Assembly (NCBI GenBank): GCA_021816585.1
Contig: JAKAXL010000018.1
Span: forward strand, 1 to 56,743
Direction: 5' to 3'
Length of the DNA: 56,743 bases
DNA from: Pseudomonadota bacterium
GTDB taxonomy: Bacteria > Pseudomonadota > Gammaproteobacteria > Burkholderiales > Burkholderiaceae_C
A program made the position numbers and the translations under genes. The first letter of the stretch is position 1. Every line of letters starts with the position of its first letter. Positions 1 through 56,743 of this stretch are shown piece after piece. Under the pieces are notes generated by a model. It was not told where the DNA came from. It did not search any database and worked only from the letters and a program-made list of their open reading frames with translations.

Positions 1-117
1 GGCCGGGCGCTCGCGAACCAGCCAGGGCAGTACGAAGCACAGCAGCATCTGCAGCAGCAGCATGGTTGCGGCGATGCGGCGACTCGATGCGGCACGGGGC
101 GACGTGGCGGCGGTCAT
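1..117 (-). CDS. Partial membrane protein, N-terminus only
   Basis: An open frame enters the window on the minus strand with an ATG at 117-115. Only the first 39 codons are visible. They give a basic Ser/Arg/Ala-rich leader followed by one strongly hydrophobic segment at about residues 18-34 (MLLLQMLLCFVLPWLV), so this is a membrane or exported protein. No family can be named from so little sequence, and no clear Shine-Dalgarno sequence precedes the ATG, so the start is uncertain. Confidence 0.4.
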   Translation of the reverse strand, partial: MTAATSPRAASSRRIAATMLLLQMLLCFVLPWLVRERPA

Positions 118-358
118 TGCGGTGGGGTCGCGGGAGCTTGCGTTCCATGCTCGCTCGGCGCAATGACGCGGACGTGACAGGGCAGGGGCCGCGCTTCATC
201 GGCCCCATCCCGTTGCCGGGGCCCGGCCGGCGTCAGCGCTGTCGGACCGGGGCGTGGTGCCGCTACGGCGCGTCACGCAGCCTCTCGTTGCCGCCGCGAC
301 GGGGTGCCCCAGGCTCCCGGGCGCCGATCTGTCGTCGCGGCCCGGCAAAGCCGTCGGA

Positions 359-604
359 TCACAGCGCCTGGGCAACCGCCGTGGCGAGGAAGTCGAACAC
401 CGCCCTGACGCGCGCGTTGCTGCGGATTTCCCGATGCACGGCCAGCCACCCTGGCGGATCCACCGTGATGCGGGTCTTGATCGGCGCGCGGCTGCTCACG
501 TCGATCGCAACCGTCTTGGCTCGCCTTGTTCGCCGGAGCCAAGGCCTGATCGATACCCGGAAGACGGCTGATCGGCCAAGGCCGTTGGAGCAAGCTCGCC
601 GCAC
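359..604 (-). pseudogene. Remnant of a LysR-family regulator (C-terminal end)
   Basis: The last ~30 codons of this minus-strand frame read like the C-terminus of a LysR-type regulator: the stretch WLAVHREIRSNARVRAVFDF is the usual end of the co-inducer domain (compare the common pattern W-hydrophobic-x-H-x-D/E-hydrophilic-R-x-x-x-R-V-R-A-x-x-D-F). Upstream residues resemble the preceding part of the domain only if the frame is shifted, and no helix-turn-helix half is found. It is therefore a truncated, frameshifted relic. Family identity comes from motif memory. Confidence 0.5.
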
Positions 605-744
605 CGGCCGCAGTGAGTCCTTCAGCGGTCGCCGAGACCATCGGTCACCTGATCGGAGGCTGCCACGATGAGGAGCGGGGCCACAACGAAATCCGGAGGT
701 GCCCGACTACGCAACGAAGGGCCGTCGACTTGTCATTTGCGTTG

Positions 745-762
745 CCTTACCTTAAAGTAAGG
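745..762. promoter_or_regulatory. Palindromic operator candidate of the toxin-antitoxin operon
   Basis: CCTTAC-CTTAAA-GTAAGG is a near-perfect 18-bp palindrome ending 18 bases before the antitoxin ATG, and it overlaps the AGGAG-rich ribosome-binding region. AbrB-type antitoxins repress their own operon from such palindromes, so this is the expected autoregulatory site. The palindrome is seen directly. Binding is inferred. Confidence 0.5.
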
Positions 763-780
763 AGACCAAGGAGCCGCCCT

Positions 781-1023
781 ATGACAACTGCCACCATCAC
801 ATCCAAAGGCCAGATCACGATTCCGGCCGAGGTACGCCATGCGCTCGCCGTCGACGCAGGGGACCGGGTGGAATTCGTCCAGATCGAGCCCGGACAATTC
901 CTGTTCGTGGCGGCAAATCGGTCTGTGACGGAGTTGAAGGGCATGTTCGGCAAGCCGGCCAAGGCCGTCTCCATCGAGGACATGAACGCGGCCATCGCCG
1001 CCCGCGGAGCCTCGGCGCGATGA
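781..1023 (+). CDS. AbrB/SpoVT-fold antitoxin (VapB-like)
   Basis: An 80-residue protein with the swapped-hairpin AbrB signature near the N-terminus: TITSKGQITIPAEVRHAL, then a D-A-G-D-R-V-E-F strand. These antitoxins dimerise, bind an operator upstream and neutralise the PIN-domain toxin encoded next door. The ATG at 781 is preferred over longer in-frame extensions because it follows AAGGAG and matches the family's usual N-terminus. The stop overlaps the toxin start (ATGA at 1020-1023), which implies translational coupling. Confidence 0.88.
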   Translation: MTTATITSKGQITIPAEVRHALAVDAGDRVEFVQIEPGQFLFVAANRSVTELKGMFGKPAKAVSIEDMNAAIAARGASAR

Positions 1024-1415
1024 TCGGACTGGATACCAACGTGCTGGTCCGCTACATCATGCAGGACGACGCCGGACAGGCGGCCAAGGCCACGACACTC
1101 ATCGAGAGCCTTTCCGCGGCGGTACCTGGCTTCATCACCCTTGTGTCGGTCGTCGAGCTGGTGTGGGTGTTGTCGTCCTGCTACGACCTGAATCGCTCAC
1201 AAATTGCGCAGTCCCTGGAAATCATCCTCCGATCCAGGCAATTGGTCGTCGACCAGGCCGAGCATGTCGTGCGCGCGCTGCGTATCTTCAGAGAGGGCAG
1301 CGCGGACTTTGCCGACTGCCTGATCGAGCGCATGGCTGCCTGCGCGGGTTGTGCGCGGACGATGACCTTCGACTCGGCCGCGGCGAAGACTGCTGGCATG
1401 ACCCTGATCCGCTGA
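1020..1415 (+). CDS. vapC: PIN-domain ribonuclease toxin (VapC-like)
   Basis: A 131-residue PIN-domain protein. The first acidic residue is in MIGLDTNVLVRYI (Asp5), a conserved Glu lies in VVELVWVL, and a third acidic cluster in SADFADCLIE. The T-F-D-S segment near the end closes the acidic site. VapC toxins are Mg2+-dependent RNases that cleave tRNA or rRNA and are held inactive by the cognate antitoxin. The gene starts inside the antitoxin stop codon, a classic toxin-antitoxin layout. The length matches typical VapC proteins and all key acidic residues are present, so the toxin is probably active. Its target cannot be predicted. Confidence 0.88.
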   Translation: MIGLDTNVLVRYIMQDDAGQAAKATTLIESLSAAVPGFITLVSVVELVWVLSSCYDLNRSQIAQSLEIILRSRQLVVDQAEHVVRALRIFREGSADFADCLIERMAACAGCARTMTFDSAAAKTAGMTLIR

Positions 1416-1636
1416 GCGGACATTGGGCTGTTCCCCGTTTCATGGACACGGATCAATCTCTTCGTGTTCCATGGGGACGCTATCCGCATCCATGCTGTCG
1501 CCGCCTAGAACGTTGCCCAACGGCCGGTTCCGGCCGACAAGCGGCCGTCCGCCCGTCGAACGCAGCCCAGCTCCCAAGTACTCCGCAGAACCGCTTCACG
1601 CACCCGCTTGCAGGCGGCGCCGAACGCCCGTTCCCA

Positions 1637-3703
1637 TCACGTCGCGTCGCGCCAATGCTCGCGCAGCAGATCCAGCACCTTGCGGCGGGATTCCCGGTAC
1701 AGCCGGGTGTGGGCGCCGTTCATCGCGATCGCGCGGTTGTGCTTGTGCGCATGATCGAGCGCTCCGCCCTGCAGGTGGTTGTGCGCGATGAAGCGGTCCA
1801 GGCACGAGGGCAGGGCGAGGAACGCCTCCCGCAGTTGCGGCCACTGCTCGATGGCGCTGAATTCCACGTCCCAGAGTATGTGGCCCGCCATGGCGCCCAG
1901 GGCCGTGCGGACGGCAGGCGTGGCCGCGAGCGGGTAGCCCAGCGCCCACGGCACGACCTCCGACTCCGGCATCGGGCGGGCGATCGCGTAGCCCTGGCCG
2001 TAATCGGCGCCGAGCAGCGTCGCCGCTTCCACCAGGCCGGCATTTTCCAGTCCTTCGACCGTCACGGGGAGTCCGCGGGCATGGGACAGCCGCGTGAGGT
2101 GCAGGATGAACTCGAGCGCGTGCTGCGGCTCGGCCATCGCGCCGCGCACCAAGCCCTGGTCGATCTTGACCGCATCGAAGGCGAATTGCTCCAGCCGCAG
2201 CAGCGAACTGTGGCCCGACCCGAGGTCGTCCTGCGCGATCCGGATTCCGGCGTCGCGCAGGCGGGTCAGGAAGCCCCGGACCCGGGCGTCGCTGGCGACG
2301 AGGTCGCCGTGCTCGAGGATTTCGAGGACCAGCCCGCGCGGATCGACCCCGCTGGCGGCGAGGGTCGCGAAGAGGATTTGTTCATAGCGGGGGTCGACGA
2401 ATCCTTCGGGTGGGAAGTTCAGTCCGAGCTGAAGCGGCAGAGCCTGTGCGTCGAAGCGGGCGCGCATGTGCAGCGCCTGCTGGAAGCCCTGCTCGAACAG
2501 GCCGAGCAGTTCCTCCTCCCCGAAGGTCGGGAGGAAGTCGGCGGGCGCGATCAGCGCGCCGTCCTCGTCGGCGAGGCGCGCCAGGGCTTCGAATTTGGCG
2601 ACTCGTCCGTCCCGCAGGTCGACGACGGGCTGGTAGAGCATGCGCACGCGCCCGCGCCGCAGCAGATCGAGGTAGCGCCGCTGCTGCGAGAGGACGACCA
2701 CCCGGGGCTGCGGGCGCTGCTGCAACCCGTGGCTGAGGATCTTCTGGGCGTGGGTGAGGAAGTGGCGGATCCTGTGGGAGGAAAAATAGCCCGGCCAGAT
2801 GCTGTAGAGGTTGAACAGCGCGATCGACTGGCCCGAGCGATCGAGCAGCGGAATCGCGACGGCGGAGCGCAAGCCGATTCCCAGCCCGACCTCTCGCCAC
2901 GGCCCCAGCGACGCATCGGCGGCCCACGACGGCACGATCACGATGCTTCCCGTCGACCAGGCGCGCTGGATGGGCGCGGGCGCCGCCCCGTCCGCCGCCC
3001 GCAGCGATTTCGGGGGGGCGTGCGGGCTGCCGAGCGCCTCGTGGTACAGCTCCGCGTGTCGCCCGATGGACGCCTCGATCTGCAGCAGGCCCTGCGCGTC
3101 GGATCGTCCGAACAGTCCCGAGACATCCCCCTCGACCGACGCGATCGCGGACAGCACGCCGTGCACGAGGTCCGGCAGATTGGTGGTCCGGATCGCCACT
3201 TCGTCGATGTGCGTGAGGGCCGCGAAGATGCTGTCGTCGACGCGCCGGAAGCAGGAGATCCGATACTGCATGTCGAGGTAGATCCGACTGCTGATGGCCC
3301 GCGTGGCACGTTCCTGCAGTGCCGGATCGGCGACTCCTTCCCGGATCGCCCGTGCGGCGGCCTCCTGCAAGCTGTTGAAGACCTCGATGCGCCACAGGGT
3401 GTCGGCGCCGACAAGCGCGTGCTGCATGCCGATGCGCATGGCGGCGCACTCGTGCTCCGCCCTGGTCAGATCCGGGTCCGGCAGCATGAGCACGTGGCCG
3501 ACGTCGCGATCGCCGAAGTCGCTTCGCTCCTGCTCGGTGAGCTGGCGCAGCACGGCGTCGCGCGTGCCGGCCGCACGGTATCGCTCGGCGAGTTGCGCGC
3601 CATGGTGCTTGACAAGCGCGCAGAGCATCGGCGCAGCCGCGCGGAGCGCCTCGGCCGCCTGCGGGCCGTACGCACGCGCAATGTGGTTTTCGCGCAGCGT
3701 CAT
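1637..3703 (-). CDS. Globin-coupled GAF-EAL protein (c-di-GMP phosphodiesterase)
   Basis: A 688-residue cytoplasmic protein. Residues ~1-160 resemble the globin-coupled sensor fold, with a likely proximal haem His at position 95 (RIGMQHALVG). Residues ~170-330 look like a GAF domain. Residues ~345-585 form an EAL domain with EAL at 372-374, LNF at 428-430, the ELLE-equivalent EILE at 461-464, DDLGSGHSSL at 492-501, KIDQGLV and GQGYAIARP. The loop DDLGSGHS differs from the commonest DDFGTGYS but keeps both acidic residues, so hydrolysis of c-di-GMP is likely. A ~100-residue helical, His-rich tail follows. The ATG at 3703 was chosen because the protein then aligns from residue 1 with its paralogue at 17831. 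The longer frame upstream has no family-like sequence. Oxygen or gas sensing is inferred from the globin-like part. Confidence 0.82.
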   Translation of the reverse strand: MTLRENHIARAYGPQAAEALRAAAPMLCALVKHHGAQLAERYRAAGTRDAVLRQLTEQERSDFGDRDVGHVLMLPDPDLTRAEHECAAMRIGMQHALVGADTLWRIEVFNSLQEAAARAIREGVADPALQERATRAISSRIYLDMQYRISCFRRVDDSIFAALTHIDEVAIRTTNLPDLVHGVLSAIASVEGDVSGLFGRSDAQGLLQIEASIGRHAELYHEALGSPHAPPKSLRAADGAAPAPIQRAWSTGSIVIVPSWAADASLGPWREVGLGIGLRSAVAIPLLDRSGQSIALFNLYSIWPGYFSSHRIRHFLTHAQKILSHGLQQRPQPRVVVLSQQRRYLDLLRRGRVRMLYQPVVDLRDGRVAKFEALARLADEDGALIAPADFLPTFGEEELLGLFEQGFQQALHMRARFDAQALPLQLGLNFPPEGFVDPRYEQILFATLAASGVDPRGLVLEILEHGDLVASDARVRGFLTRLRDAGIRIAQDDLGSGHSSLLRLEQFAFDAVKIDQGLVRGAMAEPQHALEFILHLTRLSHARGLPVTVEGLENAGLVEAATLLGADYGQGYAIARPMPESEVVPWALGYPLAATPAVRTALGAMAGHILWDVEFSAIEQWPQLREAFLALPSCLDRFIAHNHLQGGALDHAHKHNRAIAMNGAHTRLYRESRRKVLDLLREHWRDAT

Positions 3704-4117
3704 GGGCCGCGGCGCTGCTCGGATCCCCGATCTGCCGAAGCTCGTGGCGCACGGGCATCGGCGAATCCGCCGCCTGGCGTCAGGGTGGTGGCTTCGATGA
3801 GTCGGCGGCCGGGGCCGGGATGGCTGGGGGCGCTGCCATGGATCATTGTCGCCCACGGTCGCATCTGGGGAGCGTCTTTCTCGCAGATTCGGGAGGAAAC
3901 CCCAGCGGATCGTCGCCATCTGGAGGAGTCGAGCAGTCTACATTTTCCGGCCGAGTCCGTGGCGGATGACGGCGGCAGGCCGATTCAAGGTGGCCCATCA
4001 TTCGATGCGCATTCGATGCGCTGCGCACGCAACGGCGGCGGCTGCGAGGCGGCGTCGCGCAGCGCAGGGGTTCGCGGCCCTGCAAAACTCGGGTATTGTT
4101 GTGCTTGGCGCCAATCG
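3704..4117. other. Divergent intergenic region
   Basis: About 410 bases between the minus-strand globin-GAF-EAL gene and the plus-strand H-NS-like gene. No convincing gene, RNA or strong hairpin was seen. It presumably carries both divergent promoters, but no clear -35/-10 pair was identified. Confidence 0.5.
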
Positions 4118-4432
4118 ATGGTGAAACGCATGCCGACGCATCAAGAACTCTCTGCGCAGATTGCCGCGCTCATGCAGCAGGCGGAGGCTCAGCGCAACGG
4201 TGAGCGCACAGCGGTGATCCGGGAAATCCGGGCCACGATGGCCGAATTCGGCATCACGGCCGCGGACCTGGACCCTGGGCGGGCATCCCTGGCTTTGGCA
4301 ACGGGCCGCACCGTGGCCGTCAAGTATCGCAATGCGGCCACGGGCGAGACGTGGACCGGACGCGGCAGGATGCCGCGCTGGTTGACGGCCGAGGTGGCCA
4401 AGGGCAGGACGAAGGAGGAGTTCGCGCTGTAG
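4118..4432 (+). CDS. H-NS family nucleoid protein
   Basis: About 105 residues. The N-terminal half is a charged coiled coil for oligomerisation (HQELSAQIAALMQQAEAQRN). The C-terminus carries the H-NS DNA-binding motif AVKYRNAATGETWTGRGR-MPRWL, matching the betaproteobacterial pattern Y-R-x-x-x-T-G-E-T-W-x-G-R-G-R-x-P-x-W-L. Such proteins coat AT-rich or foreign DNA and silence it. ATGs at 4118 and 4130 are both possible, and neither has a strong ribosome-binding site. The gene lies just beyond the downstream end of the adhesin operon, facing it, so a role in silencing that operon is conceivable but unproven. Confidence 0.9.
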   Translation: MVKRMPTHQELSAQIAALMQQAEAQRNGERTAVIREIRATMAEFGITAADLDPGRASLALATGRTVAVKYRNAATGETWTGRGRMPRWLTAEVAKGRTKEEFAL

Positions 4433-4547
4433 GCGCGGAGCACGCCCGCACGAAGTGCCGATGGTTCAGGGCGCGTGCGGCGTCGGGCGCGTACGCGCCA
4501 CCTCCACCGCGTGGCGCCGCGGCCCGGGCGGTCGGGCCGCGCGGCGG

Positions 4548-4793
4548 TCAGCACACGCTCTCGGCGGTCTGCCGAATCCGGAACTGCCTGGTCGCCCGCG
4601 GGCGCAGTCCCCGGCGCAGGTGCGGCAGGTGATGGGCGCGGCGCTCGCCGCGCACGTGGATCTGGACCACTTCGGCGTCCGCCAGCAGGGTCTCATCATC
4701 GTCCAGGTTGAACGATCCCTGGGCCCAGACTCCGGGAGCCCGAGGATCCAGTTCGCTGGAGTCTTCGACGGTTTCAAGCTCGATGCGGTTCAT
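4548..4793 (-). CDS. Small hypothetical protein at the end of the adhesin operon
   Basis: 81 residues, with an acidic N-terminal half (ELETVEDSSELD, NLDDDETLL) and an Arg/His-rich C-terminal half. The ATG at 4793 is preceded by a clean GGAGG with 7-base spacing, good evidence that the gene is real. It lies 138 bases downstream of the glycosyltransferase gene on the same strand and may be its last partner or stand alone. No family is recognised. The split charge suggests a nucleic-acid-binding or partner-binding role, but that is only a guess. Confidence 0.6.
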   Translation of the reverse strand: MNRIELETVEDSSELDPRAPGVWAQGSFNLDDDETLLADAEVVQIHVRGERRAHHLPHLRRGLRPRATRQFRIRQTAESVC

Positions 4794-4931
4794 GGCGGCC
4801 TCCGCGATGGGTGCTGAATCCATGCTAGGCAAGCTCGCGGGGCGGCGGGTGCAACTATTTCACGGAAAACGGGGATATCGCAGCTCCGGGCCACATCGCG
4901 GCGGCCGCGAGATCCGGGGCGAGCCCGGGAA

Positions 4932-6806
4932 TCAGGGGCGGCGATGTCTCGCGACTCCGTGTTCGAGGCCTGCCTGCACGGCGTCCAGCGCCAGCAGGAA
5001 TCGCCGTGCCATCACGTGCGGGCGGCCGTGGAACAGGGGCCTCAGGGCGTGGGCTCCGCTGTGCCTGCGGCGCAGCTCGCCACGCAATTCGTGCTGTTCG
5101 ATGAGCCGCACGGCGGCCTCCACGTAGCAACTGCGGTCGGGAGCCGCCAGCCAGGCGGGCATCGACAGGCGCTGCATCAGCGCCTGGTCGATGCGCTGAT
5201 GCACCTCGGGCCCGACCATGCAGATGCCGATCAGCCCGGCCTCGATGCAGTCGATCAGGCCATTGGTGTTGCCGAAGGGAAAGGGGTCGATGAACAGATC
5301 GCAGGCGCGCAGGATGTCCATGTACCGCGGCCGGTCGCGGTGGCTGTGCACGGTGGCGCGCATCCCCAGGCGGCGCCGCACGACCCGCGACACCTGCTCG
5401 TGCAGCACGCCGTGCGCGAAGGCCACCGTGAAATGGAAGTGCACCGGCACCGAGCAGCGCTCGGCGATCTCGCGGCAGGCATCGAGAAGGCCGGGGTTGA
5501 TCTTCATCGCCGAGGCGGCGACGCACACCTGCACGACCTCGGGCTTGTCGCGAATCGCCGGCGCTTCCCGGGCGAAGTCCGGCGGGGCCCGGTAGGGCAT
5601 GGCGTCGCGCGGCAGCATCAGCAGGATCTCGCTGAAGCAGCCGGGGTCGGCGACGAAGTCCTCCTCGACCACGACCAGATCGATGGCCCCCGCATGGGTC
5701 GTGGCCGGGTGGCCCAGGCCCATGGCCACCAGCGGGGTGAGGCGCAGGTTCGCCAGCAGCATCGTCAGGGGGAACATGCCCACGCTGGGCATATAGAGAA
5801 TCTGCGCTCGGCTGCGCTGCGCGACCTCGCGCAACTGCTCGAGCTGTGGCATGGCCGCGCCGGGCCGGAGCTCGACGAATTCGTCGAACACGGCGCGGCC
5901 CGCCGCATCCGTGGTCGCGGCCAGGCCCGCGCCGAGTACATGGAAGTGCTCGCGCGCGGCCTCGATGGCCCTCGAATGCGTGCGGTAGATCGAGTGATCG
6001 GCATGAAACCACTCGACCACCACCAGCAGCACGGGCTTGCAGCCGGGCGCATCGACTCGCGCGCGGGGCTGCGCGGCACGCATCCCGCCACGCTCGAGCA
6101 GGCGCCCGACGACGCGATTGATCGAAGCCTTGATCGCGTGCTTGTCGGCGCGGTCGGCGTAGCTGCAGTGCATGTACACATCGTGCAGGATGCCCAGCGG
6201 CAGCGCCTCGACGTCCTCGATCAGCGCCAGCTTGTCGGTCAGCCACGGCAGCAGGATCTCCCGCTTGTGGTGGGCGCTCGCCGAGCCGGTGAATCGCGGC
6301 GCCAGCAGGGCCAGGCCGAGGCCGACGGCGAGTCCCGGGTCGGCGCGCCAGACGGCATCGATGTCGAGCTCGACCTCGGACTCCGGGAAATACAGCAGGC
6401 AGAACTTGAGCAGATCGTCGGAGTCGATCACCGGCGCGTCGGCGCCGTCCCCGGGGCGCATGAGACTGCGCAGGATGGGGTCGGCGTTGAGCAGCGGGGT
6501 CGATGCGAACAGCGCGGCCAGCCAGCGTTGCAGTTCGAACAGGCGGGGCATCGCGGATCGAGGCGGGCGTACGCCGCGCTCCGCGAACAAGGCGCAAATC
6601 GCCGTCACCAGGCGCATGCGCAGGTGCTGGCCGGTTTCCGCGGGGTCCAGTGCGCGCGCCGGCTCGGCGCGAAGTACTCCCTCGAGCGAGCCGTAGCCGC
6701 TGTCGAGCGCGCCCAGCAGGCGCCAGAGCATGGCCAGCGCCGCGTCGTGCCGGCGTGTGTGGACCAGCCGCTCGAAAGTTTCGAGCTCCAGGTTCATGAT
6801 GCGCAC
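4932..6806 (-). CDS. HMW1C-type protein N-glucosyltransferase (GT41)
   Basis: 624 residues, the usual length of HMW1C proteins. The C-terminal GT-B half holds the most diagnostic stretch, DLFIDPFPFGNTNGLIDCIE followed by AGLIGICMVGPEVHQRIDQAL, which matches the HMW1C/ApNGT nucleotide-sugar-binding region. The N-terminal half is all-alpha, as in that family. Characterised members sit in the cytoplasm and transfer glucose or galactose to Asn in N-X-S/T of a two-partner-secreted adhesin before export. Here the gene lies in the same operon as such an adhesin (9108-14660), whose passenger has about ten sequons. The annotated start is GTG at 6806, with ATG at 6797 as the alternative. Neither has a strong Shine-Dalgarno sequence. 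The gene is 39 bases after the preceding gene. Confidence 0.85.
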   Translation of the reverse strand: MRIMNLELETFERLVHTRRHDAALAMLWRLLGALDSGYGSLEGVLRAEPARALDPAETGQHLRMRLVTAICALFAERGVRPPRSAMPRLFELQRWLAALFASTPLLNADPILRSLMRPGDGADAPVIDSDDLLKFCLLYFPESEVELDIDAVWRADPGLAVGLGLALLAPRFTGSASAHHKREILLPWLTDKLALIEDVEALPLGILHDVYMHCSYADRADKHAIKASINRVVGRLLERGGMRAAQPRARVDAPGCKPVLLVVVEWFHADHSIYRTHSRAIEAAREHFHVLGAGLAATTDAAGRAVFDEFVELRPGAAMPQLEQLREVAQRSRAQILYMPSVGMFPLTMLLANLRLTPLVAMGLGHPATTHAGAIDLVVVEEDFVADPGCFSEILLMLPRDAMPYRAPPDFAREAPAIRDKPEVVQVCVAASAMKINPGLLDACREIAERCSVPVHFHFTVAFAHGVLHEQVSRVVRRRLGMRATVHSHRDRPRYMDILRACDLFIDPFPFGNTNGLIDCIEAGLIGICMVGPEVHQRIDQALMQRLSMPAWLAAPDRSCYVEAAVRLIEQHELRGELRRRHSGAHALRPLFHGRPHVMARRFLLALDAVQAGLEHGVARHRRP

Positions 6807-6845
6807 ATCGTCAAGCGGGCCGCGACGCGCGCGAGGCCCGGCGTT

Positions 6846-7643
6846 TCAACCCGGGGCCTGCGTGTGTGCGGCGGCGCGCAGCCGGGGCGCGAACAGCGAC
6901 AGGTTGGTCTCCAGTTTCATCTGGTCGTACAGCATGGCGGTGACGATTTCCCGCTGCGAGGCATCGGGCAGTTGCCGGGCGAGGGCTTGCAGGCGCAAAT
7001 CGATCAGCGCCTGCTCGCTGGCGTCGACCACGCGCCATTCCAGTCGCTTCGGCTGGGCCCCCGGGGCCTGCAGCTCGATGCGGTAGCTGCGCCCCGGCGG
7101 CAGCATGGCACGCGTGAGCAGCACCGGCTTGCCGGCGGGTACCTGGATGTCCTGCAGCGCCGCGGCGGGGGCGCCGAGGGGCTGGATGCGCACGCGCAGC
7201 GCAGAGCCTCGCGGTGCCGGCAGGCGCAGCCCGGAGCTGGGGATGTACACGGGGACCGGATGCGGCAGGCCCATGCTCCGCATGTAGGCAGGCTTCTCGT
7301 CGGCGCGTGTCGAGGTGAGTTCGGCCCACGCCACGCGGACCGAGCGCACTTCGCTGCCCGGACGCGGGAAGGAGGCCACGCCCGATGGGGTGATGGGGAC
7401 CAGTTTCGGCTGGCCGCCGGCGTCGACCCAGCTGGCGAGCGCGCGGCCGGACACCAGACGCAAGGCCGCGCAGGAACGAGTCTCGAACACCGGCGAGCGG
7501 ATTCCCTCGACCGACGACACCCTGGCCGACGCGCTGCCGAGCACGATGCAGGGAGTGGCGGCCGGCGCCGGCGAGGCGGCGGCAAGTGTCAGGCAGGCCG
7601 CAGCCAGCAGGCTGCGGGCGCGGAAGTCGCAAGGCAAGGACAT
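6846..7643 (-). CDS. Exported protein of the TpsA/CHASE2 operon (DUF928-like position)
   Basis: 265 residues with a clear signal peptide: basic FRARS, then LLAAACLTLAAASPAPAA with cleavage near residue 29. The mature part has two Cys (CIVL, SCAAL) that could pair, a middle rich in Val, Pro and Ser that looks like a small beta domain, and a helical C-terminus. It starts 22 bases after the CHASE2 gene. In cyanobacteria, exported DUF928 proteins accompany CHASE2 and CHAT/haemagglutinin genes, and this protein fills the same slot. I cannot confirm homology by eye, so it is best called an uncharacterised periplasmic or surface partner. Confidence 0.7.
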   Translation of the reverse strand: MSLPCDFRARSLLAAACLTLAAASPAPAATPCIVLGSASARVSSVEGIRSPVFETRSCAALRLVSGRALASWVDAGGQPKLVPITPSGVASFPRPGSEVRSVRVAWAELTSTRADEKPAYMRSMGLPHPVPVYIPSSGLRLPAPRGSALRVRIQPLGAPAAALQDIQVPAGKPVLLTRAMLPPGRSYRIELQAPGAQPKRLEWRVVDASEQALIDLRLQALARQLPDASQREIVTAMLYDQMKLETNLSLFAPRLRAAAHTQAPG

Positions 7644-7665
7644 GGCAGGGAGCTCCCTATCGGGT

Positions 7666-9111
7666 TCAACGCAAGGCCGATGCCAATACCAGCATCGGAA
7701 ATCCCGTCTGGATCAGCAGGCTGGCAAGCGCCGCGATCAGTTCGACGACCGCGCGCGGCACGCCCAGGGCGCCCTGCGCCGGCACGCGCAGCAGGTGCCC
7801 GCGCAGCAGCGCGGCGGCGTGCAGCAGGGCCTTCCAGTCGCTGCGTATCGGCGCCACGAAAACCTGCCTCCAGGCCGAGGCCAGGCTGTCGTGCCGTACC
7901 AGCTTGTTCAGCCCCCAGTTCCAGACGAACAGGACATTGATGAAGGACACGGCCGCGATGGTGGCCGACGGGATCCAGTAGCCGGTTCGCACACGCAGCA
8001 GCGCGCTGGCCTGCGACGCCAGCAGCACGCCGGCCATCACCACCACGACCAGGGTGAGGGGCCAGATGCGCTGGGCCAGGAAGCGGTGCCCGGCGTAGGC
8101 ATCGCTCCACGGCAGCAGCATGCGCTCGACCCCGCGGTAGAGCAGGCCCAGCAGCATGTCCACGCAAGCCAGGAACAGCCACGCCACGAGGATCTGCACG
8201 AGCAGCGGCGCCATGCGCTGGTCGCCGAGGCGTCCGGCGAGCGCGGCGGCATGCAACTGCGCCCCGTAGCGCTTGCCCAGCGGGGTGTCCAGCAGGTCGC
8301 TCTTGCCCCAGCTGCCGCCCAGGACCACCCAACGCGGTGAAGTCGCCGACAGCAGGCTCTCCAGTTCGCCCAGATCACCATCGAAGGGCAACACCAGCCC
8401 ATTGCGCACGAACTGCGGCTGCATCGGCGCCGCGACCCTGCGCAGGGCGCCCGGGCCGCCCTGTGCGCCGGCCAGGGTCGCGGCGAGCCGGGCGCAGCCG
8501 AAGGCCGGGTCCGCGGCCACCTGGCTCAGCGATCCGGCGAACTGGAACATCGTGGAGGCGTAGCCGAAATCGGAGGGTAGATAGGGCCAGCCGATGCGCA
8601 CACCCTCGCGGCACAGCGCTTGCCGCCAGGCGGCGCGCCCCGGCCCTTGCGGGTTGGCGGTGACGTCCGGGGCGGCCAGCACCCAGCGGCCTGGATCGCG
8701 TGCGAACCAATCCAGCAGGGCCTTCTGGGAATGCCCCGGCAGCGGCGCGAGGTCGAGGTCGATGACGATCGCCCGTGCACGCGGCACCGCGGCATCGATG
8801 GTCTGCAGCAGTTTCAGCAGCCGGGCACGGTCCAGCGGCGAGCGCTCGCCGAAATAGTCCCGGTAGCCCTTGTCGTCGATCAGCACCGTCGCCACCTTCG
8901 GCACCGCGGTGCCGGCCGGCAGCTGGCTGGCCTGCACGAAATCGTGCGCCGCGAAGCTGCTGACCAGGTATTTCCAGGTGCCGGTCGAGGACAGCAACAC
9001 GGCAGCCCCGCCGATCAGGAAGGAGCTGCGCAGCGTGCGGATCAAGGCCTCGTAGAGAAACTGGCCGCTGAGGCGTTGCAGCCAGGCGAGCAGGGCGCGC
9101 AGCGGCTTCAA
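7666..9111 (-). CDS. CHASE2-domain membrane protein without cytoplasmic output domain
   Basis: 481 residues. A first membrane segment lies at ~28-45. A periplasmic CHASE2 domain follows at ~60-280, starting VATVLIDDKGYRDYF with ARAIVIDLDLAPLPG, matching the CHASE2 pattern of a hydrophobic strand, I-D-D/E-x-S/G, then a second I-D strand. Several further membrane segments follow (~300-325, 350-375, 385-405 and one near the C-terminus). CHASE2 normally feeds a kinase, cyclase or GGDEF domain, and none is present. The start is TTG at 9111, overlapping the TpsA stop (TTGA), so translation is coupled to TpsA. It probably senses an extracytoplasmic cue or assists the exoprotein. Domain identity is by motif. 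Confidence 0.8.
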   Translation of the reverse strand: MKPLRALLAWLQRLSGQFLYEALIRTLRSSFLIGGAAVLLSSTGTWKYLVSSFAAHDFVQASQLPAGTAVPKVATVLIDDKGYRDYFGERSPLDRARLLKLLQTIDAAVPRARAIVIDLDLAPLPGHSQKALLDWFARDPGRWVLAAPDVTANPQGPGRAAWRQALCREGVRIGWPYLPSDFGYASTMFQFAGSLSQVAADPAFGCARLAATLAGAQGGPGALRRVAAPMQPQFVRNGLVLPFDGDLGELESLLSATSPRWVVLGGSWGKSDLLDTPLGKRYGAQLHAAALAGRLGDQRMAPLLVQILVAWLFLACVDMLLGLLYRGVERMLLPWSDAYAGHRFLAQRIWPLTLVVVVMAGVLLASQASALLRVRTGYWIPSATIAAVSFINVLFVWNWGLNKLVRHDSLASAWRQVFVAPIRSDWKALLHAAALLRGHLLRVPAQGALGVPRAVVELIAALASLLIQTGFPMLVLASALR

Positions 9112-12100
9112 TCGGGTGCTCCCTGCGCGCCGCGCTCGAAGACGTAGTCCGCTCCGGGTTGATGCCCGGCGCTCAGCACGGCGCCGTAGCGCGGAGACTG
9201 CGGCAGGACGCTCTCGACGCCGGTGCGCACCTGGTGGAACACGCGGTCGCCGTTGCTCCAGCCGCGAATCGAACGCAGGCTGCGCATGAAGTCGGAGGCG
9301 AACACCGAGTGGCCGTCATCCCCGGTGTCGGCCACCGGTTCGTCGCCGCCGGAAGACATCACGGTGACGGCGCGGCGCCGCAGCAGCGCGCTCAGCGGCG
9401 GCACCCTGCGCAGGTCCATGACCTTGCGGTTCTGCACGAACTGGCCCGAGTAGCAGCTGTCCGAAACCACGGCGATCTGCCGGCTGCGCGCGCGCTGCAG
9501 CAAGCGGTCGATGTCCACGTTCGAAACCCAGCCTCGCGGGCTGTCGGGGTCGGCATCGCTGGGAATCCAGTAGCCCTCGCCGGTGCTGTCCACGGTGTCG
9601 CCATGTCCCGCGTAGTAGATCAGGATGCTGTCGTTGGGCCCGGCATGCTCGATCAGGGTGTTCAGCGCCCCGATGAGTTCGCGCTTGCTCGGATCGCGCA
9701 ACAGTTGCACGCGGTATCCCATCTCCGAATGCAGCAGCTTGCCGATGGCGTGCGCGTCGGGCACCGCACCGATGAGCCGTGGTATGCGTGGGTCGGTGTA
9801 GCTGTCCAGTCCGATCACCACGGCCCGCGCGAAGCGGGGGCGATCGTCCCGCGGCGGATGTCTGGGTGGTACGAACAGGCAGTTGCCGGCCGCGGGGTTC
9901 TGCGCCGGGGTGCAATCGGGCAGGTTGGCGAGATCCGGATTCGCGGCCAGCTGCTTGTTGGCAGCGGCGAACAGCTGGCGCATGTAGGCGTTGCGCGCAC
10001 TCAGCACCTTGCCGATCTCGCCGCGTCCCATCTGCGTCAGCGGGAGTACGCGGAAGTACAGATTGGACAGGTCCGAATCCAGATAGAGGTACCGGGGAAC
10101 GGTGTGGAACATGGCTGCCGCGCCGAGCGGGCGGGAACCCGCGGGGGCGGCCTTGCCGCTGCTTCCCGACCAGGCAGGCGTCTCCGACGGAACGGAATTC
10201 ACGATCGCCGACGAGGCGCCGGTCAGGCCGCCCCGCGGCGCGCCCGACAGGAGCTTCCCGGCCGCAGCGAAAGAGCGCGCGGCGGAAGTCGGCGAAGCAC
10301 CGGGCCCGGAATTCGACGAGGCGCCTTGCGCGAAGTCCAGGACGGACTGCAGGACGGTTGCCGCGGCAGACGGGCCCAGCGGGGCCCGCGCGTTGGCGCC
10401 GACACCGCCTGGGACGCCGCTGCCGCCGGTGCCATGGGTGCCGCTTGAGCCGCTTGAGCCGCTTGAGCCGCTTGAGCCGCTTGAGCCGGTTGAGCCGGTT
10501 GAGCCGCCTGTGCCGCCTGTCCCCCCGGTTCCCCCGCTGCCTCCCGCAGCCGGCGGCTGTTGCAGCACCCAGGCCGTGGCCTGTCGCAGGTTCGTCAGTC
10601 CCCACGACGCCGCCGGTGCATGGAACACGACCTGGGAGAATGCCCCGCTGCTGCTGCCGAATCGCAGGTAGGCGAAGCTGTCGGTCGCGGCAGCGGTGTA
10701 GCCGCTCGTCGCAGCCACATCGAGCGTGCCGCCGACCGCCGCGGATCCCGTGGTCTCGAGCACGTCGTAGCCGCTTCCCGGGGAGGGGCCGCCAAGGTCC
10801 ACGTGCAGCGTGCCGCTCGCCGACTGGGAGAGATTGCCATCGAGCGACAGGGAGCCCGTCGCGCCCGCCGCGATTCCGGGATCGATGGTTCCGTCGTTGA
10901 TCAGGGTGCCGGCCGCGCCGCCGGCTGAGCGCAGGTCGATGGTTCCGTCGCCTCGCACGGTCGCCCCGGCCGCGTTGAGCAGATCGCTGCCCCCGGTGGC
11001 GATGCTGCCTCCGGCGTCGACCACGATTCGCCCCTGGTTCTGCAGACTGGTGCCGAGCAGTTGCAGCGAGCCCGACGCGCTCGCCAGCAAGGTCCCCTGG
11101 TTGAGCAGCTTCGCGCCGGCGCCTCCGAGCCCATTGCCGCCTGCCGTGTCGGCGCGCACCGTGGCGCCCGATCCGATGGTCAGCGTGGACGCCGCCGCGC
11201 TCGCCTGCACGACCGCCGCGCCGAGCAGATCGACGGTGCCGGTGCCGAGCAGTTGCGGGGCGAGCCCCGCTCCGCTGAAGTCCAGCAGCGCCGTGCCTGC
11301 GCCGTAGGCGTAGGGGCCGCCATAGCCGCCCATGCTGATGTCGCCCCGGCTGGTCAGGCTCAGCCCACCCGGCACCACGATGCCGGCGCCGGGATCGATG
11401 AAGGTCGCGGCGTCCAGCGTGACGCCGTCCAGGGTGCTCTGCGGGCCCCACTCGGCGATGGTTCCTGCTGCAAGCGTCCCGTTCGCCTGCAGCAGGGTCA
11501 GCGCGCTCGGTGCGGCAGCGACCGCATTGCCCGCGGCGCTGGTCAAGGTGCCCCCGAGCAGCGAACCTCCCGCCAGCACCAGACCTCCCATGGCATCGAT
11601 GTTGTAGGTCTGGCTCTGGTTGTTCCACACCCCGTGCGAGGCCAGTGCGTAGGTTCCCGCACCGAGCAGGTTCCCGAGACCCGCAGTGTCGAAGTTCCCG
11701 TCGAGCAGGAACACGCCGCCCTCATTGTCCAGTGTCCCCGACGCATTGCTCCAGTTGCCCTGCAGGTCGACGATCCCGCCGAGTGCCTGGATGTCGCCGG
11801 AATTGCTCCAGCTCACCCCGCTGCCGGCGATCTCCAGCTCTTCGCTGTCGGGCGTGAACGCGCATCCCGAGGGGCAGGCGGAGGCCGAGCTGATGGTGCC
11901 CTGGTTGTCGAAGCCGTTGGACGCCTGGATGGTCGCGACGCCGGACAGTGTGCCGCTGGAGGTGGTGGTGACGGTCATGCCGCTGGCGATGGTGGCATTC
12001 GGCCCGAGCGCCAGCACGGAGTTGTCGTTGAGGTTCACCACGCCCCCGCCGGTGAGCAACGGCGCGGTGCCCTGCAGGCTCAGCAGGGGACCGGTGCCCG

Positions 12101-14660
12101 TCTCCGACGGGTTGTTCATGTCGACCGAAATTCCTGGGTCGATGGTCAGGGTGTTCAGCGCGGTCACCGCCGCCCCCGGGTCGATCTGCAGGTTCGCTCC
12201 CAGCTCGACACGGTCGAGGGTGCTGTTCCCGGCCGAGGCTTCGATCGGGTAGCCGGCGCCGGCCAGCGCGCCGCCGAGGATCTGCCCGCCCTGCAGTTGC
12301 AGGCCGCCCATCGCGGCGAGGCTGTAGCTCTGTCCGGAGTTGTTCCACACGCCTTGCGGACCGAGGACGAAGCGGCCGCTCAGGTACGGGTTGGAGACCG
12401 TTCCCAGAGAGCTTGTGCTGAATGCGCCATCGAGTACCAGGGTTCCGTCGGCGCCGACGTAGAGCGTGCCGCCGGCCGGATTGCTCCAGGATCCTTGCAG
12501 CGTGACGGCGCCGTTGGAGCCCAGGAACGTGTTGGAACCCGGTCCGATCGTTCCCTGGTTCACCCAGCCGCTTCCCGTCACGGTCAACGCGGCGGCGACG
12601 CCTGCCCGACCGTCCGCCCCCACGGCGCCCTGGTTCAGCAGGCCCAGCGAGCTGTTGCCCAGCACGTTGCTGCCCGGCGAGGTCGATGCGACTTCGATTC
12701 CGGGCCCGACGCTCAGCGTGGAGCCGACGCTCACGGGTTGCACGACATCGGACGTTCCGGCAAGGATGACGGCGCCGTTGCCGGTGATCGCCGCAAGCGT
12801 GCCGCTGCCCGTGAAGTCCAGTGCCGCGGTCGCGCCGCTGCTGCCCTGCAGCGTGACGCCGAGCAGCCCGTCGAAAGCCAGTCCGAGGGTGTTGGGGACG
12901 TCCACGCTGGCGCCGGCGGCGATGCTCAGCGGATCCTGCAGCACGACGTTGTCCAGCACGCTGGTGCCGGCCGTGGCGCTCAGTCCGGCCGTGCCGGTCA
13001 CGGTCAGGTTCTGCAGCGTCGCGCCGGACAGCAGGGCGCGCGAGCCCAGGCTCAGCGTGCCGCCGTTCAGACGGATGCTGGCGCCGGCGGGCAGGTTCAC
13101 CTGGCCGCCGCTTGCGCCCTGTCCGGCGTCGAGGGTCAGTGCCAGGGGGCCGCCGCCGGCGATGGCGGAGATCGCGCTGTCCACCTGGATGTTGTTCCAG
13201 GCGTCCAGCGTGAGCGTGGCGCCGCCTGGCGGAAGGCTCGCGCTGATCGGGCTGGCAACGGTGATATCGCCCGCCTGCGCGCCGCTGCCGGATCCGCCGG
13301 TGGAAACGACCACGCTGGTTCCGGCGGCCAGCGCGCTGTCGATCAGCCGCGCGCCCAGTTGTGCGCCGCTTGCGCTGGCGTCGAAGGGATTGCTGCCGCT
13401 GATCGCGCTGGCGCCACTGCCGGCGACGATGGTGATGTCGTAGGGGTCGACCAGCCAGCTTCCCGCCTGGCCATGGCCGGCCGACGCATCGGGAGCGCGC
13501 TGCACATTCAAGAGGTCGCCCGCCGAGGTTTCGATCCGGCCCCCGCTGCCGGCGATCGAGCCCCCGCGGGCACTCAAGGCGCCGAGCACGGTGGTCGAGT
13601 CGCGCGCGCGCAAGGTGATGCGCCCGCCGTGGCCGGCACCCGCCGCGTCGGCGCGCAGGCTGGCGCCCGCGCCGATCGCGATGGACCGGGCCCGCACAGC
13701 GATGCTCCCGCCGTTGCCCGAGGCGGCGCTTGCGTCGACGGCTGCGTCGACGAGCACGTCCGCCCGGCTGCTCGAGATCCGCACCGACCCGCCTTGCGCC
13801 CGCGTCACGCTGCCTGCCCCGAGGACCATGTCGCCGCGCGAGCGCAGCACGATGCGGCCCGCCGCGTCGCGGCCCAGGCTCGAAGCCACCGCCGTGCCCT
13901 GCTGGTTCACGACGGCGCCGTAGATGTCGATTTCTCCGGCGGCCACCGAGCCTTGCTGTGCGGCCAGTCCGGCCAGCGACGGCACCTTGAAGCGCATGAA
14001 GGGCGTGTTGCTGTCGGCCAGCTCCACGTTGCGGGCGGCGAGCAGCGCCGCGCGCCCTCCGGGTACCTCGATGCTGCCCTCATTGCGCACGCTGGAGCCC
14101 ACCAGCAGCACATGCCCGCCATAGGGGGTGCGTATGCTGCCTTCGTTGACCACCGCCGCCGCCCCGCCGGGCGGCGCGGCGAGCATGCCCGCTCCGGCCA
14201 GGAAGGCGCGGTTGTCGATGTCCAGCGTCGAGGCCACCAGTGCCGCGACGTCGACGCGCGCGCCGGAGCCGAACAGCACCCCGTGCGGATTGATCAACCA
14301 GACCTGGCCGTTGCTGCGCAGCTCGCCGAGAATGGCCGACGGATCCCCGCCGATGACGCGGTTGAGCACGGCGCTGCTCGCGCCGGGCTGCTCGAACACC
14401 ACCGCGTTGCCCGCGCCGATGGAAAAGCGCCGCCAGTCGAGGATGGTGCGCTGACCGGTCCGGATGTCCAGCGTGGCGCCCGAGCGGGTCGCCGCGGCAT
14501 GTCCGGCCAGCACCTGCATGCCGCTGGGCAGCGCTGCGGCGCCGGCCGCGGCGCCGTGCGCCATGCACGCGACGGCGACGGCCAGGCTCAGCGTGAGCGG
14601 GCGCAGGCGGGGGTGGCTGCGGGAGGGGGCGTGCAGCTTGCTTCGTGATGGGGTCTTCAT
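9108..14660 (-). CDS. TpsA-type filamentous exoprotein with C-terminal caspase-like domain
   Basis: 1850 residues. A long signal peptide (basic ~1-20, hydrophobic TLSLAVAVACMAHGAAAGAA) leads into a haemagglutination-activity/TPS domain (~40-160: LDIRTGQRTILDWRRFSIG, NPHGVLFGSGARVDVAALVAS) that would bind the TpsB POTRA domains. A ~1250-residue Gly/Ser/Ala/Asn-rich beta-helix passenger with repeated W-N-N and L-x-N-x-G-T motifs follows, then a Gly-Ser-Thr linker. Residues ~1605-1840 form a peptidase C14/caspase-like domain: ARAVVIGLDSY, YYAGHGD with His1686, and VVSDSCYSG with Cys1736, so the dyad is intact. The gene starts 13 bases after tpsB. It is probably exported through TpsB and N-glycosylated in the cytoplasm first. 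Whether the caspase domain reaches the surface is inferred. ATG 14660 lacks a strong ribosome-binding site. Confidence 0.88.
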   Translation of the reverse strand: MKTPSRSKLHAPSRSHPRLRPLTLSLAVAVACMAHGAAAGAAALPSGMQVLAGHAAATRSGATLDIRTGQRTILDWRRFSIGAGNAVVFEQPGASSAVLNRVIGGDPSAILGELRSNGQVWLINPHGVLFGSGARVDVAALVASTLDIDNRAFLAGAGMLAAPPGGAAAVVNEGSIRTPYGGHVLLVGSSVRNEGSIEVPGGRAALLAARNVELADSNTPFMRFKVPSLAGLAAQQGSVAAGEIDIYGAVVNQQGTAVASSLGRDAAGRIVLRSRGDMVLGAGSVTRAQGGSVRISSSRADVLVDAAVDASAASGNGGSIAVRARSIAIGAGASLRADAAGAGHGGRITLRARDSTTVLGALSARGGSIAGSGGRIETSAGDLLNVQRAPDASAGHGQAGSWLVDPYDITIVAGSGASAISGSNPFDASASGAQLGARLIDSALAAGTSVVVSTGGSGSGAQAGDITVASPISASLPPGGATLTLDAWNNIQVDSAISAIAGGGPLALTLDAGQGASGGQVNLPAGASIRLNGGTLSLGSRALLSGATLQNLTVTGTAGLSATAGTSVLDNVVLQDPLSIAAGASVDVPNTLGLAFDGLLGVTLQGSSGATAALDFTGSGTLAAITGNGAVILAGTSDVVQPVSVGSTLSVGPGIEVASTSPGSNVLGNSSLGLLNQGAVGADGRAGVAAALTVTGSGWVNQGTIGPGSNTFLGSNGAVTLQGSWSNPAGGTLYVGADGTLVLDGAFSTSSLGTVSNPYLSGRFVLGPQGVWNNSGQSYSLAAMGGLQLQGGQILGGALAGAGYPIEASAGNSTLDRVELGANLQIDPGAAVTALNTLTIDPGISVDMNNPSETGTGPLLSLQGTAPLLTGGGVVNLNDNSVLALGPNATIASGMTVTTTSSGTLSGVATIQASNGFDNQGTISSASACPSGCAFTPDSEELEIAGSGVSWSNSGDIQALGGIVDLQGNWSNASGTLDNEGGVFLLDGNFDTAGLGNLLGAGTYALASHGVWNNQSQTYNIDAMGGLVLAGGSLLGGTLTSAAGNAVAAAPSALTLLQANGTLAAGTIAEWGPQSTLDGVTLDAATFIDPGAGIVVPGGLSLTSRGDISMGGYGGPYAYGAGTALLDFSGAGLAPQLLGTGTVDLLGAAVVQASAAASTLTIGSGATVRADTAGGNGLGGAGAKLLNQGTLLASASGSLQLLGTSLQNQGRIVVDAGGSIATGGSDLLNAAGATVRGDGTIDLRSAGGAAGTLINDGTIDPGIAAGATGSLSLDGNLSQSASGTLHVDLGGPSPGSGYDVLETTGSAAVGGTLDVAATSGYTAAATDSFAYLRFGSSSGAFSQVVFHAPAASWGLTNLRQATAWVLQQPPAAGGSGGTGGTGGTGGSTGSTGSSGSSGSSGSSGSSGTHGTGGSGVPGGVGANARAPLGPSAAATVLQSVLDFAQGASSNSGPGASPTSAARSFAAAGKLLSGAPRGGLTGASSAIVNSVPSETPAWSGSSGKAAPAGSRPLGAAAMFHTVPRYLYLDSDLSNLYFRVLPLTQMGRGEIGKVLSARNAYMRQLFAAANKQLAANPDLANLPDCTPAQNPAAGNCLFVPPRHPPRDDRPRFARAVVIGLDSYTDPRIPRLIGAVPDAHAIGKLLHSEMGYRVQLLRDPSKRELIGALNTLIEHAGPNDSILIYYAGHGDTVDSTGEGYWIPSDADPDSPRGWVSNVDIDRLLQRARSRQIAVVSDSCYSGQFVQNRKVMDLRRVPPLSALLRRRAVTVMSSGGDEPVADTGDDGHSVFASDFMRSLRSIRGWSNGDRVFHQVRTGVESVLPQSPRYGAVLSAGHQPGADYVFERGAQGAPD
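10438..10540 (-). repeat. 9-bp tandem repeat encoding the Gly/Ser/Thr linker of TpsA
   Basis: On the plus strand the unit CCGCTTGAG is repeated five times, followed by two CCGGTTGAG copies and degenerating CCGCCTGTG-type units. On the coding strand it encodes runs of S-S-G and T-G-G. It separates the beta-helix passenger from the caspase-like domain. In-frame 9-bp units allow length variation without frameshift. Confidence 0.85.
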
Positions 14661-14673
14661 GCTCGTTCGCGGA

Positions 14674-16254
14674 TCAGAGCTCGAAGCGCAGACTCAGGTG
14701 CATGCGCCAGTCGCCGCGCTGTGTGCTTGCGGCGGTGGCTCCGGCGCGACCGAGGTCGAGGCGCAGCCATGCGGTCTGGATGCGCAGGCGCAGGCCCACG
14801 CCGGCGCCCCAGATGCTGCAGTGGGTGCGGCCCGGAAGGCAGTCGACTCCCTGGCGATCGGCCACGCTGCCGGCGTCGAGGAAGGCGAGTGCGCGCAGGG
14901 AGTCCGCGGCGCGTCGCGCGGCCGGCATCGCCGGTGTCAGCGGCACGCTGTACTGCAGGCTGCCCGATGCGCCCGAGTCGCCGACCAGCGCGGTTTCCGG
15001 ATAGCCGCGAACGCTTTGCGCACCGCCGATTCCGAACTGTTCCGCGAACACCAGCGGCCTTTCGCTGTATTGCGCGTCGAATCGCCAATCCAGGCGTCGC
15101 CGGGAAGCGAAGCCTTGCCGCCCCAGCGCGTCGACCCGCAACAGGTGATAGCGGCTGCTCGATCCGGGGCGCGCGGCGTCGAAGGCGGCCTGGTCGCCTG
15201 CCGAACCGAGGGGCAGGTTCTGCACCACGGTCCATTGCGCCATCAGGTCGCCGGGCCGCTGCAGCTGGTAGCCCAGCGAGAGCGGCAGCACGTCCAGGGA
15301 AGCTCCCGCCGAGCCGCAGCCGGCGGAACCGAACACTCCCAGCGAACAGTCGTTGCGGTAGCGCCTGGCATCCACGCCGATGAAGAACTGCTGCCGGTAG
15401 CGTCCCAGCAGGGGTTGCAGCCACAAGGCGCGCACCCCCGCCGAATAGCCCTTGCCGGTGAAGCGCAGCTCTCCCGCAGGGGTGGCGATGGGACGGTCGG
15501 CCGTGTTCGACGCCAGCGCCGACCATTCCAGGAAGGTGTGCCTTCCGTACAGCGGTTCGCGCAGCGTCGTGCTCAGGCTGGCCGCGTCCCCCGGCCTGTC
15601 GGGCGAGGCCTGCAGCCGCAGGCGCAGGACGCTGTCGCTGTCCAGCACGTTCGCATTGCGATACGCCAGAGTCGTTCGCGCGCGCCCGGTGTCGGAATTC
15701 CCGCTGTTGTCGAAGCCCAAGGTCCACTGCGTGAGGGGGCGCTCATGCACGACGACCAGCGATTCGACCTGGCCGACGCGCTGCCCCGGCTGAAAGACGA
15801 CGCGCACGGATTTCGCGGGGTTCTCGTTGACCATCAGCAACTCGCTGTCGAGCGCTGCGAGGTCCGGAACCTGTCCCAGGCGCAGCGCGGGCAGGCCGCG
15901 AAGAATGTTCGAGCGCGTGAACTGACGCAGTCCGGCCACGTCGATCTGGCTCAGGCGGCCTTCGATGACACGCAGGTGGATCCGATGATGTTCGATGGTC
16001 TGCGGCGGCACCTGCACCACCACGGTGCCGAAGCCCGCCTTGCGGTAGGCGAGCTGCAGCTGCCGGGCCGCCTGGCGGATCGCCGGCAACTGGGGGAGCG
16101 CGGGCACCCCGGCGAGGGCATGGGCGATTTGCCCTTGATCGAGAAGGGTGTTTCCGTCGACGGAAAAGACGTAACGGGAATGGTTGGAGGCATTCGCCTG
16201 CAGCGGAGCGCAGAGACATGCCGCGAGAAAGATCGTCCTCCGCAGGTGATTCAT
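14674..16254 (-). CDS. TpsB outer-membrane transporter (ShlB/FhaC/HecB family)
   Basis: 526 residues. After a signal peptide (~1-22) the protein has a POTRA_2/ShlB-type periplasmic region (~30-200, including YRKAGFGTVVVQVPPQ and IEGRLSQIDVAG) and a 16-strand barrel (~205-526). The conserved L6 loop motif is present as QSVRGYPE, and the chain ends in an alternating strand with a terminal Leu (LSLRFEL), as expected for outer-membrane insertion. TpsB proteins secrete the cognate TpsA across the outer membrane without ATP. The gene is promoter-proximal here (B before A), with tpsA starting 13 bases later. In the HMW locus the order is A-B-C, so this operon is rearranged. Confidence 0.92.
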   Translation of the reverse strand: MNHLRRTIFLAACLCAPLQANASNHSRYVFSVDGNTLLDQGQIAHALAGVPALPQLPAIRQAARQLQLAYRKAGFGTVVVQVPPQTIEHHRIHLRVIEGRLSQIDVAGLRQFTRSNILRGLPALRLGQVPDLAALDSELLMVNENPAKSVRVVFQPGQRVGQVESLVVVHERPLTQWTLGFDNSGNSDTGRARTTLAYRNANVLDSDSVLRLRLQASPDRPGDAASLSTTLREPLYGRHTFLEWSALASNTADRPIATPAGELRFTGKGYSAGVRALWLQPLLGRYRQQFFIGVDARRYRNDCSLGVFGSAGCGSAGASLDVLPLSLGYQLQRPGDLMAQWTVVQNLPLGSAGDQAAFDAARPGSSSRYHLLRVDALGRQGFASRRRLDWRFDAQYSERPLVFAEQFGIGGAQSVRGYPETALVGDSGASGSLQYSVPLTPAMPAARRAADSLRALAFLDAGSVADRQGVDCLPGRTHCSIWGAGVGLRLRIQTAWLRLDLGRAGATAASTQRGDWRMHLSLRFEL

Positions 16255-16608
16255 TCTTGTTGAATCGTCGTTCTGAATATATCGCTGGCCTGCGGCGCCG
16301 AAGAAAATATGAATCTTCCGGAATATCCCGCCGAGACATGCGCCACCGTCTTGTTGGTTTTTTCGGGGGCGCTTTGATTATCCATGGGCGGTGCAAGGCG
16401 GTGTTGCCGGGAAGTGTCCTGCGCAGGTGTCCGGTCCGACAATCCTGGCGACGCGCGGAGGGGCCGGGGCCGAATTGCAAACAGGCGCTGCCGAATGTGA
16501 CGAAAAGCCCCCCCGAGTGGGTGGCTATGACGGTTTCCTGGCGTTACAGGAATTGCAGCTGGTCATGCGATGCGCCCGCCCCGATGAACGCGGGGTCGGC
16601 AGCACCCA
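16255..16608. other. Promoter region upstream of the adhesin operon
   Basis: About 350 bases between two minus-strand genes. The part nearest tpsB (16255-16390) is visibly AT-richer than its surroundings and carries the promoter candidate listed separately, a plausible H-NS binding target. The rest has no recognisable gene or hairpin. Confidence 0.5.
16276..16305 (-). promoter_or_regulatory. Possible promoter of the tpsB-tpsA operon
   Basis: On the minus strand, TTCTTC (16305-16300) and TATATT (16281-16276) are separated by 18 bases and lie just upstream of the tpsB ATG at 16254. The -35 match is weak and the implied leader is very short, so this is only a candidate. Confidence 0.25.
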
Positions 16609-17400
16609 TCACCAGCGGCGCTTGCGCACGTGGCGCAGGAATTCCTCGAGGATGGGGGCGCAGTCCAGCAGTTGCGGGTTCGACGGGTGGTGGAACTCGG
16701 GGTGCCACTGCAGCCCGAGCAGGAAGTTGCGTCCCGTGCCGCGGATCGCCTCGGGCAGGCCGTCCTCGGGGCTGATGGCGTCCACCACGAGATCGCGGCC
16801 CAGGCTGCGCACCGCCTGGTGGTGCACCGAGACGACGTTGAGGGTCGCGGGGTTGACCTCCGGGTACAGGCGCGCGAGCAGTCCGTCCTTGACGAAGCGC
16901 ACCGGATGCAGGTTCAGGTCGTAGGCCTCGCTGAGATGCAGGGTGCCGTGCTCGGGAAGCTGGGTCGGCACGTCCTGATAGAGCGTGCCGCCCATGGCCA
17001 CGTTGATGAGTTGTGCGCCGCGGCAGATCCCCAGCACGGGTTTGCGCACTTCGATGAACTCGTGCAGCAGCTCCATTTCGTAGCCGTCGCGCATCGGGTC
17101 GCCGGCCCATTCGGGCTTGAGCGCCTCTTCGCCGTAGCTGTTCGGACTCATGTCGGCGCCCCCCTGCAGGATGAGCCCGTCGAGCGCGTCGGCGTAGTCG
17201 GAGAGGCGGATGTTGCTGCGCACGATGCCGCCGCCGCTGGCCACCGTCGGCACCATGAACACCAGCACGTCGCGCGACATGGCCCAGTGCGCCACCGACT
17301 GTTCCAGGTACTGCAGGGTCTTGGCGCGCAGGCCGGCCTGCCCCGGATGGGGATGTTCGATGCGGGCCGAGATTCCGATCTTCAGGGGTTTCGTGGCCAT
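16609..17400 (-). CDS. Class I glutamine amidotransferase, PuuD-like gamma-glutamyl hydrolase
   Basis: 263 residues, a peptidase C26 fold. The nucleophile elbow is VLGICRGAQLINVAMGG, with Cys in G-I-C-R-G. The catalytic His/Glu are in QWHPEF, and LILQGGADMSP forms the oxyanion region. PuuD-like enzymes hydrolyse gamma-glutamyl-gamma-aminobutyrate in putrescine breakdown, but many members have unknown substrates and no other putrescine genes are nearby. The ATG at 17400 gives the family's normal N-terminus (KIGISARIE). The upstream in-frame extension is Pro/Arg-rich and unlikely to be coding. Confidence 0.85.
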   Translation of the reverse strand: MATKPLKIGISARIEHPHPGQAGLRAKTLQYLEQSVAHWAMSRDVLVFMVPTVASGGGIVRSNIRLSDYADALDGLILQGGADMSPNSYGEEALKPEWAGDPMRDGYEMELLHEFIEVRKPVLGICRGAQLINVAMGGTLYQDVPTQLPEHGTLHLSEAYDLNLHPVRFVKDGLLARLYPEVNPATLNVVSVHHQAVRSLGRDLVVDAISPEDGLPEAIRGTGRNFLLGLQWHPEFHHPSNPQLLDCAPILEEFLRHVRKRRW

Positions 17401-17830
17401 GGTGGGCTCGTGCGGCAGGGTGGTGGGGGACGGCGGCTGGCCCGGGCATGCGGCGCAACGCGCCTCGCCGCATCGGACGAGGCCGTTGCCGCGGCTCGCG
17501 GGGCCGGGGGAATCGGGCCGGGTCGGCTTGCGCATTCCCCTTGCGCAAGATTAGGCGCACACGGAGAAGGGTCAAACCCCTGGGAATTCCGAATATTGTT
17601 CGGCTATGTCGTAGTCGCTAAGCTATGACGATCGAGCATTGCGCCGTGAGCCGAATCTTGACAATGATTTGTTGACTCTTGGGGAAACATGTGACGCCTT
17701 TTCGGAACTCTCCAGCCGACCCCTCGGCGCCGGCTTCGTGCGCGCGACGGGGACCCCGTGCGCGGGAGGTCCCGGCAGCGAGCGGGTCCGTGCGGGCGCG
17801 GCGCGCGGCCTGCCGGGCCTGGCGGCGGTG
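17401..17830. other. Divergent intergenic region
   Basis: About 430 bases between the amidotransferase and the second globin-GAF-EAL gene. The middle (17570-17660) is AT-richer and probably carries both promoters. The globin-GAF-EAL frame stays open back to a TTG at 17639, so part of this stretch could be coding if that start is used. No ribosome-binding site decides the matter. Confidence 0.45.
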
Positions 17831-19900
17831 ATGCGCTTCGGGGTGGCCTACGAGCGGGCCTACGGCGCGCAGGCGGCCGCCTGCCTGCAACCCGTCCAGG
17901 GCGTCGTGTGCGGGCTGGCCGCGCAGTTCTCGAGCGAGTTCTTCGACGCGCTGGCCGCGACCGTCGAGGGAGCGCGAATCCTGGATGCCCTGCGGGACGA
18001 CGAGTTCGCCCGCCTGAAGGAGCGCCACGCGCAGTACCTGCTCCTGCTGTTCTCGCCGCAGTCGAGCATGGCGCAGCACCAGTCCGCGGCGCAGCGCCTG
18101 GGGCGCGCGCATGCCTTGGTGGGGGTCGAACTGCATGCCCTGATCGAGTCGCTCGCGCTGTTGCAGCAGAAGATCCGCGAGGAGATCGTGCCGCTGGTCG
18201 CGCAGCAACAGCGCGACGCGGTGCTCGAGATCGTCGAGCGACGCATCTACGTGGACCTGCAGGCGCAGGCCTGGAGTTATCAGCGGGTCGACACCGAACT
18301 TGCGCTGGCCGCCGCCGGGATCGACGAACTGATCCAGCAGACGGCCAATTTCTCGGACCTGGTGCGCGGGGTGATGCGCCTGATGGGAGGTCTGGAGGGC
18401 GAGCTGTCGGCGCTGTTCGGGCGCTGCGACACCAGCGGCGAACTGCAGATCGAGGCCTCGCAGGGCGCGGCGGGCCACCGCTACCACGAAGCCATGATGA
18501 CGGGCCTGGTGCCGAAGATCAGCATCGATGCGTCGAAGCCCTCGGGCCAGGGCCCCGGGGGCCAGGCGTGGCGCAGCGGGCAGATCATCGTGTCGGACGC
18601 CTGGGCGATCGAGTCGCGCAACAAGCCCTGGCAGGCGCTCGGCGCCGAACTGGGGTTCCGCTCCAGCGCGTCGATGCCGCTGCAGGACGATACCGGCAAG
18701 ACCATCGCCTTGCTCACCCTGTACAGCGCGTGGCCGCGATTTTTCTCCACCCTGCGCAGCGGCAGCTTCCTCAGCCACCTGCAGCGCTCGTTGAGCCATG
18801 CCGTGCAGAGGCTGAGTTCGGCTCCCGTGGTGGCGCTGCCCTTGCGGCAGAAGTACCGGGCGTGGGTCGCGCACAAGCGCGTGGCCTTCGTGTACCAGCC
18901 CATCATCGATCTGCGCAGCGGCGAACTGCGCAAGGTGGAGGCGCTGGCGCGGCTGCGCGACGACGACGGTCGCATCGTGCCGCCCGACCGCTTCCTGCCC
19001 GCGTGCGGCAATGAGGAGTTGTTCGCGCTGCTGGAACTGGGCCTGGAGCAGGCCTGCATCGACTCGGAGCTGCTGGTCGGGGAGGGCCTGTGCGCCGCGA
19101 TCGCCCTGAATTTCCCGGCGGAGGGAATCGGCGATGCGCGCTGCGAGCGCGCGATCCTGCGCGCCGTGGAACGATGCCGGGCGCGCGGCGTGGGCATCGA
19201 GCTGGAGCTTCTGGAAAGCCGCGAGGGGCACGACTCCGACGAACATCGCGGCGCCTTCCTGCAAAAGCTGCGTGATGCCGGAGTGCGGCTGGCCGAGGAC
19301 GACCTCGGATCCGGCCACAGTTCGCTGCTGCGCCTCGACAAGTATGCCTTCGACGAAGTCAAGATGGACCAGGGCCTGGTGCGGCGCGCCACGCAGCGTC
19401 CGCAGCGGGCGCTGGAGTTCATGCTCTATCTCACCCGCCTGGTGCACGCCTTCGACATGCGCGTGACGGTGGAAGGGCTGGAGCACCGCGGGCTCATCGA
19501 GGGAGCCGTGGTGCTGGGCGCCGACCTGGGGCAGGGCTATGGCATCGCGCGGCCCATGCCGGTCGAGCATCTCGCGTCCTGGCGTCGCGGGTTCCACCAC
19601 GACGTGGACCCATTGCGCCCGCGTACGGCGCTGGGGGCGCTGGCCACCTACCTGCTGTGGGACATGCAGGCGGCGGCGCCCCCCCACCACGAGGGCAGCG
19701 CGGCTCCGGTGGATGCGCGGCGGACCATCGAGGTGTTCATCGCCGAGCGCGGTCTGCAGCGCTCGCCGCTGGCCGACCTGCTTGCGCAGCATTTCGACGA
19801 GGGCTTCGCGGCGCGGCTGCGCGTGCGGGCGCAGGTGATCGCGCACCTGACCCAGGTCTGGCACGCCGAGATGCGATCGATACCCCCCGGGCTGGATTGA
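17831..19900 (+). CDS. Globin-coupled GAF-EAL protein, paralogue of the gene at 1637-3703
   Basis: 689 residues with the same order as its paralogue: globin-like sensor (~1-155; candidate proximal His94 in RLGRAHALVG), GAF (~165-330), EAL (~345-585) and a helical tail. The EAL motifs are intact: KVEALARL, LNFPAEG, ELLES, EDDLGSGHSSL, KMDQGLV, TVEGLEH, GQGYGIARP. It should therefore hydrolyse c-di-GMP in the cytoplasm, with activity set by a haem ligand or redox state (inferred). ATG 17831 aligns with the start of the paralogue. An extension to TTG 17639 cannot be excluded. The two copies face outward on either side of the amidotransferase and adhesin operon. Confidence 0.82.
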   Translation: MRFGVAYERAYGAQAAACLQPVQGVVCGLAAQFSSEFFDALAATVEGARILDALRDDEFARLKERHAQYLLLLFSPQSSMAQHQSAAQRLGRAHALVGVELHALIESLALLQQKIREEIVPLVAQQQRDAVLEIVERRIYVDLQAQAWSYQRVDTELALAAAGIDELIQQTANFSDLVRGVMRLMGGLEGELSALFGRCDTSGELQIEASQGAAGHRYHEAMMTGLVPKISIDASKPSGQGPGGQAWRSGQIIVSDAWAIESRNKPWQALGAELGFRSSASMPLQDDTGKTIALLTLYSAWPRFFSTLRSGSFLSHLQRSLSHAVQRLSSAPVVALPLRQKYRAWVAHKRVAFVYQPIIDLRSGELRKVEALARLRDDDGRIVPPDRFLPACGNEELFALLELGLEQACIDSELLVGEGLCAAIALNFPAEGIGDARCERAILRAVERCRARGVGIELELLESREGHDSDEHRGAFLQKLRDAGVRLAEDDLGSGHSSLLRLDKYAFDEVKMDQGLVRRATQRPQRALEFMLYLTRLVHAFDMRVTVEGLEHRGLIEGAVVLGADLGQGYGIARPMPVEHLASWRRGFHHDVDPLRPRTALGALATYLLWDMQAAAPPHHEGSAAPVDARRTIEVFIAERGLQRSPLADLLAQHFDEGFAARLRVRAQVIAHLTQVWHAEMRSIPPGLD

Positions 19901-19922
19901 GGCGCCCGCGGCACACGCGGCC

Positions 19923-20585
19923 TCAGCGCGTGCTGCCGCGTCCCAGGCTGGCGAGCTGGCGGTGCAGCTGCTGCAGGCCGTTGCTGCCGCAGCGCTCGAG
20001 AATGGCGCGGATCTGCGTGCGCACGGTGGCGATCGAGCGCCCGCAGTGCGCGGCCACCTGCTCGGGCGTGAGCCCGCGTGACAGGCAGGCGGCGACCCGC
20101 GCCTGCGCCGGCGTCAGACCGAACCATTGCGCCAGCGCATGCTCTCCCAGCGCGGCGGCGCTTTCCAGCGGCTCCAGGATCAGCACGTGGCAGACGTCGA
20201 ACGGCGCGGCGCCCGCGCGAAGCGCCGTCACGGCGAAGCTTGGCCCGGCAGCGTCCTCACGGCCTGCGGCGCGTCGACGCAGCAGCAGGAACTGCGCTTC
20301 GCCGCTGCGCTCCAGACGCTCCAGCGACTGGCGCAGGCGCTGCCCGTCGACTCCCGACGCGCCCAGCCTGCCGTCGCGCAGGCGCAAGGGCCCCGCCGGT
20401 TCCAGCAGGGAACGGGCCAGTTCGTCGGCGTACAGCAGGGCGCGGTCGAGCCCGAGCGCGAGCACCCCCTTGCCGGCATGGCGCAGCGCGGCGGCGAGCG
20501 CCGTCACGGCCGGCGACAGGGGGTCCGGCGGCGTGGCCGAAAACCCGGTCGGGTATTTGGAGATGCTGTGCCCGATGGACGCCAT
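19923..20585 (-). CDS. LuxR-type response regulator-like transcription factor
   Basis: 220 residues. The C-terminus (~150-215) is a LuxR/GerE helix-turn-helix: FGLTPAQARVAACLSRGL, TPEQVAAHCGRSIATVRTQI, then LERCGSNGLQQL. The N-terminal ~145 residues look like a divergent PAS-like ligand domain (ALGLDRALLYADELARSLL) with no phospho-acceptor receiver signature. It probably binds a small molecule or partner and regulates local promoters. It is convergent with the globin-GAF-EAL gene, with 22 bases between their ends. Confidence 0.8.
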   Translation of the reverse strand: MASIGHSISKYPTGFSATPPDPLSPAVTALAAALRHAGKGVLALGLDRALLYADELARSLLEPAGPLRLRDGRLGASGVDGQRLRQSLERLERSGEAQFLLLRRRAAGREDAAGPSFAVTALRAGAAPFDVCHVLILEPLESAAALGEHALAQWFGLTPAQARVAACLSRGLTPEQVAAHCGRSIATVRTQIRAILERCGSNGLQQLHRQLASLGRGSTR

Positions 20586-20945
20586 GGGGGACTCCGAAGG
20601 GTTGTCGAACGATTATGGAGGCGGGTTTGCAGGCGGCGCCGCTGCAAGCGCTTCCGGGCAATGTAGCGGAATGCGGGGTGGCGCCCTGACACGGCATGGC
20701 CGGCGCGCCGTAAGGGCCATGCAAGAAAATCCTGCGTGGGTCGCACAAGGTGTCTCTTCGCATGCCGCGGGGCCGTCGCGAATCGCGACGGCTTGTCCGT
20801 TTCGCATCGAGTTCCGGAAAATCTCCCCCGTGAATCAGGGATTATTAGGCAATATTGATGATAGAAACTCGGCCCGCCTTCGCTCTAATTCGTCGGCGTT
20901 GGGTCGCCGCTGTCTCGCGGGGACCCGATTCCGCGAAGGAACACG
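20586..20945. other. Divergent intergenic region
   Basis: About 360 bases between the LuxR-type gene and the exported-protein gene. The part near 20820-20900 is AT-richer and probably holds the promoter of the latter. No gene or RNA was recognised. Confidence 0.45.
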
Positions 20946-21491
20946 ATGCCCGGACTCTCGATTCGCAAGCTGCTCCCGGCCTGCTGCCTGTACGCGGCGC
21001 AGGCCCTGGCCCATCCCGCGCCGACCGCGTTGCAACGCGCCCAGCTCGACGCACACGAGCGCCATCTGCTGGGCGTGGGGGTGCTCGTGCTCGGGCACGA
21101 CCTCGATTCGCAGCGCGTCGACGCGCTGATGCATTCCGGCGCGACGCGTTTCGCACTGCGCAAGTTCGATCTGGTCGTGCTGCGCCCCGCGTCCGACGGG
21201 CGCTACGCGGTGCAGCGTCTGGGCTCCGAATGCCCGGCGGACGCCGCCTGCGCGCAGGACGAGTTCCTGCGCCCGGTCTCCGCGGCACAGGCGCGCGCGC
21301 TGGCGCAAGGCCGGCTGGGCGGGCCCGTGTTCGTGGTCTACCCGGCCAGCGGGGATGCGCGGCCCAGCGGCGTGGCCTACGGCTTCGACGGGCTCGAGTC
21401 GGTGCAGCGCTTCGCCGACGCGGTGCGGCACGCCTCGCCCGCGCAACCGGCGCGCTTCGAGGACCGCCTGGTGCTGTCGTCGGCGCCCTGA
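20946..21491 (+). CDS. Exported hypothetical protein
   Basis: 181 residues with a short signal peptide (KLLPACCLYAAQALAHP, cleavage near residue 22). The mature part contains HERHLLGVGVLVLGHDLDSQ, a Cys pair in CPADAAC, and FVVYPASGDARPSGVAYGFD. No family is recognised. The Cys pair fits a periplasmic disulfide. The start ATG at 20946 follows CGAAGGAACACG, an acceptable ribosome-binding site. It is convergent with the next gene, a diguanylate cyclase. Confidence 0.65.
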   Translation: MPGLSIRKLLPACCLYAAQALAHPAPTALQRAQLDAHERHLLGVGVLVLGHDLDSQRVDALMHSGATRFALRKFDLVVLRPASDGRYAVQRLGSECPADAACAQDEFLRPVSAAQARALAQGRLGGPVFVVYPASGDARPSGVAYGFDGLESVQRFADAVRHASPAQPARFEDRLVLSSAP

Positions 21492-21537
21492 TCCCGCGCG
21501 ATCGCCCGCCGCGTGCCGGCGGGGGCCGGCGCGCGGC

Positions 21538-22440
21538 TCAGGCGGTCGACTCGTGGAAGCGCCAGCGGCCGTGGCCGCCGGCCTTGGCGCTGTACATCGC
21601 TTCGTCGGCGCAGCGCAGCAGGGCCTGCGCGGTCACCGCGTCGTCGGGGCAGATCGCCACGCCGATGCTGGCCGACACCTCGGCGCTGTCGCCGCCGTCC
21701 AGCGCGACCGGCTCGCGCAGTCGCTCCAGCAGGCGCGACAAGGTGGATTGCACCTGCTGCCGGTGTTCCAGGTGGGTGAGCACGAGCACGAACTCGTCGC
21801 CGCCGATGCGCCCGACGATGTCGTTGCCGCGCACGCTGTCCTGGATGCGCGCCGCCACCGCCTGCAGCACGGCGTCGCCGGCCGCGTGCCCCTTGCGGTC
21901 GTTGATCGGCTTGAAATGGTCCAGGTCGACGAAGCACACCGCCAGCATGTCGTGCAGGCGCCTGCAGCTCGCCAGTTCGCGCTCCAGCAGCTGGCGCAGC
22001 ATGGCGCGGTTGGGCAGCCGGGTGAGCGGGTCATGGAAGGCCAGGGTCTCGATGCGGCTCGCCTGCTCCTTCCAGCCGGTGACGTCGACGAGCATCCACA
22101 ACGACTGCCGCGCGGACAGCAGGGTTCCGCGGGCGTCGGCCCAGACGCCTTCCCCGCCCTTCTTCTGCAGGCGCAGCTGGCTGCGGAAGGTGCCGTCGCG
22201 CAGCAGCAGGGCGCGCGGCTCGCGCTCGAACGCGTCCGCCGTGGTGCTGTCCGGGTAGAGCGCCGTGGTGCGCCGCCCCAGCAGTTCCCCCGGCTCGTAG
22301 CCGAACATCAGGTCGAAGGTCGCGTTGGTCCATGCGAAACGGCTTCGCTGCAACCTGGCGATACCCATCAGGTCGGTGTTCAGCAGAGTCTCGTGCTCGC
22401 GGAGCAGGAGGGCGGTGCGAGGCCGGTTCGGGTTGGGCAT
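21538..22440 (-). CDS. PAS-GGDEF diguanylate cyclase
   Basis: 300 residues. A PAS domain (~15-120: LMGIARLQRSRFAWTNATFD, FGYEPGELLGR) precedes a complete GGDEF domain (~130-298: FHDPLTRLPNRAML, VDLDHFKPIND, GHAAGD, RIGGDEFVLVL). The active-site GGDEF is intact, and an upstream I-site RxxD is not obvious. It should make c-di-GMP in the cytoplasm. ATG 22440 was chosen because it puts the PAS domain close to the N-terminus. The frame stays open upstream, but that sequence is low-complexity. The gene is divergent from the composite gene at 22685. Confidence 0.85.
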   Translation of the reverse strand: MPNPNRPRTALLLREHETLLNTDLMGIARLQRSRFAWTNATFDLMFGYEPGELLGRRTTALYPDSTTADAFEREPRALLLRDGTFRSQLRLQKKGGEGVWADARGTLLSARQSLWMLVDVTGWKEQASRIETLAFHDPLTRLPNRAMLRQLLERELASCRRLHDMLAVCFVDLDHFKPINDRKGHAAGDAVLQAVAARIQDSVRGNDIVGRIGGDEFVLVLTHLEHRQQVQSTLSRLLERLREPVALDGGDSAEVSASIGVAICPDDAVTAQALLRCADEAMYSAKAGGHGRWRFHESTA

Positions 22441-22684
22441 CGGTTGTGCGGTCGGGGGGCTGGGCCCGGGGCGGCTGCGTCGCCGCGACGACGGGCGTGG
22501 GCGCGGCTCGGCGAGAGTGCGGCGGGAGCACGGACGGCCGTGCCTGCCGGGAACCCGGCGGGAGTATGCATGCGACGGCCCGCCTTGCCTACCCGGAATT
22601 TCGGGGGGCGGCCCCGCGCGTTTCGATGATCGGCAAACATCCTGAAAATGCCATGTATTGAAATGATTTGCCAATTCCAGTTTC

Positions 22685-25030
22685 ATGGAGTCGAATCCCG
22701 GGTCAGCGCGCGACGATGCGCGCGCGGCGTGCGCCGTCCCGACGGAGGGTCCGGCGTCGGCCCAGGGGCCGGCCGACGGTGATTCCAGTCCGTACACGGT
22801 GATCATGACTTCACGCGAACTTGCAAGCTTGCGGGACCCCGGCGAGGAAACGCGCCTGCGCGCCGACGAGCAGCAGGCGATCCTCGAATACCAGCAATCG
22901 ATCCTGCGGGCGGTGCTGGGAAGCCGGGATTCGATCGCCATGGTCGCCGACATCTGCCACCTGGCCGAGATGCTGCTTCCGAACGCGGTCGGCACGGTGA
23001 TGCTGCGCAACCCCGATGATCGCAAGCTCTACGTCTATTCGTCGCCCAGCGTGCCGGACGCCGCGGTCATGCGCCTGAACGGCCTGCAGCCGGGGCCTGG
23101 GGGCGGCTCCTGCGGCAACGTGATCTACCAGGGTACCCCGCAGTTCGTCAGCAACACCTTCAGCGACCCGCGCTGGACCGACCTGCGTCAGGTGGCCTAC
23201 GACTTCAACCTGTGCGCCTGCTGGTCGGTTCCGGTGCATGACGATGCCGGCGAGATCATCGGCACCTTCGCGCTGTCCAGCTTCGAGCACCGCGCGCCGG
23301 GATGGTTCCACCGCAAGCTGCTGGAAACCGGCGCCGCGCTGGTGGGCATCGTGCTGTCGCATGCCAAGTGGCAGGACAGCCTGCGCCTGTACGGCCGCGC
23401 CTTCGACTCGGCGCAAGAGGGCATGCTGGTGACCGACAGCCAGTTGCGCATCGTCGAGGTCAATCCCGGCATGAGCAGGATGGTCGGCTACGAGCGCGAC
23501 GAACTGCTCGGGAGGACTCCGTCGATGCTGGCCTCGGGCCTGCATGGCGAGGACTTCTACGCGGCGATGTGGGGCAGCCTGCGCGACACCGGTGCGTGGA
23601 GCGGGGAGATCTGGAACCGGCGCAGGAACGGCGAGGTCTATCCCGAGTGGTTGTCGATCAAGGCGATCCATGGCTCGGACGGCAGCGTCACCCACTACCT
23701 CGGCGTGTTCAACGACCTCAGCCAGGCCAAGGCGGCGGAGAACGCCATCCAGCACCTGTCGACCCACGACGCGCTGAGCGGGCTGCCGAACCGCATGCTG
23801 TTCCGCACGCGCTGCGAGAGCCTGCTCCAGGGAGGATCCAGGCTGGCGCTGAGCTGCCTGAACATGGACGACTTCCGCTGCGTCAACGAGACCTTCGGAC
23901 TCGCCGCGGGCGACCAGCTGCTGCGCGAGGTCGCCGAGCGCCTGCGCAAGGTGCTGGGCGACGCCGACGGCGTGTGCCGCTGGAGCGCCGACGAATTCCT
24001 GGTGATGATCGCGTCGGCCACCGACCTCGACTCGGTGTCGGAGCTGTGCGCGCGCATCGCCGCCGCGGTGAGCCGCCCCTTCGAGGTCGGCGGCACCTCG
24101 CTGGAACTGACGCTGTCCCAGGGAGTGGCGCAGTTTCCGGAGGACGCGAGCGGCTTCGACGAACTCCTCGGGCAGGCGGCGGCCGCGCTGCAGGCGGCCA
24201 AGGGCGCGGGCAAGAACATCGTGCGTTATGCGACTGCCGGCGCCAACGACCGCGTGCGCGAGCACTTCTGGATCGCGCAGGGCCTGCGCCGCGCGTTGCA
24301 GCAGCGGGAATTCGAGATCCATTACCAGCCGCAGATCGAACTCGCCAGCGGCCGGCTCGCCGGTGCCGAGGCCCTGCTGCGCTGGCGCGATCCCGAGCGG
24401 GGCCTGGTGGCGCCGGGGCGCTTCATCGGCGTGGCCGAGCAGACCGGCCTGATCGTCGACATCGGGGCCTGGGTGGTCGAGCAGGTCTGCGCCGACGCCG
24501 CGCGCTGGAAGGCCGGCGGCTTCGGCGACATCCAGCTCAGCCTGAACGTCTCGCTGGTGCAGATGCGACGCGGCGGTTTCGCGTCGATCCTGGCCGATGC
24601 CATGGCGCGCCACGGTCTGGATGCCGGCCAGCTCGAGGTCGAGCTGACCGAGTCCGTGTTCATGGACGATGCGCTGCAGATGCGCGCGGTGCTGGCGGAC
24701 CTGAAACGCTCGGGCCTGCGCATTTCCATCGACGACTTCGGCACCGGCTACTCCAGCCTGGCCTACCTGCGTCGCCTCGAGGTCGACCGCCTGAAGGTCG
24801 ACCAGACCTTCGTGCGCGGCATCACCGACGATGCCGATGCCGCGGCCATCGTCAGCGCGGTGATCCAGATGGCGCATGCGCTGAGCCTGAGCGTGGTCGC
24901 CGAGGGGGTGGAGGACGAGGCCACCATGCTGCGCCTGCGGGAGATGGGCTGCGACCAGGCGCAGGGATTCCTGTTCGACGCGGCGCTGCCGCGCGAGGAC
25001 TTCGAGAGGCGGCTGCGCGTCGGGCGCTAG
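22685..25030 (+). CDS. GAF-PAS-GGDEF(degenerate)-EAL c-di-GMP phosphodiesterase
   Basis: 781 residues. GAF at ~70-230 (GGSCGNVIYQGTPQFVSNTF), PAS at ~238-350 (FDSAQEGMLVTDSQLRIVEV), a GGDEF-like domain at ~355-515 and EAL at ~525-778. The cyclase signature reads S-A-D-E-F instead of G-G-D-E-F, so cyclase activity is probably lost and the domain may be a GTP-binding regulator. EAL motifs are intact: AEALLRW, LNVSLVQM, ELTES, DDFGTGYSSL, KVDQTFV, AEGVE. The net predicted activity is c-di-GMP hydrolysis. The start ATG follows the AT-rich leader with no strong ribosome-binding site. It ends overlapping the convergent HlyIII-like gene by 4 bases. Confidence 0.88.
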   Translation: MESNPGSARDDARAACAVPTEGPASAQGPADGDSSPYTVIMTSRELASLRDPGEETRLRADEQQAILEYQQSILRAVLGSRDSIAMVADICHLAEMLLPNAVGTVMLRNPDDRKLYVYSSPSVPDAAVMRLNGLQPGPGGGSCGNVIYQGTPQFVSNTFSDPRWTDLRQVAYDFNLCACWSVPVHDDAGEIIGTFALSSFEHRAPGWFHRKLLETGAALVGIVLSHAKWQDSLRLYGRAFDSAQEGMLVTDSQLRIVEVNPGMSRMVGYERDELLGRTPSMLASGLHGEDFYAAMWGSLRDTGAWSGEIWNRRRNGEVYPEWLSIKAIHGSDGSVTHYLGVFNDLSQAKAAENAIQHLSTHDALSGLPNRMLFRTRCESLLQGGSRLALSCLNMDDFRCVNETFGLAAGDQLLREVAERLRKVLGDADGVCRWSADEFLVMIASATDLDSVSELCARIAAAVSRPFEVGGTSLELTLSQGVAQFPEDASGFDELLGQAAAALQAAKGAGKNIVRYATAGANDRVREHFWIAQGLRRALQQREFEIHYQPQIELASGRLAGAEALLRWRDPERGLVAPGRFIGVAEQTGLIVDIGAWVVEQVCADAARWKAGGFGDIQLSLNVSLVQMRRGGFASILADAMARHGLDAGQLEVELTESVFMDDALQMRAVLADLKRSGLRISIDDFGTGYSSLAYLRRLEVDRLKVDQTFVRGITDDADAAAIVSAVIQMAHALSLSVVAEGVEDEATMLRLREMGCDQAQGFLFDAALPREDFERRLRVGR

Positions 25031-25734
25031 CGAAGCACCGCCAGCACGGCGAAGAAGTGGCACACGCTGCCGGCCAGCACGAACCCATGCCACACGCTGT
25101 GCGCGTAGCGCAGGCGCTGGTCCAGCACGAAGAACACCACCCCCGCGGTGTAGGCCACGCCTCCGCCGAACAGCCACCACAGGCCGTCGACCGGCATGGC
25201 CAGCACGAGCGGGCGGATCGCCACCAGCGCGACCCAGCCCATGGCCAGGTACAGCAGCGTGGACACCCGCGGGAAGCGCCCGGCTCCCAGCGTCTTGAAC
25301 ACGATCCCCAGCAGCGCCAGCCCCCACACCAGTCCGAACAGCGACCAGCCCCACGCGCCGCGCAGCACGGTCAGCGTGAAGGGCGTGTAGCTGCCGGCGA
25401 TGAACACGTAGATCGCCGCATGGTCGAGCCATTGCAGCACCGCCTTCGCACGCAGCGGCGTGACCGCGTGGTAGAGCGTCGACACCAGGTACGACAACAC
25501 CGCGCTGGAGCCGAAGACGGCCGCCCCGACGACCGCGGCATCGCCGTCGGCGCGCACGACCAGCACCGGGATCGCCGCGATGGCCAGCGCCAGGCCCAGG
25601 CCGTGGGTGAGGCTGTTGGCGATTTCTTCGCCCGGCGTCTGCAGGGCACCTGCGAGGGATGGCAACGCGAAGGCTCCAGGAAAACAGGGATGCGCCGGCG
25701 CGTGGGCCGGCGGGCCGATGATGCGCTGCGGCAC
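25027..25734 (-). CDS. HlyIII/PAQR-family membrane protein
   Basis: About 235 residues with seven predicted membrane segments. Family marks are EEIANSLTHGLGLALAI near the N-terminus, SYLVSTLYHAV, LDHAAIYVFIAGSYTPF and HSVWHGFVLAGSVCHF; the conserved His and Ser/Asp residues of the PAQR hydrolase-like core are present. Described members include Bacillus haemolysin III and eukaryotic adiponectin receptors. The bacterial role is probably membrane-lipid related rather than toxic. The start is uncertain: GTG 25734 is the most plausible because it leaves a short N-terminus before the first conserved segment and clears the divergent merE-like gene. Confidence 0.82.
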   Translation of the reverse strand: MPQRIIGPPAHAPAHPCFPGAFALPSLAGALQTPGEEIANSLTHGLGLALAIAAIPVLVVRADGDAAVVGAAVFGSSAVLSYLVSTLYHAVTPLRAKAVLQWLDHAAIYVFIAGSYTPFTLTVLRGAWGWSLFGLVWGLALLGIVFKTLGAGRFPRVSTLLYLAMGWVALVAIRPLVLAMPVDGLWWLFGGGVAYTAGVVFFVLDQRLRYAHSVWHGFVLAGSVCHFFAVLAVLR

Positions 25735-25786
25735 AATCCAGCTTAGCGGACTTTGCCTGCGACATCGTCCGGAAAGGACTTGAACC

Positions 25787-26011
25787 ATGCGCAAGATCAT
25801 CGGCCGTTCCCTGTGGACCACGGTGGCCGTGGTGGCCTGCCCCTGCCACCTGCCGCTGCTCGTCGGAGTGCTGGCGGGCACCGCGGCCGGCGCCGCGCTG
25901 GGCCGGCATTGGGTCTGGGCCTTGTGCGGCCTGATCGCGCTGTTCCTGGTGTCGGCCTTGCAGGCGTGGCGCGCCTGGGCGCAGGAGCCCTGCGCATGCG
26001 CCTGCGAATGA
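25787..26011 (+). CDS. merE: MerE-like mercury transport protein
   Basis: 74 residues with two membrane helices. The first ends in the MerE hallmark ACPCHLPLLVGVLAGTAAGA, followed by ALGRHW; the vicinal-type C-P-C would bind Hg(II) in the membrane. MerE of Tn21-type operons moves Hg2+ and methylmercury inward. Here no merA, merT, merP or merR is visible, so the gene is detached from a mer operon. The C-terminal tail CACACE adds three Cys. A GGAAAGGA sequence sits upstream of the ATG. It is paired with the GDCCVxC protein 13 bases downstream. Confidence 0.78.
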   Translation: MRKIIGRSLWTTVAVVACPCHLPLLVGVLAGTAAGAALGRHWVWALCGLIALFLVSALQAWRAWAQEPCACACE

Positions 26012-26024
26012 GCGGGGTCGGACG

Positions 26025-26240
26025 ATGACCCCACGACTGCAATCGACCATCCGCTGCCCGCATTGCGGCCACGCGCAGCTCGAGACCATGCCCGAGGGCG
26101 CCTGCCAGTGGTTCTACGAATGCCGCGCCTGCCACGCGGTGCTCAGCCCCAGGCCGGGCGACTGCTGCGTGTTCTGCTCCTACGGCGACGTGCCTTGCCC
26201 GCCGGTGCAACTGCAGCGCGCCGCGTCCGGCCCCGGCTGA
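26025..26240 (+). CDS. GDCCVxC-domain small metal-binding protein
   Basis: 71 residues. It has two zinc-ribbon-like C-x-x-C motifs (IRCPHCGH, ECRACH) and the family signature GDCCVFCSYGDVPCPP. In some genomes the middle Cys of this family is selenocysteine; here it is an ordinary Cys. The function is unknown. The frequent neighbourhood with MerE-like transporters suggests handling of thiol-reactive metals. It follows the merE-like gene by 13 bases, so the two probably form a bicistronic operon. It is cytoplasmic, with no signal peptide. Confidence 0.8.
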   Translation: MTPRLQSTIRCPHCGHAQLETMPEGACQWFYECRACHAVLSPRPGDCCVFCSYGDVPCPPVQLQRAASGPG

Positions 26241-26267
26241 GCCGCGCGGGCAGGGGACGCGGAGGCC

Positions 26268-26561
26268 TCAGCGCAACGGCACGTAGCGGCGCTCGCCGCT
26301 GCGACGGTGCTGGTACACGGCCATCGGGCGTTTGCTGACCGGGTCGACGAAGCTCTCGTCGGTGCGCTCCCAGTCGGATTCGGGCGGCGGCGCGTCGGAC
26401 TCGCCGTAGCGCAGGCGTTCGAACAGCGTGCCCACCAGCAGCAGCACGCCCAGCACCAGCGCCTCGATCGCGGCGCCGCGCGCACCGTGCCCCAGCACCA
26501 GCGCCAGCACCCCGCCGACGCTCAGCGCGGCACCCAGCAGCAGGACGAAGATTCGAAGCAT
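26268..26561 (-). CDS. Small membrane protein, uncharacterised
   Basis: 97 residues. Two membrane helices (~3-25 and ~32-48) are followed by a cytoplasmic tail with acidic stretches ([17 protein letters not shown]) and a basic end ([15 protein letters not shown]). The tail motif F-x-D-P-V-S-x-R-P-M-x-V-Y is reminiscent of conserved small proteins of this group, but I cannot name a family. It is convergent with the GDCCVxC gene and lies upstream of the next minus-strand promoter. Confidence 0.65.
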
Positions 26562-26618
26562 GTCAGGGCTGTGCTCCCCCCGGGGGGCGGCGAACGCAGT
26601 GAGCGGGGGTCCACCATG

Positions 26619-26939
26619 TCACGCGGGGTCGATGACCACGGCGGTGCCGTAGGCGACGATCTCGCTCATCGACTGTCCGAGCTCGGAGGAGTCGAAGCGC
26701 ATCATCACGATCGCGTTGGCCTTGCGCATCAGCGCGTTCTCGACCATGCGGTCGACGGCGTGGCGCCTGGCCTCCTCGAGCATCTGCGTGTACTCGGGGA
26801 TCTCGCCGCCGACGATGGTGCGCAGGCCGGCCATCATGTTGCCGCCGATGCCCCGGCTGCGCACGGTGACGCCGAACACGTGGCCTTTCACCTCGACGAT
26901 GGTGTGGCCGGGGACGTTCTCGGTGGTGACGATGAGCAT
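26619..26939 (-). CDS. YbjQ/UPF0145 family protein
   Basis: 106 residues, the usual length. Family motifs are [20 protein letters not shown] near residues 19-38, [20 protein letters not shown] and RFDSSELG, ending in YGTAVVI. These proteins form pentameric rings resembling the heavy-metal-binding domain DUF74, with no settled function. ATG at 26939 gives the canonical [11 protein letters not shown] start. Confidence 0.9.
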
Positions 26940-27119
26940 GGCGGGCCTCGCACGCGTGGGGAACGCCGCAAGCGTAGCAGCCCGCGCTGCTGTGCGGCAC
27001 CATGCTGCGGCCGGTGCCACCCACCCGCTTCGGGGGTGTGTGCGCCGGCCCTGCCTGCCGATATGCTGGGGTCGGCGCCGGGCCCCCGCGCTGCCGTCGG
27101 TCCACCCTGGAGAATCGTG

Positions 27120-28490
27120 ATGAGTCAGACGACCAAGTACCTGCTCGACGAAAGCCGCATTCCCAAGGCCTGGTACAACATCCAGGCCGATCTTCCGAAG
27201 CCGCTGCCGCCGGTGCTGCACCCGGGAACCCTCGCGCCCATCGGCCCGGACGACCTTGCCCCGCTGTTCCCGATGGCGCTGATCGCGCAGGAGGTCAGCA
27301 CCGAGCGCGAGATCGAGATCCCCGAGCCGGTGCGCGAGGTCTATCGGCTGTGGCGCCCGGCGCCGCTGTACCGCGCGCACCGCCTGGAGCGCGCGCTGCA
27401 GACCCCGGCCAAGATCTTCTACAAGTACGAAGGGGTCAGTCCGGCCGGCAGCCACAAGCCCAACACCGCGGTGCCGCAGGCCTTCTACAACGCGCAGGCC
27501 GGGGTGCGGCGACTGACCACCGAGACCGGGGCCGGGCAATGGGGGACCTCGCTGGCTTTCGCCGGGCAGCTGTTCGGCCTCGAGGTGCTGGTGTTCCAGG
27601 TTCGCGTGTCCTTCGACCAGAAGCCGTACCGCCGCGCCGTCATGGAGACCTACGGCGCGCGCTGCCTGCCGTCGCCGTCGGACCAGACCGAGTACGGGCG
27701 GCGCGTGCTGGCGGCACGCCCGGACCACCCCGGCAGCCTGGGGATCGCGATCTCCGAGGCCGTGGAACTGGCGGCGCAACGCGACGACACCAAGTACGCG
27801 CTGGGTTCGGTGCTGAACCATGTGCTGATGCACCAGACGGTCATCGGGCTGGAAGCCATGGAGCAGATGCAACTGGCCGATGCGTGGCCCGACGTGGTCG
27901 TCGGCTGCACCGGCGGAGGCTCCAATTTCGCGGGCATCGCCTTTCCGTTCATCGGCCATGGGCTGCGCGGCGGGCCCCGGCCGCGCATCGTCGCGGTCGA
28001 GCCGGCGGCCTGCCCGTCGCTGACCCGCGGGCGCTATGCCTACGACTTCGGGGACACCGGGCACATGACCCCGCTGGCGAAGATGCACACGCTGGGCTCG
28101 AGTTTCACGCCGCCGGGTTTCCACGCCGGCGGATTGCGCTACCACGGCATGGCGCCGCTGGTGTCGCACCTCAGGCAGCTCGGGCTGCTCGAGGCCGTGG
28201 CCTACACGCAGGGCGAATGCTTCGCCGCCGGCGTGCAGTTCGCGCGCACCGAAGGCATCGTGCCGGCGCCCGAGGCCAACCACGCGGTGAAGGGGGCGAT
28301 CGAGGAAGCGCTGCGCTGCAAGCGCGAGGGGCGCAGCGAGACCATCCTGTTCAATCTCTGCGGCCACGGGCATTTCGACATGTCGGCCTACCAGAAGTAC
28401 TTCGCCGGGGAGTTGCGCGACGAGTCCTACGACGAGAGCGAACTGGCGATGGCGCTGGCCGGCCTGCCCAGCGTGCCGGAGCCGGCCTGA
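27120..28490 (+). CDS. TrpB2-type PLP-dependent tryptophan synthase beta chain homologue
   Basis: 456 residues, longer than TrpB1, as typical for TrpB2. The PLP-lysine motif is [11 protein letters not shown] (Lys in H-K-P). The phosphate-binding loop is [10 protein letters not shown], and [13 protein letters not shown] is the conserved catalytic Glu region. TrpB2 makes tryptophan from indole and serine, usually without TrpA. In many proteobacteria it stands alone and may scavenge indole or use another nucleophile. No trpA is adjacent. CTGGAG lies before the ATG at 27120. Confidence 0.9.
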
Positions 28491-28506
28491 GGGCGCCGCG
28501 GCGCCC
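28491..28506. repeat. 16-bp perfect GC palindrome between convergent genes
   Basis: GGGCGCCGCGGCGCCC begins directly after the trpB2 stop and lies before the end of the convergent exported-protein gene. It could form a hairpin limiting read-through on both strands, but it has no T-tract, so it is not a standard intrinsic terminator. Confidence 0.4.
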
Positions 28507-28559
28507 CGGCAGTTCGCATCCGCGGCTGCCGCGTCGCTCTCCCGGGCCGTCCCGCGGCC

Positions 28560-30233
28560 TCAGCGCAGGCGGCTGGCGACGATCACGTTGCGCCAGCCGT
28601 TGAACTGCTGCCACGCCGCACTCACGCTGCCGGCGGCGTCGACCGTCAGCGCCGGGAAACTGGCCTGCACGGTGCCCCGCGGGTCGGACAGCAGCTGCGC
28701 CGGCTGCCACTGCGCGCGCGCCGCGTCGAAGCGCGCGGCCAGCACCTGCAGGCCCTGCGTGGTGTCCTGATACCACGCGCACACCAGGTTGCCGGCCGGG
28801 TCGGACACCAGCACCGGGTTGCCGGCGCTGCGCTGGCCGGCCGGGTCGATGCGCGTGCCCGGCTGCGGCGCCGCGGCGCCGCGCATCCAGCGCGCGGCCT
28901 CGATCACGTCGGGGCTGCCCGCACGCGCCTGCTGCTCCCAGGCCAGCGCCAGGTTCCCGGCGGGGTCGAAGGCGATGGCCGCGGCGACCGCGGCTGCGCG
29001 CAGCCCGGGCGCGCGCGCGGTGCGCGCGGCGGCGCCGCGCCAGGGGCGCAGTTGCATGCGCCGCAGCGCGATGCGGCGCGCATCGCCGTCGCCCTGGATC
29101 CACGCCGCGCCGACGCGGCCCGCGGCGTCGAGCGCCAGCAGCGGCCTGCGCGCATGCGCGCCGCGTGCACTGAGCCGACGTGGCGCCGACCACGCGCGCC
29201 CCAGCCAGCGGCTGGCGGCCACGCGCTCGTGTCCGTCGCGCCCGCGTTCCCACGCGGCGACGAACAGGTCGTCGCCGGCCCCGGCGACCACCGGGGCGTA
29301 GTCGGGCGGCGCCGCCGTGTCGAGTTCACGCGCGCGGCTCCAGCGCCGGCCGTTCCAGTACGCGGCCCACACGGCGGTGTGGCGCGCGTCGGGTTGCTGC
29401 CACACGGCGACCGCATGGCCGGCCGCATCCGCCGCCAGCTGCACCGTACCGGGGCCGGCGCGCAAGCCGGGCGCATCCAGGCGCTTCGGCGCGCCGGCGT
29501 CGGCGCCGCCGAGCACGCGCGCCAGCAACTCGGCATGGCCGTGCAACTGCTGCACCCACGCGGCGAGCACCCGTCCGTCGGCCAGCGTGACCAGCGCCGG
29601 CAGCGTGGAGCCGCCGGCATGCGGCAGGTCGATGGCGCGCGGCGCCTGCCACGAGTCGGTGTCGGCGACATAGCGGCTGGCCTCGATGGCGCTGCGCCGG
29701 CCGTCCGACTGGAACCACGCGGCGAGCACGTCGCCGCCGGCGGCGGACGCCAGCTGCACCTCGCGCGCACCGCGGCCGGGGCGGCGCGCGCTGCGCCGGT
29801 CGTCGATCTGCAGCGGCTCGCTCCAGCGGCTGCAGGCGGTGCGGAAGCGGCTGTGCCACGCACTCGAAGCCCGCCCCCGCAGGCGCAGCGTGTAGCGCGT
29901 GCAGTCGGCCAGCGGCAGCGCCGGCTCGAGTCGCAGCGTGTCGCCGCTGACGCGCCGCACGAGGCCGACCGGGATGCCGAGCGGCCCCAGCAGTTCCACG
30001 CCTGCGTGCAGCGCGTCCAGCGCGCCGCGTGCGGAGTCGAAGCGCAGCCGCGGCTGGACCAGGCGCTGCACCGATCGCGCGCCGTCGAGCGGAAGCACGG
30101 ATGCCGGCGCGCCGCGCTGCGCACCGCCTGGGGCGGGGCCGGCGACGGCCGTGCCGGCAGCGGCCACGCCCGCCAGCATGGCGAGCAGCGTGAAGGTGCA
30201 GGGCAGGGGACTGCGGCGGGCGGGCACGGGCAT
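28560..30233 (-). CDS. Exported repeat protein, probable beta-propeller
   Basis: 557 residues with a signal peptide (FTLLAMLAGVAAAGTAVAGP). Residues ~45-130 look like an Ig-like Big_5 domain (LRLEPALPLADCTRYTLRLRG). The rest is built of ~40-50-residue repeats with a conserved pattern: D-A-A-G-x-hydrophobic-A-A-W, W-x-x-A-x-x-L, then hydrophobic-x-A-x-R-W, as in sialidase-like or YncE-like propellers. Catalytic residues of sialidases are not evident. A binding or structural role in the periplasm or at the surface is likely. ATG 30233 starts the signal peptide. Confidence 0.65.
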   Translation of the reverse strand: MPVPARRSPLPCTFTLLAMLAGVAAAGTAVAGPAPGGAQRGAPASVLPLDGARSVQRLVQPRLRFDSARGALDALHAGVELLGPLGIPVGLVRRVSGDTLRLEPALPLADCTRYTLRLRGRASSAWHSRFRTACSRWSEPLQIDDRRSARRPGRGAREVQLASAAGGDVLAAWFQSDGRRSAIEASRYVADTDSWQAPRAIDLPHAGGSTLPALVTLADGRVLAAWVQQLHGHAELLARVLGGADAGAPKRLDAPGLRAGPGTVQLAADAAGHAVAVWQQPDARHTAVWAAYWNGRRWSRARELDTAAPPDYAPVVAGAGDDLFVAAWERGRDGHERVAASRWLGRAWSAPRRLSARGAHARRPLLALDAAGRVGAAWIQGDGDARRIALRRMQLRPWRGAAARTARAPGLRAAAVAAAIAFDPAGNLALAWEQQARAGSPDVIEAARWMRGAAAPQPGTRIDPAGQRSAGNPVLVSDPAGNLVCAWYQDTTQGLQVLAARFDAARAQWQPAQLLSDPRGTVQASFPALTVDAAGSVSAAWQQFNGWRNVIVASRLR

Positions 30234-30341
30234 GGCGATGCGGGGCGGGCTGGTCTGGCGCAAGTATGGCACCAATGGCAGCCGCGGCCCGCAGGGCGCG
30301 GGCGGTGGCGCGCGCCGCCGCGCCGGATGCCTCGCGGGTCC

Positions 30342-31502
30342 TCAGCCGGCCATCTGCAGCGCGACGCAGCAGCGGTTGCGCCCGCTGGCCTTGGCGCCGT
30401 ACAGCGCGGTGTCGGCGCGCGCCAGCAGGTCGTCGATGCCGTCGTCGCGATGCGCCTGCGCGATGCCGATCGACACCGTCAGGCACAGCCCCTCGGCCAG
30501 CGCCGACCAGTCATGGCCCTGCACCAGCCGGCGCAGGCGCTCGGCGACTTCCACGGCGTCCGGCTCGCCGGTGGCCGGCATCAGCAAGATGAACTCCTCG
30601 CCGCCGAAGCGCGCCAACTGGTCGCCGGCGCGCAGGTGACGCTGCAGCAGTTCGACCAGCGTGCGCAGCGTGCGGTCGCCGGTGAGGTGGCCGCGGTCGT
30701 CGTTGACGCTCTTGAACCAGTCGATGTCGATCATCGCCACGCAGCATTCGAGGTGGCCGCGGCGCACCTGTTCGAGTTCATGCTGCAGCAACGGCAGCAG
30801 CCCGTCGCGGTTGAGCGCGCCGGTCAGCCCGTCGCGGGTGGCGCGCTCGCGCGCGGCTGCGGCCTCGGCGGCCAGGCGGGCGGCATGCTGCAGCGAGCGC
30901 GCGCGCAGCGCCATGGCACGGAAGTTCAGCACGATGCAGCGCAACAGCAGGCTCGAGATGCCGATGCCGGCGGCGGCTCGCACCCACGGCGACGCCCGCA
31001 GTTGCGGCTGCATCGCCCCCAGCACCGGCATCTTCCACAGCAGCAGCCCGAACAGCAGGCTGATCAGCACCCACATGCCCAGCGCGCTGCGCAGCGGCAG
31101 GCGCAGCGCGCCGAACGAGAACACGACGAACATCACACCCACGAAATATCCGGTGAGCGCCGGCGCCCACAGGATCGCCCCGAGTTGCAGCGCGATGGCC
31201 CAGGCCATCTGCAGACCGGTGAAGTTCGGGTTCGCGTTGTTCTCTCCGACACCGGCCAGTTGCAGCGAACCGAACACCAGCACGTGCAGCCCCGCCGCGG
31301 CCGCGTACACCGGAAGCAGCCCGCCGGGCGCGGCGCCGCCACGCCAGAACAGGCCCAGCACGACGAGGTCGATGGCATAGCTGAGTCCGGAGATCGCGGT
31401 CGCCAGCGCGCGACGCTGCCGGCGGCGCAGCGCCTGTGGCGCGGCGCCGTCGCCATCGGCGGCACGGCCTGTCCACCCTTCGTCGAGCAAGGTCCCCGGC
31501 AT
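30342..31502 (-). CDS. Membrane-bound GGDEF diguanylate cyclase
   Basis: 386 residues. About six membrane segments (~35-195: LSYAIDLVVLGLF, LLPVYAAAAGLHVLVFGS, VGVMFVVFSFGAL and others) are followed by a short coiled linker and a GGDEF domain (~215-380). The active site reads G-G-E-E-F in ARFGGEEFILLMP; TRDGLTGALNRDG, IDIDWFKSVND and GHLTGD are intact. It should make c-di-GMP at the inner membrane in response to a membrane or periplasmic cue. The membrane part resembles general GGDEF-linked 6TM sensors, and the ligand is unknown. The extreme N-terminus is uncertain. Confidence 0.88.
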   Translation of the reverse strand: MPGTLLDEGWTGRAADGDGAAPQALRRRQRRALATAISGLSYAIDLVVLGLFWRGGAAPGGLLPVYAAAAGLHVLVFGSLQLAGVGENNANPNFTGLQMAWAIALQLGAILWAPALTGYFVGVMFVVFSFGALRLPLRSALGMWVLISLLFGLLLWKMPVLGAMQPQLRASPWVRAAAGIGISSLLLRCIVLNFRAMALRARSLQHAARLAAEAAAARERATRDGLTGALNRDGLLPLLQHELEQVRRGHLECCVAMIDIDWFKSVNDDRGHLTGDRTLRTLVELLQRHLRAGDQLARFGGEEFILLMPATGEPDAVEVAERLRRLVQGHDWSALAEGLCLTVSIGIAQAHRDDGIDDLLARADTALYGAKASGRNRCCVALQMAG

Positions 31503-31636
31503 GCATTCCCCCGCGACCGCCGTGCCTGCGGCGCACGGACGGTTCCTTCACCAAGGCTATGCGGCCGGCGCCGGCGCGTCCTTGTCCTGGCGCAACAACC
31601 CGCCGATGCGCGTGCCGGCGGATGGACGCCGGCCGG

Positions 31637-32671
31637 TCAGGCGGCGTTCGCGGATTGCACGGCGGCCTGCGCGTCGCGCAAGGCCTGCGCGGCGAGGTCG
31701 AGGCTGCGCAGCCGCAGCGCGGGGTCGTGGACGTCGCTGACCAGGATGAACTCGTCGGCCTGCGTGGCCTGCGCCAGGGTCTCGAGCCCGGTGCGCACGG
31801 TCTGCGGGCCGCCGATCACCGCGGCGCCGAGGAAATCGGCGATCGCCGCGCGCTCCTGCGGGTGCAGGCCCTGCAGGAAACCGTGCACCGGCGGCGGCAG
31901 CTGGCCGCGGCGCCCGGTGATGATGCCGAGCACGCGCTGGTAGGTGCTGCTGGCCAGGAAGTCGGCCTGCGCGTCGTCCTCGGCGGCGATCAGCGGCACG
32001 CCGATGGCCACGTACGGCTGCTGCAGCACCTCGGAGGGCTGGAAGCGGCTGCGGTACAGCTCGAGGGCCTGCAGCAGCAGGCGCGGCGCGAAGTGCGATG
32101 CGAAGGCGAAGGGCAGTCCCATCTGCGCCGCCAGCGAGGCCGAGAACAGGCTGGAGCCGAGCAGCCAGATGGGCACGCGCGTGCCGGCGCCGGGGGTCGC
32201 GACGAGGCGCTGCCCGGGTTGCGGCGGCGCCAGCAGCTGCTGCAGCTCGGCGACGTCGCGGGGGAAGTCGTCCTCGCTCTCGACGCGGTCGCGGCGCAGC
32301 GCGCGCATGGTCAGCGGGTCGGTGCCGGGTGCGCGGCCGAGGCCGAGGTCGATGCGCCCGGGGTACAGCTCGGCCAGCGTGCCGAAGGCCTCGGCGACGA
32401 CCAGCGGTGCGTGGTTGGGCAGCATCACCCCGCCGGAGCCGACGCGGATGCTGTGCGTGGCGCCGGCGATGTGGCCGATCAGCACCGCGGTGGCCGAACT
32501 GGCGATGCCCGGCATGTTGTGGTGCTCGGCGAGCCAGTAGCGCACGAAGCCCAGCTGTTCGACATGGCGCGCGGTGCGCAGTGCGATGTCCAGGGCGTCG
32601 GCGACACTGCCTCCCTCGCGCACCGCGACGAGGTCGAGCATGGAAAGACGAATTCGCGAAATGGCGTGCAT
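31637..32671 (-). CDS. LLM-class (luciferase-like) flavin-dependent monooxygenase
   Basis: About 344 residues of TIM-barrel type. Diagnostic motifs of the luciferase-like family without F420 preference are [13 protein letters not shown] at the start, [48 protein letters not shown] and PIWLLGSS. The last residues follow the usual family end. Substrate unknown; this subgroup is found in many proteobacteria without an assigned pathway. ATGs at 32671 and 32683 are both possible. It is divergent from the exported nuclease gene. Confidence 0.85.
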
Positions 32672-32796
32672 GATGGGGAACATTGTGCCGCGCCGCGGCG
32701 CGGCGTGCAGCGCGGCCTGCGGCGCACGCGACAGCAGCACGCAGGCACAATGGCGCGCCTTTCGAACTCGAACTCGCGCGGCCCCGCGTCGTTGCC

Positions 32797-33447
32797 ATGA
32801 CCCTGTTCCATTCCCGTTGCGCGGCCGTGCCGCGTCCATCGTGCGCGCCGGCGCGGCGCTGGCTGGCCGGCGTGTTGCTGCTCGCCGTCTGGCTGGGCGC
32901 GGCCTCGGCGGCGCGGGCGCATGCGCGTTTCGACGATTCCCACGCGAGTCGCGGCTTCGTGTTCCCGCTGTCGGCGGCGCTGCCCGATCCGCGCCTCACT
33001 CCGGGCGCGCTGAACCCGCGGGTGGCGCCCGACAAGCTGCGCGCCACGATCTGCCGCAGGCGCGGCTACACGCGGTCGATCCGTCCGCCGGAGCGCTACA
33101 CCGAGCGCCTGAAGCGCAGGCAGATCCGCGAGTACGGCTACGCCGATCACCGGCTGGGCGACTACGAGGAGGACCACCTGATCCCGCTGGAGCTCGGCGG
33201 CGCGCCGGCCGATCCGCGCAACCTGTGGCCGCAGCCGCACCGCGTGGACGGCGGCTGGGGCAGCTACGCCAAGGACCGCCTGGAGGACCGCCTGCATGCG
33301 CTGGTCTGCGAGGGCCGTGTTCCGCTGGCGCAGGCGCAGCGCGAGATCGCCTCCGACTGGATCGCCGCGTACCGGCGCTACGTCGGCCCGCAGCCGCAGT
33401 CGCAGCGCCATCATGAGCGGCGCGGGCACGAGCGCTGGATTCACTAA
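32797..33447 (+). CDS. Exported HNH-like endonuclease domain protein
   Basis: 216 residues with a signal peptide ([19 protein letters not shown]). The C-terminal half carries an HNH-like core: [24 protein letters not shown], where E-D-H and N-L-W-P-Q are the usual metal and phosphate ligands. [18 protein letters not shown] follows, as in other exported members. It probably cuts nucleic acid in the periplasm or outside, for nutrient use or defence. No immunity gene is obvious. ATG 32797 was chosen for the signal peptide. Confidence 0.75.
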
Positions 33448-33534
33448 AATGCAGCCATGCCCGTGGACCAAGCCCCGGGCCGGTGCGGGCCGCGCGACGC
33501 GGCCTGCCGCACAACCCACGTCGTTCCCCCCTCG

Positions 33535-34338
33535 ATGAAACTGCTGCGCTCCCTGCTGTTCGCCGTGGCCCTGGCCGCCGGCTCGACGCTGGCCGCCGGC
33601 GCGGCGCCCGCCGTGCCGTCGATCCACGACGTGTACACCGCGGCCACCACCGGCCACCTGAACCAGGCGCGCGGCGAGATCGACCAGGTGCTGGCCGCCT
33701 ATCCGAACTCGGCGAAGGCGCATTTCGTGTCGGCGCGCATCGCGGCGCTGCAGGGACGCTGGCCGCTGGCCGCTTCCGAGCTGGCGAAGGCGCGCAGCCT
33801 CGACCCCGGCCTGTCCTTCGAGCATCGCGACACGCTGCAGGCCTTCACGCGGCAGGTCGATGCGCATGTCGGGCGCGCGGCGGCTCCCGCGCCGGCGCGC
33901 CGCGGATTCCCGCTGGGCACCATCGGCATCGCGCTGGCGGTGCTGGCGGTGCTGGTGCTGTGGGCCGTGTACCGGGCCTCGCGCCGGCCGCAGGCGATGC
34001 CGCAGGGTTGGCCCGCGCCGGGCGCGGGGTACCCGGCCGGCTACCCGCAGCCGGGCGCGGCTGCGATGCCCGGCGGCTACGCGCCGGGCGCGGCCACGGG
34101 CAGCGGAATGCTCGGCGCGGTCGGCACCGGGCTGGCGATGGGGGCGGGGGTGGCGGCCGGCGAGATGCTGGTGGACAAGCTGTTCGACCCGTCGCGCGGC
34201 GCGGCGCCCACGTGGGACGCCGGCAACGCGGGACAGGCGCCGCTGGATGCCGGGCCGCTGCCCGACGACCAGGATTTCGGGATCTCCGACGCGGGCTCGT
34301 GGGGTGACGATTCCTCGGATTCGGGCAGCTGGAACTGA
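33535..34338 (+). CDS. Membrane-anchored TPR-like protein
   Basis: 267 residues with a signal or anchor segment at the start (LLRSLLFAVALAAGSTLAAG). A short helical-repeat region follows at ~35-110 (DVYTAATTGHLNQARGEIDQ, KAHFVSARIAALQGRWPLAA), then a membrane helix at ~128-148, a Gly/Pro/Ala-rich stretch, a Gly-rich glycine-zipper-like segment (GTGLAMGAGVAAGEMLVDKLF) and an acidic tail ending DSGSWN. It resembles tetratricopeptide-bearing membrane proteins of unknown function in Burkholderiales. The ATG at 33535 is chosen for the signal segment. It follows the nuclease gene by 87 bases on the same strand. Confidence 0.7.
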   Translation: MKLLRSLLFAVALAAGSTLAAGAAPAVPSIHDVYTAATTGHLNQARGEIDQVLAAYPNSAKAHFVSARIAALQGRWPLAASELAKARSLDPGLSFEHRDTLQAFTRQVDAHVGRAAAPAPARRGFPLGTIGIALAVLAVLVLWAVYRASRRPQAMPQGWPAPGAGYPAGYPQPGAAAMPGGYAPGAATGSGMLGAVGTGLAMGAGVAAGEMLVDKLFDPSRGAAPTWDAGNAGQAPLDAGPLPDDQDFGISDAGSWGDDSSDSGSWN

Positions 34339-34631
34339 TGCGCCGCGTGCCTTCGCCGCCTCGCTCGCGACGCTGCGCGGAGCCATCGAACGCGGGCTTG
34401 ACAGCGGTCACTGCGCCCTGGTGTTTACCCTGAGATGCCGCTTGACATTCAAGGCTACAAAGTCGCAGGGCTGAAAATGCGCGAAAACGCGCGCACGGCA
34501 TGCCAGCCGGTGTATGCTGCGGCCGTTGCAGCGGCCGCCGGCGGGGCGCGGGACCGCACCACAGAATTCGCAGTTTTCGCACGATTCACGAGATTCACAA
34601 GACAACGGTTTCTTCAAGAAAGGAGCATCTG

Positions 34632-36260
34632 ATGAGCGTCGTGCTCGACCCAGTCCATGCACCGGCACACGGTGCCGACCATGCCCACGACCACCCGCAT
34701 GGCTGGCGGCGCTGGCTGTTCTCCACGAACCACAAGGACATCGGGACGATGTACCTGGTGTTCGCGCTGACCATGCTGTTCGTCGGGGGCATCCTGGCGC
34801 TGGGGATCCGCGCCGAGCTGTTCGAGCCGGGGATCCAGTTCCTCAATCCCCAGATGTTCCTGTCGTTCGCGACGATGCACGGCCTGATCATGATCTTCAT
34901 GGCCGTGATGCCGGCGCTGACGGGCCTGGCCAACTGGATGATCCCGCTGCAGATCGGGGCTCCGGACATGGCCTTCCCGCGCATGAACAACCTGAGCTTC
35001 TGGCTGCTGATCCCGGCGGCCATCCTCGGCGTGTCGACCTTCCTGGTGCCGGGCGGAGCGCCCGACGTCGGCTGGACCCTGTACGCGCCGCTGAGCATCC
35101 AGCAGGGCATGAGCATGGATCTGACGATCTTCGCCGTGCACATCCTGGGCGCGTCGTCGATCATGGGCTCGATCAACATCATCGTCACCATCCTGAACAT
35201 GCGCGCGCCCGGCATGACGCTGATGAAGATGCCGATGTTCACGTGGACCTGGCTGATCACCGCGTACCTGCTGATCGCGATCATGCCGGTGCTCGCCGGC
35301 GCGGTCACGATGACCCTGACCGACCGCCACTTCGGCACCAACTTCTTCAACGCCGCCGGCGGCGGTGACCCGGTGCTGTACCAGCATCTGTTCTGGTTCA
35401 TGGGCCACCCCGAGGTGTACGTGCTGATCCTGCCGTCGTTCGGCGTGATGAGCACCGTGGTGCCGACCTTCTCGCGCAAGCCGCTGTTCGGCTACAGCTC
35501 GATGGTCTACGCCACCGCGTCGATCGCCATCCTGTCGTTCATCGTGTGGGCGCACCACATGTTCACCGCCGGCATGCCGACCTTCGGTCAGCTGTTCTTC
35601 ATGTACGCGACCATGCTGATCGCGGTGCCGACCGGCGTGAAGGTGTTCAACTGGGTCGCCACGATGTGGCGCGGCTCGCTGAGCTTCGAGACCCCGATGC
35701 TGTTCGCCATCGGCTTCATCGTGGTGTTCCTGATCGGCGGCTTCACCGGGCTCGTGCTGGCCATGGTGCCGATCGACACCGAGGTCCACAACACCTACTA
35801 CGTGGTCGCCCACTTCCACTACACGATGGTCGCGGGTTCGCTGTTCGCGATCTTCATGGCGGCGTACTACTGGGGTCCGAAGTGGTCGGGCGTGATGTAC
35901 AACGAGCGCGCCGGGCAGATCCACTTCTGGCTGTCGATGATCGGCTTCAACCTGACCTTCTTCCCGCAGTTCTTCCTGGGCATGGGAGGCATGGTCCGTC
36001 GCTACGCCGACTATCCGCTGCAGTTCACCGACTTCAACCAGTTGTCGTCGATCGGCGCGTTCATCTTCGGCCTGGCCCAGGTGTACTTCCTGTTCGCGGT
36101 GGTGCTGCCGATGATCCGCGGGCAGGGCGAGAAGGCCCCGCAGCGTCCGTGGGACGGCGCCGAAGGCCTGGAATGGGAAGTGCCGTCGCCGCCGCCCTTC
36201 CACACCTTCGAGACCCCGCCGCGCCTCAACGAGGCAGCGACTCGCGTGCTGCACGACTGA
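34632..36260 (+). CDS. ctaD: Cytochrome c oxidase subunit I (aa3 type)
   Basis: 542 residues, the normal length. Haem-copper motifs are intact: the low-spin haem His in TMHGLIMIF, the Tyr-His centre in WFMGHPEVYVLILP, the CuB pair AHHMFTAG, and VAHFHYTMVAG for both haems. APDMAFPRMNNLSFW carries the D-channel entry. The protein would reduce O2 to water in the inner membrane while pumping protons. AAAGGAG lies just before the ATG at 34632. No subunit II, III or assembly gene is adjacent and the gene ends in a strong terminator, so it is monocistronic. It is either an isolated extra copy or a split locus. Confidence 0.95.
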   Translation: MSVVLDPVHAPAHGADHAHDHPHGWRRWLFSTNHKDIGTMYLVFALTMLFVGGILALGIRAELFEPGIQFLNPQMFLSFATMHGLIMIFMAVMPALTGLANWMIPLQIGAPDMAFPRMNNLSFWLLIPAAILGVSTFLVPGGAPDVGWTLYAPLSIQQGMSMDLTIFAVHILGASSIMGSINIIVTILNMRAPGMTLMKMPMFTWTWLITAYLLIAIMPVLAGAVTMTLTDRHFGTNFFNAAGGGDPVLYQHLFWFMGHPEVYVLILPSFGVMSTVVPTFSRKPLFGYSSMVYATASIAILSFIVWAHHMFTAGMPTFGQLFFMYATMLIAVPTGVKVFNWVATMWRGSLSFETPMLFAIGFIVVFLIGGFTGLVLAMVPIDTEVHNTYYVVAHFHYTMVAGSLFAIFMAAYYWGPKWSGVMYNERAGQIHFWLSMIGFNLTFFPQFFLGMGGMVRRYADYPLQFTDFNQLSSIGAFIFGLAQVYFLFAVVLPMIRGQGEKAPQRPWDGAEGLEWEVPSPPPFHTFETPPRLNEAATRVLHD

Positions 36261-36287
36261 GTCCGCGACCGAAGCGAGCCAGCTCCT

Positions 36288-36324
36288 AAAAACCCCGCAA
36301 CGGTAATAGTTGCGGGGTTTTTTT
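36288..36324 (+). terminator. Intrinsic terminator after ctaD
   Basis: A 12-13-bp stem, AAACCCCGCAA / TTGCGGGGTTT, with a 9-base loop and a run of seven T at 36318-36324. It lies 28 bases after the ctaD stop. The A-run at its 5' side makes it potentially bidirectional. Confidence 0.9.
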
Positions 36325-36420
36325 CGCGTGGAGTTTCGCGCCACGAGGATTTCGTAACACCCCGGGGGGTCATGCACTGCTAACCTTGTGCGCTGCAACA
36401 AACTCGACGGCGAGGCGGCG

Positions 36421-37575
36421 ATGTCCACGAAGCGATCGATCTCCAGGTCCGCGGCGGAGGAATGTGCGGACGCGCAGTGCATCCTGGTTCTGCAGGGCGG
36501 GGGCGCGCTCGGCGCCTACCAGGGCGGGGTGTACGAAGTGCTGGTGTCGATCCACCGCGAGCCCGACTGGGTCGCCGGCGTGTCGATCGGCGCCATCAAC
36601 GCCGCGCTGATCGCCGGCAATCCCCCGCAGCACCGACTGCAGCGTCTGCGCGAGTTCTGGGAACTCGTCAGTTCGCCGATGCCGGTCGGGCTCGATGCGG
36701 TGCTCAGCGGGGAACTGCGCAGCAGCTTCAACGAGGTCAGCGCACTGCGCGGCGTGCTGTTCGGGGTGCCGGGTTTCTTCGTGCCGCGCATCCCGCCGTT
36801 CCACCTGCATCCGCGCGGCACGGTCGGCGCGGTCAGCCACTACGACACCACGCCGCTGCGCCGCACCCTGGAGCGCCTGGTCGACTTCGACCGCGTCAAC
36901 GACGGGCCGACCCGGCTGTCGGTGGGCGCGGTGAACGTGCGCAACGGCAACTTCGAATACTTCGATTCGGCCGCGCGGCGCATCGACGCGCGCCATGTGA
37001 TGGCCAGCGGCGCGCTGCCGCCGGGCTTCCCGCCGGTGGAGATCGACGGCGAGTCCTACTGGGACGGCGGGCTGGTGTCCAACACCCCGCTGCAGTACGT
37101 GCTCGACCAGCCCAGCGCGCAGCGCCGCACGGTCTTCCAGGTGGACCTGTTCAGTTCGCTGGGGCGCGTGCCCGCCACGATGGGCGAGGTCGCGACCCGC
37201 GAGAAGGACATCCGCTTCTCCAGCCGCACCCGCCTCAACACCGCGCACGCGGTGGAGCGCCAGCGTGTGGCGCACGCGGCGCGCCGCCTGCTGGCCAAGC
37301 TGCCGCCGGCACTGCGCGATGACCCCGACGCGCAACTATTGGCGCAGCTGCAGCAGCAGCCCGGCGGCATGGACATCGTGCACCTCATCTACCGCAGCAA
37401 GCGCTACGAGGGGCAGACCAAGGACTATGAGTTCTCGCGGCGTTCCATGGCCGAGCATTGGCAGGCCGGAGCCACCGACATGAGCCGCACGCTCAACGAC
37501 CCGCGCTGGCGCGGGCGCGATCCCGAGGCCGAGGGCGTGCATGTGTTCGACGTGCCTGCTCCCGCGAATCCCTGA
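36421..37575 (+). CDS. Patatin-like phospholipase / PHB-granule-type esterase
   Basis: 384 residues. Patatin motifs are VLQGGGALGAYQGGVYE (oxyanion hole), GVSIGAINAALIAG (nucleophile Ser in G-x-S-x-G) and YWDGGLVSNTP (catalytic Asp in D-G-G). The C-terminal region with the YRSKRYEGQTKDYEFSRRSM pattern is typical of the longer bacterial patatins found next to 3-hydroxybutyrate dehydrogenase. Activity on phospholipid or polyhydroxybutyrate-related ester is possible. The operon with acetoacetate decarboxylase and 3-hydroxybutyrate dehydrogenase suggests PHB/ketone-body metabolism. The start is ATG 36421. Confidence 0.85.
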   Translation: MSTKRSISRSAAEECADAQCILVLQGGGALGAYQGGVYEVLVSIHREPDWVAGVSIGAINAALIAGNPPQHRLQRLREFWELVSSPMPVGLDAVLSGELRSSFNEVSALRGVLFGVPGFFVPRIPPFHLHPRGTVGAVSHYDTTPLRRTLERLVDFDRVNDGPTRLSVGAVNVRNGNFEYFDSAARRIDARHVMASGALPPGFPPVEIDGESYWDGGLVSNTPLQYVLDQPSAQRRTVFQVDLFSSLGRVPATMGEVATREKDIRFSSRTRLNTAHAVERQRVAHAARRLLAKLPPALRDDPDAQLLAQLQQQPGGMDIVHLIYRSKRYEGQTKDYEFSRRSMAEHWQAGATDMSRTLNDPRWRGRDPEAEGVHVFDVPAPANP

Positions 37576-37620
37576 GCTCCCGCCCAGGCACCGAGGTCTC
37601 ACCCACGGAGGAACCCGACC

Positions 37621-38358
37621 ATGAACATCGATGAAGTCCGGCGAAAGGCGTTCGCGATGCCGCTGACCAGCCCGGCCTATCCACCCGGCCCCTACCGTTT
37701 CATCGACCGCGAGTTCCTGGTCATCACCTACCGCACCGATCCGGACGCGTTGCGCGCCGTGGTGCCGGAGCCGCTGGAGATCGACGAGCCGCTGGTGAAG
37801 TACGAATTCATCCGCATGCCCGACTCCACCGGATTCGGCGACTACACCGAGTCGGGCCAGGTGATCCCGGTGCGCCTGAACGGAACCCGCGGCAGCTACG
37901 TGCACTCGATGTTCCTCAACGACGAGGCGCCGATCGCCGGCGGGCGCGAGCTGTGGGGCTTCCCGAAGAAGTACGCGTCGCCGTCGCTGAGCGTGCAGAC
38001 CGACACGCTGCTGGGCACGCTGGACTACGGCCCGGTGCGCGTGGCCACCGCGACCATGGGCTACAAGCACCGCGCGCTGGACCCGCAAAGCGTGATGCCG
38101 GGCCTGCTGCAGCCCAGCTACCTGCTGAAGATCATCCCCCACGTCGACGGCACGCCGCGCATCTGCGAGCTGGTCGAATACAAGCTGGAGGACGTGGTGC
38201 TCAAGGGCGCCTGGACCGCGCCGGCGGCGCTGCAACTGGTCGAGCACGCGCTGGCGCCGGTGGCCGCGCTGCCGGTGCTCGAGGTGGTGTCCGGCGCGCA
38301 CCTGCTGACCGACCTGACCCTTGGCCTGGGACGGGTTGTGCACGATTATCTGGCCTGA
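37621..38358 (+). CDS. adc: Acetoacetate decarboxylase
   Basis: 245 residues, the usual length. The Schiff-base lysine is in [10 protein letters not shown]; the Glu/Arg environment ([15 protein letters not shown]) is conserved. It decarboxylates acetoacetate to acetone and CO2. The ATG at 37621 follows GGAGGAACCCGACC. It lies 45 bases after the patatin gene and 58 bases before the dehydrogenase gene on the same strand, so the three probably form one operon dealing with acetoacetate and 3-hydroxybutyrate. Confidence 0.93.
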
Positions 38359-38416
38359 GAACCTTGGGGCACGAATCCCGGGGCGAACCGTTCCCGTTCA
38401 GATCGATGGAGGTTGC

Positions 38417-39199
38417 ATGAAACTCAAGAACAAGGTTTGCATCGTCACCGGCGCAGCCAGCGGCATCGGCAAGGAGATCGCGCTGACCTACGCGCGCGAA
38501 GGCGGCAAGGTGGTGATCGCCGACATCAACCTGCAGTCGGCGCAGGCGGTGGCGGATTCGATCGTCGCCGCCGGCGGCGTGGCGATGGCGGTGACCATGG
38601 ACGTGACCAGCGAGGAAGAGGTCAACGCCGCGGTGGCCAGGGTGGTCGAGGCCTATGGCGGGGTCGACGTGCTGGTCAGCAACGCCGGCGTGCAGATCGT
38701 GCACCCGGTGGAGGAGTTCCCCTTCGCCGAATGGAAGAAGATGCTGGCCATCCACCTGGACGGCGCGTTCCTGACCACCAAGGCCTGCGTGGCCCACATG
38801 AAGGCGGCGGGTCGCGGCGGCAGCATCATCTACATGGGCTCGGTGCACTCGAAGGAGGCGTCGCTGCTCAAGTCGGCCTACATCACGGCCAAGCACGGGC
38901 TCATCGGGCTGTGCAAGGCGGTGGCCAAGGAAGGCGGCCCGCACGGCATCCGCGCCAACGTGATCTGCCCGGGCTTCGTGCGCACGCCGCTGGTCGACAA
39001 GCAGATTCCCGAGCAGGCCAAGGAGCTGGGAATCAGCGAGGCCGACGTCATCTCCAAGGTCATGCTGAAGGAGACCGTCGACGGCGAGTTCACCACCGTG
39101 CAGGACGTGGCCGAAGTGGCGTTGCTGTTCGCCGGATTCGAGAGCAATGCGCTGACCGGCCAGTCGCTGGTGGTCAGCCACGGCTGGTTCATGCAGTGA
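38417..39199 (+). CDS. bdhA: 3-hydroxybutyrate dehydrogenase (SDR family)
   Basis: 260 residues, a classical short-chain dehydrogenase. The NAD-binding loop is [15 protein letters not shown] is in [13 protein letters not shown], the catalytic Ser in [22 protein letters not shown], with Y-x-x-x-K as Y-I-T-A-K. The C-terminal stretch with [20 protein letters not shown] is the substrate-specific lid typical of D-3-hydroxybutyrate dehydrogenase. It interconverts 3-hydroxybutyrate and acetoacetate, the substrate of the decarboxylase just upstream. GGAGG precedes the ATG at 38417. Confidence 0.93.
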
Positions 39200-39250
39200 A
39201 GGCCGGCGGGGCCGGGCCGCGGGCGGCCCGCCTCCCGCAGCCGCCCGGCC

Positions 39251-39772
39251 TCAGGCCTGGCGGCGCATGCGCCCGGCGGCGGACAGGCTGAGTCCCGTCA
39301 GCAGTCCCAGCCCGACGAAGCCGATTCCCGACAGCAACGGCAGCGGCAGCCCGAACAGGTACGGAATGTCGCTGCACAGCCCGTCGGCGCGCAGCAGCCA
39401 GGGCGCCAGCGCGGTGACGCCCCAGTGGTTGATGCGCAGCGCCAGCGGGTCCAGCCCGCAGGTCTGTTCCGGATGGAACACCAGCCAGACATGCTTGGCG
39501 GCGAAGATCAGCCCGATCAGCGCCGCCAGCAGCGCCAGCCACAGCGCCAGGCGCGTCAGTCCGCGCAGCCCCAGCTTGAAGCCCAGCGCGGCCAGCAGCG
39601 AGAACACCAGCAAGCCGAGATAGGCCATGCGCTGCAGCACGCACAGCGCACACGGCAGGGCACCCTGCGTCTGCTGCAACCACAGCGCGCCGCCCAGAAT
39701 GCCCACGCAGGCGAGCGCGATCAGCAGGTTGAGGGTGGCGAACCAGGGCGAGGCGGAGGCGGTGCGTGACAT
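39251..39772 (-). CDS. dsbB: Disulfide-bond oxidoreductase DsbB
   Basis: 173 residues with four membrane helices. The first periplasmic Cys pair is PCALCVLQRMAY (C-x-x-C). The second pair lies further on as Cys in QTCGLDPL and Cys in GLCSDIPY. DsbB reoxidises periplasmic DsbA and passes electrons to quinone. The ATG at 39772 gives the family's typical N-terminus. It is convergent with bdhA and its upstream end faces the tRNA-Pro promoter region. Confidence 0.93.
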   Translation of the reverse strand: MSRTASASPWFATLNLLIALACVGILGGALWLQQTQGALPCALCVLQRMAYLGLLVFSLLAALGFKLGLRGLTRLALWLALLAALIGLIFAAKHVWLVFHPEQTCGLDPLALRINHWGVTALAPWLLRADGLCSDIPYLFGLPLPLLSGIGFVGLGLLTGLSLSAAGRMRRQA

Positions 39773-39918
39773 GGGCGTGCGTGGGAGGAGGATTGGGGGC
39801 AGGGGCGGCCGCCGCGGTCGGTTTCGGCCCCATCCGGCAAGCATAGCGGCAGCGCCGCCCGCGAGTAGCCGCACCATGCGGCGCGCCTCGCGACGCCCCT
39901 CCCCTAGAATACCCGGTT

Positions 39919-39995
39919 CGGGGCGTAGCGCAGCCTGGTAGCGCATCTGCTTTGGGAGCAGAGGGTCGCAGGTTCGAATCCTGTCGCCCCGACCA
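39919..39995 (+). tRNA. tRNA-Pro (anticodon TGG), target of the integrated element
   Basis: Acceptor stem CGGGGCG / CGCCCCG, D arm with AGCCTGGTAGC, anticodon stem TCTGC / GCAGA around loop TTTGGGA (anticodon TGG), T arm with loop TTCGAAT and encoded CCA: 77 bases in all. The 3' part (39951-39995) is repeated at 46975-47019, so the integrated element re-creates the tRNA end. Confidence 0.97.
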
Positions 39996-40047
39996 GATTT
40001 ATCAACGATTTACGGGAGCCGGCCATGGGCCGGCTTTTTCGTGGGCG
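39951..40047 (+). repeat. Left end repeat (attL): tRNA-Pro 3' part plus terminator
   Basis: The first 45 bases (39951-39995) match 46975-47019 with two differences. Similarity continues without gaps through the terminator to GTGGGCG, giving 97-base repeats at both ends. This copy completes the functional tRNA. Confidence 0.92.
40017..40039 (+). terminator. tRNA-Pro terminator (element-borne copy)
   Basis: Stem AGCCGGCC / GGCCGGCT with a 3-base loop followed by five T. It lies 21 bases after the tRNA CCA end. A near-identical terminator follows the right repeat. Confidence 0.85.
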
Positions 40048-40050
40048 GGG

Positions 40051-40072
40051 TTTGTTGCCAATTTGTTGCCAA
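40051..40072 (+). repeat. Tandem TTTGTTGCCAA repeats, candidate integrase arm sites (left)
   Basis: Two perfect 11-bp direct repeats just inside the left end. The core TGTTGCCA recurs with the same 11-base spacing just inside the right end (46837-46855). Tyrosine integrases of this type bind short repeated arm sites flanking the core, so these fit that role. Confidence 0.6.
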
Positions 40073-40172
40073 TTGGCGGGCCTTGGCGCCCCTGGCGTTG
40101 CGGGTGGGCAACAGCGACAGGCACTGAATGGCAGGTAGTGGGCCATGTGGCCGATCCGGCAGCGATGGCGGC

Positions 40173-41717
40173 TCAAGCCCAGTCGCTGCCGGGCGCCTTC
40201 AAGGGCGCATCGGCGGCACCGTCTGCGGTGGGTGCGAGGTCTGATCCGGCTTCGGCCATCTGACGCCGCCTCTCCTCGCGCATTTCCTCGTTCTCGCTGG
40301 CAAGACGTGCGGTGAGCATGGCCAAGGCGCTGGGCATCTTGTCGGTGATGAAGCGCCCGATCGCGGCAATCACCTGTTCCAGGCCCCAGGGGCGGATGCT
40401 CGGTTTCGTGGGCTGCGCCACATGGTCGCCGTCGAATTCCAGCACCATGCCGAAGTTCACCTCAACATCGCGCGGCCTCGGCGCTTCGATCAACGCATCG
40501 GTACGCGTCTCGACCGCGTACACATAGCGCTGGTCCATGTGGATCACGCGGCCCTGTTCGGACCCGTGCTCGCCGGCTGCGCGGGACTGCAAGCGCCAAC
40601 CGAGCTGAGGGTAGGGCGCGAGGATCGAGCGAAGGCGCTGTGCCTGGCTTTCGACTGCGGCTCGTTCCAGCTCGGCCTTGCGTGCGCGATCCTTCTCGCG
40701 CAGCAGCGCACGATTCACGCGCTCGGCAAAGTGCGCCACCTCTTCGACCGGATGGAACGACTGCACGGCGGTCGTTGGCCTGCTACCAAGCAAGCCTTTC
40801 TCGGTGCCAGTGACCACCGTCACCTCGACAGGCGTGGGCATCGCCGCATCGATCTGCGCGCGCTGCTTGTCCAGGCGCGCTGAGTAGTCCTTGATGCGCT
40901 CCTCGAGCTTGCTCACGCGGGCAGCATCGACGCTGGCTTGGGCCTGCACCTTGACGAGGTCCGCGTGAGCCTTGTTCAACCGGGACTCGGTGGTGCTGGC
41001 CTTTGCTTGCAGTTCCGCGAGGTCGACGGTCACGGCCGCAACTTGTCGCTGCTTGGCCGCAAGCTCCTTCGGCAGATCGGCATGCAACTGCCTGACGCTG
41101 CGATGAACGGTCTTGCTACGGTCGTCACCGCGTTGGATGCGCTGGATCACGGGAATACCGCGTTGAATGCCCATCGTTGCGAAAGCCTGGCCAGCGAGTT
41201 CCTGAATGTGGACGCCTTGGCGCTTGTGAACCCGTTGGAGCACGGCACGACCATCGGCGCCGACACCCTCCAGGACAAAGTGATAATGCGGGGCGGACTC
41301 GTCACCGTGATAGACCAGCGACACCAGCTTGGCGCCATGACCGAAGGATCGCACGATGTCCTCGACCAGGGCGAACGCACGAGCGTGCGCTTGCTCAAGG
41401 TTCTTCAGCACGATCGACTGCGCGGCCCGCGAGAACGTGATGATGCCTTCGACCAGCACGGCTTGCTTGCGCTGCACCTTCTGCCGGGTCCGCTTCCGGT
41501 AACGCTCGGCGCTGGCTTGTGCCGCCGCCTTGAAGTCGCCGGCCTCCGGGCCGAACAGGACCTTGTTGAGATGCGCGCGCTCCGGATCGACGTAGTTCGG
41601 CGGCGGGCCTTGCCGCAGGTTGTGGCGAGCGACGAACGCCAGGCGGGTCATCGGCACGCCGCCCAGGCGCACCGAGACCCGAGGCAGCAGTTCTTCGGCA
41701 TGTTCATGGTCCAGCAT
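40173..41717 (-). CDS. MobV/Pre-family relaxase (plasmid recombination enzyme)
   Basis: 514 residues. The N-terminal ~220 residues carry the relaxase domain; the metal/histidine motif reads VYHGDESAPHYHFVLEG, matching the H-x-D-E-x-x-P-H-x-H pattern of MobV. RHNLRQGPPPNY and HLNKVLFGP form the N-terminal motifs. A long coiled coil follows (~225-300), then a charged C-terminal region. Such enzymes nick an origin of transfer, usually just upstream of their own gene, and lead DNA into a recipient using another element's pilus. ATG 41717 is preceded by GGAGGTGAG, a strong ribosome-binding site. An in-frame start further upstream is less likely. Confidence 0.85.
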   Translation of the reverse strand: MLDHEHAEELLPRVSVRLGGVPMTRLAFVARHNLRQGPPPNYVDPERAHLNKVLFGPEAGDFKAAAQASAERYRKRTRQKVQRKQAVLVEGIITFSRAAQSIVLKNLEQAHARAFALVEDIVRSFGHGAKLVSLVYHGDESAPHYHFVLEGVGADGRAVLQRVHKRQGVHIQELAGQAFATMGIQRGIPVIQRIQRGDDRSKTVHRSVRQLHADLPKELAAKQRQVAAVTVDLAELQAKASTTESRLNKAHADLVKVQAQASVDAARVSKLEERIKDYSARLDKQRAQIDAAMPTPVEVTVVTGTEKGLLGSRPTTAVQSFHPVEEVAHFAERVNRALLREKDRARKAELERAAVESQAQRLRSILAPYPQLGWRLQSRAAGEHGSEQGRVIHMDQRYVYAVETRTDALIEAPRPRDVEVNFGMVLEFDGDHVAQPTKPSIRPWGLEQVIAAIGRFITDKMPSALAMLTARLASENEEMREERRRQMAEAGSDLAPTADGAADAPLKAPGSDWA

Positions 41718-41855
41718 GGTCTCACCTCCAATGAGCCGCACACGGTCTCGTTGTAGAGGCGATCGCATTAAGCGGGAATAGCCAAGGTGCGATGATCGAA
41801 GCGTTCAGCGCGCCAGGCGACATCAGGCCAGCCAGCGGGGTTGGGATGGTTTCGA

Positions 41856-41898
41856 AAGGAAGGGGCACCCTTCCTTCGCCTACAGCACCGAAGGTGCT
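41856..41898. repeat. Two adjacent perfect inverted repeats upstream of the relaxase
   Basis: AAGGAAGGG-GCA-CCCTTCCTT at 41856-41876 (9-bp arms), then AGCACC-GAA-GGTGCT at 41884-41898 (6-bp arms). They lie ~140-180 bases upstream of the relaxase start, the usual place for an origin of transfer or an autoregulatory site. The repeats are seen; the role is inferred. Confidence 0.6.
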
Positions 41899-42116
41899 AG
41901 TAGGTTGAGGACCCACTCGCCGGCATGCAGCCTTTGCCTGGCGGGGGGGGAAGCTGCGAGACACGCAGCGCATGTCCGCGGACGACAACGCCACTGGCAG
42001 CGGCATGTGCCGGTGCAGGGGCCGAGCGAATACCTACCAGTCGCCGCCGGCATTCCGCGACAGCACGTGCCCGCGCAACGGCGGACACCACCGCAGCAAC
42101 TTCAAGCGCCACACAT

Positions 42117-42195
42117 CCCCGCAAGCCGCTATCGCGGCATGCGGGGCAAAAGCTCTGCCAGGGGGCAACGGTGCCCCACCACCTTGCGGCAAGGT
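42117..42195. repeat. Cluster of three inverted repeats in 79 bases
   Basis: The first is CCCCGCAAGCCGC-TATC-GCGGCATGCGGGG at 42117-42146 (13-bp arms, one mismatch). The second is GGGGCA-ACGG-TGCCCC at 42162-42177. The third is ACCTTGC-G-GCAAGGT at 42181-42195, a perfect palindrome. So dense a set in a gene-free stretch suggests a folded DNA or RNA element such as an origin, oriT accessory site or regulatory RNA. Confidence 0.6.
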
Positions 42196-42785
42196 CCGCG
42201 GTCTTTTGCGGGCGCGGCGTCGGAACACCTCTCGGCGGGGGAGGCCAAGCAGCAGGGAATCCGCATGACGGGCCTTGGGTAGTTTGCTTCTAGGCGCCGC
42301 GCCGGCAACTGTTCCTGCCAGCGATTCGAAATGACCATGAACAATGGCCCACTTCTTGGAGTGGGTAGGCTGACCTGAGCCGCCTTCCGCCAACCGCGAG
42401 CTGCCGGCGCCAGCCGCGCTCAGACAATTCGCGCTGAAGACGGCCCGCACAGCGAGATGCTGCGCGTGCGGTCTGCTCCATGGCGCGCTTACGTAATGTT
42501 ACCGTTGACCTCTACCTTTCTGTGGCTAACGTCATCCCAGGGTGGCAAACTGGCGTCGTATCAATGGTCAGAACTCGGCCAAAGCAGGCGCTAATCACGC
42601 CGAGCGGCAGTGACGGCAATGAATCTGAACCGGCCTGTGGAGGGAGTGAGCCGTTGGATTCGTACGAGCTCAAAGCCGCCAGTCAATAGTCAACTCAAAG
42701 GCGGCCGCAGCCTGACTATGCAGTATCATCAAAATTGCTGGTTAACGCCAGCCATTAACTGCTAGCTACTGATGGGGGTGGGCAC

Positions 42786-45233
42786 GTGAACGAGGCTATC
42801 AAGTCGGCAATAGAGAAGGGTGAGCTAATTCTCCTCCTCGGGGCGGGTGCTTCTAAAGGTGGAACGACCTCAACCGGAGACGATGTTCTCGATGGCGACT
42901 CGCTGGCCAAGGAGTTGTCCAAGGAAGCTAGCATACCATACTCGAATGAGCCACTTGACGAGGTCTATGCCGCGGTTCGCGCTCAACTTGAGTCCAGATT
43001 AGATCCGGTTCTCGAGAGGCTATTCCGCCACATCAAGCCTTCGGTCGAGTACCGCACACTCGGAAAATATGCTTGGCGGCGCATCTATACACTCAATATT
43101 GACGACGGGATCGAACGGGCATTTCGCGATTCAGAGCAAAATATTTGCATCAGGCTGTCTGCGGATGCGATTGAAGAGAGGGATGTGTTTTTCAATCGTC
43201 TCGATTTGATAAAGCTAAACGGATCTGTTGATCGGCTCAAGGAGGGCGTAATTTTCTCGAGTGCCGATTATGCCAGAGCTGCCAATCGCTCACTTCCTTG
43301 GTACGAGCAATGCGCTTCTGATTTCTTGCGCATGCCATTCTTATTCATTGGCACGAAACTAAATGAACCGCTTTTGAAGTTCCATATTGAGCGTTACAAG
43401 GACATTAACGGGAAGACGCCCGGGAAGAGCTACGTCATCACACCTTCCGCGACTCCGATTCAACAGGCTTCCTTGCTTCAGTTCAATATTGTTCACATTC
43501 CAGGAACGCTGTCGACCTTCACGGCCTGGCTACAAGCAACCTTCCCCACCGGGCTTACACCAAGCCAACTTGCGACTGCGAGTCTCCCGCAATACACAGG
43601 ATTCTTGGCGGCAAGTGATCGTCGCGCATACGCCTCGCTTCTGGAAGACGTAAGCCAAATAACGCCCGATATGGTGTCGCAGCCTGAGACGGAAGGAGCA
43701 ATTCGCAACTTCTACAAAGGGTTCCAGCCTACGTGGGGTGACATTGTTGAAGGCATTCCCGCGGAACTCGACATTTTGGCTGAAAGCCTTAAATTAATTC
43801 AGGAAACTCTGAAACAAAGCACTGTCATCCCATTTATCGGCCCCGCCGGCTCGGGCAAGACGACGCTATTGATGCAGACGTGTTACGCGTTATGCCGATC
43901 GAAGGGCATGTACGTATATTTCATTCAGAAGCCAAAGAAGGACCTCAAGAAAACTCTTGAAGCTCTAGAACAGTCATCGCACGAGGCGACGCGGGTTGTC
44001 GTTGCCATCGACAACGTAGACATTGTTGCCGATCAACTAGCCGAATTGCTGTCAGGAGGGCGGTTGTCAAAGACGACAATACTCTGCGCCGAGCGTGAAA
44101 GTAGTTGGAAGAAGCGAACAATACATAAACTTGGGCAGTTCGCATCTTATGAAATCCCTGTTAACGAATTTTCGCAGCGAGATGCCAAGAAAATTCTTGG
44201 CAAGCTTGAAGCATACGGCTCTTGGACAGTGCTCGGACAAATGTCTGAAAAAGAGCGTGTTCATGCACTTGTAGATCGAGCTCAGAAGCAACTTCTGATT
44301 GCACTCTTGGAAGCAACATACGGACGTGGATTTGGCGATATCATTGAGAGTGACTATGGGACGTTAACATCGGATGAAGAACGAATGTTCTTTCTCACTG
44401 TTGGAATCGTTACAGAACATCACTTTGGCGCACCGATAGGTTTGGTTGATCGCGCACTGAATGTTCTAGGAATATTGTCGAAGTCGACTGTTCTAAGTGA
44501 AGCCTTGGCTGGAATTGTAGTGACTCGAGGCGATTCGCTAACTGCACGGCATCCTGTTTACGTAAGATACTTGCTTGAGCATGTCGTTGATCCTAACATG
44601 ACAGGTGAAGCCGTCAGAGGTTTGCTGCAAGCCTTTTCGCATTATAAGGCTCCTGTGATGAAGCACCTCAATAAGGTTGAGGCGACAATTTATAAAAGGC
44701 TTATAAATCACAAGTTCCTGTGGGAGATATTAAAGGGCAGGGAAACGCTCATCCTTTCTCTTTACAAGGGGCTCGAAAAATCATTCGAGCTGGATGGTTT
44801 GTTCTGGCTTCAGTATGGATTGGCCCTACGCGACATGCATGATGACGGTGAAGCATTAGAAAAGCTTCGGACGGCCTTCAGCGCATATCCCATGCCTCAC
44901 ACTCAGCATGCGCTTGGTCAACAGCTACTGATCCTTGGAAGCAAAGCTCCCGACAAGAGGACGGCAATAGCCTATGCTGAGGAGGCGCGTGGCCTCCTTG
45001 AACCGCTTGATGAAATCATCGACAGCGACGATACGTATCCGCTCGTCACGCTCGCAGAAGGACATACCAAGCTTATAAGGAATATTGAGGGGGTTGAGGC
45101 GGCTCAAAGCGTTGCCAAATCTTATATTTCTGTACTAAAAGCGAAATACGAATCACAGCCGACGAATACTCGGCTACGCGACTGCCATGCACGGATTTTC
45201 AAATTTGCAGCCACCGGCACTTGGGTCGAATAG
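42786..45233 (+). CDS. SIR2-like domain plus P-loop NTPase, putative antiphage defence protein
   Basis: 815 residues. Residues ~10-250 form a SIR2-like NADase fold: LILLLGAGASKGG, YTLNIDDGIERAF (for the usual T-x-N-Y-D), LIKLNGSVD (for K-L-H-G-S) and PFLFIGTKLNEP. Residues ~330-560 are a P-loop NTPase, with Walker A GPAGSGKTTL at 352-361 and Walker B VVVAIDNVD at 404-412. The last ~250 residues are helical and repeat-like (LDGLFWLQYGLALRDMHDDG). Related SIR2-STAND proteins sense phage proteins and then deplete NAD+. Here the catalytic His of SIR2 is Asn145. Start GTG 42786 follows GGGGGTGGG. Codon use is AT-rich and unlike the neighbours, implying transfer. Confidence 0.8.
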   Translation: MNEAIKSAIEKGELILLLGAGASKGGTTSTGDDVLDGDSLAKELSKEASIPYSNEPLDEVYAAVRAQLESRLDPVLERLFRHIKPSVEYRTLGKYAWRRIYTLNIDDGIERAFRDSEQNICIRLSADAIEERDVFFNRLDLIKLNGSVDRLKEGVIFSSADYARAANRSLPWYEQCASDFLRMPFLFIGTKLNEPLLKFHIERYKDINGKTPGKSYVITPSATPIQQASLLQFNIVHIPGTLSTFTAWLQATFPTGLTPSQLATASLPQYTGFLAASDRRAYASLLEDVSQITPDMVSQPETEGAIRNFYKGFQPTWGDIVEGIPAELDILAESLKLIQETLKQSTVIPFIGPAGSGKTTLLMQTCYALCRSKGMYVYFIQKPKKDLKKTLEALEQSSHEATRVVVAIDNVDIVADQLAELLSGGRLSKTTILCAERESSWKKRTIHKLGQFASYEIPVNEFSQRDAKKILGKLEAYGSWTVLGQMSEKERVHALVDRAQKQLLIALLEATYGRGFGDIIESDYGTLTSDEERMFFLTVGIVTEHHFGAPIGLVDRALNVLGILSKSTVLSEALAGIVVTRGDSLTARHPVYVRYLLEHVVDPNMTGEAVRGLLQAFSHYKAPVMKHLNKVEATIYKRLINHKFLWEILKGRETLILSLYKGLEKSFELDGLFWLQYGLALRDMHDDGEALEKLRTAFSAYPMPHTQHALGQQLLILGSKAPDKRTAIAYAEEARGLLEPLDEIIDSDDTYPLVTLAEGHTKLIRNIEGVEAAQSVAKSYISVLKAKYESQPTNTRLRDCHARIFKFAATGTWVE

Positions 45234-45409
45234 TGCGCTTTTTCGTTACTGAGGTCAGCTTAGGGGTGGATGGGGTTGAAACGGCTCCTTTCCTTGTGAC
45301 GCTGCTTAGGCGCGGAACCGGCCCTACGACGTTGCAGACGTGAGCGTTCGCAAAGGCCGAGGTGCTGTCGCCGAAGAGACGTGCGGGCCGGCAAGTCAAC
45401 CTGCCGCAA

Positions 45410-46819
45410 TTAGCGTGATGGACTGCGGAGACTTGCGGGCCTCGCAGCGCCCCACCGGGGATAGTGCAGGGTCGCGGTGCGCGGCCTTGCTGCAATGCCG
45501 ATCGGCACGACGTTGCTGGGTGTGTCGCGCAAGGTCGCATCGAGTACGTCACCGAGTACCCGCCACGCTTCCCGGCGCTCCGGCAGTAGTTCCTGCCGTT
45601 GATAGGTCCGTACGACCTTGCGGTGCTCCTTGTGGTTCAGGCAGCGCTCGATCACCTCGGACATCACGCCGTTCTCGCCCATGATCGTCGCGCCGGTGCG
45701 CCGCAGGTCGTGTGCCGTCCAGCGGCCACCGTCGAGCGTGAGTGTGCCTTTGGCTTGCGTGCGGTGCTTCTTGTCCAGTGGGCTTTGACGATCGGTGAAC
45801 TGCTTGGTCAGTGCCTGCTTGCCGATCGGGGCATCGATCTCTGGTTGTGGGGCCTCCTTGTCCAGTGCGCGTTTGCGCGCGGAGGGCATGACCCAGGATG
45901 ACCAGCCGGTGTGCCTCTTGAGTTCACGAAACTGCCGCAGCGCGAAGTCGGACAGGAACACGGTGTGCGGCTGGCCGTTCTTGGTTTCGGGCAGGTACCA
46001 GACGCCGGCATCGAGATCGACGTCCTTCCATGCCGCCCGGCTGAGCTCACCGATGCGCACCAGGGTCGACAGCAGGATCCAGATCGCAAGTTCGGCGTGG
46101 CGTTCCAGGTTGGCCTGCGGCAATTGATCGCGCAGCGCCCGGATCTCGTCGAGGCTGAGCACGCGGTCGCGTTCCTTGATGTTGCCGCCGACCTGTTTCT
46201 TCACGATCCAGGTGAGTGGCGAGCGGTCGACCCAGTCGCGGGCTTCGCACCAGCGGTAGAACTGCTTGAGCGCGACCAGGCAATGGTTGGCCTGCACGCG
46301 CGCGCCGCGTGCCACGATGCCGTCGAGGCACGCGAGCAGATCGCCGCGCCCGATGCTGCGCAGTTCGCGATGCCCGAGGACGTTGATGACGTCCTTGCGC
46401 AGCATGCGCATGGCCTCGATGCCGCCGTCCTTGCGGTTGGCCAACTGCAGCTTGTGCCACATCGCGGCGGCGTCGGCCAGGGTGCGGCGCGAGGCAATCT
46501 CCTGCTTGCGGCGGCGCTCCTCGGCCTCGGCGGCTTCACGGGCCTTGCGTTGTTCCTCGATCGGATCGAGGCCGTTGCCGATGACTCTGCGCAGTTGGTC
46601 GGCGTCCTGGCGGGCTTCCACGAGGGATTTCAGCTTCGCATCGCCGAGGTCGACGATGCGGCGTTTGCCGCCGACCGTGTAGCGCAGGCGCCAGGTCTTG
46701 GTGCCGGCAGGGCGCACGTGCAGGAACAGGCCACCGCCGTCGTTCAGCCAGCGGTCCGCGCCGTCGGCGCGCGCGTTTTCGATTTCCTTGACGGTCAGTC
46801 CGACCCGACGTCCTGCCAT
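45410..46819 (-). CDS. int: P4-type tyrosine integrase of the element
   Basis: 469 residues. The N-terminus (~1-90) is the DUF4102-like arm-binding domain: GLTVKEIENARADG and WLNDGGGLFLHVRPAGTKTW. A central SAM-like core-binding domain follows at ~125-215. The catalytic domain has Arg in LVRIGELSRAAW, HDLRRTGATIM and LNHKEHRKVVRTYQR with the Tyr nucleophile. It would integrate the element into the tRNA-Pro 3' end and help excise it. ATG 46819 gives the usual family start (AGRRVGLTVKEI). The gene lies next to the right end, 155 bases from the repeat, and its start overlaps TGTTGCCA-type boxes. Confidence 0.92.
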   Translation of the reverse strand: MAGRRVGLTVKEIENARADGADRWLNDGGGLFLHVRPAGTKTWRLRYTVGGKRRIVDLGDAKLKSLVEARQDADQLRRVIGNGLDPIEEQRKAREAAEAEERRRKQEIASRRTLADAAAMWHKLQLANRKDGGIEAMRMLRKDVINVLGHRELRSIGRGDLLACLDGIVARGARVQANHCLVALKQFYRWCEARDWVDRSPLTWIVKKQVGGNIKERDRVLSLDEIRALRDQLPQANLERHAELAIWILLSTLVRIGELSRAAWKDVDLDAGVWYLPETKNGQPHTVFLSDFALRQFRELKRHTGWSSWVMPSARKRALDKEAPQPEIDAPIGKQALTKQFTDRQSPLDKKHRTQAKGTLTLDGGRWTAHDLRRTGATIMGENGVMSEVIERCLNHKEHRKVVRTYQRQELLPERREAWRVLGDVLDATLRDTPSNVVPIGIAARPRTATLHYPRWGAARPASLRSPSR

Positions 46820-46836
46820 GGCAACAGCCCTCCTGC

Positions 46837-46855
46837 TGTTGCCATTCTGTTGCCA
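46837..46855. repeat. Paired TGTTGCCA boxes, candidate integrase arm sites (right)
   Basis: TGTTGCCA occurs at 46837-46844 and 46848-46855, spaced 11 bases like the left pair. An inverted copy (TGGCAACA) overlaps the integrase start codon at 46818-46825, so integrase binding could also repress its own gene. Confidence 0.55.
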
Positions 46856-46974
46856 ATCGGCGCTAGCTGCAAACGAATTTCGGCACCGCAGCAAAAATGC
46901 ATTCTTGTTAAGAATCAACAACTTGCATTTTTGCAGGGCCCGTCAAATCGAGCGTTTTTGACCCCCAAAGGCAG

Positions 46975-47064
<90 letters not shown>

Positions 47065-47071
<7 letters not shown>

Positions 47072-47321
47072 AAGCGATGACCCGGGAATCGCACGAAGCC
47101 CATGAGATCCCGATCGCGACGTGCAGGCGCTTCTTCGCCGAATGGCTGGTGGCGAGTGCGGGGGCCCGGCCCCCAGCCTGGAGCAGGCCTTCGGCGAGCT
47201 TCGCCGCGAGGATTTCCTCGGACCAGGGTCTACGGGCCCGAACGAAAGCAACGTGCCGGCTCCCGCCGAGGTGCCGCGCCCGCCGCAGCCGTACGAGGAC
47301 ATGCTGGGAGGTACGCGGTGA
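47065..47321 (+). pseudogene. Remnant of a protein-isoaspartate-type methyltransferase
   Basis: One frame reads ATCRRFFAEWLVASAGARPP and the next frame continues with SLEQAFGELRREDFLGPG, together resembling the N-terminus of isoaspartyl O-methyltransferase-like proteins (R-x-F-F-A-E, then F-x-x-V-x-R-E-D-F-L-G-P-G). A frameshift near 47160-47175 and loss of everything after the first ~60 residues show decay. It lies immediately beyond the element's right end. Family call by motif only; nothing else is seen up to 47376. Confidence 0.45.
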
Positions 47322-47376
47322 CGGCCTTGACCACGACCCCCGGGCCGGCGCTCGATCTCGAGGCGCTGGCAGGCGA

Positions 47377-49179
47377 TCAGGGCGTGGCGGGAAGGGGCCC
47401 CGTATCCGCTGCGCGGGCGGATCGGCCCGGCGCCGCTGCGCGCTGCACTGCCCACAGCCGGGCGTAGCGGCTTCGCGGGTCGGCCAGCAGTTGCTGGTGG
47501 GTTCCGCTTTCCACGACGCGTCCGTGGTCGAGTACCACGATGCGATCCATGTCCTGCAGGGTCGACAGGCGGTGGGCGATGGCCAGCACGGTCTTGCCCG
47601 CGAGCAGTTCGCGCAGCCCGTCCTGGATCAGCGCCTCGGTCCGGCTGTCCAGGCTGCTGGTGGCTTCGTCCAGCACCAGGATCGGCGCGTCCTTGAGCAG
47701 CGCGCGGGCGATTCCGATGCGCTGGCGCTGGCCGCCCGACAGCTTGATGCCCCGTTCGCCGACCAGGGTCGCGTAGCCGGCCGGAAGCCTCGAGATGAAG
47801 CCGTGCGCATGCGCGCGCCGTGCCGCCTGCTCGACGCCGCGGTCGCTGGCATCGGGGAGGCCGTAGGCGATGTTGGCGCGCAGATCGCGGTGGAACAGGC
47901 TGATGTCCTGCGGGATCACCGCGATGGCCTTGCGCAGCGAATCGGCGTCGACCGCGGCGATGTCCTGCGCGGCGACCAGGATGCGGCCCGCGTCCGGAGG
48001 GAACTGCTTGAGCAGCAGGTGGACCAGCGTGGTCTTGCCGGCGCCGGTCTCGCCGACGATGCCGACTTTCTCGCCGGCGGCGATGCGCAGGTTCAGCCCC
48101 TCGAACACGCGGCGGCCGTCGTCGTGGGCGAAGGCGATGTCGCGGAACTCGACGGTCGGTGCTGCCGCTCGCAGTGCGACCCCGCCGTATTCGCCGCGGT
48201 CGGCGCCGAGCACGCCGAGCGCGCTTTGCAGGCTGCCCATCTTGTGCGCCAGGTTCTGGTATTCCTGGATCAGCAGGAACAGGTTCATGCTCAGGCTGAA
48301 CATCAGGCCGAACACCTGCACGATGGAGCCGATGCCCATCTGCCCGATCGCGCGCAGGTGGAGCACGGTGCCGAGCATCGCCGCCAGGAACAGCAGGCCG
48401 AGCAGGTCGTTGACCATGCCGACCCGGAAATCCAGTTTCAGCGCGCGCACCTCCCTGGCCATCAGGTCCTGCTCGATGCCGCGCGCCAGGCGGGCGCATT
48501 CGGCGTGGCGCGCGGCGTACAGCTTGACCGCCGCCGCATTGCCGAGGATGTCGGAGAACTCGCCGGTGGCGCGGTGCTTCGCATCGGCCTGCTCACCGAC
48601 CAGGCGGATGATCGCGGTTCCCATGCGCAGGTTGATCGCCACGCTGAGCGCGACCCAGACCAGCACGACCAGCCCGAGGCGCCAGTCGACGAGCGCGATG
48701 CTGAGCGCGCTGGCCAGCATCGCCAGCAACAGGTGGGTCATGCCGCCGCCGATCTGGTTCCACAGGTCGTCGTAGCCGTCGGCCAGGCCCTTGACCTTGC
48801 TGACCAGTGCGCCGACCGGGGCGTTCTGGAAGTAGCGATGCCGGTAGGACAGGATGCGCGCGACGGCGTCGACCACGATGCTGCGGCGTACGAAGGGCTC
48901 GCTGTGCCACGAGGCCACGGTCGACAGGCGCCACGCCAGACCGGTGCTGACATCGATGCCCAGCCACAGCGCGATCGGCCACGCCAGCGCGGCGGGATGC
49001 ACGGTCTGGCTGGCCGCGAGCGTGTCGACGATCAGCCGGATCGCGTAGTAGCAGACGGGGACGTACAGCGCGCCCCAGACCGGCGCGACCAGCATCAGCA
49101 GATAGTGGCGGCGCAGGCCCGCGGTGGATCGCCAGAGGAAGCCGAGCGGGGACGTGGTGAGCGGGGCGATGTCCTGCAT
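47377..49179 (-). CDS. ABC transporter, fused membrane and ATPase half
   Basis: 600 residues. An ABC-exporter membrane domain with about six helices (~20-320) is followed by the nucleotide-binding domain (~345-575). Walker A is GETGAGKTTLV, the Q loop IPQDISLFH, the signature KLSGGQRQRIGIARALL, Walker B ILVLDEATSSLDS and the switch AHRLSTL. It functions as a homodimer and exports a lipid, peptide or drug-like molecule from the inner membrane. No neighbour points to a substrate. ATG 49179 gives a natural start, and the divergent side faces no promoter partner. Confidence 0.9.
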   Translation of the reverse strand: MQDIAPLTTSPLGFLWRSTAGLRRHYLLMLVAPVWGALYVPVCYYAIRLIVDTLAASQTVHPAALAWPIALWLGIDVSTGLAWRLSTVASWHSEPFVRRSIVVDAVARILSYRHRYFQNAPVGALVSKVKGLADGYDDLWNQIGGGMTHLLLAMLASALSIALVDWRLGLVVLVWVALSVAINLRMGTAIIRLVGEQADAKHRATGEFSDILGNAAAVKLYAARHAECARLARGIEQDLMAREVRALKLDFRVGMVNDLLGLLFLAAMLGTVLHLRAIGQMGIGSIVQVFGLMFSLSMNLFLLIQEYQNLAHKMGSLQSALGVLGADRGEYGGVALRAAAPTVEFRDIAFAHDDGRRVFEGLNLRIAAGEKVGIVGETGAGKTTLVHLLLKQFPPDAGRILVAAQDIAAVDADSLRKAIAVIPQDISLFHRDLRANIAYGLPDASDRGVEQAARRAHAHGFISRLPAGYATLVGERGIKLSGGQRQRIGIARALLKDAPILVLDEATSSLDSRTEALIQDGLRELLAGKTVLAIAHRLSTLQDMDRIVVLDHGRVVESGTHQQLLADPRSRYARLWAVQRAAAPGRSARAADTGPLPATP

Positions 49180-49303
49180 GAGCGGGGCGGGAGCGTGGCG
49201 CGGGCCCGCGGGGCCGTGGGCCCGCAGCCAGACGAAACACTCTTAGAGCCTGCCCGGCCGGCGGAAGTTCCCCGCAGAGGGGCGGCCGCACCGCATGGCC
49301 CGC

Positions 49304-49795
49304 TCAGCGCGAGATCACGTAGATCAGCCGCGTCAGCGCGGTGTCCAGCACCCCGGCGGGGGTGGGGATGTAGAACACGGTGGAGAACAGCACCGCCAGC
49401 GCGACCGAGAACAGCACCGAGCCGGCCACGGCCGGCACGACGCGCCGCAGCCCGAGCAGCAGCAGCGAGACCGCCAGCGCCAGCGAGGTGGCGACCAGGA
49501 AGCCCCACAGGCTCAGCAGTTCCGGGTACGCCAGCCAGAGCACGACGAACACCAGCAGGCGCAGCCGCGCGGCGCGCGGCAGCTCGAGCAGGCGGGCCAG
49601 GTCGGGCGGCAGTTCGCGCCTGCGCGACGGCGCGGCCAGCTCCAGCCCGGCCAGCGCCGCCATGCCGGCCATCACCGCCACGATGAGCGCGGCGGGATAG
49701 TCGCGCACGAGTCCGCGCAGGTGCAGCGACTGCACGCCGAGCACTGCCGCGAAGGCGAGGAACAACAGGAACGAAATCAGGCGGAAGCCGCGCAT
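49304..49795 (-). CDS. tctB: Tripartite tricarboxylate transporter, small membrane subunit TctB
   Basis: 163 residues with four membrane helices and the family's usual small size: FRLISFLLFLAFAAVLGVQS, LIVAVMAGMAALAGLEL, LLVFVVLWLAYPELL, PAVAGSVLFSVALAVLFS. TctB helps TctA move tricarboxylates or other small acids using the membrane ion gradient. It lies 42 bases after tctA on the same strand and is the last gene of the tctC-tctA-tctB operon. Confidence 0.85.
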   Translation of the reverse strand: MRGFRLISFLLFLAFAAVLGVQSLHLRGLVRDYPAALIVAVMAGMAALAGLELAAPSRRRELPPDLARLLELPRAARLRLLVFVVLWLAYPELLSLWGFLVATSLALAVSLLLLGLRRVVPAVAGSVLFSVALAVLFSTVFYIPTPAGVLDTALTRLIYVISR

Positions 49796-49837
49796 GTCAA
49801 GGGTCCGGGCAGATCATCCAGGCGCGCCTGCGGCGCA

Positions 49838-51346
49838 TCACGAAGTCGACGGCTGCGCCACGCCGGAGGCACGCCGTCGCAGGTTCCTGAACACCCGCAG
49901 CCCCAGCATCGCCAGCGAGGCCAGCAGGAAGGCGTCGGCGATCGGCCGCTGCAGCACCGCGTGCGCCGAGTGGTAGGAACTGGTCAGCACGGCCAGTTGC
50001 TGCTCGAACATCGGCCCCAGGATCACCGCCATGACCACCGGCAGGATGGACAGGCGCAGCGCCTGCAGCCACAGCGCGAAGGCCGCCGCACCGAACATCA
50101 CCACGACATCGAACAGGTTGTTGTTGATCGCATAGGCGCCGAGGATGGAGAACACGGCGACGAAGGTCGCCAGCACACCCTTCGGGACCTTCAGGACCTT
50201 GGCGAAGTGGTGCGCGCCGAACAGCCCGAACAGCAGCATGAACACGTTCACCGCCAGGAAACCCCAGAAGAAGGTGTAGACCAGCCGCGGATTGCTGACG
50301 AACAGCATCGGACCCGGCTGCAGCCCGTGCAGGGTCAGCGATCCGATGAACAGCGCCGCCGCGCCGCTGCCGGGAATTCCCAGCGAGATCAGCGGAATCA
50401 GCGTGCCGCCGACGTTGGCGCTGATCGATGCCTCGGAGGCGATGAGACCGGCCACCGAGCCCTTGCCGAAGCGCGCGTCGCGCCGGTTGAAGCGCCGCTC
50501 GATGCTGTGCGCGATGAACGGGGTCTCCACCGGCCCGAGCCCGGGCAGGATGCCCAGCAGCACCCCGACCACCGAGGAACGCAGATAGGTCGCGATGCGT
50601 TGCGACACCGACTGCAGCAGTTCGCGGTACGGGCGCTCGCCGCCGTATCGCACCAGGCTCTGCTGCTCGGCGAACAGGCTGTCGCGCGCCAGCAGCACGG
50701 CCTGGGTCATGCAGAAGAAGCCGATCAGCACCGCCACCAGGTTGAAGCCCGACATCAGGTCGGTGATGCCGAAGGTGAATCGCGGCGAACCGCTGACCGG
50801 GTCGAGCCCGATGGTCACCAGCAGCAGCCCCAGGCAGGCGCTCAGCAGGTTGCTCAGCAGCGAGGACTCCAGCATCACCACCACCACCGTGAAGCTGAAC
50901 AGCATCAACGCGCAGTACTCGGGCGACCCGAAGCGCAGCGCCAGGGCCGACAGCGCCGGGGTCAGGAACAGCAGCGCGAAGCCCGAGATCAGCCCGCCGA
51001 TCCCCGAACTCAGCGCCGCCAGGCCCAGCGCGAAGGGCGCGCGTCCCTCCAGCGCCAGCGCGTGCCCCTCCCAGCCGGTGACGATGGAGGCCGGGGTGCC
51101 GGGCACGTTGATCAGGATGGCCGAGATGCTCCCGCCGAAGATCCCTCCGGCATAGATCCCGCCGAGCATGATCATTCCATGCTCGGGGGTCATCAGGAAG
51201 GTGACCGGCACGAACAGCGCGATGGCCAGGGTCGCGGTCAGGCCGGGGATGGCGCCGAACACGATCCCGATCAGCACGCCGCCGATCTCGACACTCAGGC
51301 TGAGCGGCGACAGGGCCTGCGCCAACCCGCCGAACATGGGGCTCAT
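49838..51346 (-). CDS. tctA: Tripartite tricarboxylate transporter, large membrane subunit TctA
   Basis: 502 residues with about twelve membrane helices. The family signature GAIPGLTATLAIALFVPVTF is near the N-terminus, and the conserved GGIYAGGIFGGSISAILINV segment with PGTPASIVTGWEGHALA follows; the second repeat has LGILPGLGPVETPF. TctA is the permease proper, taking cargo delivered by the periplasmic TctC. ATG 51346 is preceded by GGAGAGTCTC-like sequence. Confidence 0.93.
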   Translation of the reverse strand: MSPMFGGLAQALSPLSLSVEIGGVLIGIVFGAIPGLTATLAIALFVPVTFLMTPEHGMIMLGGIYAGGIFGGSISAILINVPGTPASIVTGWEGHALALEGRAPFALGLAALSSGIGGLISGFALLFLTPALSALALRFGSPEYCALMLFSFTVVVVMLESSLLSNLLSACLGLLLVTIGLDPVSGSPRFTFGITDLMSGFNLVAVLIGFFCMTQAVLLARDSLFAEQQSLVRYGGERPYRELLQSVSQRIATYLRSSVVGVLLGILPGLGPVETPFIAHSIERRFNRRDARFGKGSVAGLIASEASISANVGGTLIPLISLGIPGSGAAALFIGSLTLHGLQPGPMLFVSNPRLVYTFFWGFLAVNVFMLLFGLFGAHHFAKVLKVPKGVLATFVAVFSILGAYAINNNLFDVVVMFGAAAFALWLQALRLSILPVVMAVILGPMFEQQLAVLTSSYHSAHAVLQRPIADAFLLASLAMLGLRVFRNLRRRASGVAQPSTS

Positions 51347-51408
51347 GAGACTCTCCGTGCAAAGGCGGCTTGGCGGCTTGGCGGCTCGGTGACAGGCCCG
51401 GCACAGGC

Positions 51409-52395
51409 TCAGTGGCCGGCCTTCGTGAAGTACTCCTCGACCTCCCGGTACGAGGCCTGGTAGCGCCGGGCCTCCTGCGCCGCCGTCAGCGGGATCAGGT
51501 CGATGCCCACCTTGGCGAAGGCGGCCCGGGTCTGCGGCTGCGCCAGGGTGCGCGCGATCAGCGAGGCCAGGTAGTCGCGGATGTTCGCCGGCACGCGCGA
51601 GCTCACGGCGACCAGGCGGTCGGCGCCCCAGGTGCCGGAGGCCATGCGGATTCCCAGGTCCTTCATGGTCGGAACCTTCGGCAATTGCGCCAGCGGCGTG
51701 TTGTCGGCCACCGCCAGCGGCTTCATGCGCCCGGCCTGGATGTACTGGGAGACTTCGTCGTAGTAGTTGGTGGTGAGGTCGATGTTGCCGCCCAGCAGCG
51801 CCACCGCCGAGGGCTTGCCGCCCTGGAACGGCACGATGGTGAACTTCGCGCCGGTCTGCTTCTCCAGGATGCGCGTGGCGATGTCGAAGGCGCCGTTCGG
51901 GATCACGCCCACCTTCAGCTCGCCCGGGTGCGCCTTGGCGTAGGCGATGATCTGGCGCAGGTCCATCGCGCCGATCTTCGAATGCGGGTTGGACAGCCAC
52001 AGCGTCGGCGCGAAGGTGATGCCGGCGATCGGCACCAGGTCCGAGACCTTGAAGGGAGCGCCCTTGTGCACCACGCCGATGGCCATCGTCGGGTTGGCCA
52101 GCACGTCCACCGTGTAGCCGTCCGGCGCCGCCTGCCGCGCGACGAAGGTGTTGCCGATGATCGCCCCGCCGCCCGGACGGTCCTCGACGCGGAACTGGTA
52201 GCCGGTCACGCGCTGCATCTGCGCCGCCAGCGTGCGCGCCGTCACGTCGATGCCGCCGCCCGGGGGGTAGGGGACGACGAAGGTGATGGGGCGATCGGGA
52301 AAGCCCGCCGGCCTGGCCACCGCCGCGTGCGCGGTCGTGCCCGCCAGCGCCAGCGCGCTCCAGCAACCCAGCGCGATCACAGTCCTGCGGTTCAT
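51409..52395 (-). CDS. tctC: Tripartite tricarboxylate transporter binding protein TctC (Bug family)
   Basis: 328 residues with a signal peptide (IALGCWSALALAGTTAHA, cleavage near 24). Bug-family motifs are YPDRPITFVVPYPPGGG-like FPDRPITFVVPYPPGGG, VEDRPGGGAIIGNTFVA, and GNIDLTTNYYDEVSQYIQAG near the middle. It binds a dicarboxylate, tricarboxylate or similar small acid in the periplasm and hands it to TctAB. AAGGAGACC precedes the ATG at 52395. It is the first gene of the operon and is divergent from vgrG. Confidence 0.93.
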   Translation of the reverse strand: MNRRTVIALGCWSALALAGTTAHAAVARPAGFPDRPITFVVPYPPGGGIDVTARTLAAQMQRVTGYQFRVEDRPGGGAIIGNTFVARQAAPDGYTVDVLANPTMAIGVVHKGAPFKVSDLVPIAGITFAPTLWLSNPHSKIGAMDLRQIIAYAKAHPGELKVGVIPNGAFDIATRILEKQTGAKFTIVPFQGGKPSAVALLGGNIDLTTNYYDEVSQYIQAGRMKPLAVADNTPLAQLPKVPTMKDLGIRMASGTWGADRLVAVSSRVPANIRDYLASLIARTLAQPQTRAAFAKVGIDLIPLTAAQEARRYQASYREVEEYFTKAGH

Positions 52396-52678
52396 CGAGG
52401 TCTCCTTGTCCGTGGTTCTTGATGCGATGCCTGTCCCGGCGCGTGCCGTGGCAGCGCGCTCGCGGTGCCACGGCACCTTAGTGGGCGCAGGCCCCATGCA
52501 ACGTGTGGTGATTACGTATGGCTGTTTCGCGCGGCGTTCGCGGCGACCGCGGCACCGATTCTCCCCACGCATCGTGGGCCCGGCGGAACTTGCGGGCCTG
52601 CCGAGCCTCTGACAGGCGTGGGGCCCGAGGCGCCCGGCCGATGGGGCCGAGCGCAGGCGGGCGCGGGAGTGCCTGTGG

Positions 52679-55600
52679 ATGGACGAGCAGCAGCAGGTCC
52701 GGTCGCGTGCGTCGCAGTGCTTTGCCGTGCGGGTCAGCGGAAGCGCGCTGCGCGAGGCAGGTCCGCCCGGGCTGGACGACACCGATCGCGCGCTGATCTG
52801 GCGCGTGGAGCAGCTCGAGGGCGAGGAGTCGCTGGACCAGCTGTTCGAGTACCGGCTGCGCCTGAAGCGCGCGCGCGAGTTCGACCCGCAGGGGCTGTGG
52901 GACGGCAGCACGATGACCGGGCGCGAGCTCACCGTGCACATCGAGCTGCCCGACGGCGCGCGCCAGGAGCGCGCGGGGCCGCGGGCGTGGGGCTGGGGCC
53001 AGGGCTGGCGCCCGCTGTGCGGGCTGGTCACGCGGGTCGAGCACGTGGGCTGGGACGAGCGCGACGACGAGTTCGAGCTGTGGCTGCACCCGTGGCTGTT
53101 CCTGGCCACGACGCGCACGCGCCGGCGCATCCACCAGGACCTGGACGTGCGCGACCTGCTGCGGCGCCTGCTGGACGAGTACGCCTACCCGGTCGAGTGG
53201 AGGCTGCAGCAGCGCTACCCGGTGCGCGACTACCAGGTGCAGTACGACGAGACGGACCTGGACTTCCTGCAGCGCATCGCGCAGGAGTGGGGCATCCACT
53301 ACCACTTCGAGCACGAGGTGGGGCGCTGCGTGCTGGTGCTGGGCGACAGCCACGGCGCCTTCGGGCCGGGCGGCTCGCCGCTGTACGAGCAGCTGCGCTG
53401 CGTGGACGGCGAGCAGGGGGGTGCCGCCGAGGAGGCGTCGGCCCCGTACCCGCGCAACCCGGAGTGCATCGAGCAGATGAGCTGGCACGAGCGGCTGGTG
53501 GCCGGCACCTGGGAAGGAGCGGACTACGACTACCTGCAACCACGGGCGCCCATCGAGGCGCGCGCCAGCGACCCGCTGCCCACCGCGCAGGGCGCGCTGG
53601 GCGGGCGGCGCTGGCGCGGCCACGCGGGGCTGGACGTGGCGCAGCCGCAGGCCGGTCACGAGCCGCGGCGCCCCGGGGAGCCCGACGCGCACCAGCAGGC
53701 GCAGGATCTGGCGCAGCTGCGCCTGCAGGCGCAGCGCCAGCTGTTCGAGCGCGCCAGCGGGCGCGGCGCGCTGCGCGGGGTGCAGGCCGGGCAGCGCCTG
53801 CGCACCCACGGGCACTGGCTGCCGCGCTGCAACGACCGCTTCATCGTGCTGGGCACGCGGCTGAGCCTGCGCCGGCCCGGGGGCTGGCAGCCGCACCCCT
53901 GGGAGTGGGCCGAGGCGTGGGTGGCGCCGCGCTGGCGCGTGCATGCGCGCTTCACGCTGCAGCCCGCGCGCAACCGGGTGCGCCCGCTGCAGTGGCAGCC
54001 CAAGCCCGAGGCGGCGGGGCTGCAGCTGGCGGTGGTGATGGGGCGCACGCCGATCCCCGGGCGCGACCTGAGCGAGCCGTGCCTGGACGCGCTGGGGCGC
54101 ATCCGCGTGCGCCTGGCCTGGGACGACGCGGGCCCGCACGACGAAGGTGCCAGCTGCTGGGTGCGCGTGTGCGCCCCCGCGGCGGGGCAGTACGCCGGCG
54201 AGGCCTGGTGGCCGCGCGCCGGGCAGGAGGTGCTGGTGGCCTTCATCGACGGCGACCACGACGCGCCGGTGTGCGTGGGCTCGCTGCACGGCGCGTCCAA
54301 CCCGCCGCCGTGGGAACTGCCGGCCAACGCCGCGCTCAGCGGCGTGCGCACGCGCGAATGGGGCGCGCTGGGAGGCAACGCCGAGGTGGGGCGGAGCAAC
54401 CAGCTGGTGCTGGACGACACGCCGGGCCAGTTGCAGGCGCATGTGGGCAGCGAGCAGGCGCGCAGCCAGCTCAGCCTGGGCGTGCTCAATGAGCTGTGTG
54501 GGCGCCAGGGGCGCGGGCATGTGCGGGTGGGGCGCCCGCGCGGCGAGGGCTTCGAGCTGCGCAGCGACGCGCAGGGCGTGCTGCGCGCCGGGCGCGGGCT
54601 GCTGCTGAGCACGCACGCCCGGCCGGGCGGAGCCGGCGCGCTGCTGGACCTGCACGAGCCGCTGCGCCTGCTGCGCGCGGCGCAGGCCGCCTGGGTGCAC
54701 AGCCTGGAGCAGCGCTGGGACATCGACCTCGCCGATCCGCGCTGGCACCTGGACGAGCAGCAACTGCGCGAGCGCCTGCGGCGCCATGTGCGCGAGGTCG
54801 AGCAATGGGACGAGCGGGCGCGGCGCCAGCTCGAGGCCATGCGCCGGCAGGAGGGCGCGCCCGCGCAGGCCGGGGACGCCCAGCGGGGCGAGCACGCCGA
54901 GGAGCACGCCGAGGAGCACGCCGAGGAGCACGCCGAGGAGCACGCCGGCGACGCGCAGTTGCTGCTGGGCGCGGCCGGGCCGCTGCTGGCCGACAGCGGC
55001 GGCGACATGCACGTGGCCGCCGGCGAGGCGCTGGCGCTGCAAGCGGCCGGCGACGTGCAGCTGGAGTCCTCCGGCAGCCTGCTGCTGGGGGCGCGGCGCG
55101 GGCTGCGCGCGCTGGCGCGGCGCGCCGGCATGTTCCTGGTGGCGCGCGCCGGGCTGGTGCAGCTGCAGGCGCCGCGCGGCCGCATCCATCTGCACGGGCA
55201 GCAGCTCAGCGTGGTGTCGAGCGAGGACTGGATCGAGATCGGCGCGCGCGAGCGCCTGGAGCTCGAGTTCGGCGCCACCCGCCTGAGCCTGAGCCGCGAG
55301 GGCATCCGCATCGACACCCCCGGGGACTTCGTCGTGCAGGCGCCGCAGCACGGTTTCAAGGGCCCGACGACGCTGCGCCGCATGCTGGTGCTGGCCGCGG
55401 CGAGTGTTGCCGAGCAGGCCGCCGACCCGCCCGCCGAGCCGGTCGTCAGCGAGACGCCCCGGCGCATCGTCCCCATCGTGTTCCTGCCCGGCATCATGGG
55501 CTCGAACCTGCGCCTGAGCCGCCAGCACACCGGCAAGCTCGAACGCAGCGACAACCGCGCGTGGCGCCCGGACGACCTCGGGCTGGGCACGGTGCTGGGC

Positions 55601-56743
55601 CTGGGCGCCTTCGGCAGCTTCATCAAGAAGGCCACTGCGCGCGAGCGCCAGCTCAACTTCGACCCCGAGCACACCGAGCTCGACCGCTACCCCGGTACCG
55701 AGGACCCGCAGCACTTCGACGCCCAGGCCTTCGACGACCAGCGCCACGACAACGTCTGCGGCCTCACCGAGGTGGATCCGCTGCTGCTGCGCCTGCCGCT
55801 GCTGCATCGGCGTGCGCCCTTCGAGCTGGCCTGGCCGGCGCCGCAGCGCGAGCTCAGCGGCGCGCGCAAGGCGCGGCTGCGCGGCTGGAGCGAAGTGCAC
55901 TGGGACAGCTACGGCACGCTGCTGGGCGAGATCGAGGAGCGCATGAACACCATGCGTTTCGTAGCCGAGTCCGTGCCGCCGGGGCCACCCGGGCCGCCAC
56001 GCGCGGACCGCAGCTGGCTGCCCTTCTCGTCGTGGCGGGGCTCCTTCAGCCGTGCCGGGCTGCGCGACCTCGGCCCGGTGGGGGTGGACCCCGGCCGCTG
56101 GGGCCGCGCGCGCGGAGCCGCCGCCCGGCCGCTGCTCGAATCCGAGGTGTTCCGGCTGGGCGACACGCTGTACCCGGTGCATGCGGTGGGCTACAACTGG
56201 CTGCAGCCCAATGCGCAGAGCGCGCGCGGCGTGGCCGCCCGCATCCGCGAGCTGGTGCGCCACTACCGCGAGCTCGGAGCCCAGCAGGGCGCCGGCTGCC
56301 CGCATGTGCTGGTGATGACCCACAGCATGGGCGGGCTGGTGGCGCGCGCGCTGGCGCACCCCGAGCTCGGCGCGCTGGAGCCCGAGCTGCTCGGCGGAGT
56401 CAGTTTCAACGTGATGCCCACGCACGGCGCGGGCACCACGTACAAGCGCATGCGCGCCGGCATGACGGGCGAGGGCGGCTTTCTGTCCGGCTGGCTGACC
56501 CAACGCATCTTCGGCCGGACCGCGCGCGAGATGCTGCCGGTGGTGGCCAACGCCAGCGGCCCGCTGGAGTTGTACCCCGCCGGCCCCTACGGCGACGACT
56601 GGCTGCGCGCGCGCTGGACCGATGCGCAGGGCCGCCGCCACGAGCAGGTGCTCGACGTCAAGCGCGCGATCGAGGACCCGGGCTGCTGGTGGCGTGCGGT
56701 GAATCCGGAGTGGATCAATCCGGCGGACGGGCCTAGCAACAAG
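52679..56743 (+). CDS. VgrG spike fused to LCAT/lipase-like alpha/beta hydrolase (partial, open at window end)
   Basis: The frame is open from ATG 52679 (after GGGAG, 9-base gap) to the last base: at least 1355 residues. Residues ~30-430 form the VgrG gp27-like part, with QYDETDLDFLQRIAQEWGIH from Tyr189. An OB-fold gp5-like part follows with QEVLVAFIDGDHDAPVCVGS. A DUF2345-like segment holds GVLNELCGRQGRGH, then GFELRSDAQGVLRAGRGLLL. At ~738-757 lies an E-H-A-E repeat, and from ~925 an alpha/beta hydrolase: VFLPGIMGSNLRL at 934-946 and MTHSMGGLVARALAHPE with nucleophile Ser1216. Such evolved VgrGs form the tip of the type VI secretion spike and deliver the fused enzyme, probably a phospholipase. 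Not a standard T6SS lipase family by eye; the catalytic Asp/His may lie beyond the window. Confidence 0.88.
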   Translation, partial: MDEQQQVRSRASQCFAVRVSGSALREAGPPGLDDTDRALIWRVEQLEGEESLDQLFEYRLRLKRAREFDPQGLWDGSTMTGRELTVHIELPDGARQERAGPRAWGWGQGWRPLCGLVTRVEHVGWDERDDEFELWLHPWLFLATTRTRRRIHQDLDVRDLLRRLLDEYAYPVEWRLQQRYPVRDYQVQYDETDLDFLQRIAQEWGIHYHFEHEVGRCVLVLGDSHGAFGPGGSPLYEQLRCVDGEQGGAAEEASAPYPRNPECIEQMSWHERLVAGTWEGADYDYLQPRAPIEARASDPLPTAQGALGGRRWRGHAGLDVAQPQAGHEPRRPGEPDAHQQAQDLAQLRLQAQRQLFERASGRGALRGVQAGQRLRTHGHWLPRCNDRFIVLGTRLSLRRPGGWQPHPWEWAEAWVAPRWRVHARFTLQPARNRVRPLQWQPKPEAAGLQLAVVMGRTPIPGRDLSEPCLDALGRIRVRLAWDDAGPHDEGASCWVRVCAPAAGQYAGEAWWPRAGQEVLVAFIDGDHDAPVCVGSLHGASNPPPWELPANAALSGVRTREWGALGGNAEVGRSNQLVLDDTPGQLQAHVGSEQARSQLSLGVLNELCGRQGRGHVRVGRPRGEGFELRSDAQGVLRAGRGLLLSTHARPGGAGALLDLHEPLRLLRAAQAAWVHSLEQRWDIDLADPRWHLDEQQLRERLRRHVREVEQWDERARRQLEAMRRQEGAPAQAGDAQRGEHAEEHAEEHAEEHAEEHAGDAQLLLGAAGPLLADSGGDMHVAAGEALALQAAGDVQLESSGSLLLGARRGLRALARRAGMFLVARAGLVQLQAPRGRIHLHGQQLSVVSSEDWIEIGARERLELEFGATRLSLSREGIRIDTPGDFVVQAPQHGFKGPTTLRRMLVLAAASVAEQAADPPAEPVVSETPRRIVPIVFLPGIMGSNLRLSRQHTGKLERSDNRAWRPDDLGLGTVLGLGAFGSFIKKATARERQLNFDPEHTELDRYPGTEDPQHFDAQAFDDQRHDNVCGLTEVDPLLLRLPLLHRRAPFELAWPAPQRELSGARKARLRGWSEVHWDSYGTLLGEIEERMNTMRFVAESVPPGPPGPPRADRSWLPFSSWRGSFSRAGLRDLGPVGVDPGRWGRARGAAARPLLESEVFRLGDTLYPVHAVGYNWLQPNAQSARGVAARIRELVRHYRELGAQQGAGCPHVLVMTHSMGGLVARALAHPELGALEPELLGGVSFNVMPTHGAGTTYKRMRAGMTGEGGFLSGWLTQRIFGRTAREMLPVVANASGPLELYPAGPYGDDWLRARWTDAQGRRHEQVLDVKRAIEDPGCWWRAVNPEWINPADGPSNK
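54890..54949 (+). repeat. 12-bp tandem repeat within vgrG
   Basis: GAGCACGCCGAG repeats four times and once more with a changed end. It encodes E-H-A-E units that follow the Gln/Arg-rich coiled stretch and link the DUF2345-like region to its C-terminal beta part. In-frame units may vary in number between strains. Confidence 0.9.

Follow-up and report, generated by a model that had tools for sequence, protein, structure and literature searches.

Results

The locus and its boundaries

Within the 56,743-nucleotide stretch of DNA analyzed here (the window), the minus strand carries genes for a two-partner secretion transporter (TpsB), an exoprotein with a C-terminal caspase domain (TpsA-C14), a CHASE2 membrane protein, an exported protein and an HMW1C-type N-glucosyltransferase (NGT), followed by a 94-aa open reading frame (Table 1). 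The first-pass annotation had read these as one six-gene operon. The ORF list and translations bear out all six frames and the gaps between them, which are 13 bases from TpsB to TpsA, -4 from TpsA to CHASE2, and then 22 and 39. The gap of 138 bases given for the 94-aa ORF holds if its ATG is used, and is 99 from the TTG at 4832.

The six-gene operon itself is ruled out, as the 94-aa ORF lies outside the unit that is gained or lost. In G014, a genome of the same genus, the site is empty: window positions 3311-4880 align to positions 3-1512 of locus L088 and window positions 16605-17730 to positions 1534-2654, leaving the flanks about 22 bp apart. Since the flanks meet in G014, 4881-16604 is a single five-gene indel unit. 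The 94-aa ORF is 83% identical in G014 despite the empty site, and is found at 49-56% identity over part of its length at three other genus loci (L089, L090 and L097) where the operon is absent in the stretch read. It has no domain match in a Pfam search.

We infer from their spacing that the genes of the unit are co-transcribed. A scan for promoter-like sites found none (0.4 expected), and the two terminator-like sites both fall within genes (3.6 expected by shuffling). No terminal direct repeats of at least 11 bp occur between 4801-5000 and 16401-16700; a single 11-bp inverted match does.

Table 1. Features of the locus, in window coordinates
Feature	Position	Strand	Remarks
94-aa ORF (P0001), left flank, not in unit	4548..4832	-	conserved at genus loci without the operon
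Indel unit, 11.7 kb	4881..16604	-	five genes and ~350 bp upstream of tpsB; empty site in G014:C200 (L088)
HMW1C-type N-glucosyltransferase, 624 aa (P0002)	4932..6806	-	this copy only among four blocks
Exported protein (predicted export signal), 265 aa (P0003)	6846..7643	-	no family
CHASE2 membrane protein, 481 aa (P0004)	7666..9111	-	PF05226; five hydrophobic segments
tpsA-C14, exoprotein, 1850 aa (P0005)	9108..14660	-	signal peptide, TPS domain, beta-helix passenger, Gly/Ser linker, C-terminal caspase
Peptidase_C14 domain, TpsA residues 1612-1816	9213..9827	-	H1686 (YYAGHG), C1736 (SDSCYSG), catalytic-type
Cysteine pair C1583-C1594 (C-x10-C), before caspase	9879..9914	-	conserved in relatives' tails
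Low-complexity Gly/Ser linker, passenger to caspase tail	10407..10538	-	proline run instead in G005, G015
tpsB, outer-membrane transporter, 526 aa (P0006)	14674..16254	-	ShlB, Omp85, POTRA_2

The secretion pair and its caspase tail

Pfam scores confirm the domains first named for TpsB, TpsA-C14, the CHASE2 protein and the HMW1C-type enzyme. TpsB matches ShlB (71 bits, 1.6e-19), Omp85 (44 bits, 2.2e-11) and POTRA_2 (33 bits, 6e-8); two-partner (type Vb) secretion calls for such an adjoining transporter of the ShlB/FhaC family with a POTRA domain. TpsA has a TPS domain (PF05860, 103 bits, 2.4e-29; TIGR01901 also matched), a signal peptide called by eye and, in translation, the sequence NPHG as the NPxG-type motif of type Vb TpsA proteins. 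EtpA (8vba) matches residues 18-922 at 4e-46, and the linker has no PDB sequence match at E<=10. In its own genome, which is 93.6% complete, the TPS domain is found only in this TpsA.

The C-terminal domain matches PF00656 (64 bits, 2.9e-17) and, in a profile search, the yeast metacaspase 4f6o (1.1e-5), as a p20 domain with a His/Cys dyad. Judged from the sequence, the caspase His and Cys motifs are intact. A structure model of the tail built from four close sequences reached a pLDDT of 37.1 and was left unused.

Database searches with the tail returned 153 relatives at E<=1e-3, of which 120 were listed. Both motifs are present, by pattern, in 119 of these 120, and 110 carry the TPS signature by profile, so TpsA-caspase fusions are widespread. 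Their source names are "filamentous hemagglutinin" or "caspase family protein", from genera such as Rhodoferax, Noviherbaspirillum, Inhella, Rhodocyclus, Massilia and Nitrosomonas. These proteins likewise carry C14 at the C-terminus but differ in their neighbors: none of the 12 loci read outside the genus has a CHASE2 partner, and three of them have FHA, PP2C and OmpA genes instead.

As in an HMW1-type anchor, a pair of cysteines lies towards the C-terminus of TpsA. Among the tails of the listed relatives, 118 of 119 have the pair just upstream of the caspase, with a spacing of 11 in 100; a pair occurs in 127 of 2380 control windows. The TpsA-caspase proteins are otherwise cysteine-poor.

The CHASE2 protein and the exported protein

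The CHASE2 domain scores 34 bits against PF05226 (cut-off 26.3; 2.7e-8). Five hydrophobic segments occur in the protein and in both relatives tested, with transmembrane segments on either side of CHASE2. Pfam and NCBIfam give CHASE2 alone, with no kinase, cyclase or GGDEF output domain, which leaves the earlier proposal that the fiber is monitored by this protein unsupported. The 32 database relatives have PF05226 alone or no precomputed domain. Two cysteines are invariant in a 21-row alignment, and no plasmid copies were found.

The exported protein has 18 database relatives and no Pfam match at E<=1. Its model (pLDDT 84.1) predicts a beta domain, an Fn3/Ig-like domain and three helices. A guess from its sequence that it is a FecR-domain protein failed, with no Pfam match and 0 of 15 family members matching FecR. 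The top Foldseek rows are MalQ at a TM-score of 0.21, in a comparison that hardly probed the N-terminal beta domain. MtxA did not appear in a profile search of PDB sequences. MtxA-like periplasmic proteins are marked by an Fn3/Big domain with a helical repeat domain after it; for the exported protein such kinship is a tentative lead, and it may belong to another fold family.

The glycosyltransferase

The NGT matches HMW1C domains (81 and 62 bits) and the PDB entry 3q3e (E 7e-149); against NF049992 it scores 595 bits, under the equivalog cut-off of 1000. By our own count of an offset of 11 between the 3q3e chain and native numbering, it keeps the lysine aligned to K441 of ApNGT, a residue that is required according to excerpts of PMC5303269. 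TpsA is not enriched in sequons (10 observed versus 10.1 +/- 2.8 in shuffles; 10 versus 11.9 +/- 3.2 over a wider stretch). None of the four genus TpsA proteins is enriched, and the one from G005 falls below its shuffles, with 5 versus 11.2. With sequons at chance level, it is gene order that points to glycosylation of TpsA.

Conservation within the genus

Four other genomes of the genus hold the CHASE2 gene. Three of them (G005, G015 and G011) keep the order TpsB, TpsA-C14, CHASE2, exported gene, and the fourth (G007) has only reduced CHASE2 and exported genes. A scan of genome contigs returned the same three genus members only (MAG contigs JAKCDM010000011.1, JAJZEC010000025.1 and JAJZTW010000012.1). 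The G015 contig begins inside tpsB. TpsB is 76-78% identical in the three genomes, in one of them over 168 residues only. Among the four genus TpsA proteins, pairwise identity is highest in the tail, taken as the YLYLD motif up to and including C14 (82-90%), compared with 68-84% in the TPS head, just 43-65% in the passenger and 27-50% in the low-complexity linker.

The first-pass annotation had suggested looking for co-occurrence in related genomes, and it is there for the four-gene core. The combination of TpsB, TpsA-C14, CHASE2 and NGT does exist at this locus; NGT as a fixed part of it does not stand. No NGT match was found in any of the four other genus genomes with a CHASE2 gene, and none lies beside the three other blocks. 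Because those three genomes keep the four-gene core and show no NGT match, the glycosyltransferase is an addition, seen in this genome only.

Discussion

The reading we tentatively favor, at somewhat less than even confidence, is that the unit builds a surface fiber whose cysteine-paired stem sits in the TpsB pore, with the caspase held in the periplasm under the control of the CHASE2 protein and the small exported protein. The suggested placement rests on the conserved cysteine pair and the HMW1 precedent: excerpts of PMC5422565 describe, for HMW1 and by expectation for HxuA, a disulfide-bearing C-terminal anchor that locks TpsA in TpsB with its end in the periplasm. After Sec export, TpsB would translocate the passenger, as the TPS domain suggests, until the C-x10-C disulfide stopped it as described for HMW1. 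The caspase would fold and remain periplasmic, with the CHASE2 domain and the Fn3-like exported protein as its gate, and upon a signal would cut a periplasmic substrate or the fiber stem. In this genome only, the NGT would glucosylate the passenger in the cytoplasm; in favor of this pairing, no second TPS domain was found in the 93.6%-complete genome. On this analogy we consider a protease at the fiber surface less likely than a periplasmic caspase.

To our knowledge, bacterial caspase homologs are generally discussed as cytoplasmic. A cyanobacterial review, as excerpted, treats them likewise (PMC7475262). A caspase-CHASE2 fusion is known from Trichodesmium, where excerpts of PMC3501461 place the caspase in the cytoplasm. 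Both systems link a caspase to CHASE2, with one transmembrane helix before CHASE2 and three after, but the Trichodesmium metacaspase is part of a single protein, whereas here there are two genes and the caspase rides on a TPS exoprotein. Excerpted papers also describe a gene with similarity to CHASE2 and adenylate cyclase that comes next after mtxA (PMC4439547), and a LysM/FecR protein beside a CHASE2 histidine kinase (PMC5192318). At both loci, as far as those excerpts go, a periplasmic-protein gene adjoins a CHASE2 membrane-protein gene, as predicted here, although there CHASE2 is joined to a cyclase or kinase and here no output domain is recognized. The T5SS passenger review PMC6555100 does not mention "caspase". 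Among the matches listed from open-licence literature, available as excerpts, we recognized no paper on TpsA-caspase proteins and none on CHASE2 with hemagglutinin, and a search for the cyanobacterial sets of hemagglutinin, CHAT and CHASE2 genes named in the first-pass annotation found none either, so these absences weigh little.

A bolder version is speculative and, to us, rather improbable. Binding to or pulling on a fiber knotted in its pore by a disulfide, read jointly with a CHASE2 protein whose output domain is lost, might turn on the periplasmic caspase. The caspase would then be the CHASE2 output of this clade, at the outer face of the inner membrane, and the TpsA-caspases would form an exported branch of caspases. 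In either version, we did not find an exported caspase family described in the literature searched. If it is real, a TPS-exported group whose caspase directly follows a nearly invariant pair of cysteines would bring caspase proteolysis into the cell envelope, TpsA-caspases offer a direct test of TpsA proteins as outside-to-periplasm switches, and CHASE2 proteins without output domains gain a possible role.

Contact-dependent inhibition (CDI) systems have enzyme domains at the C-termini of TpsA proteins, and in these and other polymorphic toxins a variable tip follows a conserved stem. By that comparison, the caspase could be the enzymatic tip of a large TPS exoprotein, exposed on the outside or shed there to act on matrix or other cells as an effector. 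Outward translocation is normal for TpsA proteins, and a flexible Gly/Ser or proline linker precedes the tail. The four genus TpsA proteins lack a CDI-type variable tip, however. Conservation runs in reverse, with the passenger far more divergent than the tail, which disfavors a polymorphic toxin, and the gene after TpsA encodes the CHASE2 membrane protein rather than a small immunity-like protein. We regard an outside effector as unlikely. It is more doubtful still that the caspase is the maturation or release protease of its own fiber, cutting the stem and shedding the passenger with the CHASE2 and exported proteins in control. The caspase would sit at the base of the fiber, adjoining the poorly conserved linker, and FhaB, which excerpted text describes as processed by other proteases, is a precedent. 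This reading overlaps the periplasmic-caspase model, of which such a cut could be the final step.

It is very unlikely that the locus encodes a glycosylated HMW-type adhesin to which the caspase and its CHASE2 neighbor are incidental. HMW1ABC and EtpABC likewise combine a TPS-domain TpsA, a TpsB and an adjoining HMW1C-type enzyme, one category of such enzymes is encoded beside tpsA and tpsB according to excerpts of PMC3983070, and the NGT here lies within the indel unit. HMW1 also has, in excerpted text, a cysteine pair towards the TpsA C-terminus. Unlike those systems, this one has a caspase past the cysteine pair, CHASE2 and exported genes, and unenriched sequons, and its three sister blocks retain the CHASE2 and exported genes and lack the NGT. 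Elsewhere in the genus, an NGT gene lies near a TPS-domain TpsA in G008, and in G014 one lies near a TpsA-like ORF that is cut and contains YDG/MBG_2 repeats. A second NGT gene lies on contig C7.

An accessory five-gene unit

The open reading frames, coordinates and domains proposed by the first-pass annotation were borne out by translations and domain searches (see the table). The five genes make up a real, accessory and self-contained unit, and they are probably an operon. The neighbor of tpsB, a peptidase C26 gene (P0007), was found in 13 of the 28 genus genomes, our own among them, and its surroundings were fetched in 10 of the 12 others. In one of these ten, G014, the operon flanks are contiguous: about 22 bp separate the matches to window positions 3311-4880 and 16605-17730, and the alignment continues across 17820-26980. 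Because both flanks adjoin in G014, the five genes plus about 350 bp before tpsB are one 11.7-kb unit, gained here or lost in G014. No direct repeats of 11 bp or more were found between the two unit edges. GC content is fairly even, at 0.65-0.74 per kb over window positions 1-24000.

The 94-aa ORF, previously counted as the sixth gene of the operon, falls outside the unit by the empty site in G014. It forms a separate small gene, present in five genus loci counting the window, with and without the operon (83% identity in G014, 49-56% over a partial alignment in three more), and has no match in Pfam or NCBIfam. Genes with EAL and PAS-GGDEF domains stand on opposite sides of the region.

Features of the unit and of related loci (L numbers are loci read in relative genomes)
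Feature	Sequence	Coordinates	Remark
Five-gene unit	window (-)	4881-16604	5' to 3': tpsB, tpsA-C14, CHASE2 gene, exported gene, N-glucosyltransferase (NGT) gene; gaps 13, -4, 22, 39
Signal peptide	TpsA		by eye
TPS domain	TpsA residues	68-262	
Passenger	TpsA residues	18-922	coordinates of the EtpA match
Gly/Ser linker	TpsA		between passenger and C14 domain
Cysteine pair	TpsA residues	1583, 1594	C-x10-C
C14 (caspase) domain	TpsA residues	1612-1816	of 1850
94-aa ORF	window (-)	4548-4832	outside unit
EAL-domain gene	window	1640-3919	
PAS-GGDEF gene	window	21541-23025	
CHASE2 and exported genes	L011 (G007)	9983-11816	reduced copy
Second NGT gene and adjoining ORF, contig C7	L032 (own genome)	7164-11662	
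Roc-COR GTPase gene	L069 (G086)	316-2712	
FHA/PP2C/OmpA set	L069 (G086)	11366-14277	T6SS-type
FHA/PP2C/OmpA set	L111 (G087)	6715-9518	T6SS-type
FHA/PP2C/OmpA set	L113 (G766)	9994-12974	T6SS-type

A four-gene core within the genus

Five of 120 relatives, our own genome included, were found to carry the CHASE2 protein, and all belong to this genus. Three of them (G005, G011 and G015, whose contig begins inside tpsB) keep the order tpsB, tpsA-C14, CHASE2 gene, exported gene. The fifth, G007, holds a reduced copy of this block: the CHASE2 gene has lost about 75 sensor-domain codons in frame, the exported gene is partial, and neither tpsA-C14 nor tpsB was found within the stretch read. The flanks of G005 and G015 agree with each other and match the window only in a GGDEF-like segment (window 21583-22401 to G005 locus positions 7150-7974, 69%) on the opposite side of the block. 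G011 shares the block alone with G005 and G015, and no flank with the window in the stretches read. Since the flanks differ among the window, G005/G015 and G011, the block occupies three places within those stretches.

Conserved co-occurrence in related genomes thus holds for the four-gene core but does not extend to NGT, for which the four other CHASE2-gene genomes gave no match at E≤1e-3. NGT matches occur in six of 28 genus genomes including our own, one of them weak (G021, 24 bits). In G008 one NGT gene (contig C57) adjoins a TPS-domain TpsA and a second adjoins a DAHP synthase gene, the sole neighbor scanned; that of G014 adjoins a TpsA-like ORF with YDG/MBG_2 repeats, interrupted by the contig end, and those of G017 and G025 have an autotransporter PATR-repeat ORF nearby. 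Because NGT is missing beside the other CHASE2 genes and sits elsewhere beside other genes, it is an addition here to a core of four.

NGT keeps the lysine needed in ApNGT (K441) and could glucosylate the passenger; sequons were not enriched in four genus TpsA proteins. Our own genome has a second NGT with 61% identity, and its one TPS-domain match is the TpsA of the unit. The second NGT gene adjoins an ORF that matches POTRA_2 and, weakly (21 bits, under the cut-off), DUF5649; this ORF looks as if a tpsB start had been joined to a tpsA end, by deletion or assembly collapse.

TpsB and TpsA-caspases beyond the genus

Database searches, each scoring only about 8000 candidates, gave at E≤1e-3 32 matches to the CHASE2 partner (29 with more than 250 bits, some from the genus itself), 18 to the exported protein and 153 to the caspase tail. 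Of the 120 tail relatives listed, 110 have a TPS signature in a profile search, and a pattern search finds both caspase motifs in 119. Two CHASE2 relatives equal tail relatives in longest contig size (P0015/P0043, 37917; P0034/P0047, 19128), as three equal exported-protein relatives (39582, 95931, 5285), and from this we infer that the paired genes share contigs. A tree built from 126 tails places every one of the eight rows labeled CHASE2-linked (two being copies of the window and G011 proteins) in a single 11-row clade (SH-aLRT 97), whose other three rows, as most outside it, have no assigned CHASE2 state.

With at most three or four candidates scored per genome, so that absence is not strict, the CHASE2 alignment matched one of 399 order-sample genomes at 1e-20 (our own) and six of 369 class-sample genomes at 1e-5, our own among them. 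Matches in the other five are weak (G361 is best, at 88 bits and 4.9e-25; two at about 1e-18 to 1e-19; two at about 1e-5), and the four of them that were read gave no profile match to tpsA-C14, TpsB, the exported partner or NGT. The tail query matched 34 of 369 class genomes at 1e-30, mostly as shorter C14 matches, with those above 230 bits in our own genome, G086, G235 (two loci) and G351; no CHASE2-partner match was present at the loci read in the latter three, the G235 contigs being short. It also matched 12 of 399 order genomes at 1e-45, own included.

Twelve loci were read outside the genus, that of G086 among them, and none matched the CHASE2 partner, exported partner or NGT at 1e-3. In six, tpsB adjoins tpsA-C14; two end with the contig at the tpsA gene, three have no TPS signature, and one has TPS and no TpsB match. 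Because outside loci have tpsB without a CHASE2 or exported match, and the CHASE2-linked tails share one clade, TpsB with TpsA-C14 is on this evidence the broader unit, accompanied in one clade by the CHASE2 pair. The joining of secretion pair, caspase, CHASE2 protein and glucosyltransferase, the central claim of the first-pass annotation, is unusual, but its parts are separable: the TpsA-caspase occurs widely, the CHASE2 pair seems confined to one clade, and NGT is unique to the window copy among the four blocks.

Among the selected neighbors scanned, FHA, PP2C and OmpA genes lie downstream of tpsA-C14 in G086, G087 and G766 (after one intervening gene in G766), a second envelope-signaling partner set for TpsA-caspases, in other families. 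A protein kinase and IcmF are found near this set in G087, and a Roc-COR GTPase gene lies directly upstream of tpsB in G086.

A probably exported caspase with a cysteine pair

Of all the parts, the putatively exported caspase and its cysteine pair are of greatest interest. Two cysteines 6-16 apart within the 150 residues before p20 were found in 118 of the 119 listed tails (of 120) with a recognizable GHG motif (all but P0160), and the last two are 11 apart in 100. Such a pair occurs in 127 of 2380 random upstream 150-residue windows of the same proteins, and cysteine is scarce overall (2.8 per 1000). The HxuA C-terminus should, as in HMW1, remain periplasmic, with a disulfide loop locking TpsA in the TpsB pore, according to a passage of PMC5422565; small cysteine loops should not hinder translocation, as stated in part of PMC8151025. 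The linker gave no match against PDB sequences, so the pair may be likened to these anchors by position and chemistry.

TpsA would be exported via Sec and TpsB, its passenger folding outside the cell, until the C-x10-C loop halted the chain in the pore and left the caspase to fold in the periplasm. Once there, it could be held or triggered by the CHASE2 domain and the exported protein, both predicted to face the periplasm. In Trichodesmium, by contrast, caspase and CHASE2 are described within one polypeptide, the caspase placed in the cytoplasm (passages of PMC3501461; also PMC2853523); here they are separate and, on our reading, on the same side of the membrane.

By eye, about 20 prolines in a row make up the linker ahead of the caspase tail in G005 and G015, in place of the Gly/Ser seen in the window TpsA and in G011.
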